From an uncultured Clostridia bacterium (lineage in GTDB: Bacteria; Bacillota; Clostridia; Oscillospirales; Ruminococcaceae): DNA of 64,000 nt. Position 1 is the first letter of the stretch; each line of letters starts with the position of its first letter. The stretch is from NCBI GenBank assembly GCA_946567425.1, contig CAMNXF010000011.1:1-64000 (forward strand). Direction: 5' to 3'. A model generated the notes under the pieces. The model was not told the DNA's origin, ran no database searches, and was given only the letters and a program-made list of their open reading frames with translations. The translations under genes and the position numbers were made by a program. Shown here piece by piece: positions 1-64,000 of this stretch.

Positions 1-109
1 CGACCAATCAGCAGCAACGAACACGGGCAACCGATCAGCAGCAACGAACACGGGCGACCAATCAGCAGCAACGAACACGGGCAACCGATCAGCAGCAACT
101 GTAACTGGT
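1..109 (+). repeat. 27-bp coding tandem repeat
   Basis: About four tandem 27-bp units encode nonapeptides of the form (D/N)(Q/R)SAATNTG. The two unit types alternate, giving a 54-bp super-period. The array continues past the left edge of the window. It lies inside the reading frame of the first gene, has no spacers and is not a CRISPR. Confidence 0.9.
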
Positions 110-319
110 AATGAAAGTTTTGCGATTGCTACGGGTATTGAAAGTAAAGCAAAAGGCGCACTAGGCTGCTACATAGCGTTAGCGGAATGGAAGTGGAATG
201 ATAGCGAGAGTTGTTATCAACTTGTTGATTTCAAGACTCACAAAGTTGATGGAGAAACGATCAAGCCGGATACATTCTACACGCTTAAAAACGGTGAATT
301 TGTAGAGGTGGATTCATGA
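2..319 (+). CDS. C-terminal part of nonapeptide-repeat phage protein (DUF7666-like)
   Basis: The open frame enters from the left edge and ends in a TGA at 317-319. About four SAATNTG repeats are followed by a compact C-terminal domain that starts near GCYIALAEW and contains KPDTFYTLKNGEFVEV. Short proteins of this kind, with low-complexity repeats and this tail, occur among early genes of gut Firmicutes phages; I recall the tail as DUF7666-like. The repeats resemble beta-solenoid head repeats of trimeric adhesins, but function is unknown. The stop overlaps the next start (ATGA). Confidence 0.7.
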   Translation, partial: DQSAATNTGNRSAATNTGDQSAATNTGNRSAATVTGNESFAIATGIESKAKGALGCYIALAEWKWNDSESCYQLVDFKTHKVDGETIKPDTFYTLKNGEFVEVDS

Positions 320-567
320 CAAAAAAGGAAATCAAAATACGGCTTATAATCACGAACGCGCTGTTCTGGCTCGGGTTTATCGTGAGCTTATGCGCAATAG
401 GGCATCTGGATTACCTGAACGAGCACTGTGCCGTGTATGGAGTGGACGAGCTGTGGGAGGCTTCAGTGAAAGCCGTTGTCGGACTTTCGCTTATGGCAGC
501 GGGAATGTTCGTCGGGCGCGATCTGGAATTCGACGGGGAAAGCGAGGACGACAATGAGCAAGATTAA
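316..567 (+). CDS. Small membrane protein, unknown function
   Basis: 83 aa. Two hydrophobic segments (about residues 10-30 and 50-66) flank a short polar loop, and the tail is strongly acidic (ESEDDNEQD). It starts inside the stop of the upstream gene (ATGA overlap) and overlaps the start of the next, so translation is probably coupled. I do not recognise a family; it is a typical early phage membrane protein. Confidence 0.6.
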   Translation: MTKKEIKIRLIITNALFWLGFIVSLCAIGHLDYLNEHCAVYGVDELWEASVKAVVGLSLMAAGMFVGRDLEFDGESEDDNEQD

Positions 568-757
568 CCTCAAACCGTGTCCGTTTTGCGGTAGCGATGA
601 TATAACGTTATGGCGCAATATCCCTCTACAAATTGTGGGCGGAAGATGTAATAATTGCGGCGCAGACAGCGGCGGTAAGAGTTGTGGACAAACAAAGCAG
701 GAAGCCGCCGACGCATGGAACACGCGCACTCCCGAAAGAACGGAGACAAACCAATGA
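554..757 (+). CDS. Lar-family-like zinc-ribbon protein
   Basis: 67 aa from the ATG at 554. It contains LKPCPFCGSDDITL, then CNNCGADSGG, and ends in EAADAWNTRTPE. The paired CxxC ribbon followed by an AxxAWNxR tail is the hallmark of Lar (restriction alleviation) family proteins of phages. E. coli Rac Lar modulates type I restriction; whether this one does is inference, since many phages carry the fold with unknown roles. It overlaps both neighbours by a few bases. Confidence 0.75.
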   Translation: MSKINLKPCPFCGSDDITLWRNIPLQIVGGRCNNCGADSGGKSCGQTKQEAADAWNTRTPERTETNQ

Positions 758-1164
758 GCCGAAAACGTAAAAACAACATAGACGCGATCGTAAACATGGC
801 GGAATCCGAGGGCTTATCCTACGGCAAATACGTCGCGCAAGAGAACGCGGTACATACAGAACGCAGACCGCCCGTAGCGGAAACGGTCAAGCCGCGCGGT
901 ATATCTACGATACAAGCAGCGCTACGCGTTGACTGTCCGAAATTATGCGCGAGTATAGTGAGTTCAAGGTGCACTGAACAGCCGGCTGAAAAGCCTAAGC
1001 AGACCATAAAAGAGCTGCGCGGTAACGCTCCGCATTTTCGAGGACTGCCGCCCGGGACGATTTTAAGAATACGCGCACTCAAGGCGCAGGGCGAGACCTA
1101 CAGAAGTATTGCATTTATTTGCGACATCAGCGAATCGTCGGTACGGAAGTATCTTAAAAAGTGA
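754..1164 (+). CDS. Helix-turn-helix DNA-binding protein
   Basis: 136 aa from ATG 754, overlapping the upstream stop. The N-terminal two thirds are basic and poorly structured. The C-terminus (LRIRALKAQGETYRSIAF then CDISESSVRKYLKK) is a resolvase/Hin-like helix-turn-helix, in which GETYRSIA forms helix 1-2 and SESSVRKYL the recognition helix. It is probably a DNA-binding regulator. It is followed by a minus-strand promoter and terminator, as the antirepressor-cassette regulators are. Confidence 0.6.
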   Translation: MSRKRKNNIDAIVNMAESEGLSYGKYVAQENAVHTERRPPVAETVKPRGISTIQAALRVDCPKLCASIVSSRCTEQPAEKPKQTIKELRGNAPHFRGLPPGTILRIRALKAQGETYRSIAFICDISESSVRKYLKK

Positions 1165-1171
1165 CCGTATT

Positions 1172-1224
1172 CAAAAAAACGCCGCCCCGAGCGAACTCGG
1201 AAAGCGGCACACATAATTAAACCA
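1172..1224 (-). ncRNA. Candidate short RNA ending in a terminator
   Basis: The minus-strand transcript from the promoter at 1230-1258 would be about 50 nt. It consists almost entirely of a GC-rich hairpin (GCCGC, then CCGAG-ttcg-CTCGG, then GCGGC) followed by seven U. It ends just 3' of the upstream HTH gene. It has the layout of the convergent short RNAs in the antirepressor cassettes. Confidence 0.5.
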
Positions 1225-1229
1225 ATTAT

Positions 1230-1258
1230 ATTATAGCAGATAGGAGGAGATTTGTCAA
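1230..1258 (-). promoter_or_regulatory. Minus-strand sigma-A promoter
   Basis: Read on the minus strand this is TTGACA, 17 bp, TATAAT, a perfect consensus. It overlaps the plus-strand ribosome binding site (aggagga) of the next gene, which lies in the spacer. It fires leftward into a terminator 30 bp away. Confidence 0.65.
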
Positions 1259-1261
1259 GAG

Positions 1262-2134
1262 ATGAATGATGGTTTAGCTGAAAAAGAGCGCCGGGCGATC
1301 GAGAATTTGAGAGCCTTTGAACCGCAAAACGAGCCGTATTATCTTTGTTATTCGGGCGGAAAGGACAGCGACTGCATACGCATATTAGCGGAGCTCGCGG
1401 GTGTCAAGCATGATATAGTGCATAATCTGACAACGGTTGACGCTCCGGAGACGGTCAATTATATTAAGTCGATACCTAATGTTATTATCGAGAATCCTGA
1501 AAAGAGTATGTGGCAGCTTATCCCCGATAATTTAATGCCGCCAACCCGTTTAGTTCGTTACTGCTGTGAGGAGCTTAAGGAACGCGGCGGTCTCGGTCGA
1601 TTGAAAATAACCGGCGTTCGCAAAGCCGAAAGCCGAGGTCGCGCCGAAAGTTCAGATTTGGTAAAGATTTTAGGCAAACCCAAAACAACGCAAAAAGCGG
1701 CTCAGGAAATAGGCGCTGATTACCGTGTAACAAAACAGGGCGGTCTTATAATGGACATGGATAATGACCCGGCGCGTCTTCTTGTAGAGCATTGTTATCG
1801 CTCTAGAAGTGTTATGATAAACCCAATAATAGACTGGACGGACAGCGACGTCTGGGAGTTTCTGCGTCATTATGGCTGTTCTGCTAATCCGTTGTATCAG
1901 TGCGGCAATCATCGTATAGGCTGCATTGGCTGTCCTATGCAAGGCTTTAGGGGTATGAAATCCGATTTCGCCAAATATCCGAAATACCGCTTGAATTACG
2001 TCAGAGCCTTTGATCGTATGCTTGATGAACGTAAACGGTATTATTTACCGACGAGTTGGGAAACGGGCGAGGACGTTATGCGCTGGTGGGTCGGTGACGA
2101 CCCCAGACAAATTACTTTGGAGGATATACTATGA
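1262..2134 (+). CDS. Phosphoadenosine-phosphosulfate reductase-family protein
   Basis: 290 aa. The PP-loop motif CYSGGKDSDC (about residues 29-38) binds ATP or PAPS. It is followed by RYCCEELKE and a C-terminal cysteine cluster (CGNHRIGCIGCPM) that could hold an Fe-S centre. These features define phage members of the PAPS reductase/DndC-like group. Phage copies are often suspected of acting in DNA or tRNA sulfur chemistry rather than sulfate assimilation; that is inference. The helicase and DNA methyltransferase downstream make a nucleic-acid role reasonable. RBS aggaggaga, ATG at 1262. Confidence 0.85.
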   Translation: MNDGLAEKERRAIENLRAFEPQNEPYYLCYSGGKDSDCIRILAELAGVKHDIVHNLTTVDAPETVNYIKSIPNVIIENPEKSMWQLIPDNLMPPTRLVRYCCEELKERGGLGRLKITGVRKAESRGRAESSDLVKILGKPKTTQKAAQEIGADYRVTKQGGLIMDMDNDPARLLVEHCYRSRSVMINPIIDWTDSDVWEFLRHYGCSANPLYQCGNHRIGCIGCPMQGFRGMKSDFAKYPKYRLNYVRAFDRMLDERKRYYLPTSWETGEDVMRWWVGDDPRQITLEDIL

Positions 2135-2235
2135 AAAAATGCAGAAAATGCCGCAAAAAAGCGGACTATATAGGCTTTGGGCTGCGCTACTGTATGCGCT
2201 GCTACGCCAAAATTTACGGACCGTGGGAGGACTGA
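2131..2235 (+). CDS. 34-residue Cys-rich mini protein
   Basis: It starts in the ATGA overlap of the upstream stop and ends immediately before the helicase ATG. CRKC near the N-terminus and CMRC about 17 residues later could bind one zinc. Function unknown. Perfect packing between neighbours supports it as a real gene. Confidence 0.6.
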   Translation: MKKCRKCRKKADYIGFGLRYCMRCYAKIYGPWED

Positions 2236-3609
2236 ATGACATACGAAAATTTTATAGCGGGAAAAGCGATCACCGTCGCGGCAAAGGGTTTTGACGTTTC
2301 TGCGGAGGAACTTAATTCGAAGCTTTTTGAATTTCAGCGTGATATTGTCCGTTGGGCGCTTGGGCGCGGACGGGCGGCGATTTTCGCGGACTGCGGCGAC
2401 GGAAAAACGGCTATGCAGTTGGAATGGGCTGAACAGATCCGCCAACGGACAAAGGGCAATGTTATCATTATAGCGCCGCTTGCCGTAGCGACTCAAACCC
2501 AACGCGAGGGTGAAAAATTCGGGATTGCTGTCAAAATCTGCGCATCACAAAGCGACGTATGCTCGGATATGGTGAACATTACCAATTATGAGAAACTGGA
2601 GAAGTTTACTGCTGATGAATTTACGGCGGTGGTTCTGGATGAAAGCTCGATATTGAAATCGTTCTCTGGGAAGATACGAAATCAGATCATTTCAATGTTT
2701 GCGAAAACACCCTACAAACTGGCGTGCACGGCTACTCCCGCGCCTAACGATTATATGGAGTTGGGCAACCATTCTGAGTTTCTGGGCGTAATGACGCGGG
2801 CGGAAATGCTCGCTATGTACTTTGTTCATGACGGCGGCGAAACGTCCAAATGGCGTCTGAAAGGTCACGCCGAAAGCCTGTTCTGGAAATGGCTGTCTAC
2901 ATGGTGCGTAGTTATGGACGACCCGAAAAAGCTCGGCTATAATATCAGCGGCTACGATCTGCCTGCGCTGAATGTTCATCAAATAATAGCCGACGGCAAT
3001 ACCATAGCAAATGAGGCGTTATCGCTTACGGAACGCCGCGCGGCTCGCCGTGAAAGCCTTGAATTACGCTGCAAAGCCGCCGCCGAGCTTGTCAACGGTT
3101 CAAATGAAAACTGGCTTGTGTGGTGCGATCTCAACGACGAAGCGGCGCTGCTTCATAAGCTTATAGACGGTTCAACGAACGTTCAAGGCTCGGACAACCC
3201 CGAATTCAAGTCAAGGGCAATGTTGGATTTTGCGGAGGGAAAACTGAAATGCCTGATAACCAAGCCGAAGATCGCAGGCTACGGAATGAACTGGCAAAAT
3301 TGCTCGAAGATGATATTCGTCGGGCTGTCGGATAGCTTCGAGGCATACTATCAGGCGGTTCGGCGGTGTTGGAGGTTCGGTCAGAAAAGTGACGTTGACG
3401 TATACATAATTATTTCATCGCGCGAGGGAACGGTCAAGGAGAATATCGAGCGCAAGCAAGCCGAAAACGAGCGCATGAAGGCTCATCTTATTGAGCTGAC
3501 TAAAGATATCACCAAGCGCGAATTAACGGCACTGTGCCGCGTTTCAACGGCGTATAACGCCGCTCTGGCAATGCGGCTGCCGAGTTGGGAGGAATTCGGA
3601 GTTGGTTAA
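2236..3609 (+). CDS. SNF2-like DEAD/DEAH helicase
   Basis: 457 aa. Visible motifs: Q-like FQRDIVRWAL; Walker A region ADCGDGKTAMQ; motif II VVLDESSILKS (DESS); motif III CTATPAPNDYMELGNH; motif V-VI region including YYQAVRRCWRFGQ. This is the compact phage SNF2-like helicase common beside methyltransferases and recombination genes. It probably remodels DNA during replication or recombination. The end overlaps the next gene by 8 bp. Confidence 0.9.
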   Translation: MTYENFIAGKAITVAAKGFDVSAEELNSKLFEFQRDIVRWALGRGRAAIFADCGDGKTAMQLEWAEQIRQRTKGNVIIIAPLAVATQTQREGEKFGIAVKICASQSDVCSDMVNITNYEKLEKFTADEFTAVVLDESSILKSFSGKIRNQIISMFAKTPYKLACTATPAPNDYMELGNHSEFLGVMTRAEMLAMYFVHDGGETSKWRLKGHAESLFWKWLSTWCVVMDDPKKLGYNISGYDLPALNVHQIIADGNTIANEALSLTERRAARRESLELRCKAAAELVNGSNENWLVWCDLNDEAALLHKLIDGSTNVQGSDNPEFKSRAMLDFAEGKLKCLITKPKIAGYGMNWQNCSKMIFVGLSDSFEAYYQAVRRCWRFGQKSDVDVYIIISSREGTVKENIERKQAENERMKAHLIELTKDITKRELTALCRVSTAYNAALAMRLPSWEEFGVG

Positions 3610-4516
3610 AGTTTTAAATCAAGTTGTCAAAGAAAATTATTCGCTCTATCACGGTGACAGCTGTGAGATAATCGCGGGCATCCCCGACGAAAGTATTCAT
3701 TACACACTGTTTTCGCCGCCGTTTGCGAGCCTGTACACCTACTCGAACAGCGACCGCGATATGGGAAATTGCAGGTCGGACGCGGAATTTTTCGAACATT
3801 TCAAGTATCTCGCGGGCGAATTGTTCCGCGTAACAATGCCGGGGCGGCTGCTGTCGTTCCACTGTATGGATTTGCCGCGAATGAAGGAGCGCGACGGCGT
3901 TATCGGGCTTAAAGACTTCCCTGCGATTGTGCGGCAGGTGTTCGAGGACTGTGGATTTATTTATCATTCGCGGGTCACGATCTGGAAAAATCCCGTTACA
4001 GAAATGCAGCGTACAAAGGCTCTCGGACTGCTGCATAAACAGATAAAGAAGGACAGCGCCATGAACAGACAAGGTATTCCCGATTACATTCTGACAATGC
4101 GCAAGCTGGGAGAAAACCCCGAACGCATATCGCATACCGACGAAATGTTCCCGTGTGACGTATGGCAGCAATATGCCTCGCCTGTGTGGATGGATATCCG
4201 TCAATCCGATACGCTTCAGAAAAATTCCGCGCGCGAGGAAAAGGACGAGCGTCATATCTGCCCGCTGCAACTGGAAGTCATAAAGCGCTGTATTGAGCTT
4301 TGGACAAACCCGAATGATATTGTTCTTGACCCGTTCGGCGGTATCGGCTCCGTGCCGTATGTCGCGAGAAAGCTCGGTCGTAGAGCAGTATGCTGTGAGC
4401 TTAAAGAAAGCTATTTCAATCAAATGATTGCTAATGTTGCGAATGCCGTGCCGATACAACTTGCGGCAGTGGGCTCTCAGCAAATTACTTTTGATGATTT
4501 AGGGGTGAACGAATAA
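3602..4516 (+). CDS. Site-specific DNA methyltransferase (N4/N6 class)
   Basis: 304 aa from a TTG at 3602. The catalytic motif IV is FSPPFASLY (SPPF). The AdoMet-binding motif I lies C-terminal to it (VLDPFGGIGSVPYVARKL, then CCELKESYF), which is the beta-class order. The SPPF motif suggests N4-cytosine or N6-adenine methylation; the target is not readable. No cognate nuclease is adjacent, so it is probably an orphan protective or regulatory enzyme. Confidence 0.88.
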   Translation: MVKVLNQVVKENYSLYHGDSCEIIAGIPDESIHYTLFSPPFASLYTYSNSDRDMGNCRSDAEFFEHFKYLAGELFRVTMPGRLLSFHCMDLPRMKERDGVIGLKDFPAIVRQVFEDCGFIYHSRVTIWKNPVTEMQRTKALGLLHKQIKKDSAMNRQGIPDYILTMRKLGENPERISHTDEMFPCDVWQQYASPVWMDIRQSDTLQKNSAREEKDERHICPLQLEVIKRCIELWTNPNDIVLDPFGGIGSVPYVARKLGRRAVCCELKESYFNQMIANVANAVPIQLAAVGSQQITFDDLGVNE

Positions 4517-4677
4517 TGCCGAGATACTATTTTGACGACCTCGACGGCACTCTCGACGAGATCGACACCGACGAGGAGCTTCGCCGCGAGGAAGCCCGCG
4601 CGGAAGCCAAAGCCGAGGACTACGAGGCGTGGGAGGAATTCATATATTACCATGAGGAACACAGGAGGAGAGAATGA
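4516..4677 (+). CDS. Small acidic protein, unknown function
   Basis: 53 aa, beginning MPRYYFDDLDGTLDEI and rich in Glu, Arg and Ala (charged helix). It starts in TAATG with the methyltransferase stop and ends in ATGA with the Gp157 gene. No recognised domain. The precise overlaps on both sides argue that it is translated. Confidence 0.6.
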   Translation: MPRYYFDDLDGTLDEIDTDEELRREEARAEAKAEDYEAWEEFIYYHEEHRRRE

Positions 4678-5147
4678 CATTATACGAAATAAACGCGCAG
4701 ATAGGCGCGTTTCTGGAGGAGAACACCGACCCCGAAACGGGCGAGGTCCTGAACCTTGACGCGCTTGCGGATCTGGAGCTGGAGCGCTCGGTGAAGCTGG
4801 AGAGTTACGCGCTCGCGGTGAAGAATTTTGACGCGGAAATATCGGCGATAAAAGCCGAGGAGGATAACCTCAAAGCGCGGCGCGAGCGTATCAAAGCAAC
4901 GCGCGAAAGGATTTATCAAGAGCTCCTCGGGGAGCTTCGCGGCGAGAAAATGAGCACCGCGCGTGTGCAGATATCGTATCGGAAAACGCAGTCCACGGAG
5001 GTGCTTGACATTGCGCTGCTCCCCGAGAAATATCTGATACCGCAGCCTCCGAAGCCCGACAAAACCGCGATAAAAGCCGCTATCAAGGCAGGCGAAAACG
5101 TAAACGGCGCGGTGGTTCGCGACAACGTTTCGATGATAATCAAGTGA
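4674..5147 (+). CDS. Siphovirus Gp157-family protein
   Basis: 157 aa. The N-terminus contains EENTDPETGEVLNLDAL, followed by a long charged coiled coil (residues 45-95) and a C-terminal beta-rich part with PPKPDKTAIKAAIKAGE. This is the Gp157 pattern of Streptococcus phage Sfi-type and many Clostridia phages. Members sit in front of AAA ATPase and SSB-like genes and are thought to help phage recombination or host-resistance functions. Same placement here. Confidence 0.85.
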   Translation: MTLYEINAQIGAFLEENTDPETGEVLNLDALADLELERSVKLESYALAVKNFDAEISAIKAEEDNLKARRERIKATRERIYQELLGELRGEKMSTARVQISYRKTQSTEVLDIALLPEKYLIPQPPKPDKTAIKAAIKAGENVNGAVVRDNVSMIIK

Positions 5148-5157
5148 GGAGGAAAAC

Positions 5158-5784
5158 ATGGGAGTATCCGTACTTATTTTAGGCGAGAGCGGCAGCGGGA
5201 AAAGCGCTTCACTGCGGAATTTCCCCGCCGACAAGGTGGCGGTGCTGAACGTCGCGAGTAAGCCGCTGCCGTTCCGCAGCAAGTTGATGGTGCGCAACGG
5301 CGTGACCTACGACAACATAAACGCGTCCTTGAAAAAGAATGCCATGAAAGCGTATGTTATCGACGACGCGCAGTATCTTATGAGCTTTGAATTTTTTGCA
5401 CACGCGAGGGAAGCGGGCTATCAGAAATACACCAATCTTGGAAAGAATTTCTACGATATGCTCGAGAATATACGCGTCGGCACAAGCAACGACACGATCG
5501 TTTATCTGCTGAGCCATATTGAGCAGTCCGACGGCAAATACAAGATGAAAACCATCGGCAAACTGCTCGACGATAAGTTGACGATCGAGGGACTTTGCAG
5601 CATTGTTTTATTTTGCAGAACCGAAGCCGAGAGCAAGGTCATCAGGCACAAATTTATAACGCAGTCGGACGGCACCACAACAGCAAAATCGCCTATGGAA
5701 ATGTTCGCCGACTTGGAGATCGACAACGATCTGTATTTCGTTGACAAAACAATACGCGAGTACTACGGACTTGCGCAGCTTTAA
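5158..5784 (+). CDS. Phage AAA ATPase (AAA_24/Sak4-like recombinase)
   Basis: 208 aa. Walker A is GESGSGKSASLRNFP (residues 10-24) and Walker B is AYVIDDAQYL (about residues 64-73). The order Gp157, this ATPase, DUF669 protein, RusA matches phage single-strand-annealing or strand-exchange modules in which a RecA-core ATPase (Sak4 type) works with an SSB. It probably acts in DNA recombination during replication. RBS aggagg upstream of ATG 5158. Confidence 0.82.
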   Translation: MGVSVLILGESGSGKSASLRNFPADKVAVLNVASKPLPFRSKLMVRNGVTYDNINASLKKNAMKAYVIDDAQYLMSFEFFAHAREAGYQKYTNLGKNFYDMLENIRVGTSNDTIVYLLSHIEQSDGKYKMKTIGKLLDDKLTIEGLCSIVLFCRTEAESKVIRHKFITQSDGTTTAKSPMEMFADLEIDNDLYFVDKTIREYYGLAQL

Positions 5785-5796
5785 GGAGGATTTATT

Positions 5797-6390
5797 ATGA
5801 TAAAAAAGTACAACAATTGGGAAGAAACACAGGCGGCAAAGATAGGCAGTTTTGAGAAGCTCCCCGCAGGCGGATACGAGGCGAAGATAATCAACGCTAA
5901 GGTTGTTGACAACGTAAACGGCGGTCAGCGTCTGGAGATCGCGGTGGACATCACGGCGGGCGAGTTTGAGAACTACTTTAGAGATCAGTTCTTAAACTCG
6001 ACCTACGACAACAAAAAGTGGAAAGGCATAGCGCGCTTCTTTCTGCCCGTCGACGACGGCTCACAAAAGGATAACTTCAAGAAGAGCCTGCTAAAGGCGG
6101 TCACACAGGCGCTCGAGCAGTCTAACGCGAGCTACCGCTGGGATTGGGACGAGAGCAAGCTCAAGGGCTTGAAGGTCGGCATTATGGTACGCGACAAGGA
6201 GTACGACTTTGACGGTCGTCACGGCTTCTGCGCCGAGATATTCGAGTTTGTGGATATCAAGCTCATACAGGAGGGCAAATTCTCCGTTCCCGAGCCGAGG
6301 TATCTTAACGGCAAAGCACCATCCGAGAGCGCAAGCACGGCTGCGTCCTCGGCTGAAAGTGCTCCTGCTGACGACGATTACCCGTTCTGA
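5797..6390 (+). CDS. DUF669 single-strand-DNA-binding-like protein
   Basis: 197 aa. It contains LPAGGYEAKIINAKVVDN and a beta-rich core, then a low-complexity Ser/Ala linker and the acidic tail DDDYPF. An acidic aromatic C-terminal tip is what SSB proteins use to recruit partners. DUF669 proteins regularly replace SSB beside Sak4-type ATPases, so an SSB role is likely though not shown. Strong RBS (aggagg) before ATG 5797. Confidence 0.8.
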   Translation: MIKKYNNWEETQAAKIGSFEKLPAGGYEAKIINAKVVDNVNGGQRLEIAVDITAGEFENYFRDQFLNSTYDNKKWKGIARFFLPVDDGSQKDNFKKSLLKAVTQALEQSNASYRWDWDESKLKGLKVGIMVRDKEYDFDGRHGFCAEIFEFVDIKLIQEGKFSVPEPRYLNGKAPSESASTAASSAESAPADDDYPF

Positions 6391-6392
6391 AT

Positions 6393-6749
6393 ATGGAGTA
6401 CAGATACACGATCCCCGAAATCCCGCCCAGCAACAACAAATTTCTCGGGCGGGAGAACCGCTGGGAATATCAGAAGCTCAAGAAACAATGGGCGGAGCTT
6501 ATCGCAGAATACTGCAAACCTTTGCCGCCGGAGCCGCTGTCTCGCGCTTCGGTAACGCTGTTGTATCATTTCAAGGATAAGCGGCGACGCGACCCCGACA
6601 ACTATTCTGGGAAGTTTATTCTCGACGGGCTTACAAAGGCGGGTATTATCGCCGACGACAGCTTTGACGTGATAGACCTTAAACTGAAAGCCGTCTGCGA
6701 TAAGCGCGGTGCGGTGGAGATAATTGTGGAGGATGTTGTGGGACAATGA
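6393..6749 (+). CDS. rusA: RusA-family Holliday junction resolvase
   Basis: 118 aa, close to the usual RusA length of about 120. The active-site pattern is complete: RRRDPDNYSGKFILDGL and then IADDS, supplying the Asp residues that bind Mg2+. It resolves branched recombination or replication intermediates before packaging. It follows the SSB-like gene by 2 bp and overlaps the next start. Confidence 0.9.
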   Translation: MEYRYTIPEIPPSNNKFLGRENRWEYQKLKKQWAELIAEYCKPLPPEPLSRASVTLLYHFKDKRRRDPDNYSGKFILDGLTKAGIIADDSFDVIDLKLKAVCDKRGAVEIIVEDVVGQ

Positions 6750-6931
6750 AAATAATCGGGAAGCTTTTAGAACTTTCGGAAGATGATGTAAATTCTATAA
6801 TTAAGGTCAATAAGGTTTTTGACTTGTTTTTCGAGCTGAACAAGCTTATAAAATCTATGAGCGAAAAGGAATTTAAAATGCTTGAAAAATCGCTTGAAAT
6901 AACAAAGAAGGAGATGGAGCGCAATGAGTGA
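6746..6931 (+). CDS. Small hypothetical protein
   Basis: 61 aa, Lys/Glu/Leu-rich and predicted mostly helical. It starts in ATGA overlap with rusA and its last codons overlap the next gene. No family recognised. Lower GC than its neighbours. Confidence 0.55.
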   Translation: MKIIGKLLELSEDDVNSIIKVNKVFDLFFELNKLIKSMSEKEFKMLEKSLEITKKEMERNE

Positions 6932-7214
6932 ATACATAGAACGCGAAAAACTTATCGACCAGTTATTGCCACTGGCCGACGCGTCGGCAAAATTGCACGA
7001 TGGAATTATGACGGCGATTTTTCAGGTCAAAAATCAACCTGCTGCCGATGTTCCGTCCGTGGTTCACGGGCATTGGGAGGTGTTTGCGCCTTGGGGCAGT
7101 AAAAAGACGGTTATTTGCTCTGAATGCGGTAATTACAGCCCCCTAGCAGGGGAATATGCATATTGCCCCAATTGCGGCGCGAGAATGGACAAGGAGGAAA
7201 ATGACAATGTCTGA
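6924..7214 (+). CDS. Zinc-ribbon early phage protein, copy 1
   Basis: 96 aa. N-terminal MSEYIEREKL helix, a central PSVVHGHWEVF motif, then CSECGNYSPL and CPNCGARMD. The paired CxxC motifs form a zinc ribbon. This is a very common Clostridia phage protein of unknown role. The next gene (7207-7530) is a tandem paralogue with the same three elements. Confidence 0.7.
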   Translation: MSEYIEREKLIDQLLPLADASAKLHDGIMTAIFQVKNQPAADVPSVVHGHWEVFAPWGSKKTVICSECGNYSPLAGEYAYCPNCGARMDKEENDNV

Positions 7215-7530
7215 ATACATAGAGCGCGAAAAGGTTTACGAAATAATTAACGCTTCATTAAATGAAATCCCCAAGCTCAAAGAGTTATTTTCTGAGGATT
7301 ACATAAGGGGGTGTCAAACTACGCTGGGAATAGTTACCTCTGATATTCAAAACGTTCCCGCCGCTGATGTCGCGCCCGTGGTTCATGGGCATTGGGAATA
7401 CGATTCCGAAACTTTTAACATCTGTTCCGCGTGTAAACGCAGATTAGACGATATGCGCGGATACAAGTACTGCCCGGTTTGCGGTGCGAAAATGGACGAA
7501 GAGGAGAAGCCCAATGAAGAAAATATGTAA
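7207..7530 (+). CDS. Zinc-ribbon early phage protein, copy 2
   Basis: 107 aa from ATG 7207. The layout is the same as the preceding gene: MSEYIEREKVYEI, PVVHGHWEYD, CSACKRRLDD, CPVCGAKMDEEE. The spacer between the N-terminal helix and the ribbon differs, so the pair looks like an old duplication. It overlaps both neighbours. Function unknown. Confidence 0.7.
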   Translation: MSEYIEREKVYEIINASLNEIPKLKELFSEDYIRGCQTTLGIVTSDIQNVPAADVAPVVHGHWEYDSETFNICSACKRRLDDMRGYKYCPVCGAKMDEEEKPNEENM

Positions 7531-7855
7531 ACGCTGCGGCAAGGAACGGGAAATGCTGTCTTGAGAAACCACTTGCTATAAATGCGGAAAGCTCGAAGCA
7601 CTCGAACAAACCCAAGCCGCCATAAGAGAAGCGGAACCCGATGAATACGTCAGCACTTGGTCGGACGATTATGTTATATGCCCATATTGCGGCGCGGCTA
7701 TGGAAACAAATCTGGGTTATGAGGATTTCCCCGAAATTTACGAAGAGGGCGACCACGAGCTGGAGTGCGACGAGTGCGGGAAACCCTTTATACTGAATAC
7801 GAGTGTATCATATTCGTGGGAAACGGAGAAAAAGGACGGTGACGGCAATGGATAG
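7514..7855 (+). pseudogene. Zinc-ribbon gene with an in-frame TGA after codon 16
   Basis: The frame opens at ATG 7514 (MKKICKRCGKEREMLS), hits TGA at 7562-7564, then continues open for about 96 codons to TAG 7853-7855. The continuation carries CYKCGK, CPYCGAAM and CDECGKPF. The first CxxC before the TGA pairs naturally with the CYKCGK after it, so this was one Cys-rich protein. Either a nonsense mutation or readthrough would explain it. Other genes here end in TGA, so a general reassignment is unlikely. Confidence 0.75.
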
Positions 7856-8087
7856 GCTGACAGCAACTATTAAGATCCCCGAAGAAGGCACATTTAGAGA
7901 ATATACGGAGGAACAGCTTGAAGAGATAAAGCGTGCTGATAAGGTTTCTCCAAGAGAGATATATCGGCGGCTGCAAGAGTATGAAAATACTGGACTTACT
8001 CCAGAAGAGATAACCAAGCTGATAGCCGACAACAAGCGGCTGCACGAGCTTGTGGAAATCCTTGAAAATACGATAAAGGCACTGTAA
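7848..8087 (+). CDS. Small helical phage protein, unknown function
   Basis: 79 aa from ATG 7848. It contains YTEEQLEEIKRAD and YENTGLTPEEITKLI, then a coiled-coil-like C-terminus. The phrase 'tGLTPEEI' recurs in many small early proteins of Clostridia phages, with no known function. It overlaps the end of the broken upstream gene by 8 bp. Confidence 0.6.
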   Translation: MDRLTATIKIPEEGTFREYTEEQLEEIKRADKVSPREIYRRLQEYENTGLTPEEITKLIADNKRLHELVEILENTIKAL

Positions 8088-8099
8088 GGAGGAACGATA

Positions 8100-8516
8100 A
8101 TGCGTGAGATTTTATTCAGAGGACAAACCCGCCGTTACGGCGAAAAAGTCTATGTTCCTTCAGGAGAGAAAGTGCCGAGTAATTGGGTATATGGCGGGGT
8201 GTATCAAGGCTGTGGCGACCATTCAATTATTTACAGCTATGATCCCGTTGAAAAATATCCCGTTTACAGCGATACAGTGGGGCAGTACACAGGCTTGACC
8301 GACAAGAACGGCGTGAAGATTTTCGAGGGGGATATTATAAAAGCGATATGGAGACATTTAGGTAACATCGACACTGTAATTGGACTCGTCAAATTTATTG
8401 ATGCGTCATTTGTCTTAGAAACCAAAAATGAGTATCTTTTCTTTGAGGATAATATTTTTGGAATTGAATGTGAAATAATCGGCAATATTTATGACAGGAG
8501 ATGCGAAAATGGTTAA
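8100..8516 (+). CDS. YopX-family protein
   Basis: 138 aa. The YopX signature is clear: MREILFRGQTRR at the start, then QYTGLTDKNGVKIFEGDIIK, and a beta-rich C-terminus ending IECEIIGNIYD. Family members occur widely in early regions of Firmicutes phages (named from SPbeta YopX); biochemical role unknown. RBS aaggagg before ATG 8100. Confidence 0.85.
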   Translation: MREILFRGQTRRYGEKVYVPSGEKVPSNWVYGGVYQGCGDHSIIYSYDPVEKYPVYSDTVGQYTGLTDKNGVKIFEGDIIKAIWRHLGNIDTVIGLVKFIDASFVLETKNEYLFFEDNIFGIECEIIGNIYDRRCENG

Positions 8517-9066
8517 GACACAAAAGTCAATTAAGTTTGTCAATGACTGTGGTGCGTTAGTTGACTACAAAGAATTGGAAAAAGCTGTTTTGTGGTATGC
8601 AAAATCTCCGGTAATAAGCAAAAAGCATATTTATATGCACGGGGACTATCCTGCGGTGAGTGTTCACAAAGAAAAAATACATATTCACAGATTGTTAATG
8701 ATGTATTGGCTGGGCGGAAATTTACCAAAAGATTATTTTGTTCATCATATTGACGGAGACAAACTTAATGCAACAAAAGATAATTTGTCTTTGATGTTTT
8801 CTTCATCACATCAGAGGTATCACAACAAAGGCAAAGTTGTTTCTGATGAGCAAAAGAGAAGAATAATAGAATTTAATCATACTCGAAAAGGCAAACGTGG
8901 AAAATATAAAGTGAACATTTCTGCTAAACAAGTGTATGATTTAAAGTCTTTAGGTTATAGTTTTAACCAAATTTCACAAGAATTGGGATTGGATTGGGGC
9001 TGCGTGAAACAGCGTTATAATGATTTTATCCACGACAACCCCGAGCTGTTGGAGGTGAAAACGTGA
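8509..9066 (+). CDS. HNH homing endonuclease
   Basis: 185 aa from ATG 8509, placed 8 bp after an aggag RBS. The HNH core is IHIHRLLMMYWLGG, then VHHIDGDKLNATKDNLSLM, and HQRYHNKGK. The C-terminal half has a helix-turn-helix (SAKQVYDLKSLGYSFNQIS) that would read the target. Its base composition is more AT-rich than its neighbours, consistent with a free-standing homing gene that moved in between early genes. Confidence 0.82.
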   Translation: MVKTQKSIKFVNDCGALVDYKELEKAVLWYAKSPVISKKHIYMHGDYPAVSVHKEKIHIHRLLMMYWLGGNLPKDYFVHHIDGDKLNATKDNLSLMFSSSHQRYHNKGKVVSDEQKRRIIEFNHTRKGKRGKYKVNISAKQVYDLKSLGYSFNQISQELGLDWGCVKQRYNDFIHDNPELLEVKT

Positions 9067-9245
9067 ATATAAGCGACTTGGTAAAGCAGTGCAATTGCAA
9101 GTATGCAAGATTTGGAAGAGATAATCCCGAAAGCACGACTGTTTGGCTGTGGTGTGCTCTCAAACGCGATGATGAATATGCGCTGACAGATGTAAGCAGT
9201 TGTAAAAAATGCTCAAAGCGAGTGACGAAAGGAGCGCAAAAATGA
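9063..9245 (+). CDS. Small Cys-rich protein
   Basis: 60 aa from a GTG at 9063 in overlap with the HNH stop. It contains CNCKYARFGRD, then a central WLWCALKRDDE and CKKCSKR near the end. The four-cysteine spacing suggests zinc binding. Unknown function. Confidence 0.55.
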   Translation: MNISDLVKQCNCKYARFGRDNPESTTVWLWCALKRDDEYALTDVSSCKKCSKRVTKGAQK

Positions 9246-9613
9246 CACGACAAGAAGCATTACAGGTTGCAAGCCCATTCTGTTCAATGAAGAAAATAAT
9301 TATAGCGGCACTTGTATTTATAAGTATAAGTTTGATATTCACAGGCTGCGATGAACCTAAAACGGTTAATGTGAATGTTGAAAGCGACAGTTCCATCAGC
9401 GGAACAGCGTTTGGGAAATCTGCGCTAATCGAGATAGGCGACGGATTATGGTATGACACTGCGACACGTATTGTATATTGGTGGAATGGTTACTTGAGTG
9501 GTAATTATTGGGCAACAACGCCAAGCCCTTATTACGCTCCAAACGGACTACCATATCGATATAATCCTGAAACGAATACGTTTGAGGAGTGTAAATTGGA
9601 GGTGACGGAATGA
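9242..9613 (+). CDS. Putative lipoprotein (DUF6440-like)
   Basis: 123 aa. The best RBS (aaaggagcg) precedes ATG 9242, which gives a 15-residue extension before the signal-like stretch MKKIIIAALVFISISLIF and a lipobox-like FTGC. The mature part carries IGDGLWYDTATRIVYWW and PSPYYAPNGLPYRYN, a short beta domain seen in phage DUF6440-like proteins. It may be a surface-exposed moron protein. An alternative start is ATG 9287, which lacks an RBS. Confidence 0.6.
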   Translation: MTRQEALQVASPFCSMKKIIIAALVFISISLIFTGCDEPKTVNVNVESDSSISGTAFGKSALIEIGDGLWYDTATRIVYWWNGYLSGNYWATTPSPYYAPNGLPYRYNPETNTFEECKLEVTE

Positions 9614-10137
9614 AAGCCAAAATAACCTTTGAGAACGGCAAAACCGCCGAAATAGAGCTGACCGAAGAACAGGCGGCGCAAATCACGAAAGCGGAAAAGA
9701 AAAATCCGTTTGAACGCGTTAGATTGCGCGATAGCTATTACGTTATTGATGTGGGTAATGAAGTTTGTACACTTTCAGAAGATGACGATATGCGCGACCA
9801 CGAGTATTTTAATGCCGCCAACTACTGCACCGACTGCGATTTGCTCCAACAGCAAGCCTACCGCGAAACGCTGAACAGGCTCTTGTGGCGGTTTACATAC
9901 GAAAACGGGTGGAGTGAGGACTTGTGGGAAACCACCGATAACAAATATTATTTGGATTACAATGTAGATAATAAGGCGTGGAGTATAAGAGTTTGGCGTA
10001 TTTACAAAATAGTCGGAGTTGTCTACTTCGTATCACAGGAAATTGCCGAACACGCTATTGATGAAGTCGTCAAACCGTTTCTCGAAGCGCACCCCGACTT
10101 TCGCGACTACCAAACGGCGGCAGAAAGCAGCCGATAA
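9610..10137 (+). CDS. Phage hypothetical protein
   Basis: 175 aa, starting in ATGA overlap with the lipoprotein gene. The N-terminus (ITFENGKTAEIELTEEQ) is a short beta-hairpin found in several small phage proteins. The rest is acidic and rich in Trp, Tyr and Asp. No catalytic motif seen. Function unknown. Confidence 0.6.
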   Translation: MKAKITFENGKTAEIELTEEQAAQITKAEKKNPFERVRLRDSYYVIDVGNEVCTLSEDDDMRDHEYFNAANYCTDCDLLQQQAYRETLNRLLWRFTYENGWSEDLWETTDNKYYLDYNVDNKAWSIRVWRIYKIVGVVYFVSQEIAEHAIDEVVKPFLEAHPDFRDYQTAAESSR

Positions 10138-10169
10138 ATCCAAACGAACCAACAGAAAGAAGTGAGGAA

Positions 10170-12113
10170 ATGACAAAAGAAGAAGCACAAGCGATCGCTC
10201 TGCAAGGCAGAGCGGAAAACGAACAGGAGACCGTCGCGTATCTGACAGCGCATTTTCCGAGGGAGATTGACGAGTTCACGAAAGAGGATTTCCTTGACGG
10301 GAAAATGCCGTTGGAGTACATCGACCTGTACAAATTCGACAGCGTAAAGCGCGAGCAGGTAAAGCAAAAGGTAAAGGCTCGCGCTGCGGAGCTGAAGATA
10401 GGAGTTCGCGCGTTCGAGAGAATGTGGGCGGATTATAAAAAAGCCAATCCCGACGACCTCGGTAGCTGCGGAACAACGAATTTCCCCGATCAGCCCCTTG
10501 CGCTGCGGTGCGGAAAATGGCTCTGCGACGGGCAGGGTGTTCGCGTCATGACCGCCGACAAGGGCACGGTATACGCCTGTCCGCACCCGATAATGCCTGT
10601 GGAGATATTAAAAAATCTCGACACGGGCGCGTATAAAGTCCGTGTGGCATTCAGACGCAACAACCAATGGCACACAGAGATATTTGACCGAACGGTGCTT
10701 TCGCAGAAATCAAAGATCGTAGACGCGCTGTCCGAACGCGGCGTTGCCGTCAACTCGGAAAACGCGCGAAATCTGGTTCTGTACTTCGCGGATATCGAAG
10801 AAATGAACGTTGACGGAATACCCGAAAAAGCCTGTATTTCGCGTCTGGGTTGGAGAGAATACGCGGGCGCGCAGATGTTTGTGCCGTATACGCGCGAACG
10901 GTTGATTTTTGACGGCGAAGCAATATTCAGAAAGCGCTTTGAGAGCATACGGGAAAGCGGTGGTTTTCAAGAAACGCTTACAAAGTGGCACGGCTGTATT
11001 TCAGAGAACGTGCGGCATAACAGCGTTCCCGTGCGGATAACATTTGCCGCAAGCGCGGCAAGTGTTCTGGTTAAGCTGCTCGGGTGCAACAACTTTATAG
11101 TGCATATCTGGGGCGAGACGGGTACGGGAAAGACGGTGCTGTCAATGTGCGCTGCGAGTATCTGGGGAAATCCCGCCGTTGGCGAGTACATTTCCTCGTT
11201 CAACACAACGGCAGTCGGTATCGAGAAAAATCTCGGATTTCTGCAAAATCTTCCGCTGATATTGGACGAGCTTCAGATAGCAGACGAACGCGACGTGAAA
11301 AAACTGGTCTATCTGGCGACAGAGGGAACAGGGCGTTCTCGCGGCAGCAAGTACGGAGGGCTGCAAAGCCTTGAAACCTGGGCGAACTGCACTATCTCGA
11401 CGGGCGAGCGCCCCATTACTTCAATGATAAGCGACGGCGGCGCTCACAACCGTGTTATCGAAATAGAGTGCAAGGAGCAGCTTTTCAAGGATCCGCACGC
11501 GGTTGCACGGTGCGTTTCTCAGAATTACGGAGTGTTCGGGCGGATACTCGTCATCTATCTGTCGAAAAAGGAAAACCTCGAAGCCGTTTGCGGGAAATAT
11601 CACGCGTTTTTCGATGAGCTGATCGCGCAATACAACATCACCCAGAAACAGGCATACGCTGCGGCGCTTATACTGGCGGCAGACTATGCCATCACGGAAT
11701 GCGCGTTCGACAAGGCAACAGCGCTCACGGCGGCGGATATCGCGCCGTATCTCAAAAGTGAACGAGAGATTTCGGCGAACGTGCGCGGCTACGAGTACCT
11801 CTGTGAGCAGATCGCCGCCAACCAGGCGCATTTCACACAGTTGGACAAGGCTATCGAGTGTTGGGGCGAGTTTGACGGCGACGCGGTCTACATAATCAAG
11901 TCCGTGTTCAACCGTATCTGCACGGACGGCGGGTTCTCGCCCGCGCCGCTGCTATCGTGGCTCTCCAAAAACAAGCTTATCGAGCGGAGGGATAAGAAGA
12001 TGAGCGTAGTAAAGCGGATAGGTGGCGTTTGTACGCGCTGCGTATATTTAACAATATCAATGGATAGTGTTAAAAATTCTGTTGAAAACTCGGACGATTT
12101 TCCGGATTTTTAA
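10170..12113 (+). CDS. DUF927 primase/helicase-like replication protein
   Basis: 647 aa. The N-terminal about 110 residues are an alpha-helical leader, followed by a beta-rich DUF927 region (GKWLCDGQGV to GWREYAG). The ATPase core has Walker A HIWGETGTGKTVLSM and Walker B LPLILDELQ, with a sensor region near CTISTGERP. DUF927 proteins act as the replicative helicase or primase-helicase in phages lacking DnaB-like genes. It is the largest early gene and is followed by an AT-rich, origin-like stretch. Confidence 0.88.
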   Translation: MTKEEAQAIALQGRAENEQETVAYLTAHFPREIDEFTKEDFLDGKMPLEYIDLYKFDSVKREQVKQKVKARAAELKIGVRAFERMWADYKKANPDDLGSCGTTNFPDQPLALRCGKWLCDGQGVRVMTADKGTVYACPHPIMPVEILKNLDTGAYKVRVAFRRNNQWHTEIFDRTVLSQKSKIVDALSERGVAVNSENARNLVLYFADIEEMNVDGIPEKACISRLGWREYAGAQMFVPYTRERLIFDGEAIFRKRFESIRESGGFQETLTKWHGCISENVRHNSVPVRITFAASAASVLVKLLGCNNFIVHIWGETGTGKTVLSMCAASIWGNPAVGEYISSFNTTAVGIEKNLGFLQNLPLILDELQIADERDVKKLVYLATEGTGRSRGSKYGGLQSLETWANCTISTGERPITSMISDGGAHNRVIEIECKEQLFKDPHAVARCVSQNYGVFGRILVIYLSKKENLEAVCGKYHAFFDELIAQYNITQKQAYAAALILAADYAITECAFDKATALTAADIAPYLKSEREISANVRGYEYLCEQIAANQAHFTQLDKAIECWGEFDGDAVYIIKSVFNRICTDGGFSPAPLLSWLSKNKLIERRDKKMSVVKRIGGVCTRCVYLTISMDSVKNSVENSDDFPDF

Positions 12114-12406
12114 TGATAATGCAACACCCCATAACACCATTGTTACAACTATGGTGTTACGCGCAAGACCGCTTGCAGAACGGTATTATAATATATGTTA
12201 CATATGTTACACCTAATATTATATATATTATATACATGTTTTAATTTAAACAAAATAATTAAATTAAATTATTATTATATATGATGTATGTTTCTGAAAT
12301 GGGTGTAACGATGCCAACAGAGGGCACGAACCCGCATTACAAAAGGGTTTACGAGCAATCGTCTTGTAACATTCATACTTAGGGGATGTTACAGAAAGGA
12401 GAAACT
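12114..12406 (+). other. AT-rich noncoding region, candidate replication origin
   Basis: There is no convincing gene in about 290 bp. The centre (12180-12290) is almost pure A/T with tandem tatat stretches. Several 'gttac' repeats (for example atgttacatatgttac) flank it on both sides. AT-rich DNA with short iterons directly after the replication protein gene is a common place for a phage origin. A 41-residue frame from 12112 is probably chance. Confidence 0.4.
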
Positions 12407-12742
12407 ATGACAGGACAACAAGCCGCGGAGCTCGCGAGAACGCGTCAGCCGCTCCCTGAGGGCGAACGCTTAAGCGTGATTATGCTTTACTATTCGGTTC
12501 GGGGAATTTACCGCTCATACGAGGCGAAAGAACTTACTCTCGAACAGGCAAAGCGCGCCAAACAGGACGCTCTCCGCGAATATGACAGCCTCGCCCTCTC
12601 GGAGCGCTGCCATATCGAGGACGCAAGACGCTGGTCGGAGATATGCCGAGTGCTCAACAAAGCCGAGAAATGCGGCTGCGAGTACTGCAAAGAGGTCGCC
12701 CGTATCTTCGACGGGCGGCAGAGAATGTCAAAATTGGCTTAA
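12407..12742 (+). CDS. Phage hypothetical protein
   Basis: 111 aa from ATG 12407 (RBS gaaaggag). Helical and Arg/Glu-rich, with GIYRSYEAKELTLEQAKR and a C-terminal CGCEYCKEVARI Cys motif. This small protein is frequent in Clostridia phage regions just before packaging genes; no function known. Confidence 0.65.
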   Translation: MTGQQAAELARTRQPLPEGERLSVIMLYYSVRGIYRSYEAKELTLEQAKRAKQDALREYDSLALSERCHIEDARRWSEICRVLNKAEKCGCEYCKEVARIFDGRQRMSKLA

Positions 12743-12756
12743 CGGAGGTGTAAGAA

Positions 12757-13371
12757 TTGACTAAACAAAGAAAACCGCGCTATTCAGCGCGGCATCCGAA
12801 CATGAGAAAAATTCCCGAAGGCGCTCTTACGAAAGATGAAGCCCTGAAGTATTTGGGAATTGCTATCCAGACTCTCGACTACTACATTAAACAAGGCATT
12901 GTTGAAACATATCGAGCAGGTAAGTACCGTTATATAACGCTTGAATCCTGCAGACGGCTTCGCGATCTGAATTCACCTTATGTCGACGACAGCACTGAAC
13001 GATGGCTTACTACGCAAGAAGCCGCTGAACTGACAGGGTTGACTGTTCATAGAGTAGTGCTTAAATGCAGATTGGGTGAATTTGACAGCGCAAAGGCGCT
13101 CCATAGAGTTTATGTTAATCCGGTTAGCGTAAATGCCTATATAGAACGCTATCATACCGCAAACGGACGGAAAACCGTAACGGTAAACGAAGCCGCACAG
13201 CTGTGCGACTGTTCACTGCGCACAATGCGAATACACGCATATGGAGAGAATAGCCCCATAGAGAGCGTACTCAAAGGCGGCAGGCGGCTTCTGTATCTTG
13301 ACAGCGTGAAAAAATTTATCAAACTCCGCAAGAAGACTCCCACTTCTAAGCGAGGCGAAAGTGGGAGATGA
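12757..13371 (+). CDS. Multi-helix-turn-helix regulator with element-derived C-terminus
   Basis: 204 aa from TTG 12757 (RBS ggaggtg). Three excisionase/MerR-like helix-turn-helix units are visible: TKDEALKYLGIAIQTLDYYI; LTTQEAAELTGLTVHRVV; VTVNEAAQLCDCSLRTMRI. The last 16 residues (KLRKKTPTSKRGESGR) come from a miniature transposable element inserted at 13320. Without it the frame would end IRCQNNHQQRKW with a stop at 13443-13445 (199 aa). Probably a transcription regulator. Confidence 0.75.
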   Translation: MTKQRKPRYSARHPNMRKIPEGALTKDEALKYLGIAIQTLDYYIKQGIVETYRAGKYRYITLESCRRLRDLNSPYVDDSTERWLTTQEAAELTGLTVHRVVLKCRLGEFDSAKALHRVYVNPVSVNAYIERYHTANGRKTVTVNEAAQLCDCSLRTMRIHAYGENSPIESVLKGGRRLLYLDSVKKFIKLRKKTPTSKRGESGR

Positions 13372-13408
13372 ATTGCGTCCCACCTCTTTAGGTGGGGGAG
13401 GATGTCAC
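13320..13408 (+). mobile_element. 89-bp miniature IS200/IS605-like element
   Basis: It begins 3' of TTAT (13316-13319) with the same 58-bp left end as the TnpB element at 16362, including the hairpin CCCACTT...AAGTGGG. It ends with a second hairpin (CCCACCT...AGGTGGG) and gtcac. It carries no gene. Removing it restores the reading frame of the interrupted regulator. The right hairpin differs from that of the TnpB element, so this copy may be a chimera. Confidence 0.8.
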
Positions 13409-13490
13409 CAGATGTCAGAACAACCACCAGCAAAGAAAATGGTAGATTCCACTCACAAAACGATACAACGTTTTTTTACAGGTAAAATAC

Positions 13491-13519
13491 TTGAAAAAAG
13501 GGCGGGATTGTGGTAAAAT
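13491..13519 (+). promoter_or_regulatory. Sigma-A-like promoter of packaging region
   Basis: TTGAAA, 17-bp spacer, TAAAAT. It lies 46 bp upstream of the TTG start at 13565. It is a good near-consensus match with no gene overlapping it. Confidence 0.55.
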
Positions 13520-13564
13520 ATAGATATGGGATATACATAGTTTTTTTTAGAATGGAGGGTACAA

Positions 13565-14287
13565 TTGAAAGCTACTGCCGCAGAAAAGCGCAAACGAAAT
13601 GAAATTGAAGTTGTTGAAGGTTATCAGGCTCCGCAAACAGTATCTGATATGCTTGAGAGCGACAAGGAAGTATTAGCGCAGTATTACACCATGCAAACCG
13701 ACGTTGCCGAAGAAATTGAGAAATGGAAGAAGTCTGCAGAGGCTTCAAAACTCACCACTCAACGGCAGACTATTGCAGGGGCTCTCGGCGGTGTAAGTCT
13801 TCTACGTAAAATCGCTCAGAAGAAGAATTACAAGTTAACAGCACTTTGCCATAAGCCTAAGCAGCTTTTAGCCGCTCTCGATGAATTCTGTGAGCTCTGT
13901 CTGCAGCTCGGCATTCTCCCGGGCAAGGAAAGCCTTTGTATGTGGCTTCATACTTCAATCGCAGGGCTTAGTTTTATACGCAATGGGAACAATTCCACAT
14001 TTGAACAAGAGGTAATAGACATTATCCGAGATTTTGAGAATTATATCGCTTCGGTTTGGGTTCAATATGCGAATTTGTCCACAAAACCGCCTGTGTTCAG
14101 TGTCTTTTATTTGAAAAGTATTTTCGGCTACGCTGAGGCTACTGCAGCCGTTTCAACAGTGAATGTGCGGGTATTTAGCGGAGATAATTATGACGCAAAA
14201 CTATCCCAAGAAAAATTGGTTAGTGACTGTAATTGTATCGAGGTCGAAGCAGAATCTGAAGATCAGCGGGGCGGAACCGCTCTCTGA
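13565..14287 (+). CDS. Small-terminase-like DNA-packaging protein (tentative)
   Basis: 240 aa from TTG 13565 (RBS ggaggg). The N-terminal region is charged and helical. The middle reads DEFCELCLQLGILPGKESL followed by a helix-turn-helix-like segment. Then comes PPVFSVFYLKSIFGYAE, which matches the 'xxIFxLKNxFGYxD' signature of small terminase subunits. The C-terminus is acidic. The large terminase lies 5 kb downstream, separated by accessory genes and a mobile element. I call this tentatively. Confidence 0.5.
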   Translation: MKATAAEKRKRNEIEVVEGYQAPQTVSDMLESDKEVLAQYYTMQTDVAEEIEKWKKSAEASKLTTQRQTIAGALGGVSLLRKIAQKKNYKLTALCHKPKQLLAALDEFCELCLQLGILPGKESLCMWLHTSIAGLSFIRNGNNSTFEQEVIDIIRDFENYIASVWVQYANLSTKPPVFSVFYLKSIFGYAEATAAVSTVNVRVFSGDNYDAKLSQEKLVSDCNCIEVEAESEDQRGGTAL

Positions 14288-14704
14288 TCAGAAGAAAAAA
14301 CGGTTGATTTGGGATACATAGACCACAATATATTGTGTTGGGTGCGTAAAATATTAAAGGATAATTTTCTTGATTTGGCAAATTTGGCTTAACAAAGCCG
14401 TTTGTTGCAATTTTGCAATTGCGGCAAACTATAATTTTACGCAATTCAACAGAGTAAAGTGGGCGGCTCCTGCAATACATCCCCCCTACCCAACTATGAG
14501 AGAGACCCCCGCCGCCCCTTTTCTCAACCCCTCACCCAAATAAAAAACACAAGAGGGTGGACTTTAGCTAGCTAAATCGGAGCGGTAAAATACTTGTAGA
14601 AATCCAAAATCGAAAAGATGTCATGAGCAATGACCGCGTGAATATGCCTAAATCAATCGAGAATGCTCCGGAACGGGCTTTTACTGTCGAGGGGGTATAG
14701 AGAT
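14288..14704 (+). other. Intergenic region with one doubtful mini-ORF
   Basis: About 415 bp without a strong gene. It contains C-rich and A-rich stretches around 14480-14550 and a 25-codon frame at 14623-14700 (MSNDRVNMPKSIENAPERAF). That frame has no clear RBS. I see no terminator or repeat I trust here. Confidence 0.4.
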
Positions 14705-14788
14705 ATGCCTAAGGATAAAAATGCGATACAGGGCAATTTAAGGGTTGTCTGGGCGAAATGGTTAAAAAAGAAAGGAGGCACGACTTAA
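14705..14788 (+). CDS. 27-residue basic peptide
   Basis: MPKDKNAIQGNLRVVWAKWL followed by KKKGGTT. It ends one base before the ATG of the next gene, whose RBS (aaaggagg) lies in its last codons. The basic amphipathic helix (LRVVWAKWLKKK) looks like a real small protein; function unknown. Confidence 0.4.
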   Translation: MPKDKNAIQGNLRVVWAKWLKKKGGTT

Positions 14789-14789
14789 G

Positions 14790-15125
14790 ATGCACAAACT
14801 ATGCAATGTAGATGTTCTCGGAACGGAGTACACTGTTGAGGAACACGAGCGGAAAGAGGACGAGAGTTTGGAGAATGCGGACGGGTATTGCGATCATACG
14901 CTCTGCAAATGTGTTGTACGCATTATTGAGCCCGATAAGAATTCGCTTGGAAATCTGGAGGCTTACAAGAAAAAGGTGATACGCCACGAGCTTATCCACG
15001 CATTTCTGACAGAAAGCGGACTAAACTGCGAGGCTGAATGGGCGACCAACGAAGAAATGATTGATTGGATTGCGTATCAGTTTCCGAAGCTGCTTAAAGC
15101 GTTTACGCAAGTAGGGGCTATTTGA
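14790..15125 (+). CDS. HELIH metallopeptidase-like phage protein
   Basis: 111 aa. The motif VIRHELIHAFLTES (about residues 68-81) is an HExxH zinc site and resembles SprT/ImmA-type minigluzincins. A downstream Glu (NEEMIDWIAYQFPKL) could be the third ligand. Such small proteins are common between early and packaging genes in Firmicutes phages, and no substrate is known. RBS aaaggagg. Confidence 0.72.
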   Translation: MHKLCNVDVLGTEYTVEEHERKEDESLENADGYCDHTLCKCVVRIIEPDKNSLGNLEAYKKKVIRHELIHAFLTESGLNCEAEWATNEEMIDWIAYQFPKLLKAFTQVGAI

Positions 15126-15143
15126 CAGAGGAGGGTTAGTAAA

Positions 15144-15437
15144 ATGGCAAGAGTGAGCGTTTGTGATATATGCGGCGACCGAGTAAAGAAAGGTATCGGG
15201 ATAAAGCTGCCGAAAGATCAAAAAGCTTGCGGACTGACGCTATATTCTTCGAGTCCTTTTGATTCCGGTACGCCCGCTGATGTATGCGCCAAATGCGCCG
15301 CTGCGATACAAGAGACAATTAACGTGCTTAGCAGTAGCGCGGCGGCAAATAAACCCGAAAACGATATTCCACTGGAAGTAGCGGAGCTTGAGCACTTGAC
15401 TGCGAGGTGCCCGCGCGGGAATATGGACTTGTACTGA
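15144..15437 (+). CDS. Zinc-finger-like small protein
   Basis: 97 aa. The N-terminus VSVCDICGDRVKKG and the later DVCAKCAAAIQE form two CxxC pairs about 40 residues apart, a likely zinc site. Function unknown. RBS gaggagggt before ATG 15144. Confidence 0.65.
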   Translation: MARVSVCDICGDRVKKGIGIKLPKDQKACGLTLYSSSPFDSGTPADVCAKCAAAIQETINVLSSSAAANKPENDIPLEVAELEHLTARCPRGNMDLY

Positions 15438-15454
15438 ATGCGAGGGTGATCAAA

Positions 15455-15727
15455 ATGGACAATGAACTCAAATATAATCAATACTTTAAGGCAAAGTGCA
15501 CAGAAGCGGACGCAGCTCGGGAAATCTGGACAGAGTTCTGCGGCATATTGAACGATTACCGCGACAAGAACGGGATGGATATATTTGATCCTGCGGGAGA
15601 GGCAAACCTCGACGGTGCAACTGTGGAGTTTATGACATATAAGGAACACAACGTTCACGCGCCGCTGTTTGATGTTGCGAAGAAGTATTCGGCGCATATA
15701 GAAAATCTGGATATGTACGGGTGGTAG
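15455..15727 (+). CDS. Phage hypothetical protein
   Basis: 90 aa from ATG 15455. Acidic, with KYNQYFKAKCTEADAAREIW and no recognised motif. It precedes another unknown gene by 3 bp. Confidence 0.55.
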   Translation: MDNELKYNQYFKAKCTEADAAREIWTEFCGILNDYRDKNGMDIFDPAGEANLDGATVEFMTYKEHNVHAPLFDVAKKYSAHIENLDMYGW

Positions 15728-15730
15728 GTA

Positions 15731-16099
15731 ATGATGAATATGAAAGACTGTTGGGCACCGCTTTTATTTTTGGCTACCTTAAACAACACCTATTCTCTGC
15801 TATCAAGCCAACGCTTAGACGTAAAATGCAAAACGATCGAATCCAGAGACAAAATAGCATTTGCGTTTGATAGATTTAAAGCGCAAAATTGCAACAACAG
15901 CGAATGGGGTTTTCAGTGCTTTAAAGGTAACGAAGATAATTCTTTTACGGTTTTGGTTAATATTACAACCTGCGCCTTTGATATGCTCTCATTTATAAAG
16001 CCGTACCTTAATGACATTGTTTCAGTGAGTATGTCAGGGGTGAACAAATTCAAGACAAATAGAGCTGAATGTGAGGTAAAAATATGTTCGGAGAATTAG
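15731..16099 (+). CDS. Phage hypothetical protein
   Basis: 122 aa from ATG 15731. Contains FAFDRFKAQNCNNSEWGF and VSVSMSGVNKFKTNRAE. No recognised domain. Its end overlaps the next gene by 16 bp. Confidence 0.5.
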   Translation: MMNMKDCWAPLLFLATLNNTYSLLSSQRLDVKCKTIESRDKIAFAFDRFKAQNCNNSEWGFQCFKGNEDNSFTVLVNITTCAFDMLSFIKPYLNDIVSVSMSGVNKFKTNRAECEVKICSEN

Positions 16100-16361
16100 A
16101 TGCGCCCATTTTTCAATTCTGTATCCGAAATAAATTTGTCAATCTTTTTTACTTGAGTTTCTGCCCTGGAAAAGAAAGCGGATGTTTTTCCCGTATATTT
16201 GAAGAACGATCTATCGTATATAGTTCCAATATGGTCATATCTCGTTTTTGCTTTGAAAATTCAAGAATACCGGTTCTTGAAACGCTTTTGATAAAGTTGG
16301 TAAAAGGCGCTTCTTTAGCAATTGGCAGTGAGCGCGGAGATGACTGTGTTCGTGAATTTAT

Positions 16362-17690
16362 CAAACTCCGCAAGAAGACTCCCACTTCTAAGCGAGGCGA
16401 AAGTGGGAGATGAATTGCGGAATAGGAGGTGAAAAGAATTGAATAAATCTTATAAATTCAGAATATATCCAAACGCAGAACAGCAAATAATGTTTGCTAA
16501 GACTTTCGGCTGTGTAAGATTGGTATACAATTATTACTTAGACAGAAAAATCAAACAATATCAAGACGATAAGTCGGCTGTAAACTATACTCAATGTGCT
16601 AATGAAATGGTGCAGTTAAAGAAAACAGAAGATTTTAGTTTTCTAAAAGAGGTAGACAGTATATCTCTGCAACAGTCACTTCGCCATCTTGATACGGCTT
16701 TTCAGAATTTCTTCAGAAGTCCTAAAGTTGGATTTCCAAAGTTCAAGTCAAAGAAATCCAACCACAGAAGTTACACAACAAATTGTGTGAATGCTAACAT
16801 AAAACTCGAAAACGGCTATATCAAGTTGCCAAAAGTCGGAACAGTCAAGCTAAAGCAACACCGTCAAATCCCAAGTGATTACAAGCTTAAATCTGTAACG
16901 GTCAGCCAAACTCCGAGTGGAAAGTACTATGCAAGTATTTTATTTGAGCATGAGTATTCTATACAATCAATAGAACCACGCTCCTTTCTTGGATTGGATT
17001 ATTCCATGCACGAGTTGTACAAGGACAGCAATGGTAATGAACCTTGTTATCCGAGATATTACAGACAAGCGGAAAAGAAGCTTGCACGTGAACAACGTAA
17101 GTTATCACTAATGCAAAAAGGCTCTAAAAACCGTGACAAACAGCGTATTAAAGTTGCAAAGCTACACGAAAAAGTCGCTAATCAAAGAAAAGATTTCTTA
17201 CACAAGCATTCAGCAATGATAACCAAATTGTATGATTGTATCTGCATTGAAGATTTGGATATGAAAGCGATGTCGCAAAGTTTGCATTTTGGAAAATCCG
17301 TCAGCGATAACGGCTGGGGAATGTTTACCACTTTTCTTGCTTATAAACTTGCAGAACAAGGCAAACAACTTGTAAAAGTGGACAAATTCTTTGCGAGTAG
17401 TCAGATTTGCAGCTGTTGTGGGTGCAAAAATCCTGCAATCAAGAATATTGCAATCAGAGCGTGGGATTGTCCTGAGTGTGGTACACATCACGACAGGGAT
17501 GTAAACGCTGCTATAAATATCAGAAATGAGGGTATGCAACTTGTAAACGCATAATCTATACATAAAACCGTGGGACACACGGGGTTAGCCTGTTGATACT
17601 GTATTCGTTGGAGTACTTGAGCAGGAAACTCAACCGTTAGAAGCTCCTGCCTCTAAGCGAGGTACGAGCGTAGGCGGGAGAGTATGTCAC
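16362..17690 (+). mobile_element. IS200/IS605-family element with tnpB only
   Basis: 1,329 bp inserted immediately 3' of TTAT (16358-16361), with no target duplication. The left end has the hairpin CCCACTT...AAGTGGG. The right end has the subterminal hairpin CTCCTGCCTC...GGCGGGAG and terminates ...gtatgtcac. There is no TnpA transposase inside, so mobilisation would need a TnpA elsewhere. Excision rebuilds the interrupted gene exactly. Confidence 0.9.
16439..17554 (+). CDS. tnpB: TnpB RNA-guided nuclease (IS605 OrfB)
   Basis: 371 aa from TTG 16439 (RBS ggaggtg). The N-terminal OrfB helix-turn-helix begins YKFRIYPNAEQQIMFAKTFG. RuvC residues are visible: FLGLDYSMHELY (Asp), CICIEDLDMKAM (Glu) and CGTHHDRDVNAAINI (Asp). 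A zinc ribbon lies between (CSCCGCKN and CPECGTHH). TnpB cuts DNA next to a target-adjacent motif using RNA from the element's right end. All three catalytic residues are present, so it appears active. Confidence 0.93.
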   Translation: MNKSYKFRIYPNAEQQIMFAKTFGCVRLVYNYYLDRKIKQYQDDKSAVNYTQCANEMVQLKKTEDFSFLKEVDSISLQQSLRHLDTAFQNFFRSPKVGFPKFKSKKSNHRSYTTNCVNANIKLENGYIKLPKVGTVKLKQHRQIPSDYKLKSVTVSQTPSGKYYASILFEHEYSIQSIEPRSFLGLDYSMHELYKDSNGNEPCYPRYYRQAEKKLAREQRKLSLMQKGSKNRDKQRIKVAKLHEKVANQRKDFLHKHSAMITKLYDCICIEDLDMKAMSQSLHFGKSVSDNGWGMFTTFLAYKLAEQGKQLVKVDKFFASSQICSCCGCKNPAIKNIAIRAWDCPECGTHHDRDVNAAINIRNEGMQLVNA

Positions 17691-17710
17691 GTTGTCTTTT
17701 GTTTTTTCTA
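17540..17710 (+). ncRNA. Predicted omega RNA (reRNA) of TnpB with guide
   Basis: In TnpB elements the guide RNA scaffold is made from the 3' end of tnpB and the right end, and the guide is the DNA just beyond the border. Here 17555-17690 contains several hairpins, among them CTCCTGCCTC...GGCGGGAG. The bases from 17691 (gttgtcttttgttttttcta) would be the guide. With TAM TTAT this guide matches the rejoined empty site. Inferred from family knowledge; the exact 5' end is unknown. Confidence 0.6.
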
Positions 17711-17800
17711 TTTTGCAAAAATCCGAATGCATTTCCAGAGTTGAATGGGTTAGTGATAAAAAAAATGCTCGACGCCACCAGGTTAGACTAATGGAAATTT

Positions 17801-17829
17801 AATATATCTAAAATTATCCGTTCTGTCAA
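17801..17829 (-). promoter_or_regulatory. Minus-strand promoter behind the split gene
   Basis: On the minus strand: TTGACA, 17 bp, TATATT. It points back at the interrupted gene, and a run of eight U follows about 35 bp downstream, though the hairpin before it is weak. The placement copies the convergent promoters in the antirepressor cassettes. Confidence 0.4.
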
Positions 17830-17877
17830 AAAGCGAGACGGATTTTTGTGAAAATCCACAAAATTTAAAAAAGGGGG

Positions 17878-17919
17878 TTGACTTTTGCCCGTGCGTATGT
17901 TATTATAAATGCACGGGCA
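17878..17919 (+). promoter_or_regulatory. Cassette A promoter with inverted-repeat operator
   Basis: TTGACT (17878), 17 bp, TATTAT. The 9-bp inverted repeat TGCCCGTGC (17886-17894) / GCACGGGCA (17911-17919) brackets the -10 box. It lies directly upstream of a ribbon-helix-helix gene, so autorepression by that protein is likely. Confidence 0.75.
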
Positions 17920-17938
17920 AATGTTAGGAGGTGAAGAT

Positions 17939-18115
17939 GTGTCCCCGAAAGGCAGACCAACAACCAACAAGAAAACCGAGCGGTTAGAAATACGCCTTGC
18001 ACCTAATGAGCTAGAGCTTATGCAGGAGTGCGCAGACAAGCTCAAGATAAGCAAAACGGACGTAATAAATAAGGGCGTGAAGTTGGTTAAAGAAGAACTC
18101 GACAAAAATAAATAG
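17939..18115 (+). CDS. Ribbon-helix-helix regulator, cassette A
   Basis: 58 aa from GTG 17939 (RBS taggaggtg). An N-terminal basic arm (SPKGRPTTNKKTER) is followed by LEIRLAPNELELMQ (beta strand and helix A) and then KISKTDVINKGVKLV (helix B). This is the Arc/MetJ fold, which binds inverted repeats as dimers. The operator around its own promoter is the obvious target. Its stop codon lies inside the terminator stem of a convergent short RNA. Confidence 0.75.
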   Translation: MSPKGRPTTNKKTERLEIRLAPNELELMQECADKLKISKTDVINKGVKLVKEELDKNK

Positions 18116-18176
18116 GGTTTGCGTTACCCTCTCAAAGTGACCGCAAACCCTAACACACCAACCCCGAAAGGTCGGT
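18105..18176 (-). ncRNA. Convergent short RNA, cassette A
   Basis: Predicted transcript of about 70 nt from the minus promoter at 18183-18211. It ends at an 11-bp stem (TAGGGTTTGCG / CGCAAACCCTA, 18113-18152) followed by U-rich sequence only on this strand. It is complementary to the last codons of the regulator mRNA. No reading frame of note. Confidence 0.55.
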
Positions 18177-18237
18177 AAATCCATTATACCACACCTTTCG
18201 GGAAAAGTCAAGACGAAAGGAAAGGCATTATGGAAAA
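18156..18237 (+). repeat. 82-bp direct repeat shared with 36705-36786
   Basis: The block from caccaaccccgaaagg to the ATG and first codons of the next gene is the same at 36705-36786, with a single difference. It contains a minus-strand promoter, its inverted-repeat operator (CCCGAAAGGT / ACCTTTCGGG) and a plus-strand RBS. The sharing suggests cassettes exchange parts by recombination. Confidence 0.85.
18183..18211 (-). promoter_or_regulatory. Convergent minus-strand promoter, cassette A
   Basis: On the minus strand: TTGACT, 17 bp, TATAAT. Its operator-like repeat CCCGAAAGGT (18163) / ACCTTTCGGG (18193) spans the -10 box. It differs in sequence from the operator of the plus-strand promoter, so a different regulator may bind. 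Confidence 0.7.
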
Positions 18238-19105
18238 TAATATTGCAACAATGAAAAGTGAGAAGTTTGGTAAAGTCCGCTTGATATTTGAGGGAGATAA
18301 GGTCCTTTACTGCGCTGCTGATGTGGCGCACGCGCTTGGATATAGCAATGGGCGAGACGCTGTTGCGAGACACTGCAAGGGGGTTCTGAAACGAAATACC
18401 CCAATATGTAGCGTCGCGAAACGCGACGCACCAACATCTAGTAGTGTTAAGGAGCTTTCTTACCTCACCGAATCAGACGTATACCGCCTAATCTGCCACA
18501 GCAAACTGCCGTCGGCTCTGGAGTTCGAGAAGTGGGTATTTGAGGACGTTGTTCCAAAAGCGGTGAATGACAATATGAACACCGAAGCGGAACAGCTCAC
18601 GCTCGAAACAAGCGAATATCACTACTTCCCGAAAACGCTGAATGGCGTACCCGTCATCACGATAGCGGATTTTTCGTACTTCACGGGCGTTGCAAGCGGT
18701 AAAATCTACAAGCCGCTGAGAAAGATTTGCAAGCTCGGCGAGGAGTACTTCTCGCTGTCAAGCGCGGGTATCGCGCATTACAAGCGTGAAAATCCCAACG
18801 TCAGCAGACTCCAGAGCGTTGCGCTGGTACTCAAAGAAAGCGCTGTCCGCAAGCTGCTGAAATACTTTGATTTGTCGGTCGATATACCTATGATCGAGGA
18901 AAAGAAAGCACTTCCCACAACAGAAGCTGAACCCGTCACAGCCAACCGCAAGCCGAAATACGTCACCACCGACGACGCTATTGTCGCCCTTGAGGTGCTT
19001 CGTTACGTAAAGGAACACAACGAAAGCTACAAGCGTTACGATCAAGTTGCCGCAATCGAAAAAGTTATTAAAGACGTTGGTATGTTGATTGCCGCGGGAT
19101 ACTGA
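18230..19105 (+). CDS. Bro-N antirepressor, cassette A
   Basis: 291 aa. The Bro-N domain is at the N-terminus (FGKVRLIFEGDKVLYCAADV, then HALGY...LTESDVYRLICHSKL...FEKWVFEDVVPKAV). A second folded region follows, and the C-terminus has a Lys/Glu-rich segment. Bro-N proteins act as phage antirepressors or DNA-binding regulators. It sits behind the regulator and convergent RNA and ends at a terminator. RBS gaaaggaaagg. Confidence 0.8.
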   Translation: MENNIATMKSEKFGKVRLIFEGDKVLYCAADVAHALGYSNGRDAVARHCKGVLKRNTPICSVAKRDAPTSSSVKELSYLTESDVYRLICHSKLPSALEFEKWVFEDVVPKAVNDNMNTEAEQLTLETSEYHYFPKTLNGVPVITIADFSYFTGVASGKIYKPLRKICKLGEEYFSLSSAGIAHYKRENPNVSRLQSVALVLKESAVRKLLKYFDLSVDIPMIEEKKALPTTEAEPVTANRKPKYVTTDDAIVALEVLRYVKEHNESYKRYDQVAAIEKVIKDVGMLIAAGY

Positions 19106-19110
19106 AAATT

Positions 19111-19139
19111 AAGCGTCCGAGAAATCGGGCGCTTTTTTT
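19111..19139 (+). terminator. Rho-independent terminator after cassette A
   Basis: Stem AAGCGTCCGA / TCGGGCGCTT with a GAAA loop, followed by seven T. It insulates the cassette from the terminase operon. Confidence 0.85.
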
Positions 19140-19169
19140 GCGAGTAAAAAAAAATATATCATAAATCCC

Positions 19170-19198
19170 TTGACAAATGCAGTAATTCGTGTTAATAT
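19170..19198 (+). promoter_or_regulatory. Terminase operon promoter
   Basis: TTGACA, 17 bp, TAATAT. The -35 and first spacer bases (ttgacaaatgc) are the same as in the promoter at 39675. The leader has a stem TTAAGGG (19203-19209) / CCCTTAA (19219-19225) but no terminator. Confidence 0.75.
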
Positions 19199-19288
19199 AT
19201 AATTAAGGGGCAATATGACCCTTAAAGTACAAATTATTGTATTATTGTTGCAATTATTATTGTTATTGTTGTCAAGGGAGAGGAGAAC

Positions 19289-21064
19289 ATAGCTAAACGT
19301 AGATCTAATCTTGTTAATGAGGGGAATACCCGGGCTTCGTCCGATATGGCCGAGTTCAACGACTTGCGTCGGCAAGAGGCGGAATATACGCTGAAGAAGT
19401 GCGAGGAGCTGCTGCACCCTAATAAAGTCAAGAAAAACGGTGAGGAGTACCGCGTTGATATCGTTGATACAGTGGGTGCGTACCGCCGAATGGCTATTTC
19501 CTACTATACCCTCGGTGACGCTGAAAAAGAAAAAGAATGCTGGAAACAGATCCTGAGGGAACTTAAAAAGCGTTCTGAGGAAGTCGGAAAAGCAGGCGCG
19601 TCCGAAAGGGCGGCACTCAACAGGGCTATGAACGACGCGTACTGTGTTCTCGCTTATGATAACTTTGAGTACTTCCTTATCGCTACGGAGCTTCAGCAAG
19701 ACCCCGAAAGCCGTTTCTACGGCACTCGGAAGAACATTATCCGCGACGACGTTAGAGAGCTTCAGAAGCTCGAGGACGGCGGGTATGATATGCTCGGTAT
19801 TTCAGCGCCGCCGCGTACATACAAGACCGCGCTCGGAACCCGTTTTCTGGCATGGGTTATAGGTCGGCACCCCGACGAGAGCTGCTTCTTTGCGTCGCAC
19901 TCTCTGAAAATGTGCCGCAAGGTAATGAACGATATTTTGAAAATCGTCAATACCGAAGCATACAAGCAGATTTTCCCGGGACTGTCGGTTGAAAGCTCGT
20001 CTGAGGATAACTGGATAGACCTTATACCCAAGAAACGCGACAACGGCTATAAGACCCTCTATTTTGCGGGTATCGACAGTAATATGGCGGGCGTTATCAA
20101 CTGTTCATGGCTCTTGTACTGCGACGACCTTATCGCCTCGGTAATGGAGGCGGCTAATCCCGACAGAGTGGCTAATGCCGTTGAAAAGTATACGGGAGAT
20201 ATCAGACAGCGCCGCGCAAACGGAAGCGTCCGCGAACTTATGATAGCGACGAGATTTGCGACAAAGGACCCTTTGGCGGTCATGGAAACGGCAAAGGAGA
20301 ACAACCCGCGCGCCAAGTTTATCAAGCGTCCCGCGTTGGACGAGAATGGCGAGAGCAATTTCATGTACAACGTAAACCCCATGACAAGGGAGCACTTTGA
20401 GGAAATAAAGAACAATATGTCCGAGATAGCGTTTGAGTGTGTTTTCCAGCAAAACCCGCTTGACCGCGAGGGACTGATGTTCACAGATCTTAAACGCTAC
20501 AAGGAATTGCCGCCCGGAGATCCCGATCTGATATATGTGGCATGTGACGTTGCATATTCGGGATCGGATAACCTTTCCGCGCCAGTGGCATATCAGTACG
20601 GCGATAATGTGTATATTCCTGATGTAGTATTCCGAAAAGAGGGATATACAGTTACAGAGCCGTTGGTTATGGCGTTCCTTATAAAGCACCAACCGAATTT
20701 TGCCAAATTTGAGGAGAACGCGGGCGGCGAGGTTTACGCCAACGATATCCGAATGGGTGTTATGGGCGAAACCAATACAAGAATTTTCACGCAGCGGGCA
20801 AAAACAAATAAATTGCTCCGTATTGAGCAATTCGAGCCTGTTATCAATAATTTCTATTTTCTGCACAGAAGTCTGTATCGCCCCGGCAGTGATTACGACA
20901 GATTTATCAAGGAACTGGAGAGGTTCAATATAAACGGAAAAAATAAGCACGACGACGCGGCGGACAGTCTGGCAATGCTGGCGGAGATGAAGCGTACAAA
21001 GGAAATGGGTCCGAGCGTGGCGATCATACCACGCAAAGGTAAAAGGAGGCTGAGAGTTCGTTGA
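19289..21064 (+). CDS. Terminase large subunit, apparent AUA start
   Basis: 591 aa if started at ATA 19289, which follows a strong RBS (gggagaggag) at the right distance and gives a typical basic N-terminus (AKRRSNLVNEG). The first in-frame ATG is 19346, without an RBS. The ATPase region has GISAPPRTYKTALGTRF (Walker A variant) and WLLYCDDLI (Walker B). The nuclease half has YVACDVAYSGSDN and HDDAADSLAML with metal-binding Asp residues. It cuts and pumps DNA into proheads. It overlaps portal by 4 bp. Confidence 0.85.
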   Translation: MAKRRSNLVNEGNTRASSDMAEFNDLRRQEAEYTLKKCEELLHPNKVKKNGEEYRVDIVDTVGAYRRMAISYYTLGDAEKEKECWKQILRELKKRSEEVGKAGASERAALNRAMNDAYCVLAYDNFEYFLIATELQQDPESRFYGTRKNIIRDDVRELQKLEDGGYDMLGISAPPRTYKTALGTRFLAWVIGRHPDESCFFASHSLKMCRKVMNDILKIVNTEAYKQIFPGLSVESSSEDNWIDLIPKKRDNGYKTLYFAGIDSNMAGVINCSWLLYCDDLIASVMEAANPDRVANAVEKYTGDIRQRRANGSVRELMIATRFATKDPLAVMETAKENNPRAKFIKRPALDENGESNFMYNVNPMTREHFEEIKNNMSEIAFECVFQQNPLDREGLMFTDLKRYKELPPGDPDLIYVACDVAYSGSDNLSAPVAYQYGDNVYIPDVVFRKEGYTVTEPLVMAFLIKHQPNFAKFEENAGGEVYANDIRMGVMGETNTRIFTQRAKTNKLLRIEQFEPVINNFYFLHRSLYRPGSDYDRFIKELERFNINGKNKHDDAADSLAMLAEMKRTKEMGPSVAIIPRKGKRRLRVR

Positions 21065-22470
21065 TACAGGATTTTTCAAGTCTTAGTTGCGATATTCGGG
21101 GAAATTATCTTCTGACAGGCAGAACGCGCCTTGTAACGGAGCTTTCCGGTTCGGAGGATATAAATGATATATTGAAGGATATCAACAAGCAGACCGCAAA
21201 AGAGTATAATTTTACCGCTGCCAAATGGCTTTGGGATTATGCGCGGAATGTTCAGCCTATCCTTAACCGTGTAGACGATTCTGAAGGAGCGTCGTCGAAT
21301 AACCGCATTGTAGTGAACTATGCGGCGGCAATATCAAGGAACTTGTCGGCATATACGTTCCCGAAAGGAATAAAATACCTTTCGCGCTCGGATAACACCG
21401 AATACAGAAATTTCGTCACCGTTCTTAACAAAATGATGATGATGAAGTCGGGTAACGCCGCCGTTCAGGAAATGAAATGGTATCAGTCGGTATGCGGTCA
21501 CGCTTATTTGTATGTGAATTACGATAAGGACAAGCGGCGCGGCGTTCCTTTTATGATACAGAACGTGTGCCCGTGGAGCGCGTATGTGGTCTACTCCGCA
21601 TTTGATATATACAGACCTGTTTACGGCGTTATTGAGTATGGCGAAAAGAAGTGCATTTTCACGTCTGCCGATCTGTACGAAGTGGATAACAAGAACGATA
21701 TCCTTAAGAAAGAGGTTCACGCGCTCGGGGCTGTTCCCATTATTGAAGTGCCTAACAACACAATGAGGATGGGTGACTTTGAGGTCGCGATCACACTGCT
21801 GAACGGTATCAATTCGGTTATGAGCGACTGCGTAAACAATGTTCAGGATGTTGTAAAGTCTTATTTGGTGCTTCTCGGCGTTGACCCGGACGAGGTAAAG
21901 AACAAAGATTATGCTCATGGCAGCATATTGGCGTTCAGATGTCCGACGGGAACAAACCAGAGCGCGAACTTCATACACCCGTCGCTTGACGGTACATCAG
22001 TGCAGCAGCTCCGTACAAGCATGGAGAGCGCGTTGAAATTCGTGACGGGCATACCCGACCGCGATACCGAGAACACGGCAAGCTCTACGGGGGTTTCTGA
22101 GGATATCCGCACAGGTCAGAGCGATAAAGACGCGGTGGCCAACGAAAAGACTATTTTCGTTGAGGAAGCACAGAAACAACTTTTGGAGATAGTTTTCAAC
22201 ATTTTGAAAGCGGAAAATGAGGTCAGTATCCCCGAGGGTATGACGGCCGCGGACGTTGACGTTGATATAACACGGGCTAACCGTGATAACATTCTCACGA
22301 AATCTCAGGCCATGTTGAATTTCCAGCAAGCGGGAATGTGCAACGAGGACGTTCTCTACTTTACGAATATCACCAACGACGTTACTGGGGTAGCAGAGCG
22401 AATGGTCAATACAGAGGAGGATGAGTCCGATTTGGATGTGGAGTTGAATGGAACAGAGAATACTGCTTGA
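21061..22470 (+). CDS. Portal protein (SPP1 gp6-like)
   Basis: 469 aa from TTG 21061, overlapping the terminase stop. It shows a helical N-terminus, a central beta region (CPWSAYVVYSAFDIYRPVYG), NTMRMGDFEVAITLLNGINS and the clip/stem region with FVTGIPDRD, then an acidic tail. The size and the pattern VVNYAAAISRNLSAYTFPKG fit the SPP1-type portal family. It forms the dodecameric ring at the capsid vertex. Confidence 0.87.
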   Translation: MIQDFSSLSCDIRGNYLLTGRTRLVTELSGSEDINDILKDINKQTAKEYNFTAAKWLWDYARNVQPILNRVDDSEGASSNNRIVVNYAAAISRNLSAYTFPKGIKYLSRSDNTEYRNFVTVLNKMMMMKSGNAAVQEMKWYQSVCGHAYLYVNYDKDKRRGVPFMIQNVCPWSAYVVYSAFDIYRPVYGVIEYGEKKCIFTSADLYEVDNKNDILKKEVHALGAVPIIEVPNNTMRMGDFEVAITLLNGINSVMSDCVNNVQDVVKSYLVLLGVDPDEVKNKDYAHGSILAFRCPTGTNQSANFIHPSLDGTSVQQLRTSMESALKFVTGIPDRDTENTASSTGVSEDIRTGQSDKDAVANEKTIFVEEAQKQLLEIVFNILKAENEVSIPEGMTAADVDVDITRANRDNILTKSQAMLNFQQAGMCNEDVLYFTNITNDVTGVAERMVNTEEDESDLDVELNGTENTA

Positions 22471-23122
22471 GCGGAGAAATAAACGTTATTTCTCCAAAAT
22501 GCAAGGATTGTCCAAGCAAGAAATTAAGCGCCGTGTGAAAATATGCACCGATACCGAGATAGAGCTTATAGAGCTTTTTCGGCGTATGGGCAACGAGTTC
22601 AGAAAGTCCTTTGAGAGCTTTATGAACAACTACGGCGATTTCTCCGACAAGTTGAATATCATATACGACGGAACGACCGCCGAGGCACTTACAAGCAATA
22701 GTCCGTTTGCATGTCAGTTTGACGCGCGGGAGCGCGATAACTTCAATAAAATGCTCCCCGTATCGGAGCGGCGGCTTAGTAAGTATATAAGCGAAACCGA
22801 CGATATCGCCGAGATAATTGCGCTTTCGGCATGGCTGTTTGCTCCGGCTCGTGCCGAAACAGCAGCGCGGAGCGTTACCAATTCGCTTTGCGGCTGTGAG
22901 ATGTTCGAGGAGATTAAGCGCCGCGGTTACAAATATAAAGAATGGCATACCGTTATGGACGGAAAAGAGCGTCTTTCTCACGCTATCATGAACGGTAAGC
23001 GTATACCGATAAACGAACCGTTCATTGTGGGCGGGTATAGAATGATGTTTCCGGGAGATGTAACATACAGTCCTCCGCTTAAAGAGGTGATGAACTGCAG
23101 ATGTACGATAATCCCGAGGTGA
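22448..23122 (+). CDS. Minor head / head morphogenesis protein (SPP1 gp7-like)
   Basis: 224 aa. The C-terminus carries the Mu gpF/SPP1 gp7 signature: EWHTVMDGKERLSHAIMNGK, then PGDVTYSPPL and EVMNCRCTIIPR. It starts inside the end of the portal gene. These proteins attach near the portal and assist DNA ejection or head assembly. Shorter than many members, lacking a long N-terminal part. Confidence 0.82.
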   Translation: MEQRILLERRNKRYFSKMQGLSKQEIKRRVKICTDTEIELIELFRRMGNEFRKSFESFMNNYGDFSDKLNIIYDGTTAEALTSNSPFACQFDARERDNFNKMLPVSERRLSKYISETDDIAEIIALSAWLFAPARAETAARSVTNSLCGCEMFEEIKRRGYKYKEWHTVMDGKERLSHAIMNGKRIPINEPFIVGGYRMMFPGDVTYSPPLKEVMNCRCTIIPR

Positions 23123-23149
23123 CAGAAGAGCAGAACACGGGGTGAGTTA

Positions 23150-23314
23150 ATGTCAGCAAAAGATACCAACAAAGAGAAGTGGTATTTCTGTCCTCATTGC
23201 GGGCGTAAGTTGATAAAGTATTCCGTTGGTGCAATTGCCGACAGGGTTTATCTCAAATGCCGACAGTGCGGGAGAAATGTGGAAATTCGCATTAAAAGCA
23301 AGGTCGATTGTTGA
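23150..23314 (+). CDS. Com-like/KTR zinc-ribbon small protein
   Basis: 54 aa. YFCPHCGRKL and later KCRQCGRNVEI form a four-Cys zinc ribbon, resembling the cysteine-rich KTR and Mu Com group that binds mRNA. Mu Com activates translation of the adjacent gene; here a structured noncoding region begins right after its stop. An RNA-binding role is inference. Confidence 0.65.
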   Translation: MSAKDTNKEKWYFCPHCGRKLIKYSVGAIADRVYLKCRQCGRNVEIRIKSKVDC

Positions 23315-23580
23315 GCGATATCCTCAGCAAGGGCGGCACAGCTAACCGCCAAAACTCAATGGGGCATAATTCGACCCTATTGTCCGAGAAGTTAGTAGTC
23401 TTAGTATCGGAATTATATTGCGGTGAGAAGTGAGTATCTCGAACGTCGGTTCAAATCCGACTGCCGCAACCAAGCACAATATTGTGTTATCCGCCGGTCG
23501 GAGTGTGAGAAATCACATAGCTCGTCTACCATGTGTAGAAAGAGGATTCGGAAACGTTATAAACGTTTCTTGCATTTTTT
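23315..23580 (+). ncRNA. Structured noncoding region with tRNA-like domain
   Basis: It is densely folded and lacks a gene. Hairpins: GGCGG/CCGCC near 23333-23350, TGGGG..CCCTA near 23360-23380, TCCGA/TCGGA around 23383-23410, then the tRNA-like domain, CACAATATTGTG at 23476-23487, and a terminal stem AAACGTT/AACGTTT followed by T6 (to 23580). It lies between the Com-like gene and cassette B. It may be a phage noncoding RNA or a long structured 3' UTR. Confidence 0.5.
23418..23472 (+). ncRNA. 55-nt tRNA-like element ending in CCA
   Basis: Acceptor-like stem of seven pairs: TTGCGGT with GCCGCAA, followed by CCA. The T-arm GTCGG-TTCAAAT-CCGAC has a canonical T loop. Only about 20 nt (gagaagtgagtatctcgaac, with a short GAG/CTC pairing) replace the D and anticodon arms. 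It cannot be an ordinary tRNA. It resembles the tRNA-like half of tmRNA or a reduced tRNA. Confidence 0.6.
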
Positions 23581-23613
23581 AAAAAAAAATAAAAAAATTT
23601 TTTGAAAAACCTA

Positions 23614-23664
23614 TTGACTTTTTGAATACCATGATGTATAATTTACTTGGTGGTATTCAAAAAG
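23614..23664 (+). promoter_or_regulatory. Cassette B promoter with inverted-repeat operator
   Basis: TTGACT, 17 bp, TATAAT. A perfect 13-bp inverted repeat, CTTTTTGAATACC (23618) / GGTATTCAAAAAG (23652), surrounds the -10 box. It lies just upstream of the ribbon-helix-helix gene. Confidence 0.82.
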
Positions 23665-23676
23665 TGAGGTGATAAA

Positions 23677-23859
23677 ATGAGCCCACGAACAGGCAGACCA
23701 AAATCTGATAACCCGAAATCAACGCAACTTGCGGTTCGGCTTGATGATGAAACAATCAAGAAATTAGATACGGTCGCCAAAGTCAATTCAGAAACGAGAG
23801 TTCAAACCATAAGGCGTGGCATTGATAAACTCTATTCTGAATTGGACGAAAAGAAATAA
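23677..23859 (+). CDS. Ribbon-helix-helix regulator, cassette B
   Basis: 60 aa, ATG 23677 (RBS gtgaggtg). SPRTGRPKSDNPKS arm, TQLAVRLDDETIKKLD and TRVQTIRRGIDKLYSE match the Arc/MetJ fold. It shares the 'GRP' basic arm with the cassette A regulator. The operator around its promoter is the expected target. Its TAA is inside a minus-strand terminator stem. Confidence 0.78.
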   Translation: MSPRTGRPKSDNPKSTQLAVRLDDETIKKLDTVAKVNSETRVQTIRRGIDKLYSELDEKK

Positions 23860-23920
23860 GGCGCTGCTCCCCGACTAAAGTTTGCAGCACCTTACTTAAC
23901 CATTGACAGATTGCTCTATC
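23850..23920 (-). ncRNA. Convergent short RNA, cassette B
   Basis: About 70 nt from the minus promoter at 23927-23955. The terminator stem TAAGGCGCTGC (23857-23867) / GCAGCACCTTA (23884-23894) is followed by a T-rich run only on the minus strand. Its loop contains gtcgggg, also present in the cassette C RNA loop. Confidence 0.55.
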
Positions 23921-23926
23921 AAATAC

Positions 23927-23955
23927 ATTGTACCACAGATAGAGCCTTTTGTCAA
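23927..23955 (-). promoter_or_regulatory. Convergent minus-strand promoter, cassette B
   Basis: On the minus strand: TTGACA, 17 bp, TACAAT. Inverted repeat GCTCTATC (23913-23920) / GATAGAGC (23938-23945) spans the -10 box and differs from the plus-strand operator. Confidence 0.7.
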
Positions 23956-23980
23956 GTGTTTTGATGAAAGGAACGTAATT

Positions 23981-24253
23981 ATGGAAAAATTTGAATTTGA
24001 TTTAGAACAGGCAAGGTATGAGTTGGAGAACATTGAGAACTTAATCTCGGTATTCTGGGATTTTTTCAGCGAAGGAAGACCGATTGGCAATCCACCCGAC
24101 AAGTGTGAAACATTTTTATTTGTGCAAAAAAGCGAGACCTATGAAAGCGTAATTATTACGGTTTGGGACAAAATCCGTAAAATACGCGCCGATATGGAAA
24201 CCGCCATTGACAGGACTTGTGAGAAAAGCAGGAAAGGCGGTGAGGTTGCGTGA
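23981..24253 (+). CDS. Small helical protein preceding antirepressor B
   Basis: 90 aa from ATG 23981 (RBS gaaagga). Acidic and helical (FDLEQARYELENIENLISVF). It ends in ATG/GTG overlap with the antirepressor and occupies the same slot as the 74-residue protein in cassettes C and D. Possibly a partner or modulator; function unknown. Confidence 0.6.
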   Translation: MEKFEFDLEQARYELENIENLISVFWDFFSEGRPIGNPPDKCETFLFVQKSETYESVIITVWDKIRKIRADMETAIDRTCEKSRKGGEVA

Positions 24254-25011
24254 ACGAACTGCAAACCTTTACTTACAACAATTTACAGGTGCGCATGGTC
24301 GAGAAAAATGGCGAGCCGTGGTGGGTGCTGAAAGATGTGTGCGAGGTGTTGGGAATATCCAAATACCGTGATACAGCAAGTAGGCTTGATGAAGATGAAA
24401 GGGGGTCGGTTAGACTGGACACCCCTGGCGGTAAGCAAGAAATGACGGTAATCAACGAAAGCGGCTTATACAACGTCATTCTCCGCTCGGACAAACCTGA
24501 AGCGAAACCGTTCCGCAAGTGGGTCACAAGCGAGGTACTCCCCTCAATCCGCAAGCACGGTGCTTATATGACAGACAAAACGTTGGAACAAGCGCTTACA
24601 TCTCCCGATTTTCTCATTCGGCTTGCAACCGAATTGAAAACGGAGCGCAAAAAAAGAGCAATGCTCGAAGAACAAGTGGAGAAAGACAAGCCGAAAGTGC
24701 TTTTCGCGAACGCTGTGGAGTGTTCCAAAACTTCGATACTCATCGGCGATCTTGCAAAAATACTCAAGCAAAACGGATACGAAATCGGACAGCGACGGCT
24801 TTTCGAGAAACTCCGCAACGACGGCTATCTGATGAAAACGGGCAGCTCGCGGAATATGCCCACACAACGGTATATGGAAATGGGGCTGTTTGAGGTCAAG
24901 GAAAGCACGATAAACAATCCCGATGGCACAATCCGAACAACCAAAACGACAAAAGTTACGGGAAAGGGGCAGACCTACTTCATTGATAAGTATTTAAGCG
25001 CGGCGACATAA
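24250..25011 (+). CDS. Bro-N / KilA-C antirepressor, cassette B
   Basis: 253 aa from GTG 24250. The Bro-N domain (NNLQVRMVEKNGEPWWVLKD to VTSEVLPSIRKHGAYM) is followed by a C-terminal ANT/KilAC domain (ILIGDLAKILKQNGYEIGQR, then NMPTQRYMEMGLFEVKE). This two-domain layout is the standard phage antirepressor. The N-terminus is closely related to the cassette D protein at 37572-38270, while the C-terminal domains differ. Confidence 0.87.
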   Translation: MNELQTFTYNNLQVRMVEKNGEPWWVLKDVCEVLGISKYRDTASRLDEDERGSVRLDTPGGKQEMTVINESGLYNVILRSDKPEAKPFRKWVTSEVLPSIRKHGAYMTDKTLEQALTSPDFLIRLATELKTERKKRAMLEEQVEKDKPKVLFANAVECSKTSILIGDLAKILKQNGYEIGQRRLFEKLRNDGYLMKTGSSRNMPTQRYMEMGLFEVKESTINNPDGTIRTTKTTKVTGKGQTYFIDKYLSAAT

Positions 25012-25012
25012 T
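24983..25012 (+). promoter_or_regulatory. Promoter of capsid leader RNA
   Basis: TTGATA, 18 bp, CATAAT, inside the 3' end of the antirepressor gene. The predicted start falls about 10 nt before the leader motif gaatagttacggcg, the same offset as at 39675. Confidence 0.5.
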
Positions 25013-25027
25013 GCTGCAAAGATAATT

Positions 25028-25145
25028 GAATAGTTACGGCGCGTACAGCGATATATGATTTATTTGCTTTAAATCCGCGCCGTGTGAGCCTGTGAGCCTT
25101 ATTGCGAAAGCACTTTTATGTGTTTTTGCGATAAGGCTCTTTTTT
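25028..25145 (+). ncRNA. Structured leader with terminator, copy 1 (capsid operon)
   Basis: gaatagttacggcg opens stem P1 (ACGGCGCG 25036 / CGCGCCGT 25076). A duplicated gtgagcctgtgagcc follows, then a terminator hairpin (GAGCCTTATTGC 25094 / GCGATAAGGCTC 25128) and T6. The design matches the leader at 39716. It lies 100 bp before the scaffold gene, so late capsid expression must pass or suppress a terminator. I cannot say whether it belongs to a named phage RNA family. Confidence 0.7.
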
Positions 25146-25242
25146 CGTTTATAAGCGGTTTCTCCGCTTGAATAGACAGAGAAGTCGTTAAAACCCAAAA
25201 TTCACAACAGAGAAGTTAAAACACAAAACAGGAGGAATTTTT

Positions 25243-25824
25243 ATGGCTGATGAAACAAAGAACACCGCAACAACGGCAAACGAACAGCAGCAGGCGGCGG
25301 CAGCTCCAATAGAGAATGCTGCGGCGGCAGAGGGTGCAGCAGTGCCCGCGGAAAAGGTAGTATCGAAGGAACTGTTCGACAAGAAGATCTCGGAGATGAA
25401 CAAGGAAAACAAGCGCCTTAAGGCAGAGCTTGCGGCTAAGATGACCGACGACGAGAAAGCGGCGGCAGAACAGAGCGAAACGCTGCAAGAACTGAAAGAA
25501 GCGCGGGATGAGCTTGCCCGGCTAAAGACCGAAAGCGCACTGACAGCGGCGGGGATATCCGCAGAAATATCTCAGAAACTGTCAAAGGCAATCATTGAGA
25601 ATGAATCCGAAAGTATTGTCTCAGTCATAAAAGATGCGCTTACCGCTAACGCAAAGGACACCGAGGCACGGGTAAGGCGCGAGATCCTTGAAAAAGGTTC
25701 GCCGAGCGGCGTGAACGTCAGCGGCGGCAGCACGGCGGAAAAGCCCGACGCGGGTATAGAGCTTGTTAAAAGCATTGCCAAGCCCGATCAGTGCGTTCCG
25801 TTGGAAAAGTCAAAATGGTTCTAA
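25243..25824 (+). CDS. Capsid scaffolding protein (DUF4355/GP20-like)
   Basis: 193 aa. Ala/Gln-rich N-terminus, a central coiled coil (ELFDKKISEMNKENKRLKAE through LARLKTESALTAAGIS) and a flexible C-terminus. This composition and its place immediately before decoration and major capsid genes fit phage scaffold proteins. It would direct capsid assembly and then leave the prohead. RBS aggagg. Confidence 0.8.
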   Translation: MADETKNTATTANEQQQAAAAPIENAAAAEGAAVPAEKVVSKELFDKKISEMNKENKRLKAELAAKMTDDEKAAAEQSETLQELKEARDELARLKTESALTAAGISAEISQKLSKAIIENESESIVSVIKDALTANAKDTEARVRREILEKGSPSGVNVSGGSTAEKPDAGIELVKSIAKPDQCVPLEKSKWF

Positions 25825-25845
25825 ATTGACAGGAGGTATTTTTAA

Positions 25846-26148
25846 GTGAAATTTGAAGAAAGCGGACAAATCGGCGGTCGTCATGAGTTTTTGGCTTCGC
25901 CAAATCATCTCGACATACAGCATGTTTTTACTGCCGATACAAAATCGGGCACGCCCGTAGAGATCACCGACGGTCTCGGAAATAAACACGTCGGTATCTG
26001 TCTTAACGATGTCGTTGTGGCGGATAATCCCAATGGCGCAGTGGTAGTATTCGGCTTTGTTGACGCAACCAAGCTGACGGAGGAGAAAACGTCTTCAGCT
26101 GATTATTACCCCACGCTCATATTTGTTGAAAACAAGGAGGAGGACTAA
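25846..26148 (+). CDS. Putative capsid decoration protein
   Basis: 100 aa from GTG 25846 (RBS aggagg). Beta-rich (TPVEITDGLGNKHVGICLND, VVVFGFVDATKL). Small proteins between scaffold and major capsid genes are often head decoration or stabilising proteins; no motif proves it here. Confidence 0.5.
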   Translation: MKFEESGQIGGRHEFLASPNHLDIQHVFTADTKSGTPVEITDGLGNKHVGICLNDVVVADNPNGAVVVFGFVDATKLTEEKTSSADYYPTLIFVENKEED

Positions 26149-26151
26149 AAT

Positions 26152-27225
26152 ATGGCATTTTCCGAACTGATAACACCAAAATACCTTGCCGCAGCATGGC
26201 AGGAAGCAAACGTAAACTCCGATGCAAGTCAGTATCTTGGCAGTTCTCTTTTTGGCACAAAGAAGCAGATTTCGCTTGATTTGAGCTGGATAAAGGGCGA
26301 GGGCAATCTGCCTGTATCGCTTGCCCCCGCAGCGTTCGATGCGGAAGTGGCACTGAGAAGCCGCGGCAGCGTTTCTAAAATAGAGACAGAAATGCCTCTG
26401 TTTCGTGAGGGATTTCAGCTTACGGAAAAAGATAGGCGCGATCTTCATAACGCAGAAGCGCTCGGCGATCAGTACGTAAGAGATGTGCTCAAACGTATTT
26501 TTGATGACGCTAATAACCTTATCCGCGGCGCTTTGGTCGTGCCTGAAAGAATGATCTGGCAGCTTCTCGCGCCGCCCGACGGAAAGCCTAAAATCTCTAT
26601 CGCGGGCAACGGCGCAAATTATGCGTATAATTATGACCCGCAGGAGAAATGGTACGGCTCTAACTTTGTTGATGTGTCGTCTACTCCGTGGTCGTCTGCT
26701 TCGTCGTCTTTGCCTATTGATAATGTCAATGCAGTTGTCAAGGAGGCAAGTCTTAAGGGCACACGGCTTCGTTATGCAATAATGTCGCAGAAGACCTTTA
26801 ACGAGCTTATGGCTTCGGAGCAGACCCAAAAAGCGGTTCTGTCACAGAACGTTACGGCGAATATCTATATGACCGAAAACGTTACCAAGTCTATTATGGA
26901 GGAGCTTACGGGCATTCGTCCTATCATATACAACGGCTTTTACACTGACACGGAGGGCGGTAAGGCTAAGAATTTCTATCCTGATAAGGTCGTTACCCTC
27001 ATACCCGATGGACTTCTCGGCGATAGAGTGTTCGCGGTAACCCCCGAAGAATACGATCTCGGCGGTAATCCCATGGCAAATGTAAGCGTTGTTGAGACAG
27101 GCATTGCTCTTACTACCGAGTATACCAGCACGGTGCCCGTAAGAACATCGATTATCGCGTCTATGATCGTACTGCCTACATATCCGAGAATGAATGAGGT
27201 TTATGAGATGAAGGTCGACGCATAA
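26152..27225 (+). CDS. Major capsid protein (lambda gpE-like)
   Basis: 357 aa, starting 3 bp after the upstream gene. FSELITPKYLAAAWQE, FREGFQLTEKDRRDL, then a long beta-rich middle and a C-terminus with VSVVETGIALTTEYTSTVPV. The pattern fits the phage capsid E family with the HK97 fold. It is the main shell protein. Confidence 0.85.
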   Translation: MAFSELITPKYLAAAWQEANVNSDASQYLGSSLFGTKKQISLDLSWIKGEGNLPVSLAPAAFDAEVALRSRGSVSKIETEMPLFREGFQLTEKDRRDLHNAEALGDQYVRDVLKRIFDDANNLIRGALVVPERMIWQLLAPPDGKPKISIAGNGANYAYNYDPQEKWYGSNFVDVSSTPWSSASSSLPIDNVNAVVKEASLKGTRLRYAIMSQKTFNELMASEQTQKAVLSQNVTANIYMTENVTKSIMEELTGIRPIIYNGFYTDTEGGKAKNFYPDKVVTLIPDGLLGDRVFAVTPEEYDLGGNPMANVSVVETGIALTTEYTSTVPVRTSIIASMIVLPTYPRMNEVYEMKVDA

Positions 27226-27242
27226 CGAAAGGGTGATTAACA

Positions 27243-27449
27243 GTGAAAGTCAGGGCGTTGTGCGGTATCATTTACAATAACGTACTGTATAGGCGCGGCG
27301 ACGAGATCGAAGTACCGAGGGTAATGGCTAATACCGTTATCATATCCAAAGGCAAGCCGGATACCGACTTGCCCGAGGAGCCTCACGAGGAGGACAAGCT
27401 CGAAGAGCAAAGAAAGCTTTCAAGAAAACGGGGTGAGCGCAATGCTTGA
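27243..27449 (+). CDS. Small head-associated protein
   Basis: 68 aa from GTG 27243. VRALCGIIYNNVLYRRGDEI is a short beta domain; the C-terminus is highly charged. It lies between capsid and connector genes, so it probably acts in head completion. Unrecognised. Confidence 0.55.
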   Translation: MKVRALCGIIYNNVLYRRGDEIEVPRVMANTVIISKGKPDTDLPEEPHEEDKLEEQRKLSRKRGERNA

Positions 27450-27765
27450 TATGCTGGTTCAAATTCTCAAGGACAGAATTGCCGATACCGACCTCGAATA
27501 CTGGGTCGATAAGGACGCAAAGCTGCGTTATGCGCTTACATACGCTATATCGGCGGTAAATAGCCGCTGCGGATTTAAGCCTAAGAACACTACCGCGCTT
27601 TATCCCATAAAGTACGAGATGAATGTGCTGGAGGGTGCAGTGTGGTACTTGGGTAAGATTGGCGCGGAGGGGTATTCCTCGACTTCGGAGAACGGCGTTT
27701 CCGTCTCGTGGAAAGAAACTCCCGAATGGCTGTTGTCGGTGGCGGGTGGTATGTGCGTATGTTAA
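27442..27765 (+). CDS. Head-tail connector protein (gp6/gp15-like)
   Basis: 107 aa from ATG 27442 (GTG 27433 is an alternative). Mostly helical, with ILKDRIADTDLEYWVDKDAK, EGAVWYLGKIGAEGYSS and SVSWKETPEWLLSV. This is the usual phage head-tail adaptor layout (HK97 gp6/SPP1 gp15). It would dock under the portal. Confidence 0.7.
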   Translation: MLDMLVQILKDRIADTDLEYWVDKDAKLRYALTYAISAVNSRCGFKPKNTTALYPIKYEMNVLEGAVWYLGKIGAEGYSSTSENGVSVSWKETPEWLLSVAGGMCVC

Positions 27766-28124
27766 GCCGCTTAAAAAAAACGTTTTATTGGCAGAATTTC
27801 GTAGGTTATAAGGACAAGACGGACGACAAGGGGCTTTTACTGGGCACGTTTCCCGAGTATTCCGAGACATTCTCGGCTCGGGCAAACGTATCCGCAAACA
27901 AGGGCTCGGCAGAGGCGGAGATGTTCGGCAATCTGTTGGAATATGACCGAGTGATCGTGACGCGGCAGACCGACATAGATATGGACGAAAATTCCATTAT
28001 CTGGCTTGACGGCGCAAAACCGCCCAAACCGCATAATTACATCGTAGCGCGGAAAGCCGTGAGCAATAATATAGCGGTGTTTGCGCTGAAAAGGGTGGAA
28101 GTAGGGAATGAAACTAACGGCTAA
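27759..28124 (+). CDS. Head closure protein (SPP1 gp16-like)
   Basis: 121 aa from ATG 27759, overlapping the connector. Beta-rich with VIVTRQTDIDMDENSIIWLD and NYIVARKAVSNNIAVFALK, matching phage head-closure proteins that plug the portal after packaging. Placed exactly between connector and gp10-like gene. Confidence 0.65.
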   Translation: MLSRLKKTFYWQNFVGYKDKTDDKGLLLGTFPEYSETFSARANVSANKGSAEAEMFGNLLEYDRVIVTRQTDIDMDENSIIWLDGAKPPKPHNYIVARKAVSNNIAVFALKRVEVGNETNG

Positions 28125-28611
28125 GTTAAGCGTGCAAGGTATAAACGAGTTGATACGCGGAGTTCGGCAATATAAGCAAAACCTCCGGAAACAGGTGCAG
28201 AATATCGTTTCTGCGCTTATGGAAGAGGGCATTGATATTTGTACCGCCGAGATAATATCTCTTGATATTTACGACACGGGAAAGCTGTTGCAGAGCTTAA
28301 ACGGCTATACCGACCTGCAGGCAAACAAGGGCGTTATCAAGGTTGATACAGATTATGCCGTGTTTGTGGAATTCGGCACGGGCGTGCCGGGCAACAAGGC
28401 GGGATATGTCGGACAAGCCATGTCAAAGACCGCGTATAAGTATCTGGGAGGCACTCACTATGTCACGCTGCCCGACGGTACTCTCGGCTGGTTCTATCCG
28501 GGAGACGACGGTAAAATGCATTTTACGCAGGGACAAGCCTCGCGTCCGTTTATGTACAACACCGCAGAAAAGCTAAAGGATTTAATAAGGGGGATAAAGG
28601 TCAATGCTTGA
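28108..28611 (+). CDS. HK97 gp10-like tail completion protein
   Basis: 167 aa. LYDTGKLLQSL-like sequence (IYDTGKLLQSLNGY), DYAVFVEFGTGVPG and ASRPFMYNTAEKL are the HK97 gp10 hallmarks. It joins tail tube and head. It overlaps both neighbours. Confidence 0.85.
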   Translation: MKLTAKLSVQGINELIRGVRQYKQNLRKQVQNIVSALMEEGIDICTAEIISLDIYDTGKLLQSLNGYTDLQANKGVIKVDTDYAVFVEFGTGVPGNKAGYVGQAMSKTAYKYLGGTHYVTLPDGTLGWFYPGDDGKMHFTQGQASRPFMYNTAEKLKDLIRGIKVNA

Positions 28612-29005
28612 TTTTTTTGACGAGATTTTCAGTTGGCTTACATATTCTCTCCGAAATAAATTTCCCAAGATATACACCGCAAAGTCGGAAACGGCAGCGC
28701 CGCCCGTTTTCCCCGCTGTAAGCATTGTTCAAAAGCGCAATGTGACCTATCAGCGAACAAGAGATTCGTGCCTTGAAAATCACGTCAGCGTGATGATCCA
28801 AATGGACATTTACACCAACGATAAGGATAACAAGGAACAACAGGCGCAGGAAATCAGAAACACAGTATCCGATCTTATGCAGTCGATAGGGTTTAACCGC
28901 ACGATGTGCGAGCCCACGCCAAACCTCGCGGATATGTCTATATACCGCATTACTATGAGGTTCACGGGGATAATCGGCAAAGATAGGATCGTATACGCGG
29001 GATAA
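28604..29005 (+). CDS. Tail terminator-like protein
   Basis: 133 aa. FPKIYTAKSETAAPPVFPAV, then SVMIQMDIYTNDKDNKEQQA and ITMRFTGIIG. The size, position before the major tail gene and the alternating beta/helix pattern fit tail terminator (minor capsid-like) proteins. It caps the tail tube. Confidence 0.68.
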   Translation: MLDFFDEIFSWLTYSLRNKFPKIYTAKSETAAPPVFPAVSIVQKRNVTYQRTRDSCLENHVSVMIQMDIYTNDKDNKEQQAQEIRNTVSDLMQSIGFNRTMCEPTPNLADMSIYRITMRFTGIIGKDRIVYAG

Positions 29006-29032
29006 ATCTACACAGGAGGTAATTTATTACAT

Positions 29033-29557
29033 ATGGCAGATATCGAAAGAACACCGCGAATAGACCTGGCGAGCGCGGGAGTGGCAGTCGGATATGCGTT
29101 TGAAACTACGGCTGGGACAATGCCGTCGGGTTCTTATACTCATCTTTCGGGCGTTTCGGATATCCCCGAGATGAACGAAAGCCCCGAAATGATCGATACA
29201 ACTACGCTGGACGAGCTTACGGAACGCGTCGGCGTACCTGGGCTTAAGGCACTGCCGTCCGCTACAGGCTTCACGGTGAATTATACCGAGACCCTTAAAA
29301 GTCAATGGAAAGACGTTATGAGCAAATATAATTCGGGCAAGGAGTCCGGTAAGCGCATGTGGGTAACCATAGTGTTCCCCGGCATTTCGGACGCGTTTTT
29401 CTTCCCGGTCGAGCCGTCTCCTTTGGGCGTGCCGGGCGTAGGCGTGGGCAATGTTTTGAGCACTACGGTATATATGACCAAGATCGGCGAAGTTCAGATG
29501 GAGGCTGCTCACGAAATCGTAGCTTGGAGCGGCGCGAGCGTATCGAGCTTGACCTGA
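29033..29557 (+). CDS. Major tail tube protein
   Basis: 174 aa. IDLASAGVAVGYAFETTAG, then MNESPEMIDTTTLDELTER, GFTVNYTETLKSQW and PLGVPGVGVGNVLSTTVYM. This is the Firmicutes siphovirus tail tube pattern. It polymerises around the tape measure. RBS caggagg; ATG 29033. Confidence 0.82.
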   Translation: MADIERTPRIDLASAGVAVGYAFETTAGTMPSGSYTHLSGVSDIPEMNESPEMIDTTTLDELTERVGVPGLKALPSATGFTVNYTETLKSQWKDVMSKYNSGKESGKRMWVTIVFPGISDAFFFPVEPSPLGVPGVGVGNVLSTTVYMTKIGEVQMEAAHEIVAWSGASVSSLT

Positions 29558-29598
29558 TAACGGCAGAAATTTAAATGACATAACAGGAGGATTTTATT

Positions 29599-29928
29599 AT
29601 GGTTGAATTTACTTACGGCGGCAAGAAGTATTCCCTCGGGTTTAACAGAAAGAGTGCGGCGGCAATCGAGAAAGCGGGGTTTGTGATCGGCGAGATTACG
29701 GATAAGCCGAATATTATGATACCGCTGCTTGTTCAGGGTGCTTTTCAGATGAACCACAGGCATATGCGCGATGACCAAATCGACGAGGTTTACGAGAATA
29801 TCGCAGACAAGGACGGATTTGTGACGGCGCTTGTCAAAGAGTACCGCAAGACTTATGAGACGCTTCTCGGAAAGTCCGATGACGCTGAGGAGGGTAACGA
29901 AAATCTTATCAAGTGGACGGAGACATAA
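29599..29928 (+). CDS. Tail assembly chaperone, N-terminal protein
   Basis: 109 aa. FTYGGKKYSLGFNRKSAAAI and DQIDEVYENIADKDGF fit the small chaperone (DUF5055-like) before the tape measure. In many phages this gene and the next are joined by a programmed -1 frameshift. The overlap here is in the -1 frame but I see no clear slippery heptamer. Confidence 0.75.
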   Translation: MVEFTYGGKKYSLGFNRKSAAAIEKAGFVIGEITDKPNIMIPLLVQGAFQMNHRHMRDDQIDEVYENIADKDGFVTALVKEYRKTYETLLGKSDDAEEGNENLIKWTET

Positions 29929-30350
29929 CGGAGCATAACCGTCCACGGAAAAATGATATTCGGGAAAGCCTCGGAGAGCTTTTTGAAAGGGTTTTCCCGA
30001 TGTATCTCAATATGGGAATGACAGCGGAGGGGTTTTGGGAGCAAGACCCCTCTTTGTGTGCGGCGTACAGAAAGGCGTATGAGAAACGTATCGAGCACGA
30101 GAGGGAAATGATAAACTATTCGGCTTGGCTGCAAGGACGGTACATTTACGATGCTCTTTGCGCGGTACACCCGATATACCACACCTTTGCCAAAAGAGGT
30201 ACAAAAGCAGCTCCGTATCATGAAGAGCCTATTAAATTTTATAAGAACGAGGAAGAAATGCGGCTTGGCGAGGAACAGAAGCTCCGCGATAAGACATATC
30301 AGTTCTTCCTTGCAATGATGGGAGGAGACGAACAGAAAAATGGCAAATGA
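29913..30350 (+). CDS. Tail assembly chaperone, second protein
   Basis: 145 aa from GTG 29913, overlapping the previous gene in the -1 frame. Helical: SLGELFERVFPMYLNMGMTA and YRKAYEKRIEHEREMINYSA. The position between tube/chaperone and tape measure matches the G-T chaperone partner. It could be made by frameshift or coupled reinitiation. Confidence 0.65.
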   Translation: MDGDITEHNRPRKNDIRESLGELFERVFPMYLNMGMTAEGFWEQDPSLCAAYRKAYEKRIEHEREMINYSAWLQGRYIYDALCAVHPIYHTFAKRGTKAAPYHEEPIKFYKNEEEMRLGEEQKLRDKTYQFFLAMMGGDEQKNGK

Positions 30351-33300
30351 TCTGAACATTGAAAGCCTGTCAATTGGTTTTCAGGTAACGTCCGCTTCCG
30401 CAATGGACGCGGTTGACAAGCTCGAAGAGAAACTTAATAAACTCAAAGCGGCGACACAGGGAGGCTTACAGGGCGCGTCCTCTGTGGCTAAGTCGCTGGA
30501 GAAGATAGCGTTAGCGGCGAAAGGCTTTGACAGCGTAGACACAGGCAAACTGACCGCAGTGGCAGAAGCGCTCAACAAGATCGGGAATATCGCGGTAGGC
30601 GGTAGTCTGTCGGGCGCAGCCGCGCAAATGAAAGACTTAACCAAAATCGGAAACGCGGTCGCAAATCTGCCGTCAATATCGTCAGGGCAGCTCCAAACGC
30701 TGACAGGTCTGGGCGCGGCTTTGCAATCGATTGCAAACGCTCCGCAGATACCTGATTTGTCGAGCACAGCTTCACAAATGAGAAATTTGACACGTATAGC
30801 AAATACAGTCACAGGCGTGCCCTCTGTATCAATAGGACAGCGTATGTCTTTATCAAGGCTTGTAGGGTCACTGCAATCGCTTTCAAATATCCCGCAATTA
30901 CCCGATCTTTCGAGCACCGCGCGGTCGCTCTCACAATTAAACGGTGTGGCGGCAAATATAACGGCAGTAGATATGTCCGCAATGGCTATTAAGATACAAG
31001 AGCTCACAAGCGCTTTAAAACCGCTTGAAACGCTCGGAAAGACAAATCTGTCGAGCTTTATAAACTCGCTGAAAAAGCTGCCCGAAATAAGCACCGCACT
31101 GTCAAGCATGGACATGGGAACGTTCGCTTCGCAGATACAGACGGTGGCAACGGCGATATCTCCGCTGACATTGGAGATAGAGCGTATGGCGAATGCCGTT
31201 GGCGCTTTGCCTCAGCCGATACAAAACGCGGTCGCGGGTCTGATAAACTATAACAACGCGACGCAGGTCGCGGGCAGCAGCACCAATCAGCTTTTGAACA
31301 GGATAAAGAACCTTTTAAGCATAGGCAGCATTGTCGCGGTATCGCGGCGAATAAAATACCTGTTCGGCGGTATGATCGAAAGCTCGAATATGTTTGTTGA
31401 GAATATGAACCTTTTTTCGGTATCAATGGGCAGCGCCGCCGACGAGGCTCTGAAATTTGCGAACAGAGTAAACGAGCTTATGGGTATCGACGTTTCGCAA
31501 TGGATACAAAATCAAGGCTATTTCAAGCAGATAGCCTCGGGCTTCGGCGTGGTCGAGGATAAGGCGAACTTGATGTCGCAGAATTTGACGCAGTTGGGTT
31601 TCGATAAAAGATTGTCGCTTTGTGGAGCGATCCACATTGAAAAACAAGGTGAACCTACAAATGTAGGGTGTGCGGCTTAATTGCCGTGCTAACGGGGGAA
31701 ACCCTAATGTTAAGTATATTTAACAAGGACAATCCCGTGCTAAGCCCTTTACAGGGAAAGTGTAACGACCATCTCGAAAGAGAGTAGCTTTAACGTGAAA
31801 TTCGTTATTGCGAAGTGCCTTGCCCCTCGCAAGAGGGTGATGATATGGTCTACTCCGACCGCCAAGAGCGGTGTTAAAGTACTCGGAAACGAGCGGTATT
31901 TAGGATATCCAGCTTCTATAATATCTCCGTAGAAAGCGCAATGCAGAAGCTCCAAAGCGGTATAAGCGGAGAAATTATGCCTTTGCGCAGTCTGGGCTAT
32001 GCCCTTGACGAAAGCACATTGAAACAGGTCGCGTTTAACCACGGCATAACGGACAGCTTAACCAATATGTCACAGGCTCAAAAGTCACAGATACGCTATC
32101 TGGCGATAATGGAGCAGTCCAAGAACGCTATGGGCGATATGGCGCGAACGCTTGAAAGCCCCGCGAACCAAATGAGAATATTCGAGCAGCGCATAGACCA
32201 ACTGAAACGCGCGATAGGTAACGGTCTTATGCCGATAATAAGCGCGGCGCTGCCGTGGGTAACGGCGTTTGTCAAGCTGCTTACAGAGGGCGCGCAGAAA
32301 ATAGCGGACTTCCTCGGCTTTGAGATACCGAAGTTTGACTACGGAGATCTTATAGCGGACAGCAACAAGGGCGTAAGCTCGAGCTTTGACAGCGCCACAA
32401 AGGCAGCTAAGGAGTTCAAGGGTACGCTGTCGAGCATAGATCAGCTTAACATTATCGGCGGCGAAAAGGACACAGGCAGTACAGGGCTCGGGAATATGTA
32501 CGACCTCAACATCGATTTGCCGTCCTATGACTTCCTCGGCGGACTGGAGGAGAGCACTGACAAGGCGTATAATAAGCTGAAAAATTTTGTAAACAACGCA
32601 TTGCCGTGGCTTGAAAGTTTCGGCACGGGTATTGCCATTGCGTTCGGCACTTCTAAAATAGGCGGCTTTATAACGTCTATCGGCAATTTATACGACGGTA
32701 TGAAAAAGTTCATAGGTCTGAACGGCGCGAAAACGTTCACGGGCATTGCGGGCGGTCTTGCGGCAGGAGCTACGTCGGGAATGCTGCTGTTCAACGGCAT
32801 TAAGAACCTTGTTACCAAAACGGGAGACTTGGCAAATAATTTCAACTTGGTAAAAGCGGGAGTAGGCGTTGCAGGCATAGCTCTTTCGGCATTTATCGCT
32901 ATGGGTAATCCTTTAGGTGCGGTTATTACTGTTGTTGGGGCGGGCGTTGGTGCTATTATGGGCGTTGTTCAAGGCATTGACGAAAACATTACTAAAATGA
33001 ACAAAACAATGTCTGATAGTATGCTTTTTAACAACGGCGGCACGAAAATAAGCGAGGTCGCGGACGCGTTCGGCGAATGGGCTAATACTGCTGAGGCTGT
33101 CAACAGACAGACCATTGATAAGTATAGTCAGCTTGACGAATATGACACGAAAATCGACAGCGTTTTGCAGACAATGCAGGAAATCGCGGGGGTTAATATC
33201 AACCCAACCGCCCTTACTGCCGAAGAAGCAGAGAATTTGCGCAAACCCTTTTCCGAGCTATGTGATTATTTGGAGACAAGTTTCAAGCAAAGAACACAGA

Positions 33301-34475
33301 CCGTTGCTGACGACCTAAAAGATATTTTTGCAAATCTGGGTCTTGGCGAAGTAGTTTCCTCGGAGATCGGTCAGGCTTATGCCGATATGCAGAATTTGTT
33401 CAGCCGAAACCTTACGGAGAGCCAAACAAAAGTTGATGAGTATTTGCAGAAAATAGCTTCGGGTGGTTCTCTTACAGAAATGCAACAGCTTGAATTTGCA
33501 AATGAATATAATAAGGTTCTTGATTATTCCAGATATAAAGATGAGTCATATATGGATGTTCAAAAGGCTCTTATGGCTTTTTCCGAACTTGACTTGTCTA
33601 AAATTGACTTTGAAACAGACGAAACAGCACAAAAGGCGCTTCAAGATGTTTTAGATAATGCCGCGTCATATCAAGATAGTGCTTTAGAGCGCTATACAGC
33701 CGAGATGGATAATCTTTTAGAATTAGAAATTCTGGCAAAATCTCAATACGAACACGGTGATTTAACTGAAAGCGAATATAAAAATCAACTTGATCTTATT
33801 GATTTTTCACGCGTAGTGTTTGCCGAGAACCTCAACTCTGAACTTGATGAAGTTATGGGCAATATTGAAAAGGTGCTAAGTCCGATAGATAAGCAACTCT
33901 ATGATGTTTCAAGTCTTGTAACGCCGACACTTTCACAAACATTGGCAGCCACAGAATACGCGAAAGGACAAGGACATTGGTTTGATATGTTTGAGTATTC
34001 TTCTCAAGTTGCGAGTGAAATTGCTCAAGGTGATTGGTTAGAAAATAACCCTACTTGGCAAAAAACACAAGAACTTAAGGACTTTGTGAGCGAAACCCAA
34101 AAACTGAAAATTGAAACGGAATTGCCTATTGATAATCAATATTCAGAAACGTATGAAATTGTGAAGAAAGCCCTAAATGGGGAAGACCTTTCATTGATGG
34201 CTAATCTTAAATTTGTCGCCGAAGAACCTACGGGCGAGGTCTACACACCGCCTAAAACTTACGATTCATACTATACAGCTCCAAGCGAACCTACAAAAGT
34301 CGTTGAAAATGACCCTGTAGCGGTTGCAGAGGCAGCCCAAGTATGGACAGCTTCACAAAATCAAGATGTTCCCGAATTTAACCTATACACTACGGTTGAA
34401 ATGGACGGCGCGGAGGTAAGTCGGCTTGTTACAGAGCGACAGGACTACGAAATGAGACTTTCAAACGGCAGATGA
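30340..34475 (+). CDS. Tape measure protein, split by a group I intron
   Basis: Exon 1 is 30340-31605 and exon 2 is 31905-34475; spliced length 1,278 aa. Exon 1 holds long repetitive helical segments (LSxLxxIPxLPDLSSTA-type). The junction reads LGFD/ISSFYNISVESAMQKL, the conserved tape-measure core. Exon 2 has a hydrophobic stretch (residues around ATSGMLLFNGIKNLV and VAGIALSAFIAMG) typical for membrane insertion, then a C-terminal domain. Unspliced mRNA would stop at 31678-31680. The protein sets tail length. Confidence 0.87.
31606..31904 (+). ncRNA. Group I self-splicing intron (no homing gene)
   Basis: 299 nt. P1 pairs exon CGAT with intron GTCG, giving the U-G pair at the 5' splice site. 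P7 is GACCAT with ATGGTC, formed by the R-like (gtgtaacgaccat) and S-like (gatgatatggtctactcc) elements. P8 is CCCTC/GAGGG, and P9 stems are ACCGC/GCGGT and CTCG/CGAG. A hairpin TCTC-gaaa-GAGA sits at P7.1. It ends in G 31904. Both exons are in frame. The subgroup looks IA-like. Confidence 0.88.
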
Positions 34476-34483
34476 TATTTAAA

Positions 34484-34512
34484 CCACCCCTTTTAAAGAG
34501 GGGTGGTTGACT
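34484..34512 (+). terminator. Terminator after tape measure gene
   Basis: Stem CCACCCC / GGGGTGG with a short AT loop. The T-rich tail also forms the -35 of the next promoter. It separates the accessory island from the tail operon. Confidence 0.7.
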
Positions 34513-34535
34513 TTTCTTACAACTTGTGGTATAAT
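34507..34535 (+). promoter_or_regulatory. Promoter of accessory lipoprotein operon
   Basis: TTGACT, 17 bp, TATAAT, placed 30 bp before the lipoprotein ATG. It gives the lipoprotein an expression route independent of the late operon, as expected for a moron. Confidence 0.78.
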
Positions 34536-34565
34536 GTAGAAAATTGACACTTGGAGGTACAGACA

Positions 34566-36032
34566 ATGAAAAAATCGGTTTTGGCAGGTGTGCTTGCAGC
34601 GGTTATGCTGCTGTCGGGGTGTTCGGGCGTTTCGCAGGACGAGTATAACTCGCTGTTGGAAGAAAATTCTAAGCTGAAAGAGAATAGCAGTTCATCGCCT
34701 ATAGACAGCGATACTACGCTTACAAATAGTGATACTACGTCAAATATAAAAAGCAAAAATAAGATTGCTAACACTGCAAATGATTTATTAGAATCTGGGG
34801 GAGAACCTACAAAACGTTTTTCAGAAAAAGACGAGGAACTTAGTTGCCAGACAGATTGGTATATTTATGATAAAGGCAATTCTATATATATGAACCAATT
34901 TAACAATATATCGGATAAAGAAATCGCAAACTCAATATATATTCTTTCTAACTGGCATAAATTAGGGGTTAATGGGTATGAAGCTAAAAAAATTGAATGG
35001 GAAGCCGATTATCTTGTGTTCAAAAGAAATGATGGTACTGTTATTGCGGGTGAAAAATTTGTTAATAAAAAAGATGGCAATTACTCTCACGAAATAGAGT
35101 GGTCAGACGAGTGCGTAAAAGCCGAATACGAAAAAGGACTTTCCGACAAAAGTTTTGAAAATAGTTTTAATGAATATTTAAAGAAATACCCGCGTGATGA
35201 TATTGAAAGTGAAACAAATTCCACTACGTCTGATAATACAAGCATTGATGTAAATGAGATGATTGAAAACGGCGAAGCAGTAGTCTCTCCACTTACGGGT
35301 GTTATATGGCTCTTTTCTAAAGAAGATTCTGCTTATATCACCAATGTCGGATTTGATCCCTTTGTTAATAGAAGCGACGAAGATAAAATAGGGCTATGCT
35401 ATTTAGATGCTTTGTATTTTGCGTCTGACGAACAATTTGCAGATGACTATTTTTTGTTTCTTGTTTGGGGCGAACCTAACAGCAATAATGTTGTTGCACG
35501 TTGCACAATTACCCATTTTTTAGGCGAAACCTCAATATCAGATAATAGCATAGTGTGGGAAAATGAATGGAAAGAATTTAATAATTCTGATATAAATAAA
35601 AAATATATAGAATTGATTAAAAATTACGATTTTAGCAAAATAACAGACAATTTTGAATTAGATGGCTACAAAGTGAATTTTACTGGAAAGTATGATTTTG
35701 TAATATTAGATAACCAATTTAGTTCTTATAATGGTCAAACTTTGCTAACTGTTAATGTAGATATTGAAAATTTGTCCAATGATTTTGATTCGAGAGGTTA
35801 TAGCTATTGCACGCTTTATTGTCAAGCCTCAGCTCCTGATGGGTCTGGACTTTCTACGCTTGATGCATATTTGGGCGATAACGGAATTTTGGGTAGCAAA
35901 ATTTATGTAGGGCAAACGTTTAACGGGAATATTGCTGTTCCGTATGTCGGAGACGGAGAATACCGTTTTGAATTTAAAGATATTGGTGACAATCGAAAAT
36001 ATGTTTACAAAATTGATGTTACAAAGTCTTAA
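34566..36032 (+). CDS. Accessory lipoprotein (moron)
   Basis: 488 aa from ATG 34566 (RBS tggagg). Signal peptide MKKSVLAGVLAAVMLLSGCS with a clear lipobox (LSGC). A Ser/Thr/Asn-rich linker follows, then unrecognised mature regions rich in Asn, Asp, Tyr and Phe. Base composition is more AT-rich than the tail genes. Surface lipoproteins expressed from prophages sometimes block superinfection; that role is inference. Confidence 0.7.
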   Translation: MKKSVLAGVLAAVMLLSGCSGVSQDEYNSLLEENSKLKENSSSSPIDSDTTLTNSDTTSNIKSKNKIANTANDLLESGGEPTKRFSEKDEELSCQTDWYIYDKGNSIYMNQFNNISDKEIANSIYILSNWHKLGVNGYEAKKIEWEADYLVFKRNDGTVIAGEKFVNKKDGNYSHEIEWSDECVKAEYEKGLSDKSFENSFNEYLKKYPRDDIESETNSTTSDNTSIDVNEMIENGEAVVSPLTGVIWLFSKEDSAYITNVGFDPFVNRSDEDKIGLCYLDALYFASDEQFADDYFLFLVWGEPNSNNVVARCTITHFLGETSISDNSIVWENEWKEFNNSDINKKYIELIKNYDFSKITDNFELDGYKVNFTGKYDFVILDNQFSSYNGQTLLTVNVDIENLSNDFDSRGYSYCTLYCQASAPDGSGLSTLDAYLGDNGILGSKIYVGQTFNGNIAVPYVGDGEYRFEFKDIGDNRKYVYKIDVTKS

Positions 36033-36052
36033 TTTTGAAAGGAGGTTTTGAT

Positions 36053-36364
36053 GTGAAAAAATTCAAAGATATTTTGGGCGACGTTTTTAAGGGAATTGCA
36101 TTAGCAGGGGTTATTTTTCTGTTGCCAGCAACTCTAGTGAACTTTACGTCAAAGAAACCAGATGAAGGTTTTATGTGCTTAGCTTGGCTTGGCGGCTGTC
36201 TTTTCTCTTATTGGCTTATATCAACGCTTAGCAAGATTATGATAAGCCTTAAAGAGATTAGTGACAATTCAAGCGCAATACGTTCATTTTACGAAAACAA
36301 AACGAATGAAAGCGCCGCAATTCCGCCTATTCCAGAGCCAACAGGTATGGAAAACAAGGAATAA
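36053..36364 (+). CDS. Two-helix membrane protein
   Basis: 103 aa from GTG 36053 (RBS aaaggagg). Two hydrophobic segments (IALAGVIFLLPATLVNF and LAWLGGCLFSYWLISTL), then a coiled and Pro-rich tail. It is in an operon with the lipoprotein upstream; the two could form one membrane system. Function unknown. Confidence 0.6.
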   Translation: MKKFKDILGDVFKGIALAGVIFLLPATLVNFTSKKPDEGFMCLAWLGGCLFSYWLISTLSKIMISLKEISDNSSAIRSFYENKTNESAAIPPIPEPTGMENKE

Positions 36365-36374
36365 AATTATAATT

Positions 36375-36408
36375 ATTCCCTTTGCACAAAGCAGAGGGGA
36401 TATTTTTG
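36375..36408 (+). terminator. Terminator of the lipoprotein operon
   Basis: Stem ATTCCC / GGGGAT (one G-U pair) with a 15-nt loop, followed by five T. Confidence 0.6.
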
Positions 36409-36436
36409 TGCAATCCTACAAAATTTGAAAAAGATA

Positions 36437-36465
36437 TTGACACAAATGTTAATTTATGATATGAT
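36437..36465 (+). promoter_or_regulatory. Cassette C promoter
   Basis: TTGACA, 17 bp, TATGAT. The -10 region is part of a run of about four 5-bp atatg-type repeats ending at 36473. Copy number changes there would alter promoter spacing. Confidence 0.7.
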
Positions 36466-36488
36466 ATGATATGAAAAGAGGTGAAATG

Positions 36489-36665
36489 ATGGGATTGGAT
36501 AATTTGCCTGACATCATAACCGTAAAGCAATTAGCCGATTTTTTGCAAATTAGCGAATTGACGATATTAAGAGCTATAAAGGCTGGAAATTTAGATGCAT
36601 TTAAAGCTGGCAGAGATTGGAGGATTGAACGAGAAGCGGTTTTGAAATGGGTAAAAAAGAAATAA
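36489..36665 (+). CDS. Excisionase-like HTH regulator, cassette C
   Basis: 58 aa from ATG 36489 (ATG 36486 also possible; RBS agaggtg). ITVKQLADFLQISELTILRA then FKAGRDWRIEREAVLKWVKK is the MerR/excisionase winged helix. It takes the slot that ribbon-helix-helix regulators hold in the other cassettes, so the regulator is interchangeable. Confidence 0.78.
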   Translation: MGLDNLPDIITVKQLADFLQISELTILRAIKAGNLDAFKAGRDWRIEREAVLKWVKKK

Positions 36666-36725
36666 GCTGTTGCCCCCGACCAAGGAAAACAACAGCTTAT
36701 CAACCACCAACCCCGAAAGGTCGGT
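36655..36725 (-). ncRNA. Convergent short RNA, cassette C
   Basis: About 70 nt from the promoter at 36732-36760. The terminator stem ATAAGCTGTTG (36662-36672) / CAACAGCTTAT (36690-36700) has a T-run on the minus strand only. The stop codon of the regulator lies in the stem. The same stem is present at 39434-39473. Confidence 0.55.
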
Positions 36726-36731
36726 AAATCC

Positions 36732-36760
36732 ATTATACCACACCTTTCGGGAAAAGTCAA
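36732..36760 (-). promoter_or_regulatory. Convergent minus-strand promoter, cassette C
   Basis: On the minus strand: TTGACT, 17 bp, TATAAT, with the inverted repeat CCCGAAAGGT / ACCTTTCGGG. It lies in the 82-bp block shared with cassette A. Confidence 0.7.
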
Positions 36761-36775
36761 GATGAAAGGAAAGGC

Positions 36776-37014
36776 ATTATGGAAAAAATGTCATTGGAAG
36801 ACAAGATTATGGAAATCGCGAGTATGGCAGACCAAATCGGGACTATCGCATTTTGCGCGGCAAATGTATCATTCGATCCAGATAAATGCGAGATGGTTCT
36901 TGATGACGTTTTGAGCGGCATTGAGAACTTGTGTAAAAAACTTAGTGATGACTTGATCACACTTAACAATTCATTGGGTGAATTGGGGAGGGTGGTTGTA
37001 TGAACGAACTGCAG
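36776..37014 (+). repeat. Left arm of a perfect 239-bp inverted repeat
   Basis: Reading by eye, identical to the reverse complement of 38256-38494. It covers the complete 74-residue gene plus the start codon and first five codons (MNELQ) of the following antirepressor. Confidence 0.92.
36779..37003 (+). CDS. 74-residue helical protein, cassette C copy
   Basis: KMSLEDKIMEIASMADQIGT start and a helical, acidic body. It is identical to the protein at 38267-38491 on the other strand and overlaps the antirepressor start by 4 bp. It may modulate the antirepressor; unrecognised. RBS gaaaggaaagg. Confidence 0.68.
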   Translation: MEKMSLEDKIMEIASMADQIGTIAFCAANVSFDPDKCEMVLDDVLSGIENLCKKLSDDLITLNNSLGELGRVVV

Positions 37015-37515
37015 CTTATAAACACAGACGGTGAATTTTATGCCGACAGTCGCGACGTGGCGCAAGCTATTGAAAGAGAACACAGCAAATTGCTGAGAAC
37101 TATCCGTGAATACTGCGGTTTTCTTAATGAAGCCAAAATTGGCTTGAATGAATTTTTCGTTGAGGGTGAGTATAAGGACGGCATAGGTAGAACGCTCCCT
37201 TGCTACCTAATCACAAAAAAGGGCTGTGATATGATTGCTCACAAGCTGACAGGGCGCAAAGGGGTATTGTTTACGGCAGCGTATGTTACCGCGTTCGAGC
37301 AGATGAAAGAAACGGCAACGGCGCACAAAGCGGTTGAAACCGCTTCCGCGAGTGGAATATCAAGTCTTATCAAAAACGTGCGGATCGTTATGGAAAAGCA
37401 GGAAAGCGCACCAACAGAAATCGCGGCACAAACCGAGCTTTTTCTGCGGCACTTCGGTCTGCCCGTAATCAACGGGTTTGTAAAAACCTCGCCGTGGGAA
37501 CAGATAACCTACTGA
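37000..37515 (+). CDS. Rha-family antirepressor/regulator, cassette C
   Basis: 171 aa. The Rha-type domain shows TDGEFYADSRDVAQAIEREH, HSKLLRTIREYCGFL and CYLITKKGCDMIAHKL followed by GRKGVLFTAAYVTAFEQM. Rha proteins are phage regulators related to the phi31/Tuc antirepressors. The first five residues (MNELQ) lie in the inverted repeat. It converges on the cassette D gene at a shared terminator. Confidence 0.85.
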   Translation: MNELQLINTDGEFYADSRDVAQAIEREHSKLLRTIREYCGFLNEAKIGLNEFFVEGEYKDGIGRTLPCYLITKKGCDMIAHKLTGRKGVLFTAAYVTAFEQMKETATAHKAVETASASGISSLIKNVRIVMEKQESAPTEIAAQTELFLRHFGLPVINGFVKTSPWEQITY

Positions 37516-37522
37516 TGTATTA

Positions 37523-37556
37523 AAAGCACCCGCTCCTTTTATAAAGAGGGGCGGGT
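37523..37556. terminator. Bidirectional terminator between convergent antirepressors
   Basis: Stem CACCCGCTCC / GAGGGGCGGGT with T-rich sequence on both sides. It serves rha on the plus strand and the Bro-N gene on the minus strand, and would still do so after inversion. Confidence 0.75.
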
Positions 37557-37571
37557 TTGTGTATAACAAAA

Positions 37572-38270
37572 TCACGTAAAAATCTGTCTGAACTTTTCAA
37601 CCGCTTTGTCGTTATATACGAAAGTGTCAACTTCCTTGTTGGAGTGCTCCGATTTGGAGCGATACCACTCGCCGTATTCAGTGGTTTTCAGCCCGTGTTC
37701 GTTAGAGACGCGCCCTATCTTCTGCGCCGATACTCCGAACATCTGACCTATTTCGCTTGCCGAATACATCTTCTGCTCGGATTTCGGGAGCGGGATAAGC
37801 TGTGTTCCCGTGAGAACCTCGGCGGCTTTCGCGGCGAGAATGTTCTTGTACTCCGCTGAGAGCGTATCAACTTTCGAGAGCTTCAAAAACTGATTGGATA
37901 ACCGCACCTTTGCGTTCATCTCTTTAATCTCCAACGCCTTGTTGAGTTTTGTTGGTGTACTGTACGCTCCCGTCCTGCGGATTGAGGGGAGTACCTCGCT
38001 TGTGACCCACTTGCGGAACGGTTTCGCTTCTGGCTTGTCCGAGCGGAGAATGACGTTGTATAAGCCGCTTTCGTTGATAACATTGACTTCGCCTCGACGA
38101 CCTAACTTGAAGTTAGACCGTTCATCTTCATCAAGCCTTTCTGCAACCCTAGACGGGTTAGATAAGCCCAACACATCGCACACATCTTTCAATACCCACC
38201 ACGGCTCGCCATTTTTCTCGACCATGCGCACCTGTAAATTGTTGTAAGTAAAGGTCTGCAGTTCGTTCAT
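37572..38270 (-). CDS. Bro-N antirepressor, cassette D
   Basis: 232 aa. The Bro-N domain (NLQVRMVEKNGEPWWVLKD, VINESGLYNVILRSDKPEAK) is nearly the same as in the cassette B protein. The C-terminal domain differs (YSASEIGQMFGVSAQKIGRV, a helix-turn-helix). The first residues MNELQ are in the inverted repeat. Confidence 0.85.
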   Translation of the reverse strand: MNELQTFTYNNLQVRMVEKNGEPWWVLKDVCDVLGLSNPSRVAERLDEDERSNFKLGRRGEVNVINESGLYNVILRSDKPEAKPFRKWVTSEVLPSIRRTGAYSTPTKLNKALEIKEMNAKVRLSNQFLKLSKVDTLSAEYKNILAAKAAEVLTGTQLIPLPKSEQKMYSASEIGQMFGVSAQKIGRVSNEHGLKTTEYGEWYRSKSEHSNKEVDTFVYNDKAVEKFRQIFT

Positions 38271-38494
38271 ACAACCACCCTCCCCAATTCACCCAATGAA
38301 TTGTTAAGTGTGATCAAGTCATCACTAAGTTTTTTACACAAGTTCTCAATGCCGCTCAAAACGTCATCAAGAACCATCTCGCATTTATCTGGATCGAATG
38401 ATACATTTGCCGCGCAAAATGCGATAGTCCCGATTTGGTCTGCCATACTCGCGATTTCCATAATCTTGTCTTCCAATGACATTTTTTCCATAAT
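38256..38494 (-). repeat. Right arm of a perfect 239-bp inverted repeat
   Basis: Reverse complement of 36776-37014. The two arms flank 37015-38255 (1,241 bp), which holds the bodies of the two convergent antirepressors. Confidence 0.92.
38267..38491 (-). CDS. 74-residue helical protein, cassette D copy
   Basis: Same sequence as the protein at 36779-37003, read from ATG 38491 with RBS gaaagga. It overlaps the Bro-N start by 4 bp. Confidence 0.68.
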   Translation of the reverse strand: MEKMSLEDKIMEIASMADQIGTIAFCAANVSFDPDKCEMVLDDVLSGIENLCKKLSDDLITLNNSLGELGRVVV

Positions 38495-38515
38495 ACATTT
38501 CCTTTCAAAAAAAAC

Positions 38516-38545
38516 TTGACAAGGAAGTCCACTCTGTGATATAAT
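38516..38545 (+). promoter_or_regulatory. Convergent promoter, cassette D
   Basis: TTGACA, 18 bp, TATAAT on the plus strand, opposite to the cassette's genes. Inverted repeat CTCTGTGA (38532-38539) / TCACAGAG (38551-38558) surrounds the -10. This is the mirror image of cassettes A-C. Confidence 0.7.
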
Positions 38546-38551
38546 AGATTT

Positions 38552-38624
38552 CACAGAGGGAAACTTCTGTCTTGTTTGAATAGCGGCTGTTGACTGTGGT
38601 AGGTGTTCAGCCGCTATTCTTTTT
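38552..38624 (+). ncRNA. Convergent short RNA, cassette D
   Basis: About 73 nt. It ends at the 12-bp stem GAATAGCGGCTG (38578-38589) / CAGCCGCTATTC (38608-38619) followed by T5. The end abuts the stop of the ribbon-helix-helix gene on the other strand. Confidence 0.58.
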
Positions 38625-38784
38625 ACTGTTCCTTGCCCTCAAAATGTTCATCATGTTTTTTTAAGTATTCCGTGAGTGCTAATTTGAGTACAGTTGTTAC
38701 ATCAATGTAGTTCTCTTCGGCATATTTTTTTACACGGTTATACAATTCATCAGGCAAATTATATGTGCGTTGGATTTCACTCAC
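38623..38784 (-). CDS. Ribbon-helix-helix regulator, cassette D
   Basis: 53 aa from GTG 38784. SEIQRTYNLPDELYNRVKKY and YIDVTTVLKLALTEYLKK match the Arc-type fold. The start is uncertain: the GTG overlaps the only RBS-like sequence (gaggtg). It heads cassette D, whose antirepressor is the Bro-N gene. Confidence 0.68.
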   Translation of the reverse strand: MSEIQRTYNLPDELYNRVKKYAEENYIDVTTVLKLALTEYLKKHDEHFEGKEQ

Positions 38785-38801
38785 CTCTTTTCTATACACC
38801 T

Positions 38802-38830
38802 ATTATACACTTATCAAGTTTATTTGTCAA
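38802..38830 (-). promoter_or_regulatory. Cassette D promoter
   Basis: On the minus strand: TTGACA, 17 bp, TATAAT, just upstream of the regulator. Nearby direct repeats of gtgtata may be operator half-sites. Confidence 0.72.
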
Positions 38831-38948
38831 TGGTTTTTCCAAAAATTGTAGATTTGCACAAAAATCCACTCTATTTGCCAAGGGTAAGACAATTTTTTTG
38901 TGAGATATAACAAATTTCAAAACTGTAAAGATTTTTTAGAAAAACCCC

Positions 38949-38977
38949 TTGACAATAGGTTTAACCTATGGTATAAT
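38949..38977 (+). promoter_or_regulatory. Cassette E promoter with palindromic operator
   Basis: TTGACA, 17 bp, TATAAT. The 15-bp palindrome ATAGGTTtAACCTAT fills the spacer. A second inverted repeat (GTAAGG...CCTTAC) follows the start site. Confidence 0.75.
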
Positions 38978-39035
38978 ATAATTACAGTAAGGGAACACCT
39001 TACGAGTAACGGGGCAAGACGGGAAAGGAGAGAAA

Positions 39036-39155
39036 ATGAATGACGAAATGACAAACGAGCAATTCAATACAGTCTTAAAATTGATAATACAAATCATAAA
39101 AGACAGCAAGGACAAAGACGAAGCGGTCAAAAAAATAGAAGCCCTGCTTAAATAA
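39036..39155 (+). CDS. 39-residue helical protein, cassette E
   Basis: MNDEMTNEQFNTVLKLIIQI start, amphipathic helix, RBS gaaaggag. Its stop is inside the minus-strand terminator stem of the convergent RNA. It occupies the position of a cassette regulator but shows no DNA-binding motif. Confidence 0.6.
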   Translation: MNDEMTNEQFNTVLKLIIQIIKDSKDKDEAVKKIEALLK

Positions 39156-39209
39156 GCAAGACCTCTAAACACCACAAGGAACGGGCGGACTTGCCGCCGC
39201 CCAATCCTT
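39128..39209 (-). ncRNA. Convergent short RNA, cassette E
   Basis: About 80 nt from the promoter at 39216-39244. The 13-bp stem at 39137-39166 pairs fully only in minus-strand RNA, where the mismatches become G-U pairs, and is followed by seven U. This shows the terminator is selected for the minus strand. Confidence 0.6.
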
Positions 39210-39215
39210 AGTCTT

Positions 39216-39244
39216 ATTATATCACGTTTTGCCCCGAATGTCAA
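39216..39244 (-). promoter_or_regulatory. Convergent minus-strand promoter, cassette E
   Basis: On the minus strand: TTGACA, 17 bp, TATAAT, a perfect consensus, located just upstream of the RBS of the ribbon-helix-helix gene. Confidence 0.7.
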
Positions 39245-39260
39245 GAGAGGACGTGATCTT

Positions 39261-39437
39261 ATCGGCAAGGAAAAACTAACGCCGCAAGAGAAGTACGACA
39301 AGAGCAATACCCAGTTTATAGGTCTAAAACTTAATAAAAAAAGCGACAAAGATATTTTGGACGCGTTAGAGGGAAAACCAAAACAGACTGAGATAAAGCG
39401 GCTTGTCAGAAAAGGTCTTGACGCAGAGCAAAAATAA
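39261..39437 (+). CDS. Ribbon-helix-helix protein, cassette E, apparent AUC start
   Basis: 58 codons: GKEKLTPQEKYDKSNTQF, IGLKLNKKSDKDILDAL, KQTEIKRLVRKGLDAEQK. This matches RHH proteins of the 'KYDKxNTxxxxLKLNKKxD' kind. There is no ATG, GTG or TTG in frame near the RBS (gagagg); ATC 39261 is the best position. It is followed by the same terminator stem as cassette C, but the antirepressor expected downstream is missing. Confidence 0.6.
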   Translation: MGKEKLTPQEKYDKSNTQFIGLKLNKKSDKDILDALEGKPKQTEIKRLVRKGLDAEQK

Positions 39438-39473
39438 GCTGTTGACCATCTCGCAAACAAAACAACAGCTTAT

Positions 39474-39516
39474 CGTGATATCCTCCCATGCCTCTTTAGG
39501 CAGGGGAGAATGTCAC
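39474..39516 (+). mobile_element. 43-bp single-hairpin IS-related element
   Basis: It lies 3' of TTAT (39470-39473) and ends ...gaatgtcac, like the right ends at 13408 and 17690. The hairpin CCCATGCCTctttAGGCAGGGG resembles the right hairpin of the 13320 element. No gene. Possibly a solo right end. Confidence 0.65.
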
Positions 39517-39674
39517 GATAATTGATGAAAGAATTTCAAAAAAGCTATATTTTGAAATATCTATTTCACAAATCTGCGAAGATATTTCAAATTCATTGTT
39601 TTTTGATATATTGCTTAAAGATGTGTAATTATCATACGATCGTTAAAGGCAGCATAATTTTTTCGCTCAACCGC
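39517..39674 (+). other. AT-rich intergenic region with an inverted repeat
   Basis: No supported gene. TTTGAAATATCT / AGATATTTCAAA form a 12-bp inverted repeat (about 39551-39593) that could be a regulator site left from a lost cassette part. Confidence 0.45.
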
Positions 39675-39703
39675 TTGACAAATGCTGTCAGTTGCGTTAT
39701 AAT
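39675..39703 (+). promoter_or_regulatory. Promoter of distal-tail leader RNA
   Basis: TTGACA, 17 bp, TATAAT, perfect consensus. The expected start is about 39710, just before the leader motif. Confidence 0.85.
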
Positions 39704-39715
39704 TAAATAAAGAAG

Positions 39716-39805
39716 CGAATAGTTACGGCGCTGTATGAACAACGCCGTGTGAGCCTGTGAGCCTGTCAAACGCATTTTTTGTGCGCTTGACAGGCTCTTT
39801 TTTTT
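39716..39805 (+). ncRNA. Structured leader with terminator, copy 2 (tail operon)
   Basis: gaatagttacggcg, stem P1 ACGGCG (39726) / CGCCGT (39744), duplicated gtgagcctgtgagcct, terminator GAGCCTGTCAA (39760) / TTGACAGGCTC (39787), then T8. The loop and terminator stem sequences differ from copy 1 while pairing is kept, which supports selected structure. It lies 27 bp before the tail gene. Confidence 0.75.
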
Positions 39806-39831
39806 GTTTTGAGGGAAAGGAGGGCTTTTTT

Positions 39832-40227
39832 ACGGCTTCACTAACAAAAGGCACAGTGAATTGGCTGACGATAGACGGCGTAAAAATGCCTACTCCGTCA
39901 AAGTACACATACGTTGAAGCTGATTTTGACAGCTCAGACAGCAAGCGTTCCGAAACGGGCTACCTTGTGCGTGACGTTATCAGAACGAATGTGCACTCGC
40001 CCGAATTCAGTTGGAACGCTTTGACGACGGTACAACTGCGTCAACTCCTACAAGCCGTCAATAAATCAACACGGCACAATATAACCATATTCGACCCGAA
40101 TGAAACAACGTACCAAAAGACCTTTATAGGCTACGCACAGGCGACCCGTAAGGTAGAAACGTTACTCCCGAGTGAAAACCCGAAAGATACGCTCTGGAAG
40201 TTGTCTATGACATTTATCGAGTATTAA
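39832..40227 (+). CDS. Distal tail protein (DUF6711-like), apparent ACG start
   Basis: 132 codons from ACG 39832, which sits 7 bp after the RBS aaaggaggg; the next residues are ASLTKGTVNWLTIDGVKMPT. No ATG, GTG or TTG fits without reading through the terminator RNA. The C-terminus TLWKLSMTFIEY is typical of this small tail family (DUF6711-like). It probably forms part of the tail tip. Confidence 0.7.
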   Translation, partial: TASLTKGTVNWLTIDGVKMPTPSKYTYVEADFDSSDSKRSETGYLVRDVIRTNVHSPEFSWNALTTVQLRQLLQAVNKSTRHNITIFDPNETTYQKTFIGYAQATRKVETLLPSENPKDTLWKLSMTFIEY

Positions 40228-40244
40228 AGGAGGTAAAATCAGAT

Positions 40245-41888
40245 ATGTATCCCGTTTCTACGGCGTTCCAAGAAGCAATACGCCAGCCGCGGCGCAAAAC
40301 CCGTATAAGCCTTATGCTTGTCGTGTGGTATCCGTATGCGGTGTATGAGTTCGGCGATGAAGCCGTTATTTCGGACAGCCTGACTATAACCGACCAGTTC
40401 TCGGGCGGTAAGTTCTGCTTTGGAAGTGTTTACTCCCGTAATCTGTCCGTGCAGATCGACGCGAATAAAGTGCCTGATCTTGACCCCATAAACGTTAACC
40501 TTACCGACGCGGTCATATCCGCGACATTCTACCTCACGCTCCCGAGCGGAGAGGAAGAAGCGGTTTTCCTCGGACGTTTTTTTGCAGACGGCAACATGAC
40601 AAAGCGCAAAAAGAGTATACTTAGCATTAATGCGTCCGACAGTCTTATGAAATTGGATCTGCCCGTAAGCGAGCAGAACAATAAAACCGTGTACAACATA
40701 GCGCACGATATTCTTTGGGGAGACGCTTCACGAAACTTAAAAAACAGCGAGAGCGAAATAGCGGCACTTCCGAATGGAAAACAGGCACTTACATTAGCCG
40801 CGGGACAAATACAAACCGTTCGTGACGCGCTTATGTGGATAGGAGAGCTTACAGGTACATTTATTCGTGAAGACCGCAGCGGAGGAAGCGCGGGCGTTGA
40901 ATTCGTCCAGATACCCACAAAATATACAAAGGCGGGCACGGATTGGAACTTCGATCTTGACACGTTCAAAGCGGACAATGGTTCAATAATACCCGCGGAC
41001 GTGAGATTTAACACCGATTTCACAGATACGTCTATACGTCCTATAACATACCTTACGCGAAGAAACGGCACGGCATTTGTAAGCGTTAATGATTCGTGGA
41101 CAGCCGCACCCGATACATTATTCGGGTCTTATGAATTTGATACTAATCCGCTGCTTGCCGCAAAGACCGACGGGCAAATGCAAGCGATTATGGACAATAT
41201 CAGGAATTATGCCGACAATCTCCGATTTTGCCCGTTCAATGTTAAGTTTAACGGGAACCCCGCAATACAATGCGGAGACTATGTTTACCTTGAGCCGGGC
41301 GGCGGTATAGACGAAACGCAATACAGGCACTACGGCATTGTTACATATTACAAGTGGAAATACCGCGGGGCAAGCGAAATACGCTGTGCAACCGATATAG
41401 CAGGTGAACGCCCGTCAAGCGGATATGAGGAAGCTCAGAGCATTTCGATAATGAGCGCTGAGCCGAGAGTTGCCGCGGCAACCGAAACAGAGCAGTATTC
41501 GCTTAAGGCTAAGTCTCAACTGGAAAAGCGACTTGACGGCATAGGCGATACTTGCACGGCGCTTGTCAGCAGTGTACAAAAACCGCAATTTGCTCTTAAA
41601 CTTAAAACCTACACTTTGGAATTATACGACCCGGGAGGAACAAAGGTCTCAGAGGTGTCGCTATATCCGGGTAATCTTATCTACAAATCTCAACAGCCCG
41701 GAAAACCCGAAACTTCGGTTAACATTAGCAAGGACGCGTGCTATATATGGTTCGGCGGAGCTATGTACAATCTTTATCCGAATGGTTTTACTTTTAATTT
41801 TAATATGGCGAGTGGAACTGATAACGTTGTGCGATTTGACGGCAAGAATTTATATATAGGAAATAAGCGTGTAATTACGACAGACTAA
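40245..41888 (+). CDS. Tail tip / baseplate protein
   Basis: 547 aa. PVSTAFQEAIRQPRRKTRIS, LTITDQFSGGKFCFGSVYSR, then KRKKSILSINASDSLMKLDL; later IQCGDYVYLEPGG. Position after the distal tail gene and this domain sequence fit the tail-associated structural protein that links tail tip to receptor-binding protein. No lysozyme motif is seen. Confidence 0.68.
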   Translation: MYPVSTAFQEAIRQPRRKTRISLMLVVWYPYAVYEFGDEAVISDSLTITDQFSGGKFCFGSVYSRNLSVQIDANKVPDLDPINVNLTDAVISATFYLTLPSGEEEAVFLGRFFADGNMTKRKKSILSINASDSLMKLDLPVSEQNNKTVYNIAHDILWGDASRNLKNSESEIAALPNGKQALTLAAGQIQTVRDALMWIGELTGTFIREDRSGGSAGVEFVQIPTKYTKAGTDWNFDLDTFKADNGSIIPADVRFNTDFTDTSIRPITYLTRRNGTAFVSVNDSWTAAPDTLFGSYEFDTNPLLAAKTDGQMQAIMDNIRNYADNLRFCPFNVKFNGNPAIQCGDYVYLEPGGGIDETQYRHYGIVTYYKWKYRGASEIRCATDIAGERPSSGYEEAQSISIMSAEPRVAAATETEQYSLKAKSQLEKRLDGIGDTCTALVSSVQKPQFALKLKTYTLELYDPGGTKVSEVSLYPGNLIYKSQQPGKPETSVNISKDACYIWFGGAMYNLYPNGFTFNFNMASGTDNVVRFDGKNLYIGNKRVITTD

Positions 41889-41908
41889 ATAAAGCAGGAG
41901 GGTTGATT

Positions 41909-43627
41909 ATGATACAAACAGTAACACTTGAGGGCAAAGAGCTTAAAGTGGAGGAACTCGGCGGTAAGAACTCCGTTATAACAAACAAAAGCAGTTTGAT
42001 ACTATACGCTTCAGCTTTTCCGAATATTGAGCCTAATGGTAATAATGTTGCCACAATACTCGCGGGCGGCGTTATGAACCTATACGATACCAATGGCACT
42101 GTATATCTTTTAGGCACGGGCAAGGTTCAACTTATGGGAACAAATTACGATGAACTGCCCATGTCTGCGCTTATAACCTCGGGCGGCGGAGGCGGCTCGT
42201 CGGGAGACGGAGTTTCACAGGCATATGTAGACGACGCGGACGCATTGACATTAAAAGCGGCGAAAGAGTACACCGATACGGAAACAGCAAAAATCAAAAC
42301 AACGGTTTCCGATTTAAGCGAAAGCAAAGTTGATAAAGTGGAGGGGAAAGGGTTAAGCTCCAACGATTTTACTGCTGCTGAAAAGACAAAGCTCTCAGGG
42401 CTTGAAAACTATGATGATACCGAGTTAAAAGAGGAAGTTGCCGACCTTAAAGCCTATATCGGCTACACGGACAGCGACATCTACGGGCTTGAAGCGGATT
42501 TTGAGAACAACAAATTCACTCGTCTGGCAGGCGCAGTCGGCAAAGAACCCGGAGCGGATTTTGATTCCGTTCGTGCATTCGGCGGGAGACGCAAATGCTG
42601 CCTTACTAATGCTGGAGAAGTAAAAGCCTATTACGGGGACGACGGCTATGATGAAGACGGAATGCTCGACAGTCAGAGAGAATTAGTTCAGGTTATGGTG
42701 GAGCAGCCTAAATTTTATTACAAAGTAGTTCCGCTTAAAACCGAGAAAATAGACGGCGCGGACGGTTATCATCTTCGCAAGGCAAGATATTATATTTCCG
42801 ATACTCCCAAAGCGGGATTTAAGGTTCATCCCGCATTCGTGAGAAACGGCGTTGAAGTTGATAAAATTTATCTGGCGGCTTATGAAGGGTGTATTCGGGA
42901 TATGCATTCGACGTCTCACAATTATATTCGGGATAATGCGCAAATTATGGACGCCGACGCGGATCAGTTGTCGTCTATAGTAAACGCGTTGCCTGCAACA
43001 GGTATCACGCAGGAACTTACGATCGCGAATGCCCGTAAAATTGCTCAGAATCGGGGCGCAGGGTGGGATATTACAGCTATTGATACCATTTCAGCAACAC
43101 AGCTGCTGTTCATCATTGAATATGCGGCGTTTAATTCGCAGGCGGCGATCGGAGACGGCGTTGTAAATGCAGATATCCCTGTTAAAACAGGCGGCGCCTC
43201 GTCTCTCGGGAACGCGAGCGGAGCTGCTGCAAACGGAGCGGTATCCTATCGCGGTGAGGAAAATCTATGGGGAAATACATATCACTATGTTGATATAGGT
43301 AATCATATTTTCGATTACATACCAACAACCGGGTACATTTCGGCATTCAGTTATTCAAAAAATTCGGATTGGGCGTTCATTCCGTCCGAAACAAAAGGGA
43401 ACACTGCTTTGCCGGTTGGCGATAGAGCACAAAATAATCGGTTGGAGAGCATTGCCGGCTTTTCCGCAGGAGGAGCATATAACGCTTCCGGGAACAGTGC
43501 AGCCGTACCGGGTTTGTTTTGTGTTGCCAATATAGCTGATAAATTACATGATCATATGCGGGGCGCCCGCCTTATCTGTATTCCGCCTGTAACCGCTGCT
43601 CAAAACGAGGAGGTGACGTCTGAATGA
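41909..43627 (+). CDS. Receptor-binding tail protein with lectin-like C-terminus
   Basis: 572 aa from ATG 41909 (RBS aggaggg). Residues 1-90 are a small domain (VTLEGKELKVEELGGKNSVI...GTVYLLGTGKVQL) repeated as the protein at 44003. A Gly-rich hinge and a coiled region (AAKEYTDTETAKIKTTVSDL) follow. The C-terminal about 350 residues look like a C-type-lectin/formylglycine-type fold (SYRGEENLWGNTYHYVD, LPVGDRAQNNR, GGAYNASG, RGARLICI), the fold used by many variable phage receptor binders. Confidence 0.7.
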   Translation: MIQTVTLEGKELKVEELGGKNSVITNKSSLILYASAFPNIEPNGNNVATILAGGVMNLYDTNGTVYLLGTGKVQLMGTNYDELPMSALITSGGGGGSSGDGVSQAYVDDADALTLKAAKEYTDTETAKIKTTVSDLSESKVDKVEGKGLSSNDFTAAEKTKLSGLENYDDTELKEEVADLKAYIGYTDSDIYGLEADFENNKFTRLAGAVGKEPGADFDSVRAFGGRRKCCLTNAGEVKAYYGDDGYDEDGMLDSQRELVQVMVEQPKFYYKVVPLKTEKIDGADGYHLRKARYYISDTPKAGFKVHPAFVRNGVEVDKIYLAAYEGCIRDMHSTSHNYIRDNAQIMDADADQLSSIVNALPATGITQELTIANARKIAQNRGAGWDITAIDTISATQLLFIIEYAAFNSQAAIGDGVVNADIPVKTGGASSLGNASGAAANGAVSYRGEENLWGNTYHYVDIGNHIFDYIPTTGYISAFSYSKNSDWAFIPSETKGNTALPVGDRAQNNRLESIAGFSAGGAYNASGNSAAVPGLFCVANIADKLHDHMRGARLICIPPVTAAQNEEVTSE

Positions 43628-43887
43628 AAGACTATGGGATAGTTGAATCCGCAGTAAAACCCGAACCAATTAAAATCGACGAATACAGCGTCTGGGTCTC
43701 GACGGAGATAGTTCCGTTTGAACGGGAGATCGAGGGTGAAATATTCACAGGATATTCATACCGCCTCGTGCAGTACGGCAAGGACGAATATCTGAAAATC
43801 CAGATAGCGGAAAACGCCGCCCTTGCAGAACAAATAACGGACACACAGCTCGCGCTGTGCGAGATGTTTGAAAATATGGGGGTGTAG
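43624..43887 (+). CDS. Small tail-associated protein
   Basis: 87 aa in ATGA overlap with the receptor-binding gene. EYSVWVSTEIVPFEREIEGE and LAEQITDTQLALCEMFENMG. This type often follows tail fibre genes in Clostridia phages and may be a fibre chaperone or adaptor. Confidence 0.6.
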   Translation: MKDYGIVESAVKPEPIKIDEYSVWVSTEIVPFEREIEGEIFTGYSYRLVQYGKDEYLKIQIAENAALAEQITDTQLALCEMFENMGV

Positions 43888-43890
43888 TTT

Positions 43891-44010
43891 GTGGTAAAGG
43901 TTTATGTGAACCTTATAAAAAAGGGCTTGAAAACGCTTGACGACGTGCCGATCAGGATATGGGAGCAAGTCAGGGCGGCGCTTGATGAAGAGGTGAACCA
44001 TAGTGATTAA
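43891..44010 (+). CDS. CD1375-family small protein
   Basis: 39 aa from GTG 43891: VYVNLIKKGLKTLDDVPIR followed by an amphipathic helix. This matches the CD1375/XkdX-like mini-proteins downstream of tail fibres in C. difficile phages. It overlaps the next gene. Role unknown. Confidence 0.7.
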   Translation: MVKVYVNLIKKGLKTLDDVPIRIWEQVRAALDEEVNHSD

Positions 44011-44272
44011 ACCGATAATGTTATCGGGCACAGAGCTTAAAGTTGAGGGATTGGGCGGTAAAAATGCCGTTATCGTGAATTTCGGAAGTGCCGATCTATA
44101 CGCTTCGGCGCGTCCGAATATAATTCCCGACGGCGAGGGCGTTGCCGCGATATCCGCGGGCACGGCAATAAATCTTCCCGACGTCAAAGGAACGGTTTAT
44201 CTGCTCGGAAACGGGAAAGTTCAGCTTGAGGGAACAGATTACGGGACCGTGAACATATCTATGTCATCTTGA
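44003..44272 (+). CDS. Stand-alone copy of the receptor-binding protein N-domain
   Basis: 89 aa from GTG 44003. PIMLSGTELKVEGLGGKNAV to GTVYLLGNGKVQLEG aligns along its whole length with residues 1-85 of the protein at 41909. It is probably a minor fibre or collar part derived by duplication. The two copies differ at many positions, so the event is old. Confidence 0.65.
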   Translation: MIKPIMLSGTELKVEGLGGKNAVIVNFGSADLYASARPNIIPDGEGVAAISAGTAINLPDVKGTVYLLGNGKVQLEGTDYGTVNISMSS

Positions 44273-44291
44273 TTAAGGAAGGAGTGATTAA

Positions 44292-44522
44292 ATGGATCTG
44301 ACGTCAATTATTGTCGCGGTTCTGTCGCTTATAGGAACGCTTGGCGGCAGTCTGGGCGGTATCGTTGTTTCGTCGAAATTGACGGCGTACCGAATTCAGC
44401 AGCTTGAAGAAAAGGTCGCAGAGCACAATAATTTTGCGCGGCGTATGCCCGTGGTCGAGGAACAGATCGTCGGTCTGGAGCGGCGTATCGACGGTCTGGA
44501 AGAATACCACAAGCCGCATTAA
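44292..44522 (+). CDS. XhlA-like membrane/coiled-coil protein
   Basis: 76 aa: one transmembrane helix (IIVAVLSLIGTLGGSLGGIV) then a coiled coil (IQQLEEKVAEHNN, EEQIVGLERRIDGLEEY). This layout is like XhlA/hemolysin-type proteins that sit beside holins. Confidence 0.7.
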   Translation: MDLTSIIVAVLSLIGTLGGSLGGIVVSSKLTAYRIQQLEEKVAEHNNFARRMPVVEEQIVGLERRIDGLEEYHKPH

Positions 44523-44531
44523 GGAGGCAGC

Positions 44532-44804
44532 ATGACGACAAGCAAGAAAATAATCGCAGCGAGCTACATAATTATGATCCTGCTCACGGCGCTTACCGCC
44601 GTATTGAGCGTTCTGGGATATGACGTTATGGCGCTCGGCACGATAACGGGTCTGGCGTATGCCGAGGTCTCGGTGAGCAACGCGTTTTATTTCGCCAAGG
44701 CGCGGAAAGAAAACGCGCTGAAGATCGCGCTGGGCTGCATTGAAAGGCAGCCCACAAAAACACAGGAGATCGCCGAGCTGTTAAATTCGATAGGAGGACT
44801 GTAA
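44532..44804 (+). CDS. Holin-like membrane protein
   Basis: 90 aa. Two hydrophobic segments (ASYIIMILLTALTAVLSVLG and MALGTITGLAYAEVSVSNAF) and a charged tail. Position between the XhlA-like and second holin-like gene suggests a lysis accessory protein. Confidence 0.6.
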   Translation: MTTSKKIIAASYIIMILLTALTAVLSVLGYDVMALGTITGLAYAEVSVSNAFYFAKARKENALKIALGCIERQPTKTQEIAELLNSIGGL

Positions 44805-44805
44805 A

Positions 44806-45039
44806 ATGAAAATTGACTGGAAAAGGAAACTCACAAGCCGCAAGCTGTGGATAGCCGTCGCGGGATTTGTTGCGGGTCTGATACTCGCGTTCGGCGGCAG
44901 CGACGGCACTGCAGAGACCGTGACGGGCTGCATTATGAGCGCCGCGAGCGTTATCGGGTATATTCTTGGCGAGGGACTTACGGACGCTGCGGCGCTGAAA
45001 AATCGAAAGGACGGTGAAAACAATGGCACTGACGTTTAA
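44806..45039 (+). CDS. Phage holin
   Basis: 77 aa. The start KIDWKRKLTSRKLWIAVAGF matches the 'NWKVRLKNKxFW' start of phi LC3/LLH-type holins. Two transmembrane helices and a charged C-terminus. It overlaps the lysin start. Confidence 0.78.
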   Translation: MKIDWKRKLTSRKLWIAVAGFVAGLILAFGGSDGTAETVTGCIMSAASVIGYILGEGLTDAAALKNRKDGENNGTDV

Positions 45040-46492
45040 GGCGATAGCGACGAAAAATAACTGCTGCAAAGCAGCGAGGAAAATGCCGAATAGCTCTCCC
45101 GCCGGCTTTATTTTGCACAGCACGGCAGCTCCCAATCCGGAACTGCGCAGATATGTAGATGCTCCGGATATTGTTGGAAAAAATAAATATGGCAATCATT
45201 GGAACGTTCCCAAGCCTGATATTAATGGCAAACCGACTGAGATATGCTGTCACGGTTTCATCGGAAAAGACCTCAAGGGAAACGTTCTTGCCGCGCAGAT
45301 CTTGCCGTATGAATATTGCTGTTGGAATTGTGGCAGCGGGTCAAAGGGTTCGTACAATTACTCGCCCGCGTACATACAGTTTGAGGTTTGTGAAGATAAT
45401 CTGACCGACAGAACTTATTTTGAGCAAGCGTTTGATCTGGCGGCGCGCGTTGTGGCCGAACTTATGGAGCAGTTCCCGACAATAAAGCTTGAGAACGTGA
45501 TATCTCATAAGGAGGCTTGCGCGCGCGGTTATGCGAGCAATCACGGCGATCCCGAGAATTGGCTCTCCAAGTTCGGCAAGGATATGAATTGGTTCAGAGA
45601 TAAGGTTAAGGGGTATCTTAAAACGGGCGGTTCTACTGTCAAGATCGTGAATTTCTCTCCGCGTCTGACAGCGCCCTCTACTGTGGACAAGCACTGGATA
45701 CACACATCAAAGGGCGGCTTAAACGAGTGCATTCTCATAGGCGGCAACTCCGTTCTGCCGAATTGCGTGGGCTACGCTTGGGGAAGATTTTTCGAGATAA
45801 TCGACGAAATACCGAAATTAAGCAAGTGCAACGCTGAAATGTGGTACAGCAACACGGCTGACGGCTACGAGCGCTCGCAAACTCCAATGCTCGGTGCGAT
45901 TGCGTGCTGGAGCAAGGGAGCAGTCGGAAACGAAGCCGACGGCGCGGGTCACGTCGCGGTCGTGGAGCGTATTGAGACGAACGGCGATATCGTGACCTCA
46001 AACAGCGCTTACGGCGGCTCGAGATTTTACACCAAGACTTACGAAAAGCGGAACGGCTACAATTCGGGAGCGCTCAAGTTTCAGGGCTTTATTTTGCCGC
46101 CCGTTAAAATCAAGGAAACAATGTCCGCGGCAAGCAAACCCGCTACAAAGTTCAAGGTCGGCGATATCGTGGACTTCACGGGAACAACGCACTACGCAAG
46201 CAGCTCCGGAACGCGCGGAACTGCCGCTAAATCGGGCAAGGCGAAAATTACGCGCATAGCCCCGGGAACGGCTCACCCGTATCACCTCGTGAACACGGGA
46301 GACGGCTCGACCGTTTACGGCTGGGTCAATGCTGGGGACGTTCAGTCGGCGGCAAAGAAAACCGTTGACGAGCTCGCCCAAGAGGTAATTCGCGGAGATT
46401 GGGGCAACGGCGACGACCGCAAAAAGCGGCTCACCGACGCAGGGTACGATTACTCCGTGGTTCAGGCGCGGGTAAACGAGCTTATGAAGTAA
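45023..46492 (+). CDS. Endolysin: amidase_2, CHAP and Cpl-7-like binding domain
   Basis: 489 aa from ATG 45023 (GTG 45014 alternative). Residues 1-200: amidase_2 (FILHSTAAPNPE, NVISHKEAC). Residues about 215-360: CHAP-like (LPNCVGYAWGRFFEII, GHVAVVERI). Then an SH3-like part (FKVGDIVDFTG, VYGWVNAGDV) and a Cpl-7/CW_7 repeat (TVDELAQEVIRGDWGNGDDR) that binds cell wall. Two catalytic domains in one lysin; Cys and His of the CHAP part are present. Confidence 0.88.
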   Translation: MALTFKAIATKNNCCKAARKMPNSSPAGFILHSTAAPNPELRRYVDAPDIVGKNKYGNHWNVPKPDINGKPTEICCHGFIGKDLKGNVLAAQILPYEYCCWNCGSGSKGSYNYSPAYIQFEVCEDNLTDRTYFEQAFDLAARVVAELMEQFPTIKLENVISHKEACARGYASNHGDPENWLSKFGKDMNWFRDKVKGYLKTGGSTVKIVNFSPRLTAPSTVDKHWIHTSKGGLNECILIGGNSVLPNCVGYAWGRFFEIIDEIPKLSKCNAEMWYSNTADGYERSQTPMLGAIACWSKGAVGNEADGAGHVAVVERIETNGDIVTSNSAYGGSRFYTKTYEKRNGYNSGALKFQGFILPPVKIKETMSAASKPATKFKVGDIVDFTGTTHYASSSGTRGTAAKSGKAKITRIAPGTAHPYHLVNTGDGSTVYGWVNAGDVQSAAKKTVDELAQEVIRGDWGNGDDRKKRLTDAGYDYSVVQARVNELMK

Positions 46493-46513
46493 CCCGCACG
46501 AAAGGGGATTTTT

Positions 46514-46723
46514 ATGAAGATATACGATCTTACAAAACCCGAACTTGATTTGTTCCGCGAAATGTGTAATTTTACTCCCGATGAGCTTTTCTACTTCAAC
46601 GAACGCGCCAAGCACAAAACGCACGTTCAGATAGCAATGTCAAAGTACTGGAGTGAAAGCAAAGTCAGCTCGCTCTCCAAAAGCGTAAGGGAGAAAATTT
46701 GCAGAATTAAAGCAGATTTTTAA
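46514..46723 (+). CDS. Small hypothetical phage protein
   Basis: 69 aa: YDLTKPELDLFREMCNFTPD and SESKVSSLSKSVREKICRIK. The end resembles a helix-turn-helix recognition helix (late-gene regulator-like), but that is weak. It closes the lysis operon before a terminator. Confidence 0.6.
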   Translation: MKIYDLTKPELDLFREMCNFTPDELFYFNERAKHKTHVQIAMSKYWSESKVSSLSKSVREKICRIKADF

Positions 46724-46743
46724 CAGAATTTAAGCATTATTTA

Positions 46744-46778
46744 AGAGGATTTCCCACACGTTGGGAGTCCTCTTTTTG
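46744..46778 (+). terminator. Terminator after lysis genes
   Basis: Stem AGAGGAtttCCC / GGGagTCCTCT followed by T5. A TATAAT at 46782 with a poor -35 follows, so the next genes may have their own weak promoter. Confidence 0.75.
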
Positions 46779-46819
46779 CGTTATAATAAAAATATAAACA
46801 TACACCTAAGGACAACAAT

Positions 46820-47209
46820 ATGTCGGATTATTACTTTAGAAAATGCAATATCAACCCTTGTGGAAAGTCGGTAGGAGACTGCACTGTCAGGGCTATTTCG
46901 CTAGCGTTGGATCAGCCGTGGGAAACCACTTATATAGATCTGTGTATACAGGGCTTTAAGATGTGCGATATGCCGAGCGCAAATTCCGTATGGGGCACGT
47001 ACCTGAAGCATAAAGGATTTAAGCGCAGTTCACTACCCGAATATCTTCCTGAAGATTATTCTGTAAGCGATTTTTGCGCGGATAACCCTTGCGGAACATA
47101 TGTTTTGGCTTGCTCTGGTCATGTCGTGACTGTTATTGACGGAAAATATTGCGACACATGGAACAGCGGCAGCGAAGTACCGATCTATTTTTGGGAACGG
47201 AGGAGATAA
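46820..47209 (+). CDS. Putative papain-like cysteine protein
   Basis: 129 aa. GDCTVRAISLALDQPWETTY (Cys followed by a helix) and later YVLACSGHVVTVIDGKYCDT (His) give the C...H order of papain-like folds. The protein recurs in the terminal cassette of gut Firmicutes prophages. A peptidase or transglutaminase activity is inference. Confidence 0.6.
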   Translation: MSDYYFRKCNINPCGKSVGDCTVRAISLALDQPWETTYIDLCIQGFKMCDMPSANSVWGTYLKHKGFKRSSLPEYLPEDYSVSDFCADNPCGTYVLACSGHVVTVIDGKYCDTWNSGSEVPIYFWERRR

Positions 47210-47212
47210 TCA

Positions 47213-47743
47213 GTGGATTACAACAACGGTTATTACAACGGGGGTTGCTCGCAGCCTTATTACGGCAACACGGGCGCGGTTCCCGACAGGCTCGGACAAT
47301 ACAGAACACCATACCAACAGCAGACGCAGCCCGCGCAAATGCCTATGCCGACTTATTCAAATATGCCCTTGAACGCCCCGCAAAACAATCCTATATGGGT
47401 TCAGGGCGAGGAAGGCGCTAAGGCGTACATGGTGGCACGCAACAGCAGCGTTGTATTGTGGGACAGCGAAAATCCCGTGATATACCTCAAGTCAGCGGAC
47501 GAAAATGGTATGCCCTCAATGCGCATATTCGACCTCAAAGAGCGTATTTCGTTTCCTAAAGAATTGCCCGCGGGCGCTCCGTCCGTTCCGAATGTCGAAT
47601 ACATTACGCGCGGAGAATTTGACGCACTCAGAGATAAACTGAACGAGCTTCTCGAAAGGGAAAACGGTCGCGATTATGAGACCAAGTCTGTCGATAACAA
47701 AGCGAATATAACCAAATCTAGGGAGGATAAACGCAATGGCTAA
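47213..47743 (+). CDS. Unknown protein of prophage end cassette
   Basis: 176 aa from GTG 47213. Tyr/Asn/Gln-rich N-terminus (NGYYNGGCSQPYYG), then a beta-rich core (AYMVARNSSVVLWDSE, VIYLKSADENG) and a coiled C-terminus. Unrecognised; overlaps the next gene. Confidence 0.6.
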   Translation: MDYNNGYYNGGCSQPYYGNTGAVPDRLGQYRTPYQQQTQPAQMPMPTYSNMPLNAPQNNPIWVQGEEGAKAYMVARNSSVVLWDSENPVIYLKSADENGMPSMRIFDLKERISFPKELPAGAPSVPNVEYITRGEFDALRDKLNELLERENGRDYETKSVDNKANITKSREDKRNG

Positions 47744-47975
47744 TCCTTTTTTCAAAGCAATGGGCGGTGCCAATCAAGCCGCTGCAAACCCCATGATGAA
47801 TTTCATTCAGCAGTTTCCGCAATTTATGCAGCAGATGAGAGGAAAAAATCCGAACCAAATGCTCTCGGAACTGCTTTCAAGCGGAAAGATAAGCCAGGAA
47901 CATCTCAATCAGGCTCAACAGCAGGCACAGCAGATGTCGGGTATGTTTGAGCAGTTTAAGGGAATGTTCCGCTAA
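47736..47975 (+). CDS. Gln/Met-rich small protein
   Basis: 79 aa, with FIQQFPQFMQQMRGKNPNQM, LLSSGKISQEHLNQAQQQ and a C-terminal MSGMFEQFKGMFR. Helical, low complexity. Common at this place in Clostridia prophages; function unknown. Confidence 0.6.
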   Translation: MANPFFKAMGGANQAAANPMMNFIQQFPQFMQQMRGKNPNQMLSELLSSGKISQEHLNQAQQQAQQMSGMFEQFKGMFR

Positions 47976-47997
47976 CTTATATATTTTGTATACATTA

Positions 47998-48011
47998 TAT
48001 CAGCGCTGATA
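47998..48011. promoter_or_regulatory. 14-bp palindrome TATCAGCGCTGATA
   Basis: A perfect palindrome in a 67-bp AT-rich gap, with partly symmetric flanks (cattat/aatg). It could be an operator or recombination site. Confidence 0.4.
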
Positions 48012-48042
48012 ATGTAAATAAATTTTTCAAAGGAGTTTTTCT

Positions 48043-48879
48043 ATGTCACTTAATTGTGAAAACCCCATCAACCTTTCCCTCGCACCCGCAAATAACAATG
48101 GCAACTGCGGCGGAATGGGCTGGGGCGGAGATTGGGGCGCGTTTATAGTGCTTTTCCTGATTTTCGGTATGTTTGGCTGGGGTGGATACGGCGGTCTTGG
48201 CGGCTTCGGCGGCAATGCTGGAGGCGCGCTTACAAGAGCCGACTTGTGTCAGGATATGAACTTCAGTCAGTTGGAAAACGGCGTTCGCGGTATTCAGCAG
48301 GGTATTTGCGACAGCACATTTGCCCTCAACAATACCATGACAAACGGATTCCACGGTGTGGATAACGCCATATGCAATCTGGGTTACAATACTCAGCAGG
48401 GCTTCAATCAGACCAATATCGCGCTTATGCAGGGTCAGAACGCGCTTTCTACACAACTGGCAAACTGCTGCTGCGAAAACAGGCAAGGTCAGGCTGATAT
48501 CAAGTATCAGATGGCGACCGATACGTGCGCTATTCAGAACACCATTCAGAATACCACACGTGATATTATCGACAATCAGAACTGCAATTCCCGTGCTATA
48601 CTGGACTTCCTTACTCAGGACAAGATTTCCTCGCTCCAGAACGAGGTACAGTCGCTGCGCCTTGCTGCTTCGCAGTCTAACCAGAATGCGGTACTTATGG
48701 CGGCTATGGAAGCTAATAAGGCTGATATTCTCCGTAAAACGGGCGCGGAATGTCCGACCGCCGCTTATATTGTCCAGCCTCCTACTCCCGTGACCTTTGC
48801 GACTAACTGCAACGGTCAGGCGGTATTCGGCAACAACTGCGGCTGCGGAAGTAACTGCAACACAGCTTGCGGTTTCTGA
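48043..48879 (+). CDS. Gly/Asn-rich membrane-anchored protein
   Basis: 278 aa. N-terminal Gly-rich region with one transmembrane helix (GAFIVLFLIFGMFGWGGYGG). The middle has short polar helices with CxxG-type cysteines and Gln/Asn repeats (NLGYNTQQGFNQTNIALMQG). The C-terminus is Cys-rich (CNGQAVFGNNCGCGSNCNTA). Unrecognised; it may be a surface-attached protein made by lysogens. Confidence 0.6.
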   Translation: MSLNCENPINLSLAPANNNGNCGGMGWGGDWGAFIVLFLIFGMFGWGGYGGLGGFGGNAGGALTRADLCQDMNFSQLENGVRGIQQGICDSTFALNNTMTNGFHGVDNAICNLGYNTQQGFNQTNIALMQGQNALSTQLANCCCENRQGQADIKYQMATDTCAIQNTIQNTTRDIIDNQNCNSRAILDFLTQDKISSLQNEVQSLRLAASQSNQNAVLMAAMEANKADILRKTGAECPTAAYIVQPPTPVTFATNCNGQAVFGNNCGCGSNCNTACGF

Positions 48880-48950
48880 TCCAATCTATCCGGCTATGCC
48901 GTGAACTTCGGGGCGGCAACAGTCGCCCCTGATTTAGGAGGAATTGAAAA

Positions 48951-49346
48951 ATGGCATGTAAACCTGTATGCAGACTTTGCGATAGATTGGTGATAAGTCA
49001 ATCGGTGTCTTTTACGGGAGGTAACTTAGTTATCAATATCCCTGCGGGGAGTTATAACAACGGCGAAAAATACTGTATCGTCATAGCTCAGACCATTCCC
49101 GATACCGCGACGATAAACGCTCCGGTGTTTGTAACCATCGGCACCGGCACGGAGCTTTACCCGCTGACAAACCGTTGCTGTGCTCAGATTACCGCGTGCA
49201 GTGTACGTACCCGTACCCGCTATTCAACGGTCGTTGTAACCAACGGAACGGGCGGTTCGTTCAGGCTGTTGGGCAGCGCAGCGCCTTGTCCCGCAAACAA
49301 CCTTGCTAGCATAAACGGAACAGCTCCCGCTACCCCGGCTACTTAA
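48951..49346 (+). CDS. Unknown beta-rich protein of prophage end cassette
   Basis: 131 aa. CKPVCRLCDRLVISQSVSF, VINIPAGSYNNGEKYCIVIA and a Thr/Ala-rich tail. Beta-sandwich-like; unrecognised. RBS taggagg. Confidence 0.55.
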   Translation: MACKPVCRLCDRLVISQSVSFTGGNLVINIPAGSYNNGEKYCIVIAQTIPDTATINAPVFVTIGTGTELYPLTNRCCAQITACSVRTRTRYSTVVVTNGTGGSFRLLGSAAPCPANNLASINGTAPATPAT

Positions 49347-49370
49347 TTCGCAGAAAGGAGAAAATCGCTT

Positions 49371-49793
49371 ATGAATATGAAAATGTTGGACGACCTCCGC
49401 GAGTGTCTTTTTACGGAGCTTGACAAAATCGCCCGTGAAAAGTCGATAAACGCGACTAGTCTTGAACACATCCACAAGCTGACCGACAGCATTAAAAATA
49501 TTTACAAGATTGAAATGCTTGATGAAGGCGGCTACAGTGAGGCGGGCGAGTGGCATGCAAATGGCAGCTACGGCAACGAGAGCAGTTACGCGAACCGTGG
49601 TCAGCACTATGTACGCGGTCATTACAGCCGCGACGACGGATATTCCGGAAGACGCGACAGTCGTGGAAGATACAGCCGCGACGGCGGCCGTTCGGATATG
49701 CTCGAACATCTTCGTGACATGATGAACGACGCGGACAACGACAAAGACCGTGAGGCTATCCGCAGATGTCTCAAGCAGATTGAGGAAGGGTGA
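49371..49793 (+). CDS. Arg/Tyr/Gly-rich protein with C-terminal helix
   Basis: 140 aa. A helical N-terminus (LDDLRECLFTELDKIAREKS), an RGYSRDD-type low-complexity centre (GHYSRDDGYSGRRDSRGRYS) and a helical end (LRDMMNDADNDKDREAIRRC). The stop codon lies in the inserted miniature element; without it the same protein would end at a TAA 64 bp further. Unknown function. Confidence 0.6.
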   Translation: MNMKMLDDLRECLFTELDKIAREKSINATSLEHIHKLTDSIKNIYKIEMLDEGGYSEAGEWHANGSYGNESSYANRGQHYVRGHYSRDDGYSGRRDSRGRYSRDGGRSDMLEHLRDMMNDADNDKDREAIRRCLKQIEEG

Positions 49794-49853
49794 CATACTC
49801 TCCCGCCTACGCTCGTACCTCGCTTAAAGGCGGGAGTCTTCTTGCGGAGTTTG
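49790..49853 (-). mobile_element. 64-bp miniature IS200/IS605-like element
   Basis: On the minus strand it follows TTAT (49857-49854) and consists of the first 22 bp of the left end of the TnpB element plus about 42 bp of its right end, ending gtatgtcac. It looks like an internal deletion of that element. Confidence 0.82.
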
Positions 49854-49865
49854 ATAAAATTTTAA

Positions 49866-49890
49866 GGGAGTGCTTGGGCGCTCCCTTTTT
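49866..49890 (+). terminator. Terminator at prophage right end
   Basis: Stem GGGAG-tgcttgggcg-CTCCC followed by T5. It ends the last phage operon just before the chromosomal junction. Confidence 0.75.
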
Positions 49891-50002
49891 ATAACTTTTT
49901 GGAGTATAGACCGCCGTACTGGCTGAGAATAATGCCCGCAAGGTGCGGGTTCCTGTTCTTTATGCATACGGGTATCTGTGTACGTTTCTCAAATATAAAC
50001 AT
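49889..50002 (-). pseudogene. cotJC: 5' stub of cotJC, interrupted by the prophage
   Basis: 37 residues from ATG 50002: FIFEKRTQIPVCIKNRNPHL then AGIILSQYGG. Normal CotJC (about 190 aa, a manganese-catalase-like spore coat enzyme) continues QYGG-xDGELxAxLRYL. Here it runs into LYSKKL and a stop. The break after QYGG marks the phage junction, so the rest of cotJC should lie at the other end of the prophage. Confidence 0.82.
49895..49925. other. Putative attR junction in cotJC
   Basis: CotJC homology stops within or just after the codons for QYGG (49908-49919 region, minus strand). The sequence between there and the phage terminator is therefore of phage origin. The core cannot be fixed without the left junction. 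Confidence 0.55.
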
Positions 50003-50018
50003 TATCTCACCTCATTCC

Positions 50019-50363
50019 TTAATTAAACGGAGGCCATACGCCCTCGGGCCAATCCCATGTACCGTTCATTCCCGCGCTGCTTGCGGTAAGCGGATAGAAC
50101 GAATCCTCAAAAGCCGCCCTACACGCCTTTGTCTGGTTTACGGCTTCGCGGAACATCTCAACGGCTCTGGTGTCGTCGGGGTGTGTGTCGAGGTAAAGCT
50201 TTAGATCCTGCGCGAAGAAGTCTGCTTCCATTATTGCGCGCATAAGCTCCTCGCAGGTCGCGTCGGTATTATTGCTGTTTCGGGCTGTGTTCTGAACGTT
50301 CTGTGTGCTGGAGCCGCGCATACGGTCGTTCATCACGGGGCGTCGGTTCATATTATTTCCCAT
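50019..50363 (-). CDS. cotJB: Spore coat protein CotJB
   Basis: 114 aa from ATG 50363. EELMRAIMEADFFAQDLKLY, DTHPDDTRAVEMF, then WDWPEGVWPPFN are CotJB hallmarks. It overlaps the end of cotJA and precedes cotJC, as in Bacillus. It is a structural spore coat component. Confidence 0.92.
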   Translation of the reverse strand: MGNNMNRRPVMNDRMRGSSTQNVQNTARNSNNTDATCEELMRAIMEADFFAQDLKLYLDTHPDDTRAVEMFREAVNQTKACRAAFEDSFYPLTASSAGMNGTWDWPEGVWPPFN

Positions 50364-50517
50364 TGAACAGCCCCCTCTCATACTCGTCAATAGTAATGTT
50401 AAGCTCGGGGAAGATCGTTCCCGCTCTCATCGCCTTGTTTGGAGAATAAACCTTTTCCATGCGCTGAACGGGTACAAAGGCATACCCAACGCGTTTCGGA
50501 GACTTGATTATATCCAT
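50353..50517 (-). CDS. cotJA: Spore coat protein CotJA
   Basis: 54 aa from ATG 50517. YAFVPVQRMEKVYSPNKAM and RAGTIFPELNITIDEYERGL match CotJA. First gene of the cotJABC operon. Confidence 0.9.
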   Translation of the reverse strand: MDIIKSPKRVGYAFVPVQRMEKVYSPNKAMRAGTIFPELNITIDEYERGLFNGK

Positions 50518-50607
50518 AATATCTTCCTTTCTTAAATGTTTGCAACATATTTGTCGCTGATAAATATTATGTGTAACGGCGGGATTTGGTGACGCTTTTT
50601 GCGCATG

Positions 50608-50645
50608 AACGCGAAAAAGCTGCCGTCTGTTATTCCGGCAGCCCA
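50608..50645 (-). terminator. Terminator of dcd
   Basis: Stem GCTGCCG / CGGCAGC, followed by T5 on the minus strand. Confidence 0.75.
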
Positions 50646-50664
50646 GAATATAACGGGAGTTCGC

Positions 50665-51201
50665 TCAGCAGATATCTCCGTCCATGAAAACTTTTGAGGC
50701 AGTCGCGCCCTTTTGACCCTGATACTTTCCGCTGTACGGATTGAGAACGGGCGTGTCGGTTTTCGCGAAAACCAGCTGACCGATCCTGCGTCCCGCCTTA
50801 AGCTCGATAGCGCAGCGGTTGGCGTTGTACAACTCGAGCGTTATTTCACCCTTGAACCCGGGGTCGACCCAGCCCGCGTTCTGAATAAACAGCCCCGTTC
50901 TTCCGAGCGAGCTGCGCCCCTCGACAAACGCGGTCAGATCGTCGGGCAGCTCGAAATATTCCACCGTAGTCGCCAGAACAAACTGCCCAGGCAGCAGAAG
51001 ATATGTACTTGTCTGAATGGTCTTGCAGCTTACTTCACGGTCTAACGTGATAATGCCCGTAGGCGAGTCCTCGACTATGCAGAACGTGTTCCCGAGACGG
51101 ATATCCACGCTTGCAGGCTGGATTTGTCCGCGTTCGAGCGGCTTGATGACAAGTCTGCCGCTTTCCGTCATTTCCAGTATTGTTTTGTCCGATAAAATCA
51201 T
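50665..51201 (-). CDS. dcd: dCTP deaminase
   Basis: 178 aa. GQIQPASVDIRLGN, VEGRSSLGRTGLFI, GWVDPGFKGEITLELYN and IGQLVFAKTD form the trimeric dCTP deaminase/dUTPase fold. It converts dCTP to dUTP for thymidylate synthesis; some Clostridia forms also hydrolyse dUTP. Own promoter upstream. Confidence 0.93.
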   Translation of the reverse strand: MILSDKTILEMTESGRLVIKPLERGQIQPASVDIRLGNTFCIVEDSPTGIITLDREVSCKTIQTSTYLLLPGQFVLATTVEYFELPDDLTAFVEGRSSLGRTGLFIQNAGWVDPGFKGEITLELYNANRCAIELKAGRRIGQLVFAKTDTPVLNPYSGKYQGQKGATASKVFMDGDIC

Positions 51202-51233
51202 TTTAAACTCCTTTTTGTTTACTCTTTAACTTA

Positions 51234-51262
51234 ATTATAAACTATCGCGCCGAAAAAGTCAA
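51234..51262 (-). promoter_or_regulatory. dcd promoter
   Basis: On the minus strand: TTGACT, 17 bp, TATAAT. Confidence 0.75.
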
Positions 51263-51283
51263 GATAAGTGATAATTTATAAAA

Positions 51284-51316
51284 AGCCGAGGTGTACGAAC
51301 CTCCGTACACCTCGCG
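51284..51316 (-). terminator. Terminator of spoVT
   Basis: Stem CGAGGTGTACG / CGTACACCTCG with T-rich tail on the minus strand. Confidence 0.8.
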
Positions 51317-51319
51317 GTT

Positions 51320-51865
51320 TTATTCTTCCATTTGTTTGCCGAAGTACATCGCCGCCGCCTGAACCAGCGCCGACTGTTCCGCCGTTGCAGTATCGTTACC
51401 GCTGTCGCCGCTGAGCATTATTACTGCGCCGTTCACGTCGCCCGAGGCGAGTATCGGAGAGCAGGCGATAGCATATCTGTCCACTCCCTCGATAGGATTA
51501 AGGCGTTTCTGTTCGCCGTTTTTGAAAACATAGCTCTTGCGTTGCTCTATCAAGTCTTCAAGCGAGCCCGAGACGCGGCGCTCAATAATCTCTTTTTTGC
51601 TCATACCCGAAACTGCGATAACGTGATCCCTGTCGCAGATAACGGCGGGCAGACCGCCGACCTTCGACAGAACGTCGACGTACTGCGACGCAGTGCTGCT
51701 TATTTCGCCGACGGGAGAGTATTTTTTGAAAATGACCTCCCCGTCGGGGCTGGTATAAATTTCCAAAGGATCGCCTTCGCGTATCCGCATGGTTCTGCGG
51801 ATCTCCTTTGGTATAACAATGCGCCCCAGATCATCTATTCTGCGGACAATTCCCGTTGCCTTCAT
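51320..51865 (-). CDS. spoVT: Stage V sporulation regulator SpoVT
   Basis: 181 aa. The AbrB-type DNA-binding domain (KATGIVRRIDDLGRIVIPKE, then RTMRIREGDPLEIYT) is followed by a GAF-like domain (residues 55-180). This is the SpoVT architecture, a sigma-G-stage transcription regulator of spore genes. RBS ggagg. Confidence 0.92.
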   Translation of the reverse strand: MKATGIVRRIDDLGRIVIPKEIRRTMRIREGDPLEIYTSPDGEVIFKKYSPVGEISSTASQYVDVLSKVGGLPAVICDRDHVIAVSGMSKKEIIERRVSGSLEDLIEQRKSYVFKNGEQKRLNPIEGVDRYAIACSPILASGDVNGAVIMLSGDSGNDTATAEQSALVQAAAMYFGKQMEE

Positions 51866-52032
51866 ATATAAATTCCTCCAAGATTTAATCTTACAGAAGT
51901 AAAATTCTGCTGACGGTATTGTCTGCCGTTTCGTAAAAAATATTCATTTATTTCGACAATATTTGCAAATAATACGGTATGTGAAATTTTGGCGAAAAAA
52001 CCGTTTTCACGCGGAAATATACCTCAAACCGC

Positions 52033-52061
52033 TTGACTTTGCGCGGCGGTTGTGTTATAAT
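52033..52061 (+). promoter_or_regulatory. Promoter of cell-wall hydrolase gene
   Basis: TTGACT, 17 bp, TATAAT, 43 bp before the ATG at 52104. Confidence 0.78.
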
Positions 52062-52103
52062 ATCCATAAGTGTAAGATCGGATATATTTGGGGAAAATAT
52101 AAA

Positions 52104-53747
52104 ATGAGAAATAAATTCTATGCCGCTTTGTCCGTCGGCGCAGCGCTTTGTGTGTTTGCAGGCTGCTCGACGGAGGGGGAACAAAGCTCCGAAACTCACA
52201 GTATAAATATTATTGACGTCGGCAGCGCGCAAAATGTTTCAGGCAGTTCTTCAAGTTTTTCGTCTGTCGATTCGGCACACCTTTCTTCAAGCGCTTCAAC
52301 GAACGTTTCATCTCCGGAAAGTTCTTCCGCAAGCAGTTCCTACAATTCCGGCTCTTCCGATAGTACGTCGGAAAGCAGTTCCGCTGTGCCCGAATATACG
52401 AACAGCTCCTCGGCGGGCGGCTATGTTGAACCTCCCGTCTCCGAAAGCGAGCCGCCTGTTACGCAGGAAAGCTCAGTAAGCACCGAGCCGCTCGCGCCTG
52501 TTTCATCGGATAACGGGGGTTATGTTGAGCCGCCCGAAACGGAAAGCTCCGTTCTGTCCTCAACGGTAACCTCCACAACGACCTCAACAACAGTACCTCA
52601 GAGCAGCACGCAGTCGTCCTCGACATCGAGCAAGCCTGTTCCGCCTGAGCCGTCGGGAAATAACGGCTATCACGCTTTAAATTACGACGAAGTAAAGGGA
52701 ATGTGGATATCCTACCTTGACATTACGGAGATGTCAAGCGGTACGGAGAGCGCGTTCAGAAGCGAGATCGCCGGGGCTTATGATAACTGCGCAGCGCTCG
52801 GGATAAATACAGTTTATGTTCACGTGCGTTCTCACGGTGACGCTTATTACAATTCCGATTTTTTCCCGAGAACGAAATATATGTCGGGAAGCTACGACCC
52901 GCTCCCTATAATGGTCGAAGAAGCGCACAAGCGCGGTCTGTCGTTTCAGGCGTGGATAAATCCGCTGAGAATGTGCTCCGTTTCCGATATCGGACGCGAA
53001 AGCGGCTATCCGATATATGACTGGGCGGGCGGTGAAAAGCAGCTTGTAAAGGTCGGCACATATTATTACCTTAATCCCGCGTACAAGGAAGTCATCGACC
53101 TTATCGCGAAGTCCGCTGCAGAGATCGTCGCGAATTACGATGTTGACGGACTGCATATCGACGATTATTTCTATCCGACGACCGAGTCCTCGTTCGACAC
53201 AGAAGCGTTCGGCGGCAGCGGTTATGAATACCTTTCGGACTTTCGCCGCGCCAACTGCGACAAGCTGGTAAGTTCGCTTTACAGCGCGGTCAAGACCGCA
53301 AATTCAAGCGCGGTGTTCGGCGTGAGCTGTCAGGGGAATATGTCCAACAACTACAACCAGATGTACGCGGACGTTGAAAAATGGTGCAAAAGCAGCGGAT
53401 ACCTTGACTATGTTATGCCGCAGATTTATTTCGGATTTGACAATTCCTCGCAGCCTTTCGAGACCTGCGTAAGGAATTGGGATAACCTTGCTGCGAAAGG
53501 AAACGTTCCGCTAATAGTTGGACTTACCGCCGCGAAATTCGGCGCGGAGGATCAATGGGCGGGCGCGGGCAGAGACGAGTGGATAACAGATAGCGCAATT
53601 TTGAAAAGGCAATTTCTGGAATCCACCGAGCAGTCCTCATACGGCGGGATATGCCTGTTCAGATACGGGTGCGTTTTTAAGCCCGAGAGCGGCGTGAGAA
53701 CGCAGGTTGAAAAAGAGATCTCCGATTTGAAGTCGGTATTGAATTAA
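52104..53747 (+). CDS. GHL10/DUF187-family lipoprotein glycosidase
   Basis: 547 aa from ATG 52104. Signal peptide with lipobox (LCVFAGCS), then about 170 residues of Ser/Thr/Pro-rich linker, then the GHL10 barrel: GMWISYLDITEMSSG, HVRSHGDAYY, FQAWINPLRM, DGLHIDDYFYP, DYVMPQIYFGFDN. Enzymes of this group act on peptidoglycan. The gene is followed 35 bp later by a second cell-wall enzyme. Confidence 0.85.
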   Translation: MRNKFYAALSVGAALCVFAGCSTEGEQSSETHSINIIDVGSAQNVSGSSSSFSSVDSAHLSSSASTNVSSPESSSASSSYNSGSSDSTSESSSAVPEYTNSSSAGGYVEPPVSESEPPVTQESSVSTEPLAPVSSDNGGYVEPPETESSVLSSTVTSTTTSTTVPQSSTQSSSTSSKPVPPEPSGNNGYHALNYDEVKGMWISYLDITEMSSGTESAFRSEIAGAYDNCAALGINTVYVHVRSHGDAYYNSDFFPRTKYMSGSYDPLPIMVEEAHKRGLSFQAWINPLRMCSVSDIGRESGYPIYDWAGGEKQLVKVGTYYYLNPAYKEVIDLIAKSAAEIVANYDVDGLHIDDYFYPTTESSFDTEAFGGSGYEYLSDFRRANCDKLVSSLYSAVKTANSSAVFGVSCQGNMSNNYNQMYADVEKWCKSSGYLDYVMPQIYFGFDNSSQPFETCVRNWDNLAAKGNVPLIVGLTAAKFGAEDQWAGAGRDEWITDSAILKRQFLESTEQSSYGGICLFRYGCVFKPESGVRTQVEKEISDLKSVLN

Positions 53748-53782
53748 ACATAAACGAACTACATAAAAATGGGGAAATTTGT

Positions 53783-56740
53783 ATGAAAAAAATTTTAAAA
53801 GGTTTATTATCGGCGATAATGGCGGCGAGTATGCTTGCCGGAGCCGCTTTTGCGGAATCCGCAGAGGGCGGAGGACTGGTCGAGGACGACGAGACGACGA
53901 GCGGCGATAACTCGCAGCAGACCGCACCGCCTCTCGTCAATACCGAAAGCAGGATTTTCTTGCAGAACGACATGAGGGCGGTAGTGGTCACTCCGGGAGT
54001 TGATTTTGAAACGGACGGCAGCGGTCTCGCCGATATGTACGACGAAATCAGAGGCTACGGAATGAACGCGGTCATTATCAACTCGACAAACGGCGAGGAC
54101 GGCTTCTACAATCTGGAACTGACCGCGGAGGGGCGTGACGTGCTCAATGCCGCAATTGACGGCGCTCACAGCGCAAATTTCAGCGCGTATCTCACGCTTG
54201 ACGCGGGTTCGCTTATAAATATGGTAAACTCGGACGGCGGCGGGCTTAAAGAGGGCTTTTCGGCTGCAGCGCATAAATTCGCGATGAAATACGGCTGCGA
54301 GGGCATTCTCCTTACAAACTATTACACCGTCGACAACGCCGATATGTATGCGGAATATCTCCGCTCGGGTTCGGGTATAGGATACGATAATTGGCTCTAT
54401 GAGATCAATCAATATATATTCCGCACGCTGAGCGAGGCTGTTCACAAAACCAGCAATTCGACCGCGTTCGGCATGATGATTGAGGATATGTGGGCGAATT
54501 CGTCCTCAAACGAGGCAGGCTCGGACACGTCGGACACAGTACAGGCGCTTTACGACGGACACTGCGATACTAAAAAGTACGTTGAAAGCGGTTATCCCGA
54601 TTTTGTTATCGTAAAGGCTTACGGTTCTACCGAGGACTACGATCTTAACTTTGAAAACGTTGTACAGTGGTGGTACGACTTGGCGCAGAACAACGGAATC
54701 AAGGCTTACGTCTGCCACCTTAACGAGCGGATAGGCGACTATTGGGCAGAGGATCAGCTTCTTCGCCAGCTCGCGAAAATGGAGGATATGGACAAGCTTG
54801 GCGGCAGCGTGTTCAATTCGTTTTCGGCGCTGCAAAACGACGTTCTTAACAGCCGCACGACCTTACAGGAATATTTTAACAACAATATCAATTCTGACAC
54901 AATTTTTGAAGATCTCGAAATGATCTCGCCGCAATATCTGAATTACGTGACATACGACAATACCGTGAAATTCATGGGTACGTTCGACCCGAATTTCGAC
55001 GTTTATTTCGGCGACAGCAAAATAGTTCTCAACGACTACGGAAATTTCTATATTCCCAGAGAGCTCGCGGTCGGAATGAACTATTTCACCATCAAGCATA
55101 AGGGCAAGGAGTACGATTACTCTATAGAGCGCAAGGTCGAGGTTATGCCGAATGTCGAGTCCGACGCGGATATACGTGTTGAGGGTGGAACGACTATCTC
55201 CCTTGTCGCGACGGCGTACAGCGGCTCGTCGGTTTCCGCGACGATAAACGGCGCGACCGTTCAGCTTTCCGAAATGGGTACATCTGAGGGTTACGTTGAG
55301 TCGGCGGGTTCGTATTCGAGATATGTCGGCTATTACACCGTTCCCGAGGGAATTATCGGACAGGAGCAGTATCTTGGCGAGATTTACTACTATGCAAACT
55401 ACAGCGGTTACGACAAAACGCTGTACGGCGGCACGGTGACTATCGCGGCAAAGCCCGAGCCACCCAAGGTCGATATCGGCGTTGAATTGATTCCCGATCA
55501 GTCCGCGATCGGCACGGGCGAGGTCGTAGGACGTATCGACCCAATCTACACAGAGGACGATGAGGTGACCTATGTTAAGGTTCTGGGTGACTTTACCGAC
55601 GTTCTTGACGCAAAAACGACTGGACGTATCCCGTCTCCGACATTCTCGCAGATGCCCGGCGGCACTCTGGACTATTACAGAGACAGCTCGGACGGCTTTA
55701 TTACAACGACATCCGGCAAGCGTTACCTTTCGGACTACGTTACCACGTTCAGCGATACGGGACTCGGCTATAATGCGCTTATGGTCGATGAGATAGGCAA
55801 CGCGGGCGGAAAGAGCTATATTCGGTTCACACTCGATTACAGAATCGGCTTTAATGTTACAACTTCGCAGAGCTTTGTACAGGGTTACGAGGGACCGTTC
55901 GGAGTAAACAGCTTTAACGCGCAGTATATCTACATCACATTCGACAATGTTACCAGCGTTACCAAGCTGCCCGATTTCAACTCGTGCGCACTGTTCAGCG
56001 CGGGCGAATGGGAGACGGTCACGGAAAACGACGTGCCAAAATTCCGCATGAAGCTGACGCTTACACAGGCAGGAATTTACAGCGGCGTGAGCGCGCATTA
56101 TGAGGACAACGACGACGGCACAAAGAACTTGCTGCTGAAATTCTCCGTTCCCACACCCTCGCTTTCGGGCAAGACTATCGTGCTTGACCCCGGTCACGGC
56201 TACGACGAAAACAACGTATTCGACCCGGGTGCGATTGGCGAGGTCACCGAGCAGTCGATAACAATTGCCGTCACCAAGAAGCTGGAGCAGATACTTTCCG
56301 ATATGGGCGCGAACGTTATCCGTTTGCAGACTGAGTCGGAGGGCATTCACGACCGTGACCGCCCGCGCCGCGCAAACGGCTATGAAGCGGATATGTTTAT
56401 GTCGATACACTGTAACAGTGCTTCAAACACCAGTGCGCACGGCTGCGAGGTCTACTATTTCACGCCATGGTCTCAAACACTGGCGAAAGGCATAAACGAT
56501 AATCTCGCGGCGTTCCTCAGCAGCGCGCAAGGCGGCAAGGACAGCAGCCGAGGCGACAAGTACAGCTACTATTGGTACACGCTTGAGCAAAGCTTTCCGT
56601 CTGTTCTGGTGGAAATGGGATTTGTTTCCAACAGAGAAGAGTGTCTGGTAATGGCGAATTCCGATAACCAGACAAAAATGGCAGAGGCTATCGCTCAGGG
56701 GATTTACGAGTACTTTGCAAGAAGCGAACTGAGCTATTAA
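53783..56740 (+). CDS. Multidomain N-acetylmuramoyl-L-alanine amidase
   Basis: 985 aa with a signal peptide (MKKILKGLLSAIMAASMLAG). Residues about 45-370 form a glycosidase-like barrel (MRAVVVTPGVDFETDG, YLTLDAGSLINM, PDFVIVKAYGSTED). The middle is beta-rich. Residues about 800-985 are amidase_3: IVLDPGHGYDENN, FMSIHCNSASN, VLVEMGFVSN, with zinc His/Glu residues present. Probably a sporulation or division peptidoglycan hydrolase; the barrel has no obvious catalytic acid pair. Confidence 0.85.
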   Translation: MKKILKGLLSAIMAASMLAGAAFAESAEGGGLVEDDETTSGDNSQQTAPPLVNTESRIFLQNDMRAVVVTPGVDFETDGSGLADMYDEIRGYGMNAVIINSTNGEDGFYNLELTAEGRDVLNAAIDGAHSANFSAYLTLDAGSLINMVNSDGGGLKEGFSAAAHKFAMKYGCEGILLTNYYTVDNADMYAEYLRSGSGIGYDNWLYEINQYIFRTLSEAVHKTSNSTAFGMMIEDMWANSSSNEAGSDTSDTVQALYDGHCDTKKYVESGYPDFVIVKAYGSTEDYDLNFENVVQWWYDLAQNNGIKAYVCHLNERIGDYWAEDQLLRQLAKMEDMDKLGGSVFNSFSALQNDVLNSRTTLQEYFNNNINSDTIFEDLEMISPQYLNYVTYDNTVKFMGTFDPNFDVYFGDSKIVLNDYGNFYIPRELAVGMNYFTIKHKGKEYDYSIERKVEVMPNVESDADIRVEGGTTISLVATAYSGSSVSATINGATVQLSEMGTSEGYVESAGSYSRYVGYYTVPEGIIGQEQYLGEIYYYANYSGYDKTLYGGTVTIAAKPEPPKVDIGVELIPDQSAIGTGEVVGRIDPIYTEDDEVTYVKVLGDFTDVLDAKTTGRIPSPTFSQMPGGTLDYYRDSSDGFITTTSGKRYLSDYVTTFSDTGLGYNALMVDEIGNAGGKSYIRFTLDYRIGFNVTTSQSFVQGYEGPFGVNSFNAQYIYITFDNVTSVTKLPDFNSCALFSAGEWETVTENDVPKFRMKLTLTQAGIYSGVSAHYEDNDDGTKNLLLKFSVPTPSLSGKTIVLDPGHGYDENNVFDPGAIGEVTEQSITIAVTKKLEQILSDMGANVIRLQTESEGIHDRDRPRRANGYEADMFMSIHCNSASNTSAHGCEVYYFTPWSQTLAKGINDNLAAFLSSAQGGKDSSRGDKYSYYWYTLEQSFPSVLVEMGFVSNREECLVMANSDNQTKMAEAIAQGIYEYFARSELSY

Positions 56741-56750
56741 CAAACAAAAC

Positions 56751-56779
56751 ACGGGCGGCAAGAGGTTCTTGCTGCCCGT
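56751..56779. terminator. Bidirectional terminator
   Basis: Stem ACGGGCGGCAAG / CTTGCTGCCCGT between the convergent amidase and alr genes. Confidence 0.8.
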
Positions 56780-56803
56780 TATTGTAAACGTTAAGTCATT
56801 AAG

Positions 56804-57940
56804 CTAAATGTAACGTTGGATTTCGGTCTCCTTGCCGTCCTCGATGTAAATTCGCGGAACGCGCGTTCCGATCGCGCACAGCAGCTCATATTTGATCGTG
56901 CCGATTTGCTCTGCAGCCGCCTCGACAGAGCTGCCGCCTTCGGGAGCGTTCGAGTAGATCGTTACAACGTCGCCGACTTTAACGTCCGATATTTCCGTCA
57001 CGTCGATAAGCGTCTGATCCATGCAAATTCTGCCGCAGATAGGAGCGCCATGCCCGTTTATCAGAACATTCCAGTCACCGGAGAGCCGTCTGTTGAAGCC
57101 GTCCGCATAGCCGCACGCCACCAGAGCGAGCTTGGTATCACGTTCGGCGGTGAACGTTCTGCCGTAGCTTACGGTATCGCCCGCGTGAACGGTTTTCAGT
57201 TGACTGATAACGGTTTTCAATTGGAAGATAGGGCGTATGCCGTCGGGCAAGGGAAAGCGGGAATCGGGCTTTTGACCGTACATTACAATACCCGCACGCA
57301 CGAAATCTCCCTCAAAGCCGCTGTGGTAGATAATTCCGCCGCTGTTCTGGGAGTGGGTCTTCAGTCCGTGACTGCGGCACATTCCGATTATCCTCTGTTG
57401 CTGAAGCTCTGTGAACTTTACGTCCTCGGCGTTCAGACTGTCGGCGACCGCGAAATGGGTGTAGCCCGCGCGGCAGTCCAGACCCTTCAACTCCAGAATT
57501 TGTTCGAGCTGCTTTTCGTCGGTTATTCCGACGCGGCTCATTCCGGTGTCTATTTTAATATGTACTGGTATTCTGACCTGCTTTTCAAGTGCCGCCTCGG
57601 ATAGTTTATGCGCGTAATCAACGTCGCCGACGGTGAAAACGTATTTGTTAGAAAGATTGTCCAAAATCAGCGGAATATCGCAATAGCCGAAAATGAGTAT
57701 ATCCCCGTCGACCTTCCCCTCGAACAGCCGTTGAGCCTCCCAAAAATTGGAAACTGCAAAGTGCCTTATCCCGCACTTGTTCAGCGCCTTTGCGCACTGA
57801 ACGTCGCCGTGTCCGTACGCGTTCGCCTTGACAACGGCGATGATCTCTTTCCCGCGCGAAAGTTCGCCGATTTTCGCGATATTTTCCTTTAAAACGTCAA
57901 GGTTTATCTCCGCCCAGGTTCTCCAATAAAAATTATTCAT
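56804..57940 (-). CDS. alr: Alanine racemase
   Basis: 378 aa. AVVKANAYGHGDVQCAKAL carries the PLP lysine; AGDTVSYGRTFTA carries the catalytic Tyr; ICGRICMDQTLIDVT is the C-terminal signature. It makes D-alanine for peptidoglycan. Own promoter upstream. Confidence 0.96.
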   Translation of the reverse strand: MNNFYWRTWAEINLDVLKENIAKIGELSRGKEIIAVVKANAYGHGDVQCAKALNKCGIRHFAVSNFWEAQRLFEGKVDGDILIFGYCDIPLILDNLSNKYVFTVGDVDYAHKLSEAALEKQVRIPVHIKIDTGMSRVGITDEKQLEQILELKGLDCRAGYTHFAVADSLNAEDVKFTELQQQRIIGMCRSHGLKTHSQNSGGIIYHSGFEGDFVRAGIVMYGQKPDSRFPLPDGIRPIFQLKTVISQLKTVHAGDTVSYGRTFTAERDTKLALVACGYADGFNRRLSGDWNVLINGHGAPICGRICMDQTLIDVTEISDVKVGDVVTIYSNAPEGGSSVEAAAEQIGTIKYELLCAIGTRVPRIYIEDGKETEIQRYI

Positions 57941-57958
57941 TATGTTTACCTCTATTGC

Positions 57959-57987
57959 TTGAAATTTTCGAATAAATGTGTTATACT
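57959..57987 (+). promoter_or_regulatory. Promoter of LCP-like gene
   Basis: TTGAAA, 17 bp, TATACT on the plus strand; divergent from and upstream of the alr promoter, giving a leader of about 145 nt. Confidence 0.55.
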
Positions 57988-58020
57988 ATATGTAGTGTCG
58001 AAGATACGGCACACTATTAC

Positions 58021-58049
58021 ATTATATTACCGTTTTGAAAAAAAATCAA
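58021..58049 (-). promoter_or_regulatory. alr promoter
   Basis: On the minus strand: TTGATT, 17 bp, TATAAT. It overlaps the leader of the divergent plus-strand gene. Confidence 0.65.
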
Positions 58050-58139
58050 TAGGAAAAATAAAAATTTTGTGTTAAGGACGTGCTGTTCATATGTTTTGCT
58101 TTGATCGGCGAACCTTACGGAAAGGATAATCGGGAAAAT

Positions 58140-59027
58140 ATGACGGTTCACAGAAGAAGCAACTGGTATATCTATCTGCTGGCTTTCGGAATAACGGCTG
58201 TTTTTGTCGTTATGGCAATTATGGCGTTTAAGTGGTATTTGTTTCCGGAGAACACAGACGAGGTCGACCTCAATAAAAACGGCGAGCTCACCAAGGATTT
58301 CAAGCCCACGTCAGAGTATGATTTCAACATTATAACAATGCTTTCGGAGGGCGAAACGGACAACCCCGAGCTGTTCGTCATGGCATCGTATAACGCGGTT
58401 GACAGCAGACTTGCGTTTATTCCGCTTCCCGCGGGGATAAGCATTGAAAAGGACGAGAGAACGCTGACGAACATCTACGCCGCGCAGGGCGGCGAGGGTG
58501 TTATCAACGCGCTCGAAAATATTTTCGGTGTGCGCTGTGACTGCTATGTCAAACTCGACAGACGCGGCTTCAACGACATTGTGACCTCATTCGGAAATAT
58601 TGAGTACAATATTCAGTCCACACTTATTGTGAAAGACGGTTCGGAGGTCGAGACTTTCAACGCGGGCAGCAAAATGCTGACGGCAGAGTCGGTTTATCGG
58701 CTTATGATGAAAGCGGATTTTGGCGAGGGCGAGTCCTACCGTTTCAATATTGTCGGCGATCTTCTTGCGGCGACGATAAATCAGAATTTCCGCGAGCTTG
58801 ACACCTCGATGCTTGACACGTTTTTCAATGAACTTATGAGCGCTGCCGAGACAAATCTTACGGAAAGCCTTTACAGAAGCAAAAAAGCGGCGTTGCTTAA
58901 TACAATCGAATACGGCGTTGACCCCGGGGAATTTTATGTTCCCTACGGCGAATATTCCGACGACGGCGCGTTCAAGGTAGCCGAGACATCTATAATCTCT
59001 GTCCGCCAGAGAGCAGGACTGGAATAA
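58140..59027 (+). CDS. LytR-CpsA-Psr-like membrane protein
   Basis: 295 aa from ATG 58140. One transmembrane helix (IYLLAFGITAVFVVMAIMAF), then an extracellular LCP-like domain (LFVMASYNAVDSRLAFIPLP, INALENIFGVRCDCYVKLDR, FNDIVTSFGNIEYNI). LCP proteins attach glycopolymers to peptidoglycan; conserved Arg residues of true ligases are only partly recognisable, so the activity is uncertain. Confidence 0.72.
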   Translation: MTVHRRSNWYIYLLAFGITAVFVVMAIMAFKWYLFPENTDEVDLNKNGELTKDFKPTSEYDFNIITMLSEGETDNPELFVMASYNAVDSRLAFIPLPAGISIEKDERTLTNIYAAQGGEGVINALENIFGVRCDCYVKLDRRGFNDIVTSFGNIEYNIQSTLIVKDGSEVETFNAGSKMLTAESVYRLMMKADFGEGESYRFNIVGDLLAATINQNFRELDTSMLDTFFNELMSAAETNLTESLYRSKKAALLNTIEYGVDPGEFYVPYGEYSDDGAFKVAETSIISVRQRAGLE

Positions 59028-59048
59028 ATATAACTACGGGAGGATATT

Positions 59049-59666
59049 ATGGACGAGAGAATTCAAAAGGTAATGGACAATCTGCAAAGAAATCGTATGA
59101 AGCCTTTCTTTGCCGAGCGCCGTACGGAGCTTTACCACATTATCAGCGATCTTGTGAAAAAAGACAAGCTGATAACCTCCGGCGGTTCGATGACCTTGAA
59201 AGAGAGCGGTGTTATCGACTTTTTACAGAAGGAGTTTGGTGACGCGTATCTTGACCGTTCGGCGGGAAAAACTCCCGAGGAGGTCGAGGAGATACTGCAT
59301 AAGGCGTTTGTTTCGGACACATTTCTGGCAAGCTCCAATGCGATAACCGAGGATGGCGAACTGTACAACGTCGACGGCAAGGGCAACCGCGTTTCGGCGA
59401 TGATCTACGGACCGAAACAAGTCATTATCGTTGCGGGAGTGAACAAGATCGTCAAGGACCTTGCCGAGGCAAAGGAGCGCGTGGAGAAGATCGCCGCTCC
59501 TAAGAATACCGTGAGGCTGAACTGCGACACGCCGTGCGCGAAAACGGGCGAGTGTATGCACTGCCGCAATTCGGCGCGTATCTGCTGTTCGTATGTAACG
59601 CTTGCGCACCAGCGCGTCCCCGACAGAATTAAGGTGATTTTAGTTAACGAAGAACTTGGTTATTAA
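59049..59666 (+). CDS. LUD-domain (LutC-like) protein
   Basis: 205 aa. FFAERRTELYHIISDLVKKD, ITSGGSMTLKESGVIDFL, LYNVDGKGNRVSAMIYGPK and CDTPCAKTGECMHCRNSARI. This is the LUD family with a C-terminal Cys motif, seen in lactate-utilisation and related proteins. Exact substrate unknown. Confidence 0.82.
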   Translation: MDERIQKVMDNLQRNRMKPFFAERRTELYHIISDLVKKDKLITSGGSMTLKESGVIDFLQKEFGDAYLDRSAGKTPEEVEEILHKAFVSDTFLASSNAITEDGELYNVDGKGNRVSAMIYGPKQVIIVAGVNKIVKDLAEAKERVEKIAAPKNTVRLNCDTPCAKTGECMHCRNSARICCSYVTLAHQRVPDRIKVILVNEELGY

Positions 59667-59696
59667 GTAATTTATACATAGAAAGGAAGCATACCA

Positions 59697-60662
59697 ATGA
59701 GCATTTTAAAGCTGATTGCGCCTTGCAAGGATTATCTTTGGGGCGGAAACCGTCTCCGCGAGGAGTACGGAAAGAAGATGAACTCGGACAAGATCGCCGA
59801 GAGCTGGGAGCTGTCCTGTCACAAGGACGGACAGAGCGTTATCAAGGGCGGCGAGTTTGACGGAAAAACGCTCTCTGAGTACATTGACGCTAAGGGAAAA
59901 GGCGTTCTCGGTACGAATTGTGAGCGCTTCGAGTATTTCCCGATACTTATCAAGCTGATAGACGCTAAGGACAATCTTTCGGTACAGGTTCACCCGTCAA
60001 ACGAGTACGCACTCAAGGTCGAGGGCGAGTACGGCAAGACCGAAATGTGGTATATCGTGGACTGTAATGAAGGCGCGGAGCTGCTGTACGGCTTTAAGCA
60101 CGAGATAGGCGAGGATGAGTTCGCCGAGCGCATTAAGAACAACACGCTCCTTGAGGTCACGAACAACGTTTCCGTGCATAAGGGCGACGTGTTCTTTATT
60201 GAGAGCGGCACGCTCCACGCGATAGGAAAGGGCATACTTATTGCGGAAATACAGCAAAACTCCAACACCACCTACCGTATTTACGACTATGGCAGAGTTG
60301 GTGCGGACGGCAAGCCGCGTCAACTCCATATCGACAAGGCGGTTGAGGTCACGGACAGGATACCGCCGAAGTACCCGACTACGGCTCAAGGTGCTCCCGA
60401 AAAGGTGGAGGGCGGCGTTAAGACACTGTTGCGTTCGTGTGAGTATTTTAATGTGAACAAACTGGAGATCAATGGCGCGATGAAACTCAACGCGGACGAA
60501 AAATCGTTCAAGTCGCTGCTGTTTCTTAACGGCGAAGCGGAGATCGTTTCCGCGGACGGTAAGGCGAAAGCGGTAAAGGGCGACAGCTTCTTTGTTACCG
60601 CGGGCAGCGGCGAGTTTACGGTTTCCGGTAAATGCGAGGTAATTTTGTCCGACATTATCTGA
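59697..60662 (+). CDS. manA: Mannose-6-phosphate isomerase, class I
   Basis: 321 aa. APCKDYLWGGNRLREEY, the zinc motif VQVHPSNEYA, FIESGTLHAIGKGILIAEIQ and NTTYRIYDYGR are diagnostic. It interconverts mannose-6-P and fructose-6-P. 20 bp ahead of the ROK kinase gene, suggesting joint sugar metabolism. Confidence 0.92.
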   Translation: MSILKLIAPCKDYLWGGNRLREEYGKKMNSDKIAESWELSCHKDGQSVIKGGEFDGKTLSEYIDAKGKGVLGTNCERFEYFPILIKLIDAKDNLSVQVHPSNEYALKVEGEYGKTEMWYIVDCNEGAELLYGFKHEIGEDEFAERIKNNTLLEVTNNVSVHKGDVFFIESGTLHAIGKGILIAEIQQNSNTTYRIYDYGRVGADGKPRQLHIDKAVEVTDRIPPKYPTTAQGAPEKVEGGVKTLLRSCEYFNVNKLEINGAMKLNADEKSFKSLLFLNGEAEIVSADGKAKAVKGDSFFVTAGSGEFTVSGKCEVILSDII

Positions 60663-60681
60663 TTTTTCGGGAGGTGGAGGT

Positions 60682-61641
60682 ATGGCTTACTACATTGGCG
60701 TTGACGTTGGCGGCACAAATATCGCGTGCGGCGTAGTTGACGACGATTGCAGCATTATAGCGCGCTCTAAAACAAAAACAAATCCGAACGGGGGAGACAC
60801 AAGCTATGAAACCGTTCTCGGCGAGATAAAGTCAGCGATACGCAAGGCTTGCGAGGAGGCGGGTATCGCTCCCTCGGACGTACATTCCATTGGTATCGGT
60901 TGCCCCGGAACGTGCAACAGCGAGAGCGGCGTTGTGGAATATTCCAACAATCTTGGCTTTCTGAGCATTCCGCTGCGCGACGACGTTGAAAAGGAGTTTG
61001 GAGTGCGCGTTTATCTCGAGAACGACGCGAATGCAGCTGCTTTCGGCGAGTTTGTTGCGGGCGCGGCTAAGGGCAGTAACAGTGCCGTTGTGATAACGCT
61101 CGGAACGGGCGTAGGCTCTGGTATCGTCATTGACGGGAAAATTTACCGCGGCGCGAATTTCGCGGGTGGCGAGCTGGGGCACACGGTTATCGTTATGGAC
61201 GGGCTGCCGTGTACGTGCGGTCGGAACGGCTGCTTTGAGGCGTATTCCTCGGCAACGGGCTTGGTGCGCATGACGGCACAGGCTTCGGAGCTTAATCCCG
61301 ATTCAATTTTGGCGCACATGATACGTCAGGATGGCAAGGTCAGCGCGCGCACCGCCTACAATGCCATGAAACAGGGTGACCCCGTGGGAAAGGCGGTCAC
61401 AGAGCAGTACATAAAGTACCTGTCGTGCGGCATTGCGAACGCAATCAACATATTCCAGCCCGATATTCTCTGCATCGGCGGTGGAGTGTGCAACGAGGGC
61501 GATACGCTGCTCGTTCCGTTAAGGGCGGCAGTCGCGGAGCAGATATATTCAAAAAATTCGGCGAAAAATACCGAAATAGTGATATGCAGTCTTGGCAACG
61601 ACGCGGGAATTATCGGCGCGGCTATGCTGTTTAAAGGCTGA
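60682..61641 (+). CDS. glcK: ROK-family glucokinase
   Basis: 319 aa. [14 protein letters not shown] (phosphate-1), [12 protein letters not shown] with the catalytic Asp, [11 protein letters not shown] (phosphate-2) and the zinc motif GELGHT...[12 protein letters not shown]. Phosphorylates glucose or a related hexose. Confidence 0.9.
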
Positions 61642-61667
61642 AAAAATTTAACCGGAGGATAAAAGAA

Positions 61668-63323
61668 ATGAGATCTGATTTAATTAAAGAGGGCGTAGAG
61701 AAAACCCCTCACAGAGCCGTACTGAAGTCGCTGGGCGTAATCGACAGCGAGATGAACAAGCCGTTTATCGCGGTGGTTTGTGCGGCGAGCGATTACGTTC
61801 CCGGGCATCAGCACCTCCACGAGATTTCCAAGTATGTCAAGGACGGTATCAGAAACGCGGGCGGCGTGCCGTTCGAGTTCTTCACTATCGGCGTTTGCGA
61901 CGGTCTGGCGATGAACCACAAGGGTATGCGCTACTCGTTGGCTTCGCGGGAGCTTATCGCGGACAGTATCGAGGTAATGTTGACCGCGCACCCGTTGGAC
62001 GGCGTGGTGTTTATCCCGAATTGCGATAAGATAGTTCCCGGAATGGTCATGGCAGCGGCGAGAATGAATTTGCCCGCTATTTTCGTGAGCGGCGGTCCGA
62101 TGAACCCCGGCTGTGTTCAGGGCAAGCGCGTAGGGTACTCAGAGATCTACGAAGCTATCGGGCAGTACACTAACGGCGAAATCGGCGACGATGTTATCAA
62201 GGACTACGAGGACAACGCCTGTCCGACCTGCGGCTCTTGCTCGGGTATGTACACTGCGAACTCGATGAACTGCCTTACCGAGGCGATAGGTCTGGCTTTG
62301 CCGACTGCGGGCACAGAGCCTGCGGTTAATTCTGCGCGCCGCCGTCTCGCAAAGGAGAGCGGCGAGCGCGTTGTCGAGCTTGTAAAGCAGAATATCCGCC
62401 CGTCCGACATTCTCACGAAGAAGAATATGGAGAACGCGCTCGCGACTGATATGGCAATCGGTGCTTCATCGAATACCGTTCTGCATTTGCTGGCGATTGC
62501 TCATGAGGCAAAGGTTGATATTAAATTGGATGATATTGACAATATGAGCCGCAAAACGCCTCAGCTCGCAAAGCTGAACCCCGCGAGCAGCGTGTTTATC
62601 ACCGATCTGAACGCGGTGGGCGGTATTCAGACCGTTATCAGGGAGCTTGCCAAGGGCGGTCACATCAACGAGGACGTGATGACCGTTTCGGGTACGCAGA
62701 AGGAGCGTATCGCGGCGGCTCGCGACGCGGACGGTGAGATCGTACATACCGTTGCTTCGCCTATCAGAAAGGACGGCGGTATCGCGATACTCAGCGGCAA
62801 TCTGGCGTTGAACGGTTCTGTCGTAAAGCAAGGCGCGGTCAAGCCCGAGATGATGGACTTCACGGGTACAGCGCGCGTATTTGACGGCGAACAGGACGCT
62901 TGTGACGCTATTCTCGGCGGCAGTATCAAGGCGGGCGACGTTGTGGTTATCCGCTACGAGGGTCCCAAGGGCGGTCCGGGTATGCCCGAAATGCTCGCTC
63001 CCACGGCAGCTATCGTCGGAAAGGGTCTTGACGGCTCGGTCGCGCTTATCACCGACGGACGTTTCAGTGGCGCGTCAAGAGGTGCGGCTATCGGTCACGT
63101 TTCTCCTGAGGCGGCAGAGGGCGGTCTTATCGCGTTCGTCGAGGACGGCGACAAAATACACATCGACATTCCCAACCGCAAGGTGGAGCTGCTCGTTGAC
63201 GACGCGGTCATTGAGGAGCGCAGAATGAAAGGCATTAAAGCTCCGCGCGAGTTTGAGGGCTACCTTAAGCGTTACGCTAAGCTGGTAACTTCTTCCAACA
63301 CGGGAGCAGTTTTTGAGGATTAA
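61668..63323 (+). CDS. ilvD: Dihydroxy-acid dehydratase
   Basis: 551 aa, usual length. [35 protein letters not shown] (Fe-S cysteines) and [18 protein letters not shown] are family signatures. Third common step of branched-chain amino acid synthesis. No other ilv gene is adjacent. RBS ggagga. Confidence 0.96.
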
Positions 63324-63337
63324 AGCAACATTATATA

Positions 63338-63398
63338 GCCCCCGAGTGTCAAGCTAACGGCATATTACCGTATGGTCTGACATTTGGGGGCGTTTTGG
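63338..63398 (+). terminator. Terminator of ilvD
   Basis: Long stem GCCCCCGAGTGTCA / TGACATTTGGGGGC with an inner hairpin, then a T-rich tail. Confidence 0.8.
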
Positions 63399-63407
63399 TT
63401 TACGTTA

Positions 63408-63887
63408 TTATTCGGCAGTTATATCCGCAAATTCTCCCGAGCAAGCCTTGATAAGGTCGCCAGGAGTAAGCTCAAGCTGCAGTCCGAGCCGTCCGCCGCT
63501 GATTATCACGTGTTCAAGAGAACGCGCACTTTCGTGGATGACTGTGCGGTAAGGCTTCTTCATTCCGACAGGCGAGCAACCGCCGCGTATGTAGCCTGTT
63601 ATGGTAAGAATATCTTTAACGTGCACGGGCGTGAGCGCTTTTTCTCCGACCGCGCGTGCGCATTTTTTCAAGTCCATTTCACGGTCGACGGGTAAGCAGA
63701 ACACATAATATTTTCCGCTTTTAGCAATTGTTACCAGCGTTTTGAAGGTAGCCGCACAGTCCTCACCCAGAAGCTCGGCGATCTGCACGCCGTCAACAAA
63801 ATTCTCACATTCGTAGACATGTGCGGTATACGGAATTTTAAACTTGTCAAGTATGCGCATTGCATTGGTCTTGTTGTCCTTTGCCAT
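63408..63887 (-). CDS. ybaK: Cys-tRNA(Pro)/Cys-tRNA(Cys) deacylase YbaK
   Basis: 159 aa. AMRILDKFKIPYTAHVYECE, VFCLPVDREMDLKKCARAVG, GCSPVGMKKPYRTVIHESA and the end match YbaK/EbsC. It removes misacylated Cys from tRNA-Pro. Confidence 0.92.
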   Translation of the reverse strand: MAKDNKTNAMRILDKFKIPYTAHVYECENFVDGVQIAELLGEDCAATFKTLVTIAKSGKYYVFCLPVDREMDLKKCARAVGEKALTPVHVKDILTITGYIRGGCSPVGMKKPYRTVIHESARSLEHVIISGGRLGLQLELTPGDLIKACSGEFADITAE

Positions 63888-63908
63888 TTAAGTTCTCCCA
63901 TAACAAAA

Positions 63909-63945
63909 ACGCTCCGAGCGAGCTTTTCAACTCGGAGCGGCAAAT
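63909..63945 (-). terminator. Terminator of the gene at the right edge
   Basis: Stem CGCTCCGAG / CTCGGAGCG, followed by T5 on the minus strand. Confidence 0.75.
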
Positions 63946-63965
63946 TATTCTGTTATCGCAATAAA

Positions 63966-64000
63966 TCAGATTTCGTCGTCGTCAATATCCAGATCCCACT
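63966..64000 (-). CDS. C-terminus of an unidentified gene
   Basis: Only the last residues WDLDIDDDEI and the stop (63966-63968) are in the window. Acidic tail; product cannot be told. Confidence 0.5.
   Translation of the reverse strand, partial: WDLDIDDDEI

What the first reader, a model, noticed from the sequence alone, without database searches (positions are those of the whole stretch)
36776..38494. Possible invertible switch between two antirepressors
A perfect 239-bp inverted repeat (36776-37014 and 38256-38494) flanks the bodies of two convergent antirepressors, Rha (plus) and Bro-N (minus). The repeat includes the upstream 74-residue gene and the start plus first five codons (MNELQ) of both antirepressors. 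Recombination between the arms would swap which antirepressor is fused to which promoter, regulator and small gene, keeping both frames intact. The terminator between them works in both directions. The two upstream units have different regulators and operators (HTH versus RHH), so inversion would rewire control. Perfect identity of the arms implies recent exchange or gene conversion.
Basis: partly seen in the sequence, partly recalled or inferred. Interest (0 to 1): 0.88.

Follow-up and report, generated by a model that had tools for sequence, protein, structure and literature searches.

The report
Facing antirepressors with antisense RNA control
Two phage genes that can wake a dormant virus face each other inside copied flanking DNA; the copies look like traces of gene swapping rather than a proven flip switch, and each gene seems to be held in check by a small antisense RNA that recurs in other gut phages.

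Summary
The inverted repeat is real: arms 36763-37014 and 38256-38507, 252 nt with two mismatches at the outer edge, 239 nt perfect. A dedicated invertible switch is not shown: no reads, no second orientation, no recombinase of the integrase/invertase kind among 28 window proteins scanned, 0 of 20 related loci with several antirepressor ORFs have them on both strands, and the closest relative phage has one same-strand module at this site. The arm borders fall on short motifs shared by many modules, which fits recent cassette exchange. The locus holds more than was noticed: four modules in this prophage share one layout, small DNA-binding gene, ~75-nt two-hairpin RNA on the opposite strand, usually a small gene, antirepressor. 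The RNA covaries at 20 of 20 pairs, matches no Rfam family at the curated threshold and recurs beside antirepressors in other phages. Folding predicts that the RNA, by covering the leader, closes the next ribosome site (openness 0.41 to 0.14 in 32 units; controls 0.46 to 0.47; held-out units 7 of 9). It works like P22 immI, by a different leader mechanism. All evidence is computational.

The parts
36763..37014 (+). inverted repeat, left arm (leader edge, 74-aa gene, first five antirepressor codons)
38256..38507 (-). inverted repeat, right arm
36437..36465 (+). promoter-like site of the HTH_17 gene (11 of 12)
36471..36665 (+). M3 regulator, HTH_17, 64 aa
36732..36760 (-). promoter-like site of the M3 antisense RNA (11 of 12)
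36654..36728 (-). M3 predicted antisense RNA, two hairpins
36779..37003 (+). 74-aa small gene, left copy
37000..37515 (+). Rha antirepressor
37528..37556 (+). terminator-like hairpin between the convergent genes
37572..38270 (-). Bro-N antirepressor
38267..38491 (-). 74-aa small gene, right copy
38516..38545 (+). promoter-like site of the M4 antisense RNA (12 of 12)
38549..38626 (+). M4 predicted antisense RNA, two hairpins
38623..38799 (-). M4 regulator, ribbon-helix-helix type, 58 aa
38802..38830 (-). promoter-like site of the M4 regulator (12 of 12)
17939..18115 (+). M1 regulator, phrog_876 type, 58 aa
   Evidence: sequence
18104..18182 (-). M1 predicted antisense RNA with leader spacer
18230..19105 (+). 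M1 Bro-N antirepressor, no small gene before it
23677..23859 (+). M2 regulator, phrog_876 type, 60 aa
   Evidence: sequence
23848..23926 (-). M2 predicted antisense RNA with leader spacer
23981..24253 (+). M2 small gene, 90 aa, no convincing similarity to the 74-aa protein
24250..25011 (+). M2 antirepressor, Bro-N plus KilAC

Best explanation
The locus is a convergent pair of antirepressor 'morons' in the late region of a tailed prophage of a probably Clostridia-like host, two of four modules of one design in this phage. Design: a small DNA-binding gene is read from its own promoter; its downstream leader is copied on the opposite strand as a ~75-nt two-hairpin RNA from a strong promoter just before the next gene; then come a small gene (absent in M1) and an antirepressor overlapping it by ATGA. 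Inferred working: in the quiet prophage the antisense RNA covers the leader, which frees an anti-Shine-Dalgarno stretch that closes the first ribosome site, so small gene and coupled antirepressor stay off; when read-through mRNA outruns the RNA, an alternative leader hairpin occupies that stretch, the site opens, antirepressor is made and inactivates the phage repressor. The identical arms arose by recent copying or conversion of the small-gene segment between modules, using the shared leader and the MNEL-type start as short homologies. Shown from sequence: arms, layout, RNA conservation and covariation, predicted leader flip. Inferred: transcription, RNA pairing, translational coupling, antirepressor activity, how and when the arms were copied. 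Inversion by general recombination is possible but not established.
For: Arms. Second exchange M1/M3 (82 nt, 99%) and M2/M4 Bro-N similarity (119 nt 92%, 135 nt 88%). Same site in the relative phage: one module, one strand, no repeat of this kind; small gene 49% over 59 aa to the 74-aa protein; AntA+KilAC antirepressor. M4-type Bro-N (69.9% nt) in a single same-strand module of human-faecal record MT835941. RNA covariation at 20 of 20 pairs, 92.4% of 382 cells paired against 53.3% shuffled: (alignment fitted to the structure). No Rfam family at curated threshold. Position: of 18 R2 hits (E up to 1) outside window and training set, 12 lie within 700 nt upstream of an antirepressor ORF on the opposite strand; random expectation 4.5%. 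Promoter-pattern set not chosen by antirepressors: all 5 R2 hits with E below 1e-3 in 120 of 120 loci have a 57-75 aa regulator ending within 12 nt of the RNA 3' end: (L252 repeats the unit of L077). 7 of 8 regulators tested match phrog_876 'transcriptional repressor'. Leader flip: site openness 0.41 free, 0.14 bound in 32 units, controls 0.46 and 0.47; 23 of 32 at the 5% level; units not in that set: 7 of 9, or 5 of 6 after dropping repeats.
Against: No transcript data. A first crude promoter-plus-terminator scan found units at 6 of 90 antirepressors against 9 of 369 random positions. 9 of 32 units show no unusual closure and 12 of 32 no unusual drop at the 5% level; some are closed in both states. 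One hit without the layout (L031) also shows the closure. Six of 15 loci from the genome searches lack the layout; L112 and L115, in the training set, do not fit either. Some modules carry no antirepressor (L127, L137, L139, L140). 5 of 6 named phage records examined lack the RNA. Inverted repeats around a single antirepressor occur in L052, L053, L111 (50 nt, perfect, 4.2 kb apart) and L108 (39 nt, 87%), not followed up.
Confidence: 0.68

Rival explanations
1. Reversible switch: general recombination (or a phage annealing/resolving system) between the arms inverts the 1.2-kb core, so that Rha and Bro-N trade regulator, antisense RNA and promoter.
For: Perfect 239-nt arms 1.24 kb apart; inversion keeps both proteins intact because the arms include the starts; control units differ; RusA resolvase in the phage.
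Against: One orientation known; 0 of 20 loci with two or more antirepressor ORFs have them on both strands; no inverted arms around two antirepressors in the loci printed; single same-strand module in the relatives L121 and MT835941; no integrase or invertase among 28 window proteins scanned.
Confidence: 0.15
2. Assembly artefact: one arm, or the orientation of the core, is an error of assembling repeated DNA.
For: Perfect inverted repeats of this length are hard for short reads; assembly method unknown; no reads.
Against: The arms differ at two outer positions and lie in different unique flanks with complete, distinct modules on both sides; both gene starts are intact.
Confidence: 0.08
3. The opposite-strand unit is not an antisense regulator but a transcription-interference promoter or an unrelated trans-acting RNA, and the dyad over the -10 is a repressor operator.
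For: Strong promoters facing the regulator transcript; dyads over the -10 significant in 18 of 35 units; conserved-looking terminator loop.
Against: Leader closure on masking the RNA-covered stretch exceeds controls in 23 of 32 units and 7 of 9 further ones; M1 and M3 share the dyad but have different regulator types.
Confidence: 0.25

Closest known systems
Phage P22 immunity I region (mnt, arc, sar RNA, ant), the 'ant moron' (PMC2629481, passages seen)
   Same: moron in the late operon, small repressor genes, ~70-nt antisense RNA controlling the antirepressor, high turnover between phages
   Different: small overlapping gene before the antirepressor; the RNA ends about 35-45 nt short of the ribosome site and is predicted to act through a freed anti-Shine-Dalgarno, whereas sar is described as base pairing with ant mRNA to block initiation (PMC12197685, passages); four modules in one phage; regulator may be HTH_17; different host group
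P1/P7 c4 RNA and ant (PMC12197685, passages)
   Same: ~77-nt antisense RNA controls an antirepressor; a small frame (icd) before ant in P1 is recalled, from no call
   Different: c4 is described as pairing around the ant ribosome site; here the RNA has its own promoter on the other strand; no Rfam match
Invertible gene pairs such as the Mu G segment, shufflons and hsdS loci (recalled)
   Same: inverted arms that include gene starts, so inversion would keep frames
   Different: no linked recombinase found, no second orientation, inverted pair not conserved

Membership tests
P22 immI / ant moron | ribbon-helix-helix (Arc/Mnt-like) repressor gene before the antirepressor | tested here: inconclusive
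   M4 matches Arc-like PHROGs; M1 and M2 match phrog_876 'transcriptional repressor', ribbon-helix-helix by eye only; M3 has HTH_17 instead
P22 immI / ant moron | antirepressor gene | tested here: met
   Rha, Bro-N, Bro-N plus KilAC by Pfam; activity not tested
P22 immI / ant moron | short antisense RNA between regulator and antirepressor | tested here: met
   predicted in all four window modules; expression not tested
P22 immI / ant moron | antisense RNA covers the antirepressor ribosome site | tested here: not met
   predicted RNA starts about 35-45 nt upstream of the first ribosome site in the window modules
P22 immI / ant moron | homology of the RNA to sar | not tested
   sar sequence not compared
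Rfam C4 antisense RNA | match to the Rfam model | tested here: not met
   no family at gathering threshold in the window, none relevant up to E 5 in 36400-39600
Invertible phase-variable locus | inverted repeats bounding the segment | tested here: met
Invertible phase-variable locus | both orientations in relatives | tested here: not met
   0 of 20 loci with several antirepressor ORFs have both strands
Invertible phase-variable locus | both orientations in a population | not testable with these tools
   no reads
Invertible phase-variable locus | linked site-specific recombinase | tested here: inconclusive
   none among 28 window proteins scanned; left end of the prophage not in the contig

The most novel reading that the evidence does not exclude
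An uncatalogued family of antisense RNAs forms plug-in control units for phage antirepressors, acting by antisense-induced closure of a ribosome site; in this phage two such units face each other, and recombination between their identical small-gene arms lets two antirepressors trade control units, so that the prophage alternates how it can be induced.
Probability: 0.13. Interest if true: 0.88.

Novelty: new variant of a known kind. Interest (0 to 1): 0.6.

Why it matters
Antirepressor control by antisense RNA is known from P22 and P1/P7. The same logic appears here in phages of mostly Clostridia hosts, with a covarying RNA that no Rfam family describes, four copies in one phage, and exchangeable regulators and cargo. 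It gives a testable rule for how such prophages could hold antirepressors silent, and suggests why antirepressors with unrelated bodies share a leader and a start: these can serve as recombination joints. It also shows how an inverted repeat can look like a designed switch while being a likely product of cassette exchange.

Tried and rejected
Dedicated switch as leading reading: rejected (no second orientation, no opposite-strand pairs in the loci seen), kept as a rival. Origin of the arms from the Bro-N or Rha side by the fifth codon: uninformative, M2 has CAA and L006 has CAG. Scans for relatives of the 74-aa protein in IMG/VR and in 297 family genomes gave only the own genome; weaker homologs turned up by looking at fetched loci (L121 49% over 59 aa; L077 42% over 59 aa). 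The M2 90-aa protein is not a demonstrable relative. Crude promoter-plus-terminator scan: too weak alone (6 of 90 against 9 of 369 random positions and 0 of 90 gene bodies). R2 hits L125, L126, L129, L130, L132, L138 judged false by context. L112 and L115 stayed in the training alignment although their context does not fit. Dyad as operator: significant in 18 of 35 units only. In the leader test I chose 35 R2 hits that looked right; 3 had no ribosome site by my rule and were dropped. I then ran 21 further hits: 10 with the layout (9 with a site, 7 at the 5% level; L252, L123 and L070 repeat L077, L093 and L011) and 11 without it (3 with a site; L031 closes, L095 and L130 do not). Named phages with related antirepressors: RNA in 1 of 6 records.

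Papers: searches were seen as listings only; passages of PMC7067206, PMC2629481 and PMC12197685 were seen. Nothing in those listings or passages describes this RNA in Clostridia phages; most subscription papers are not held.

Full report
Observation. The inverted repeat is as described. Arms 36763-37014 and 38256-38507 are 252 nt with two mismatches near the outer edge; the inner 239 nt are perfect. In the own genome (2,914,524 bases, 40 contigs; the window is the first 64 kb of a 113,030-base contig) the sequence occurs nowhere else except 23 nt at 18215-18237. The bodies are Rha and Bro-N antirepressors, convergent. Each arm holds the ribosome site, a 74-aa gene and the start ATGAACGAACTGCAG; small gene and antirepressor overlap by ATGA.

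Surroundings. The window carries a tailed prophage: Gp157, RusA, a DUF927 protein, terminase, SPP1-type portal, capsid E, tape measure, amidase/CHAP. The contig starts inside it, so its left end is missing. The pair lies between tape measure and the next tail genes. Two further antirepressors lie at 18.2 kb (Bro-N) and 24.25 kb (Bro-N plus KilAC). All four have the same surroundings: a small DNA-binding gene (HTH_17 in M3; phrog_876 type in M1 and M2; Arc-like in M4), a strong opposite-strand promoter heading back over the gap, a small gene (not in M1), the antirepressor. In 36.3-39.5 kb the six best of 14 promoter-like sites include the two regulator promoters and the two opposite-strand promoters.

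The RNA. The opposite-strand units fold into two hairpins, the second a terminator; z-scores of seven units run from -4.8 to -6.4. A covariance model from three units (R1) gave 20 members (A6) and a second model (R2). In A6 92.4% of 382 cells pair against 53.3% in shuffles, and 20 of 20 pairs change on both sides. The alignment was fitted to the structure, and the second helix is a terminator; the first helix (84.6% paired, 8 of 8 pairs covarying) is the more telling. Rfam gives no family at its curated threshold in the window. R2 over 94 sources gives 39 hits up to E 1, 37 of them on the minus strand of loci oriented with the antirepressor on plus. Leaving out the 20 training members and one weak window hit, 18 remain; 12 lie within 700 nt upstream of an antirepressor ORF on the other strand, against 4.5% by random placement; L014/L035 and L011/L013 are near-duplicates. 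Those loci were fetched as antirepressor relatives. R2 finds 5 units with E below 1e-3 in the 120, all 5 with a 57-75 aa regulator ending within 12 nt of the RNA 3' end; L252 has the same unit as L077. By eye, antirepressor-like genes follow in L150, L177 and L252, another gene in L142, none in L204. In whole genomes 9 of 396 of a family sample and 4 of 398 of a phylum sample have a match at E 1e-3, the own genome counted in both. Of 15 loci looked at, 8 have regulator (by eye) and small gene in place, one (own contig C1) the small gene only, 6 do not fit. Pfam confirms antirepressors behind L123, L124 and L128. The RNA unit thus seems to be a platform whose cargo is often, not always, an antirepressor.

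How it may work. The RNA is complementary to the leader between regulator and small gene but stops about 35-45 nt before the ribosome site in the window modules. The read-through leader was folded free and with the RNA-covered stretch kept unpaired. Mean openness of the ribosome site fell from 0.41 to 0.14 in 32 units; with the spacer shuffled 100 times each, promoter hexamers kept, it was 0.46 and 0.47. In 23 of 32 units the bound state was as closed in at most 5% of controls; in 20 of 32 the drop was as large in at most 5%. Modules M1, M2, M3, M4 went from 0.95, 0.73, 0.94, 0.71 to 0.17, 0.17, 0.17, 0.05. Nine units with the layout that were not in this set gave 7 at the 5% level; without repeats of earlier units, 5 of 6. 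Of three hits without the layout that had a ribosome site, one closed as well. The freed stretch lies in the antisense promoter region and pairs with the ribosome site (structures). The RNA would thus silence the small gene and, by coupling, the antirepressor. M1 and M3 share the 5' half of the RNA and the leader at 99%, so they may cross-regulate.

The inverted repeat. Its outer border lies in the leader motif just inside the antisense promoter, its inner border in the MNEL-type start; both recur in other modules. The M1/M3 82-nt match ends likewise at a shared ATGGAAAA start. The nearest relative found, the record behind L006 and L121, has one same-strand module here, with an AntA plus KilAC antirepressor, and a Bro-N (80% to M4's) just before the terminase, where M1 lies in the window. 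MT835941 carries an M4-type Bro-N in a single same-strand module. Of 109 loci with an antirepressor ORF, 20 have two or more (split ORFs and near-duplicate contigs included) and none has them on both strands. The simplest reading is that a second module entered in reverse and the small-gene segment was recently copied from one to the other. Inversion by general recombination would swap control units without altering proteins; nothing available here could test it.

Comparison. It works like P22 immI: repressor, antisense RNA, antirepressor, a moron in the late operon with high turnover (PMC2629481, passages). It is not filed as a member, because the predicted RNA does not cover the ribosome site and homology to sar was not tested. 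The c4 RNA of P1/P7 is the other parallel (PMC12197685, passages). Paper searches listed nothing on such an RNA in Clostridia phages.

Verdict. Observation confirmed; switch not shown; the module family and its RNA are the worthwhile result, so far computational only.

Noticed in passing
window 31596-31940: The tape measure gene is split into two ORFs (30340-31680 and 31941-34475); 31596-31865 matches the group I intron model RF00028 at E 0.0011 (22.9 bits, below its curated cut-off of 50). Probably an ORF-less group I intron.
   Followed up: partly
window 34507-36032: Lipoprotein-like gene with its own promoter-like site; 34524-34669 is 86% identical to the start of a lipoprotein-like gene in relative L121 while the rest does not align: another conserved start with an exchanged body.
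   Followed up: no
window 39030-39440: A further opposite-strand promoter-like site (39244-39216, 12 of 12) with a weak R2 hit (39128-39181, E 0.058) between a 39-aa ORF and a small regulator-like ORF, without antirepressor: perhaps a reduced module.
   Followed up: no
G000:C1:58447-58522 (L136): A fifth R2 hit (E 9.3e-5) on another contig of the own genome, followed by an 84-aa small ORF.
   Followed up: partly
L126, L129, L132: R2 hits judged false lie at the 3' ends of short hydrophobic ORFs that by eye resemble holin-like toxins, and share the CTTTGGTCGGGG-like terminator loop.
   Followed up: no
L052, L053, L111; L108: Inverted repeats around a single antirepressor: 50 nt perfect, arms 4.2 kb apart (L111 from a Proteobacteria MAG record), and 39 nt at 87% (L108, cyanobacterium MAG record).
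   Followed up: no
window 13313-13377, 16355-16419, 16439-17554, 17644-17690, 49790-49863: TnpB/OrfB-type gene with two identical 65-nt copies and inverted relatives near 49.8 kb: IS200/IS605-type element and scars.
   Followed up: no
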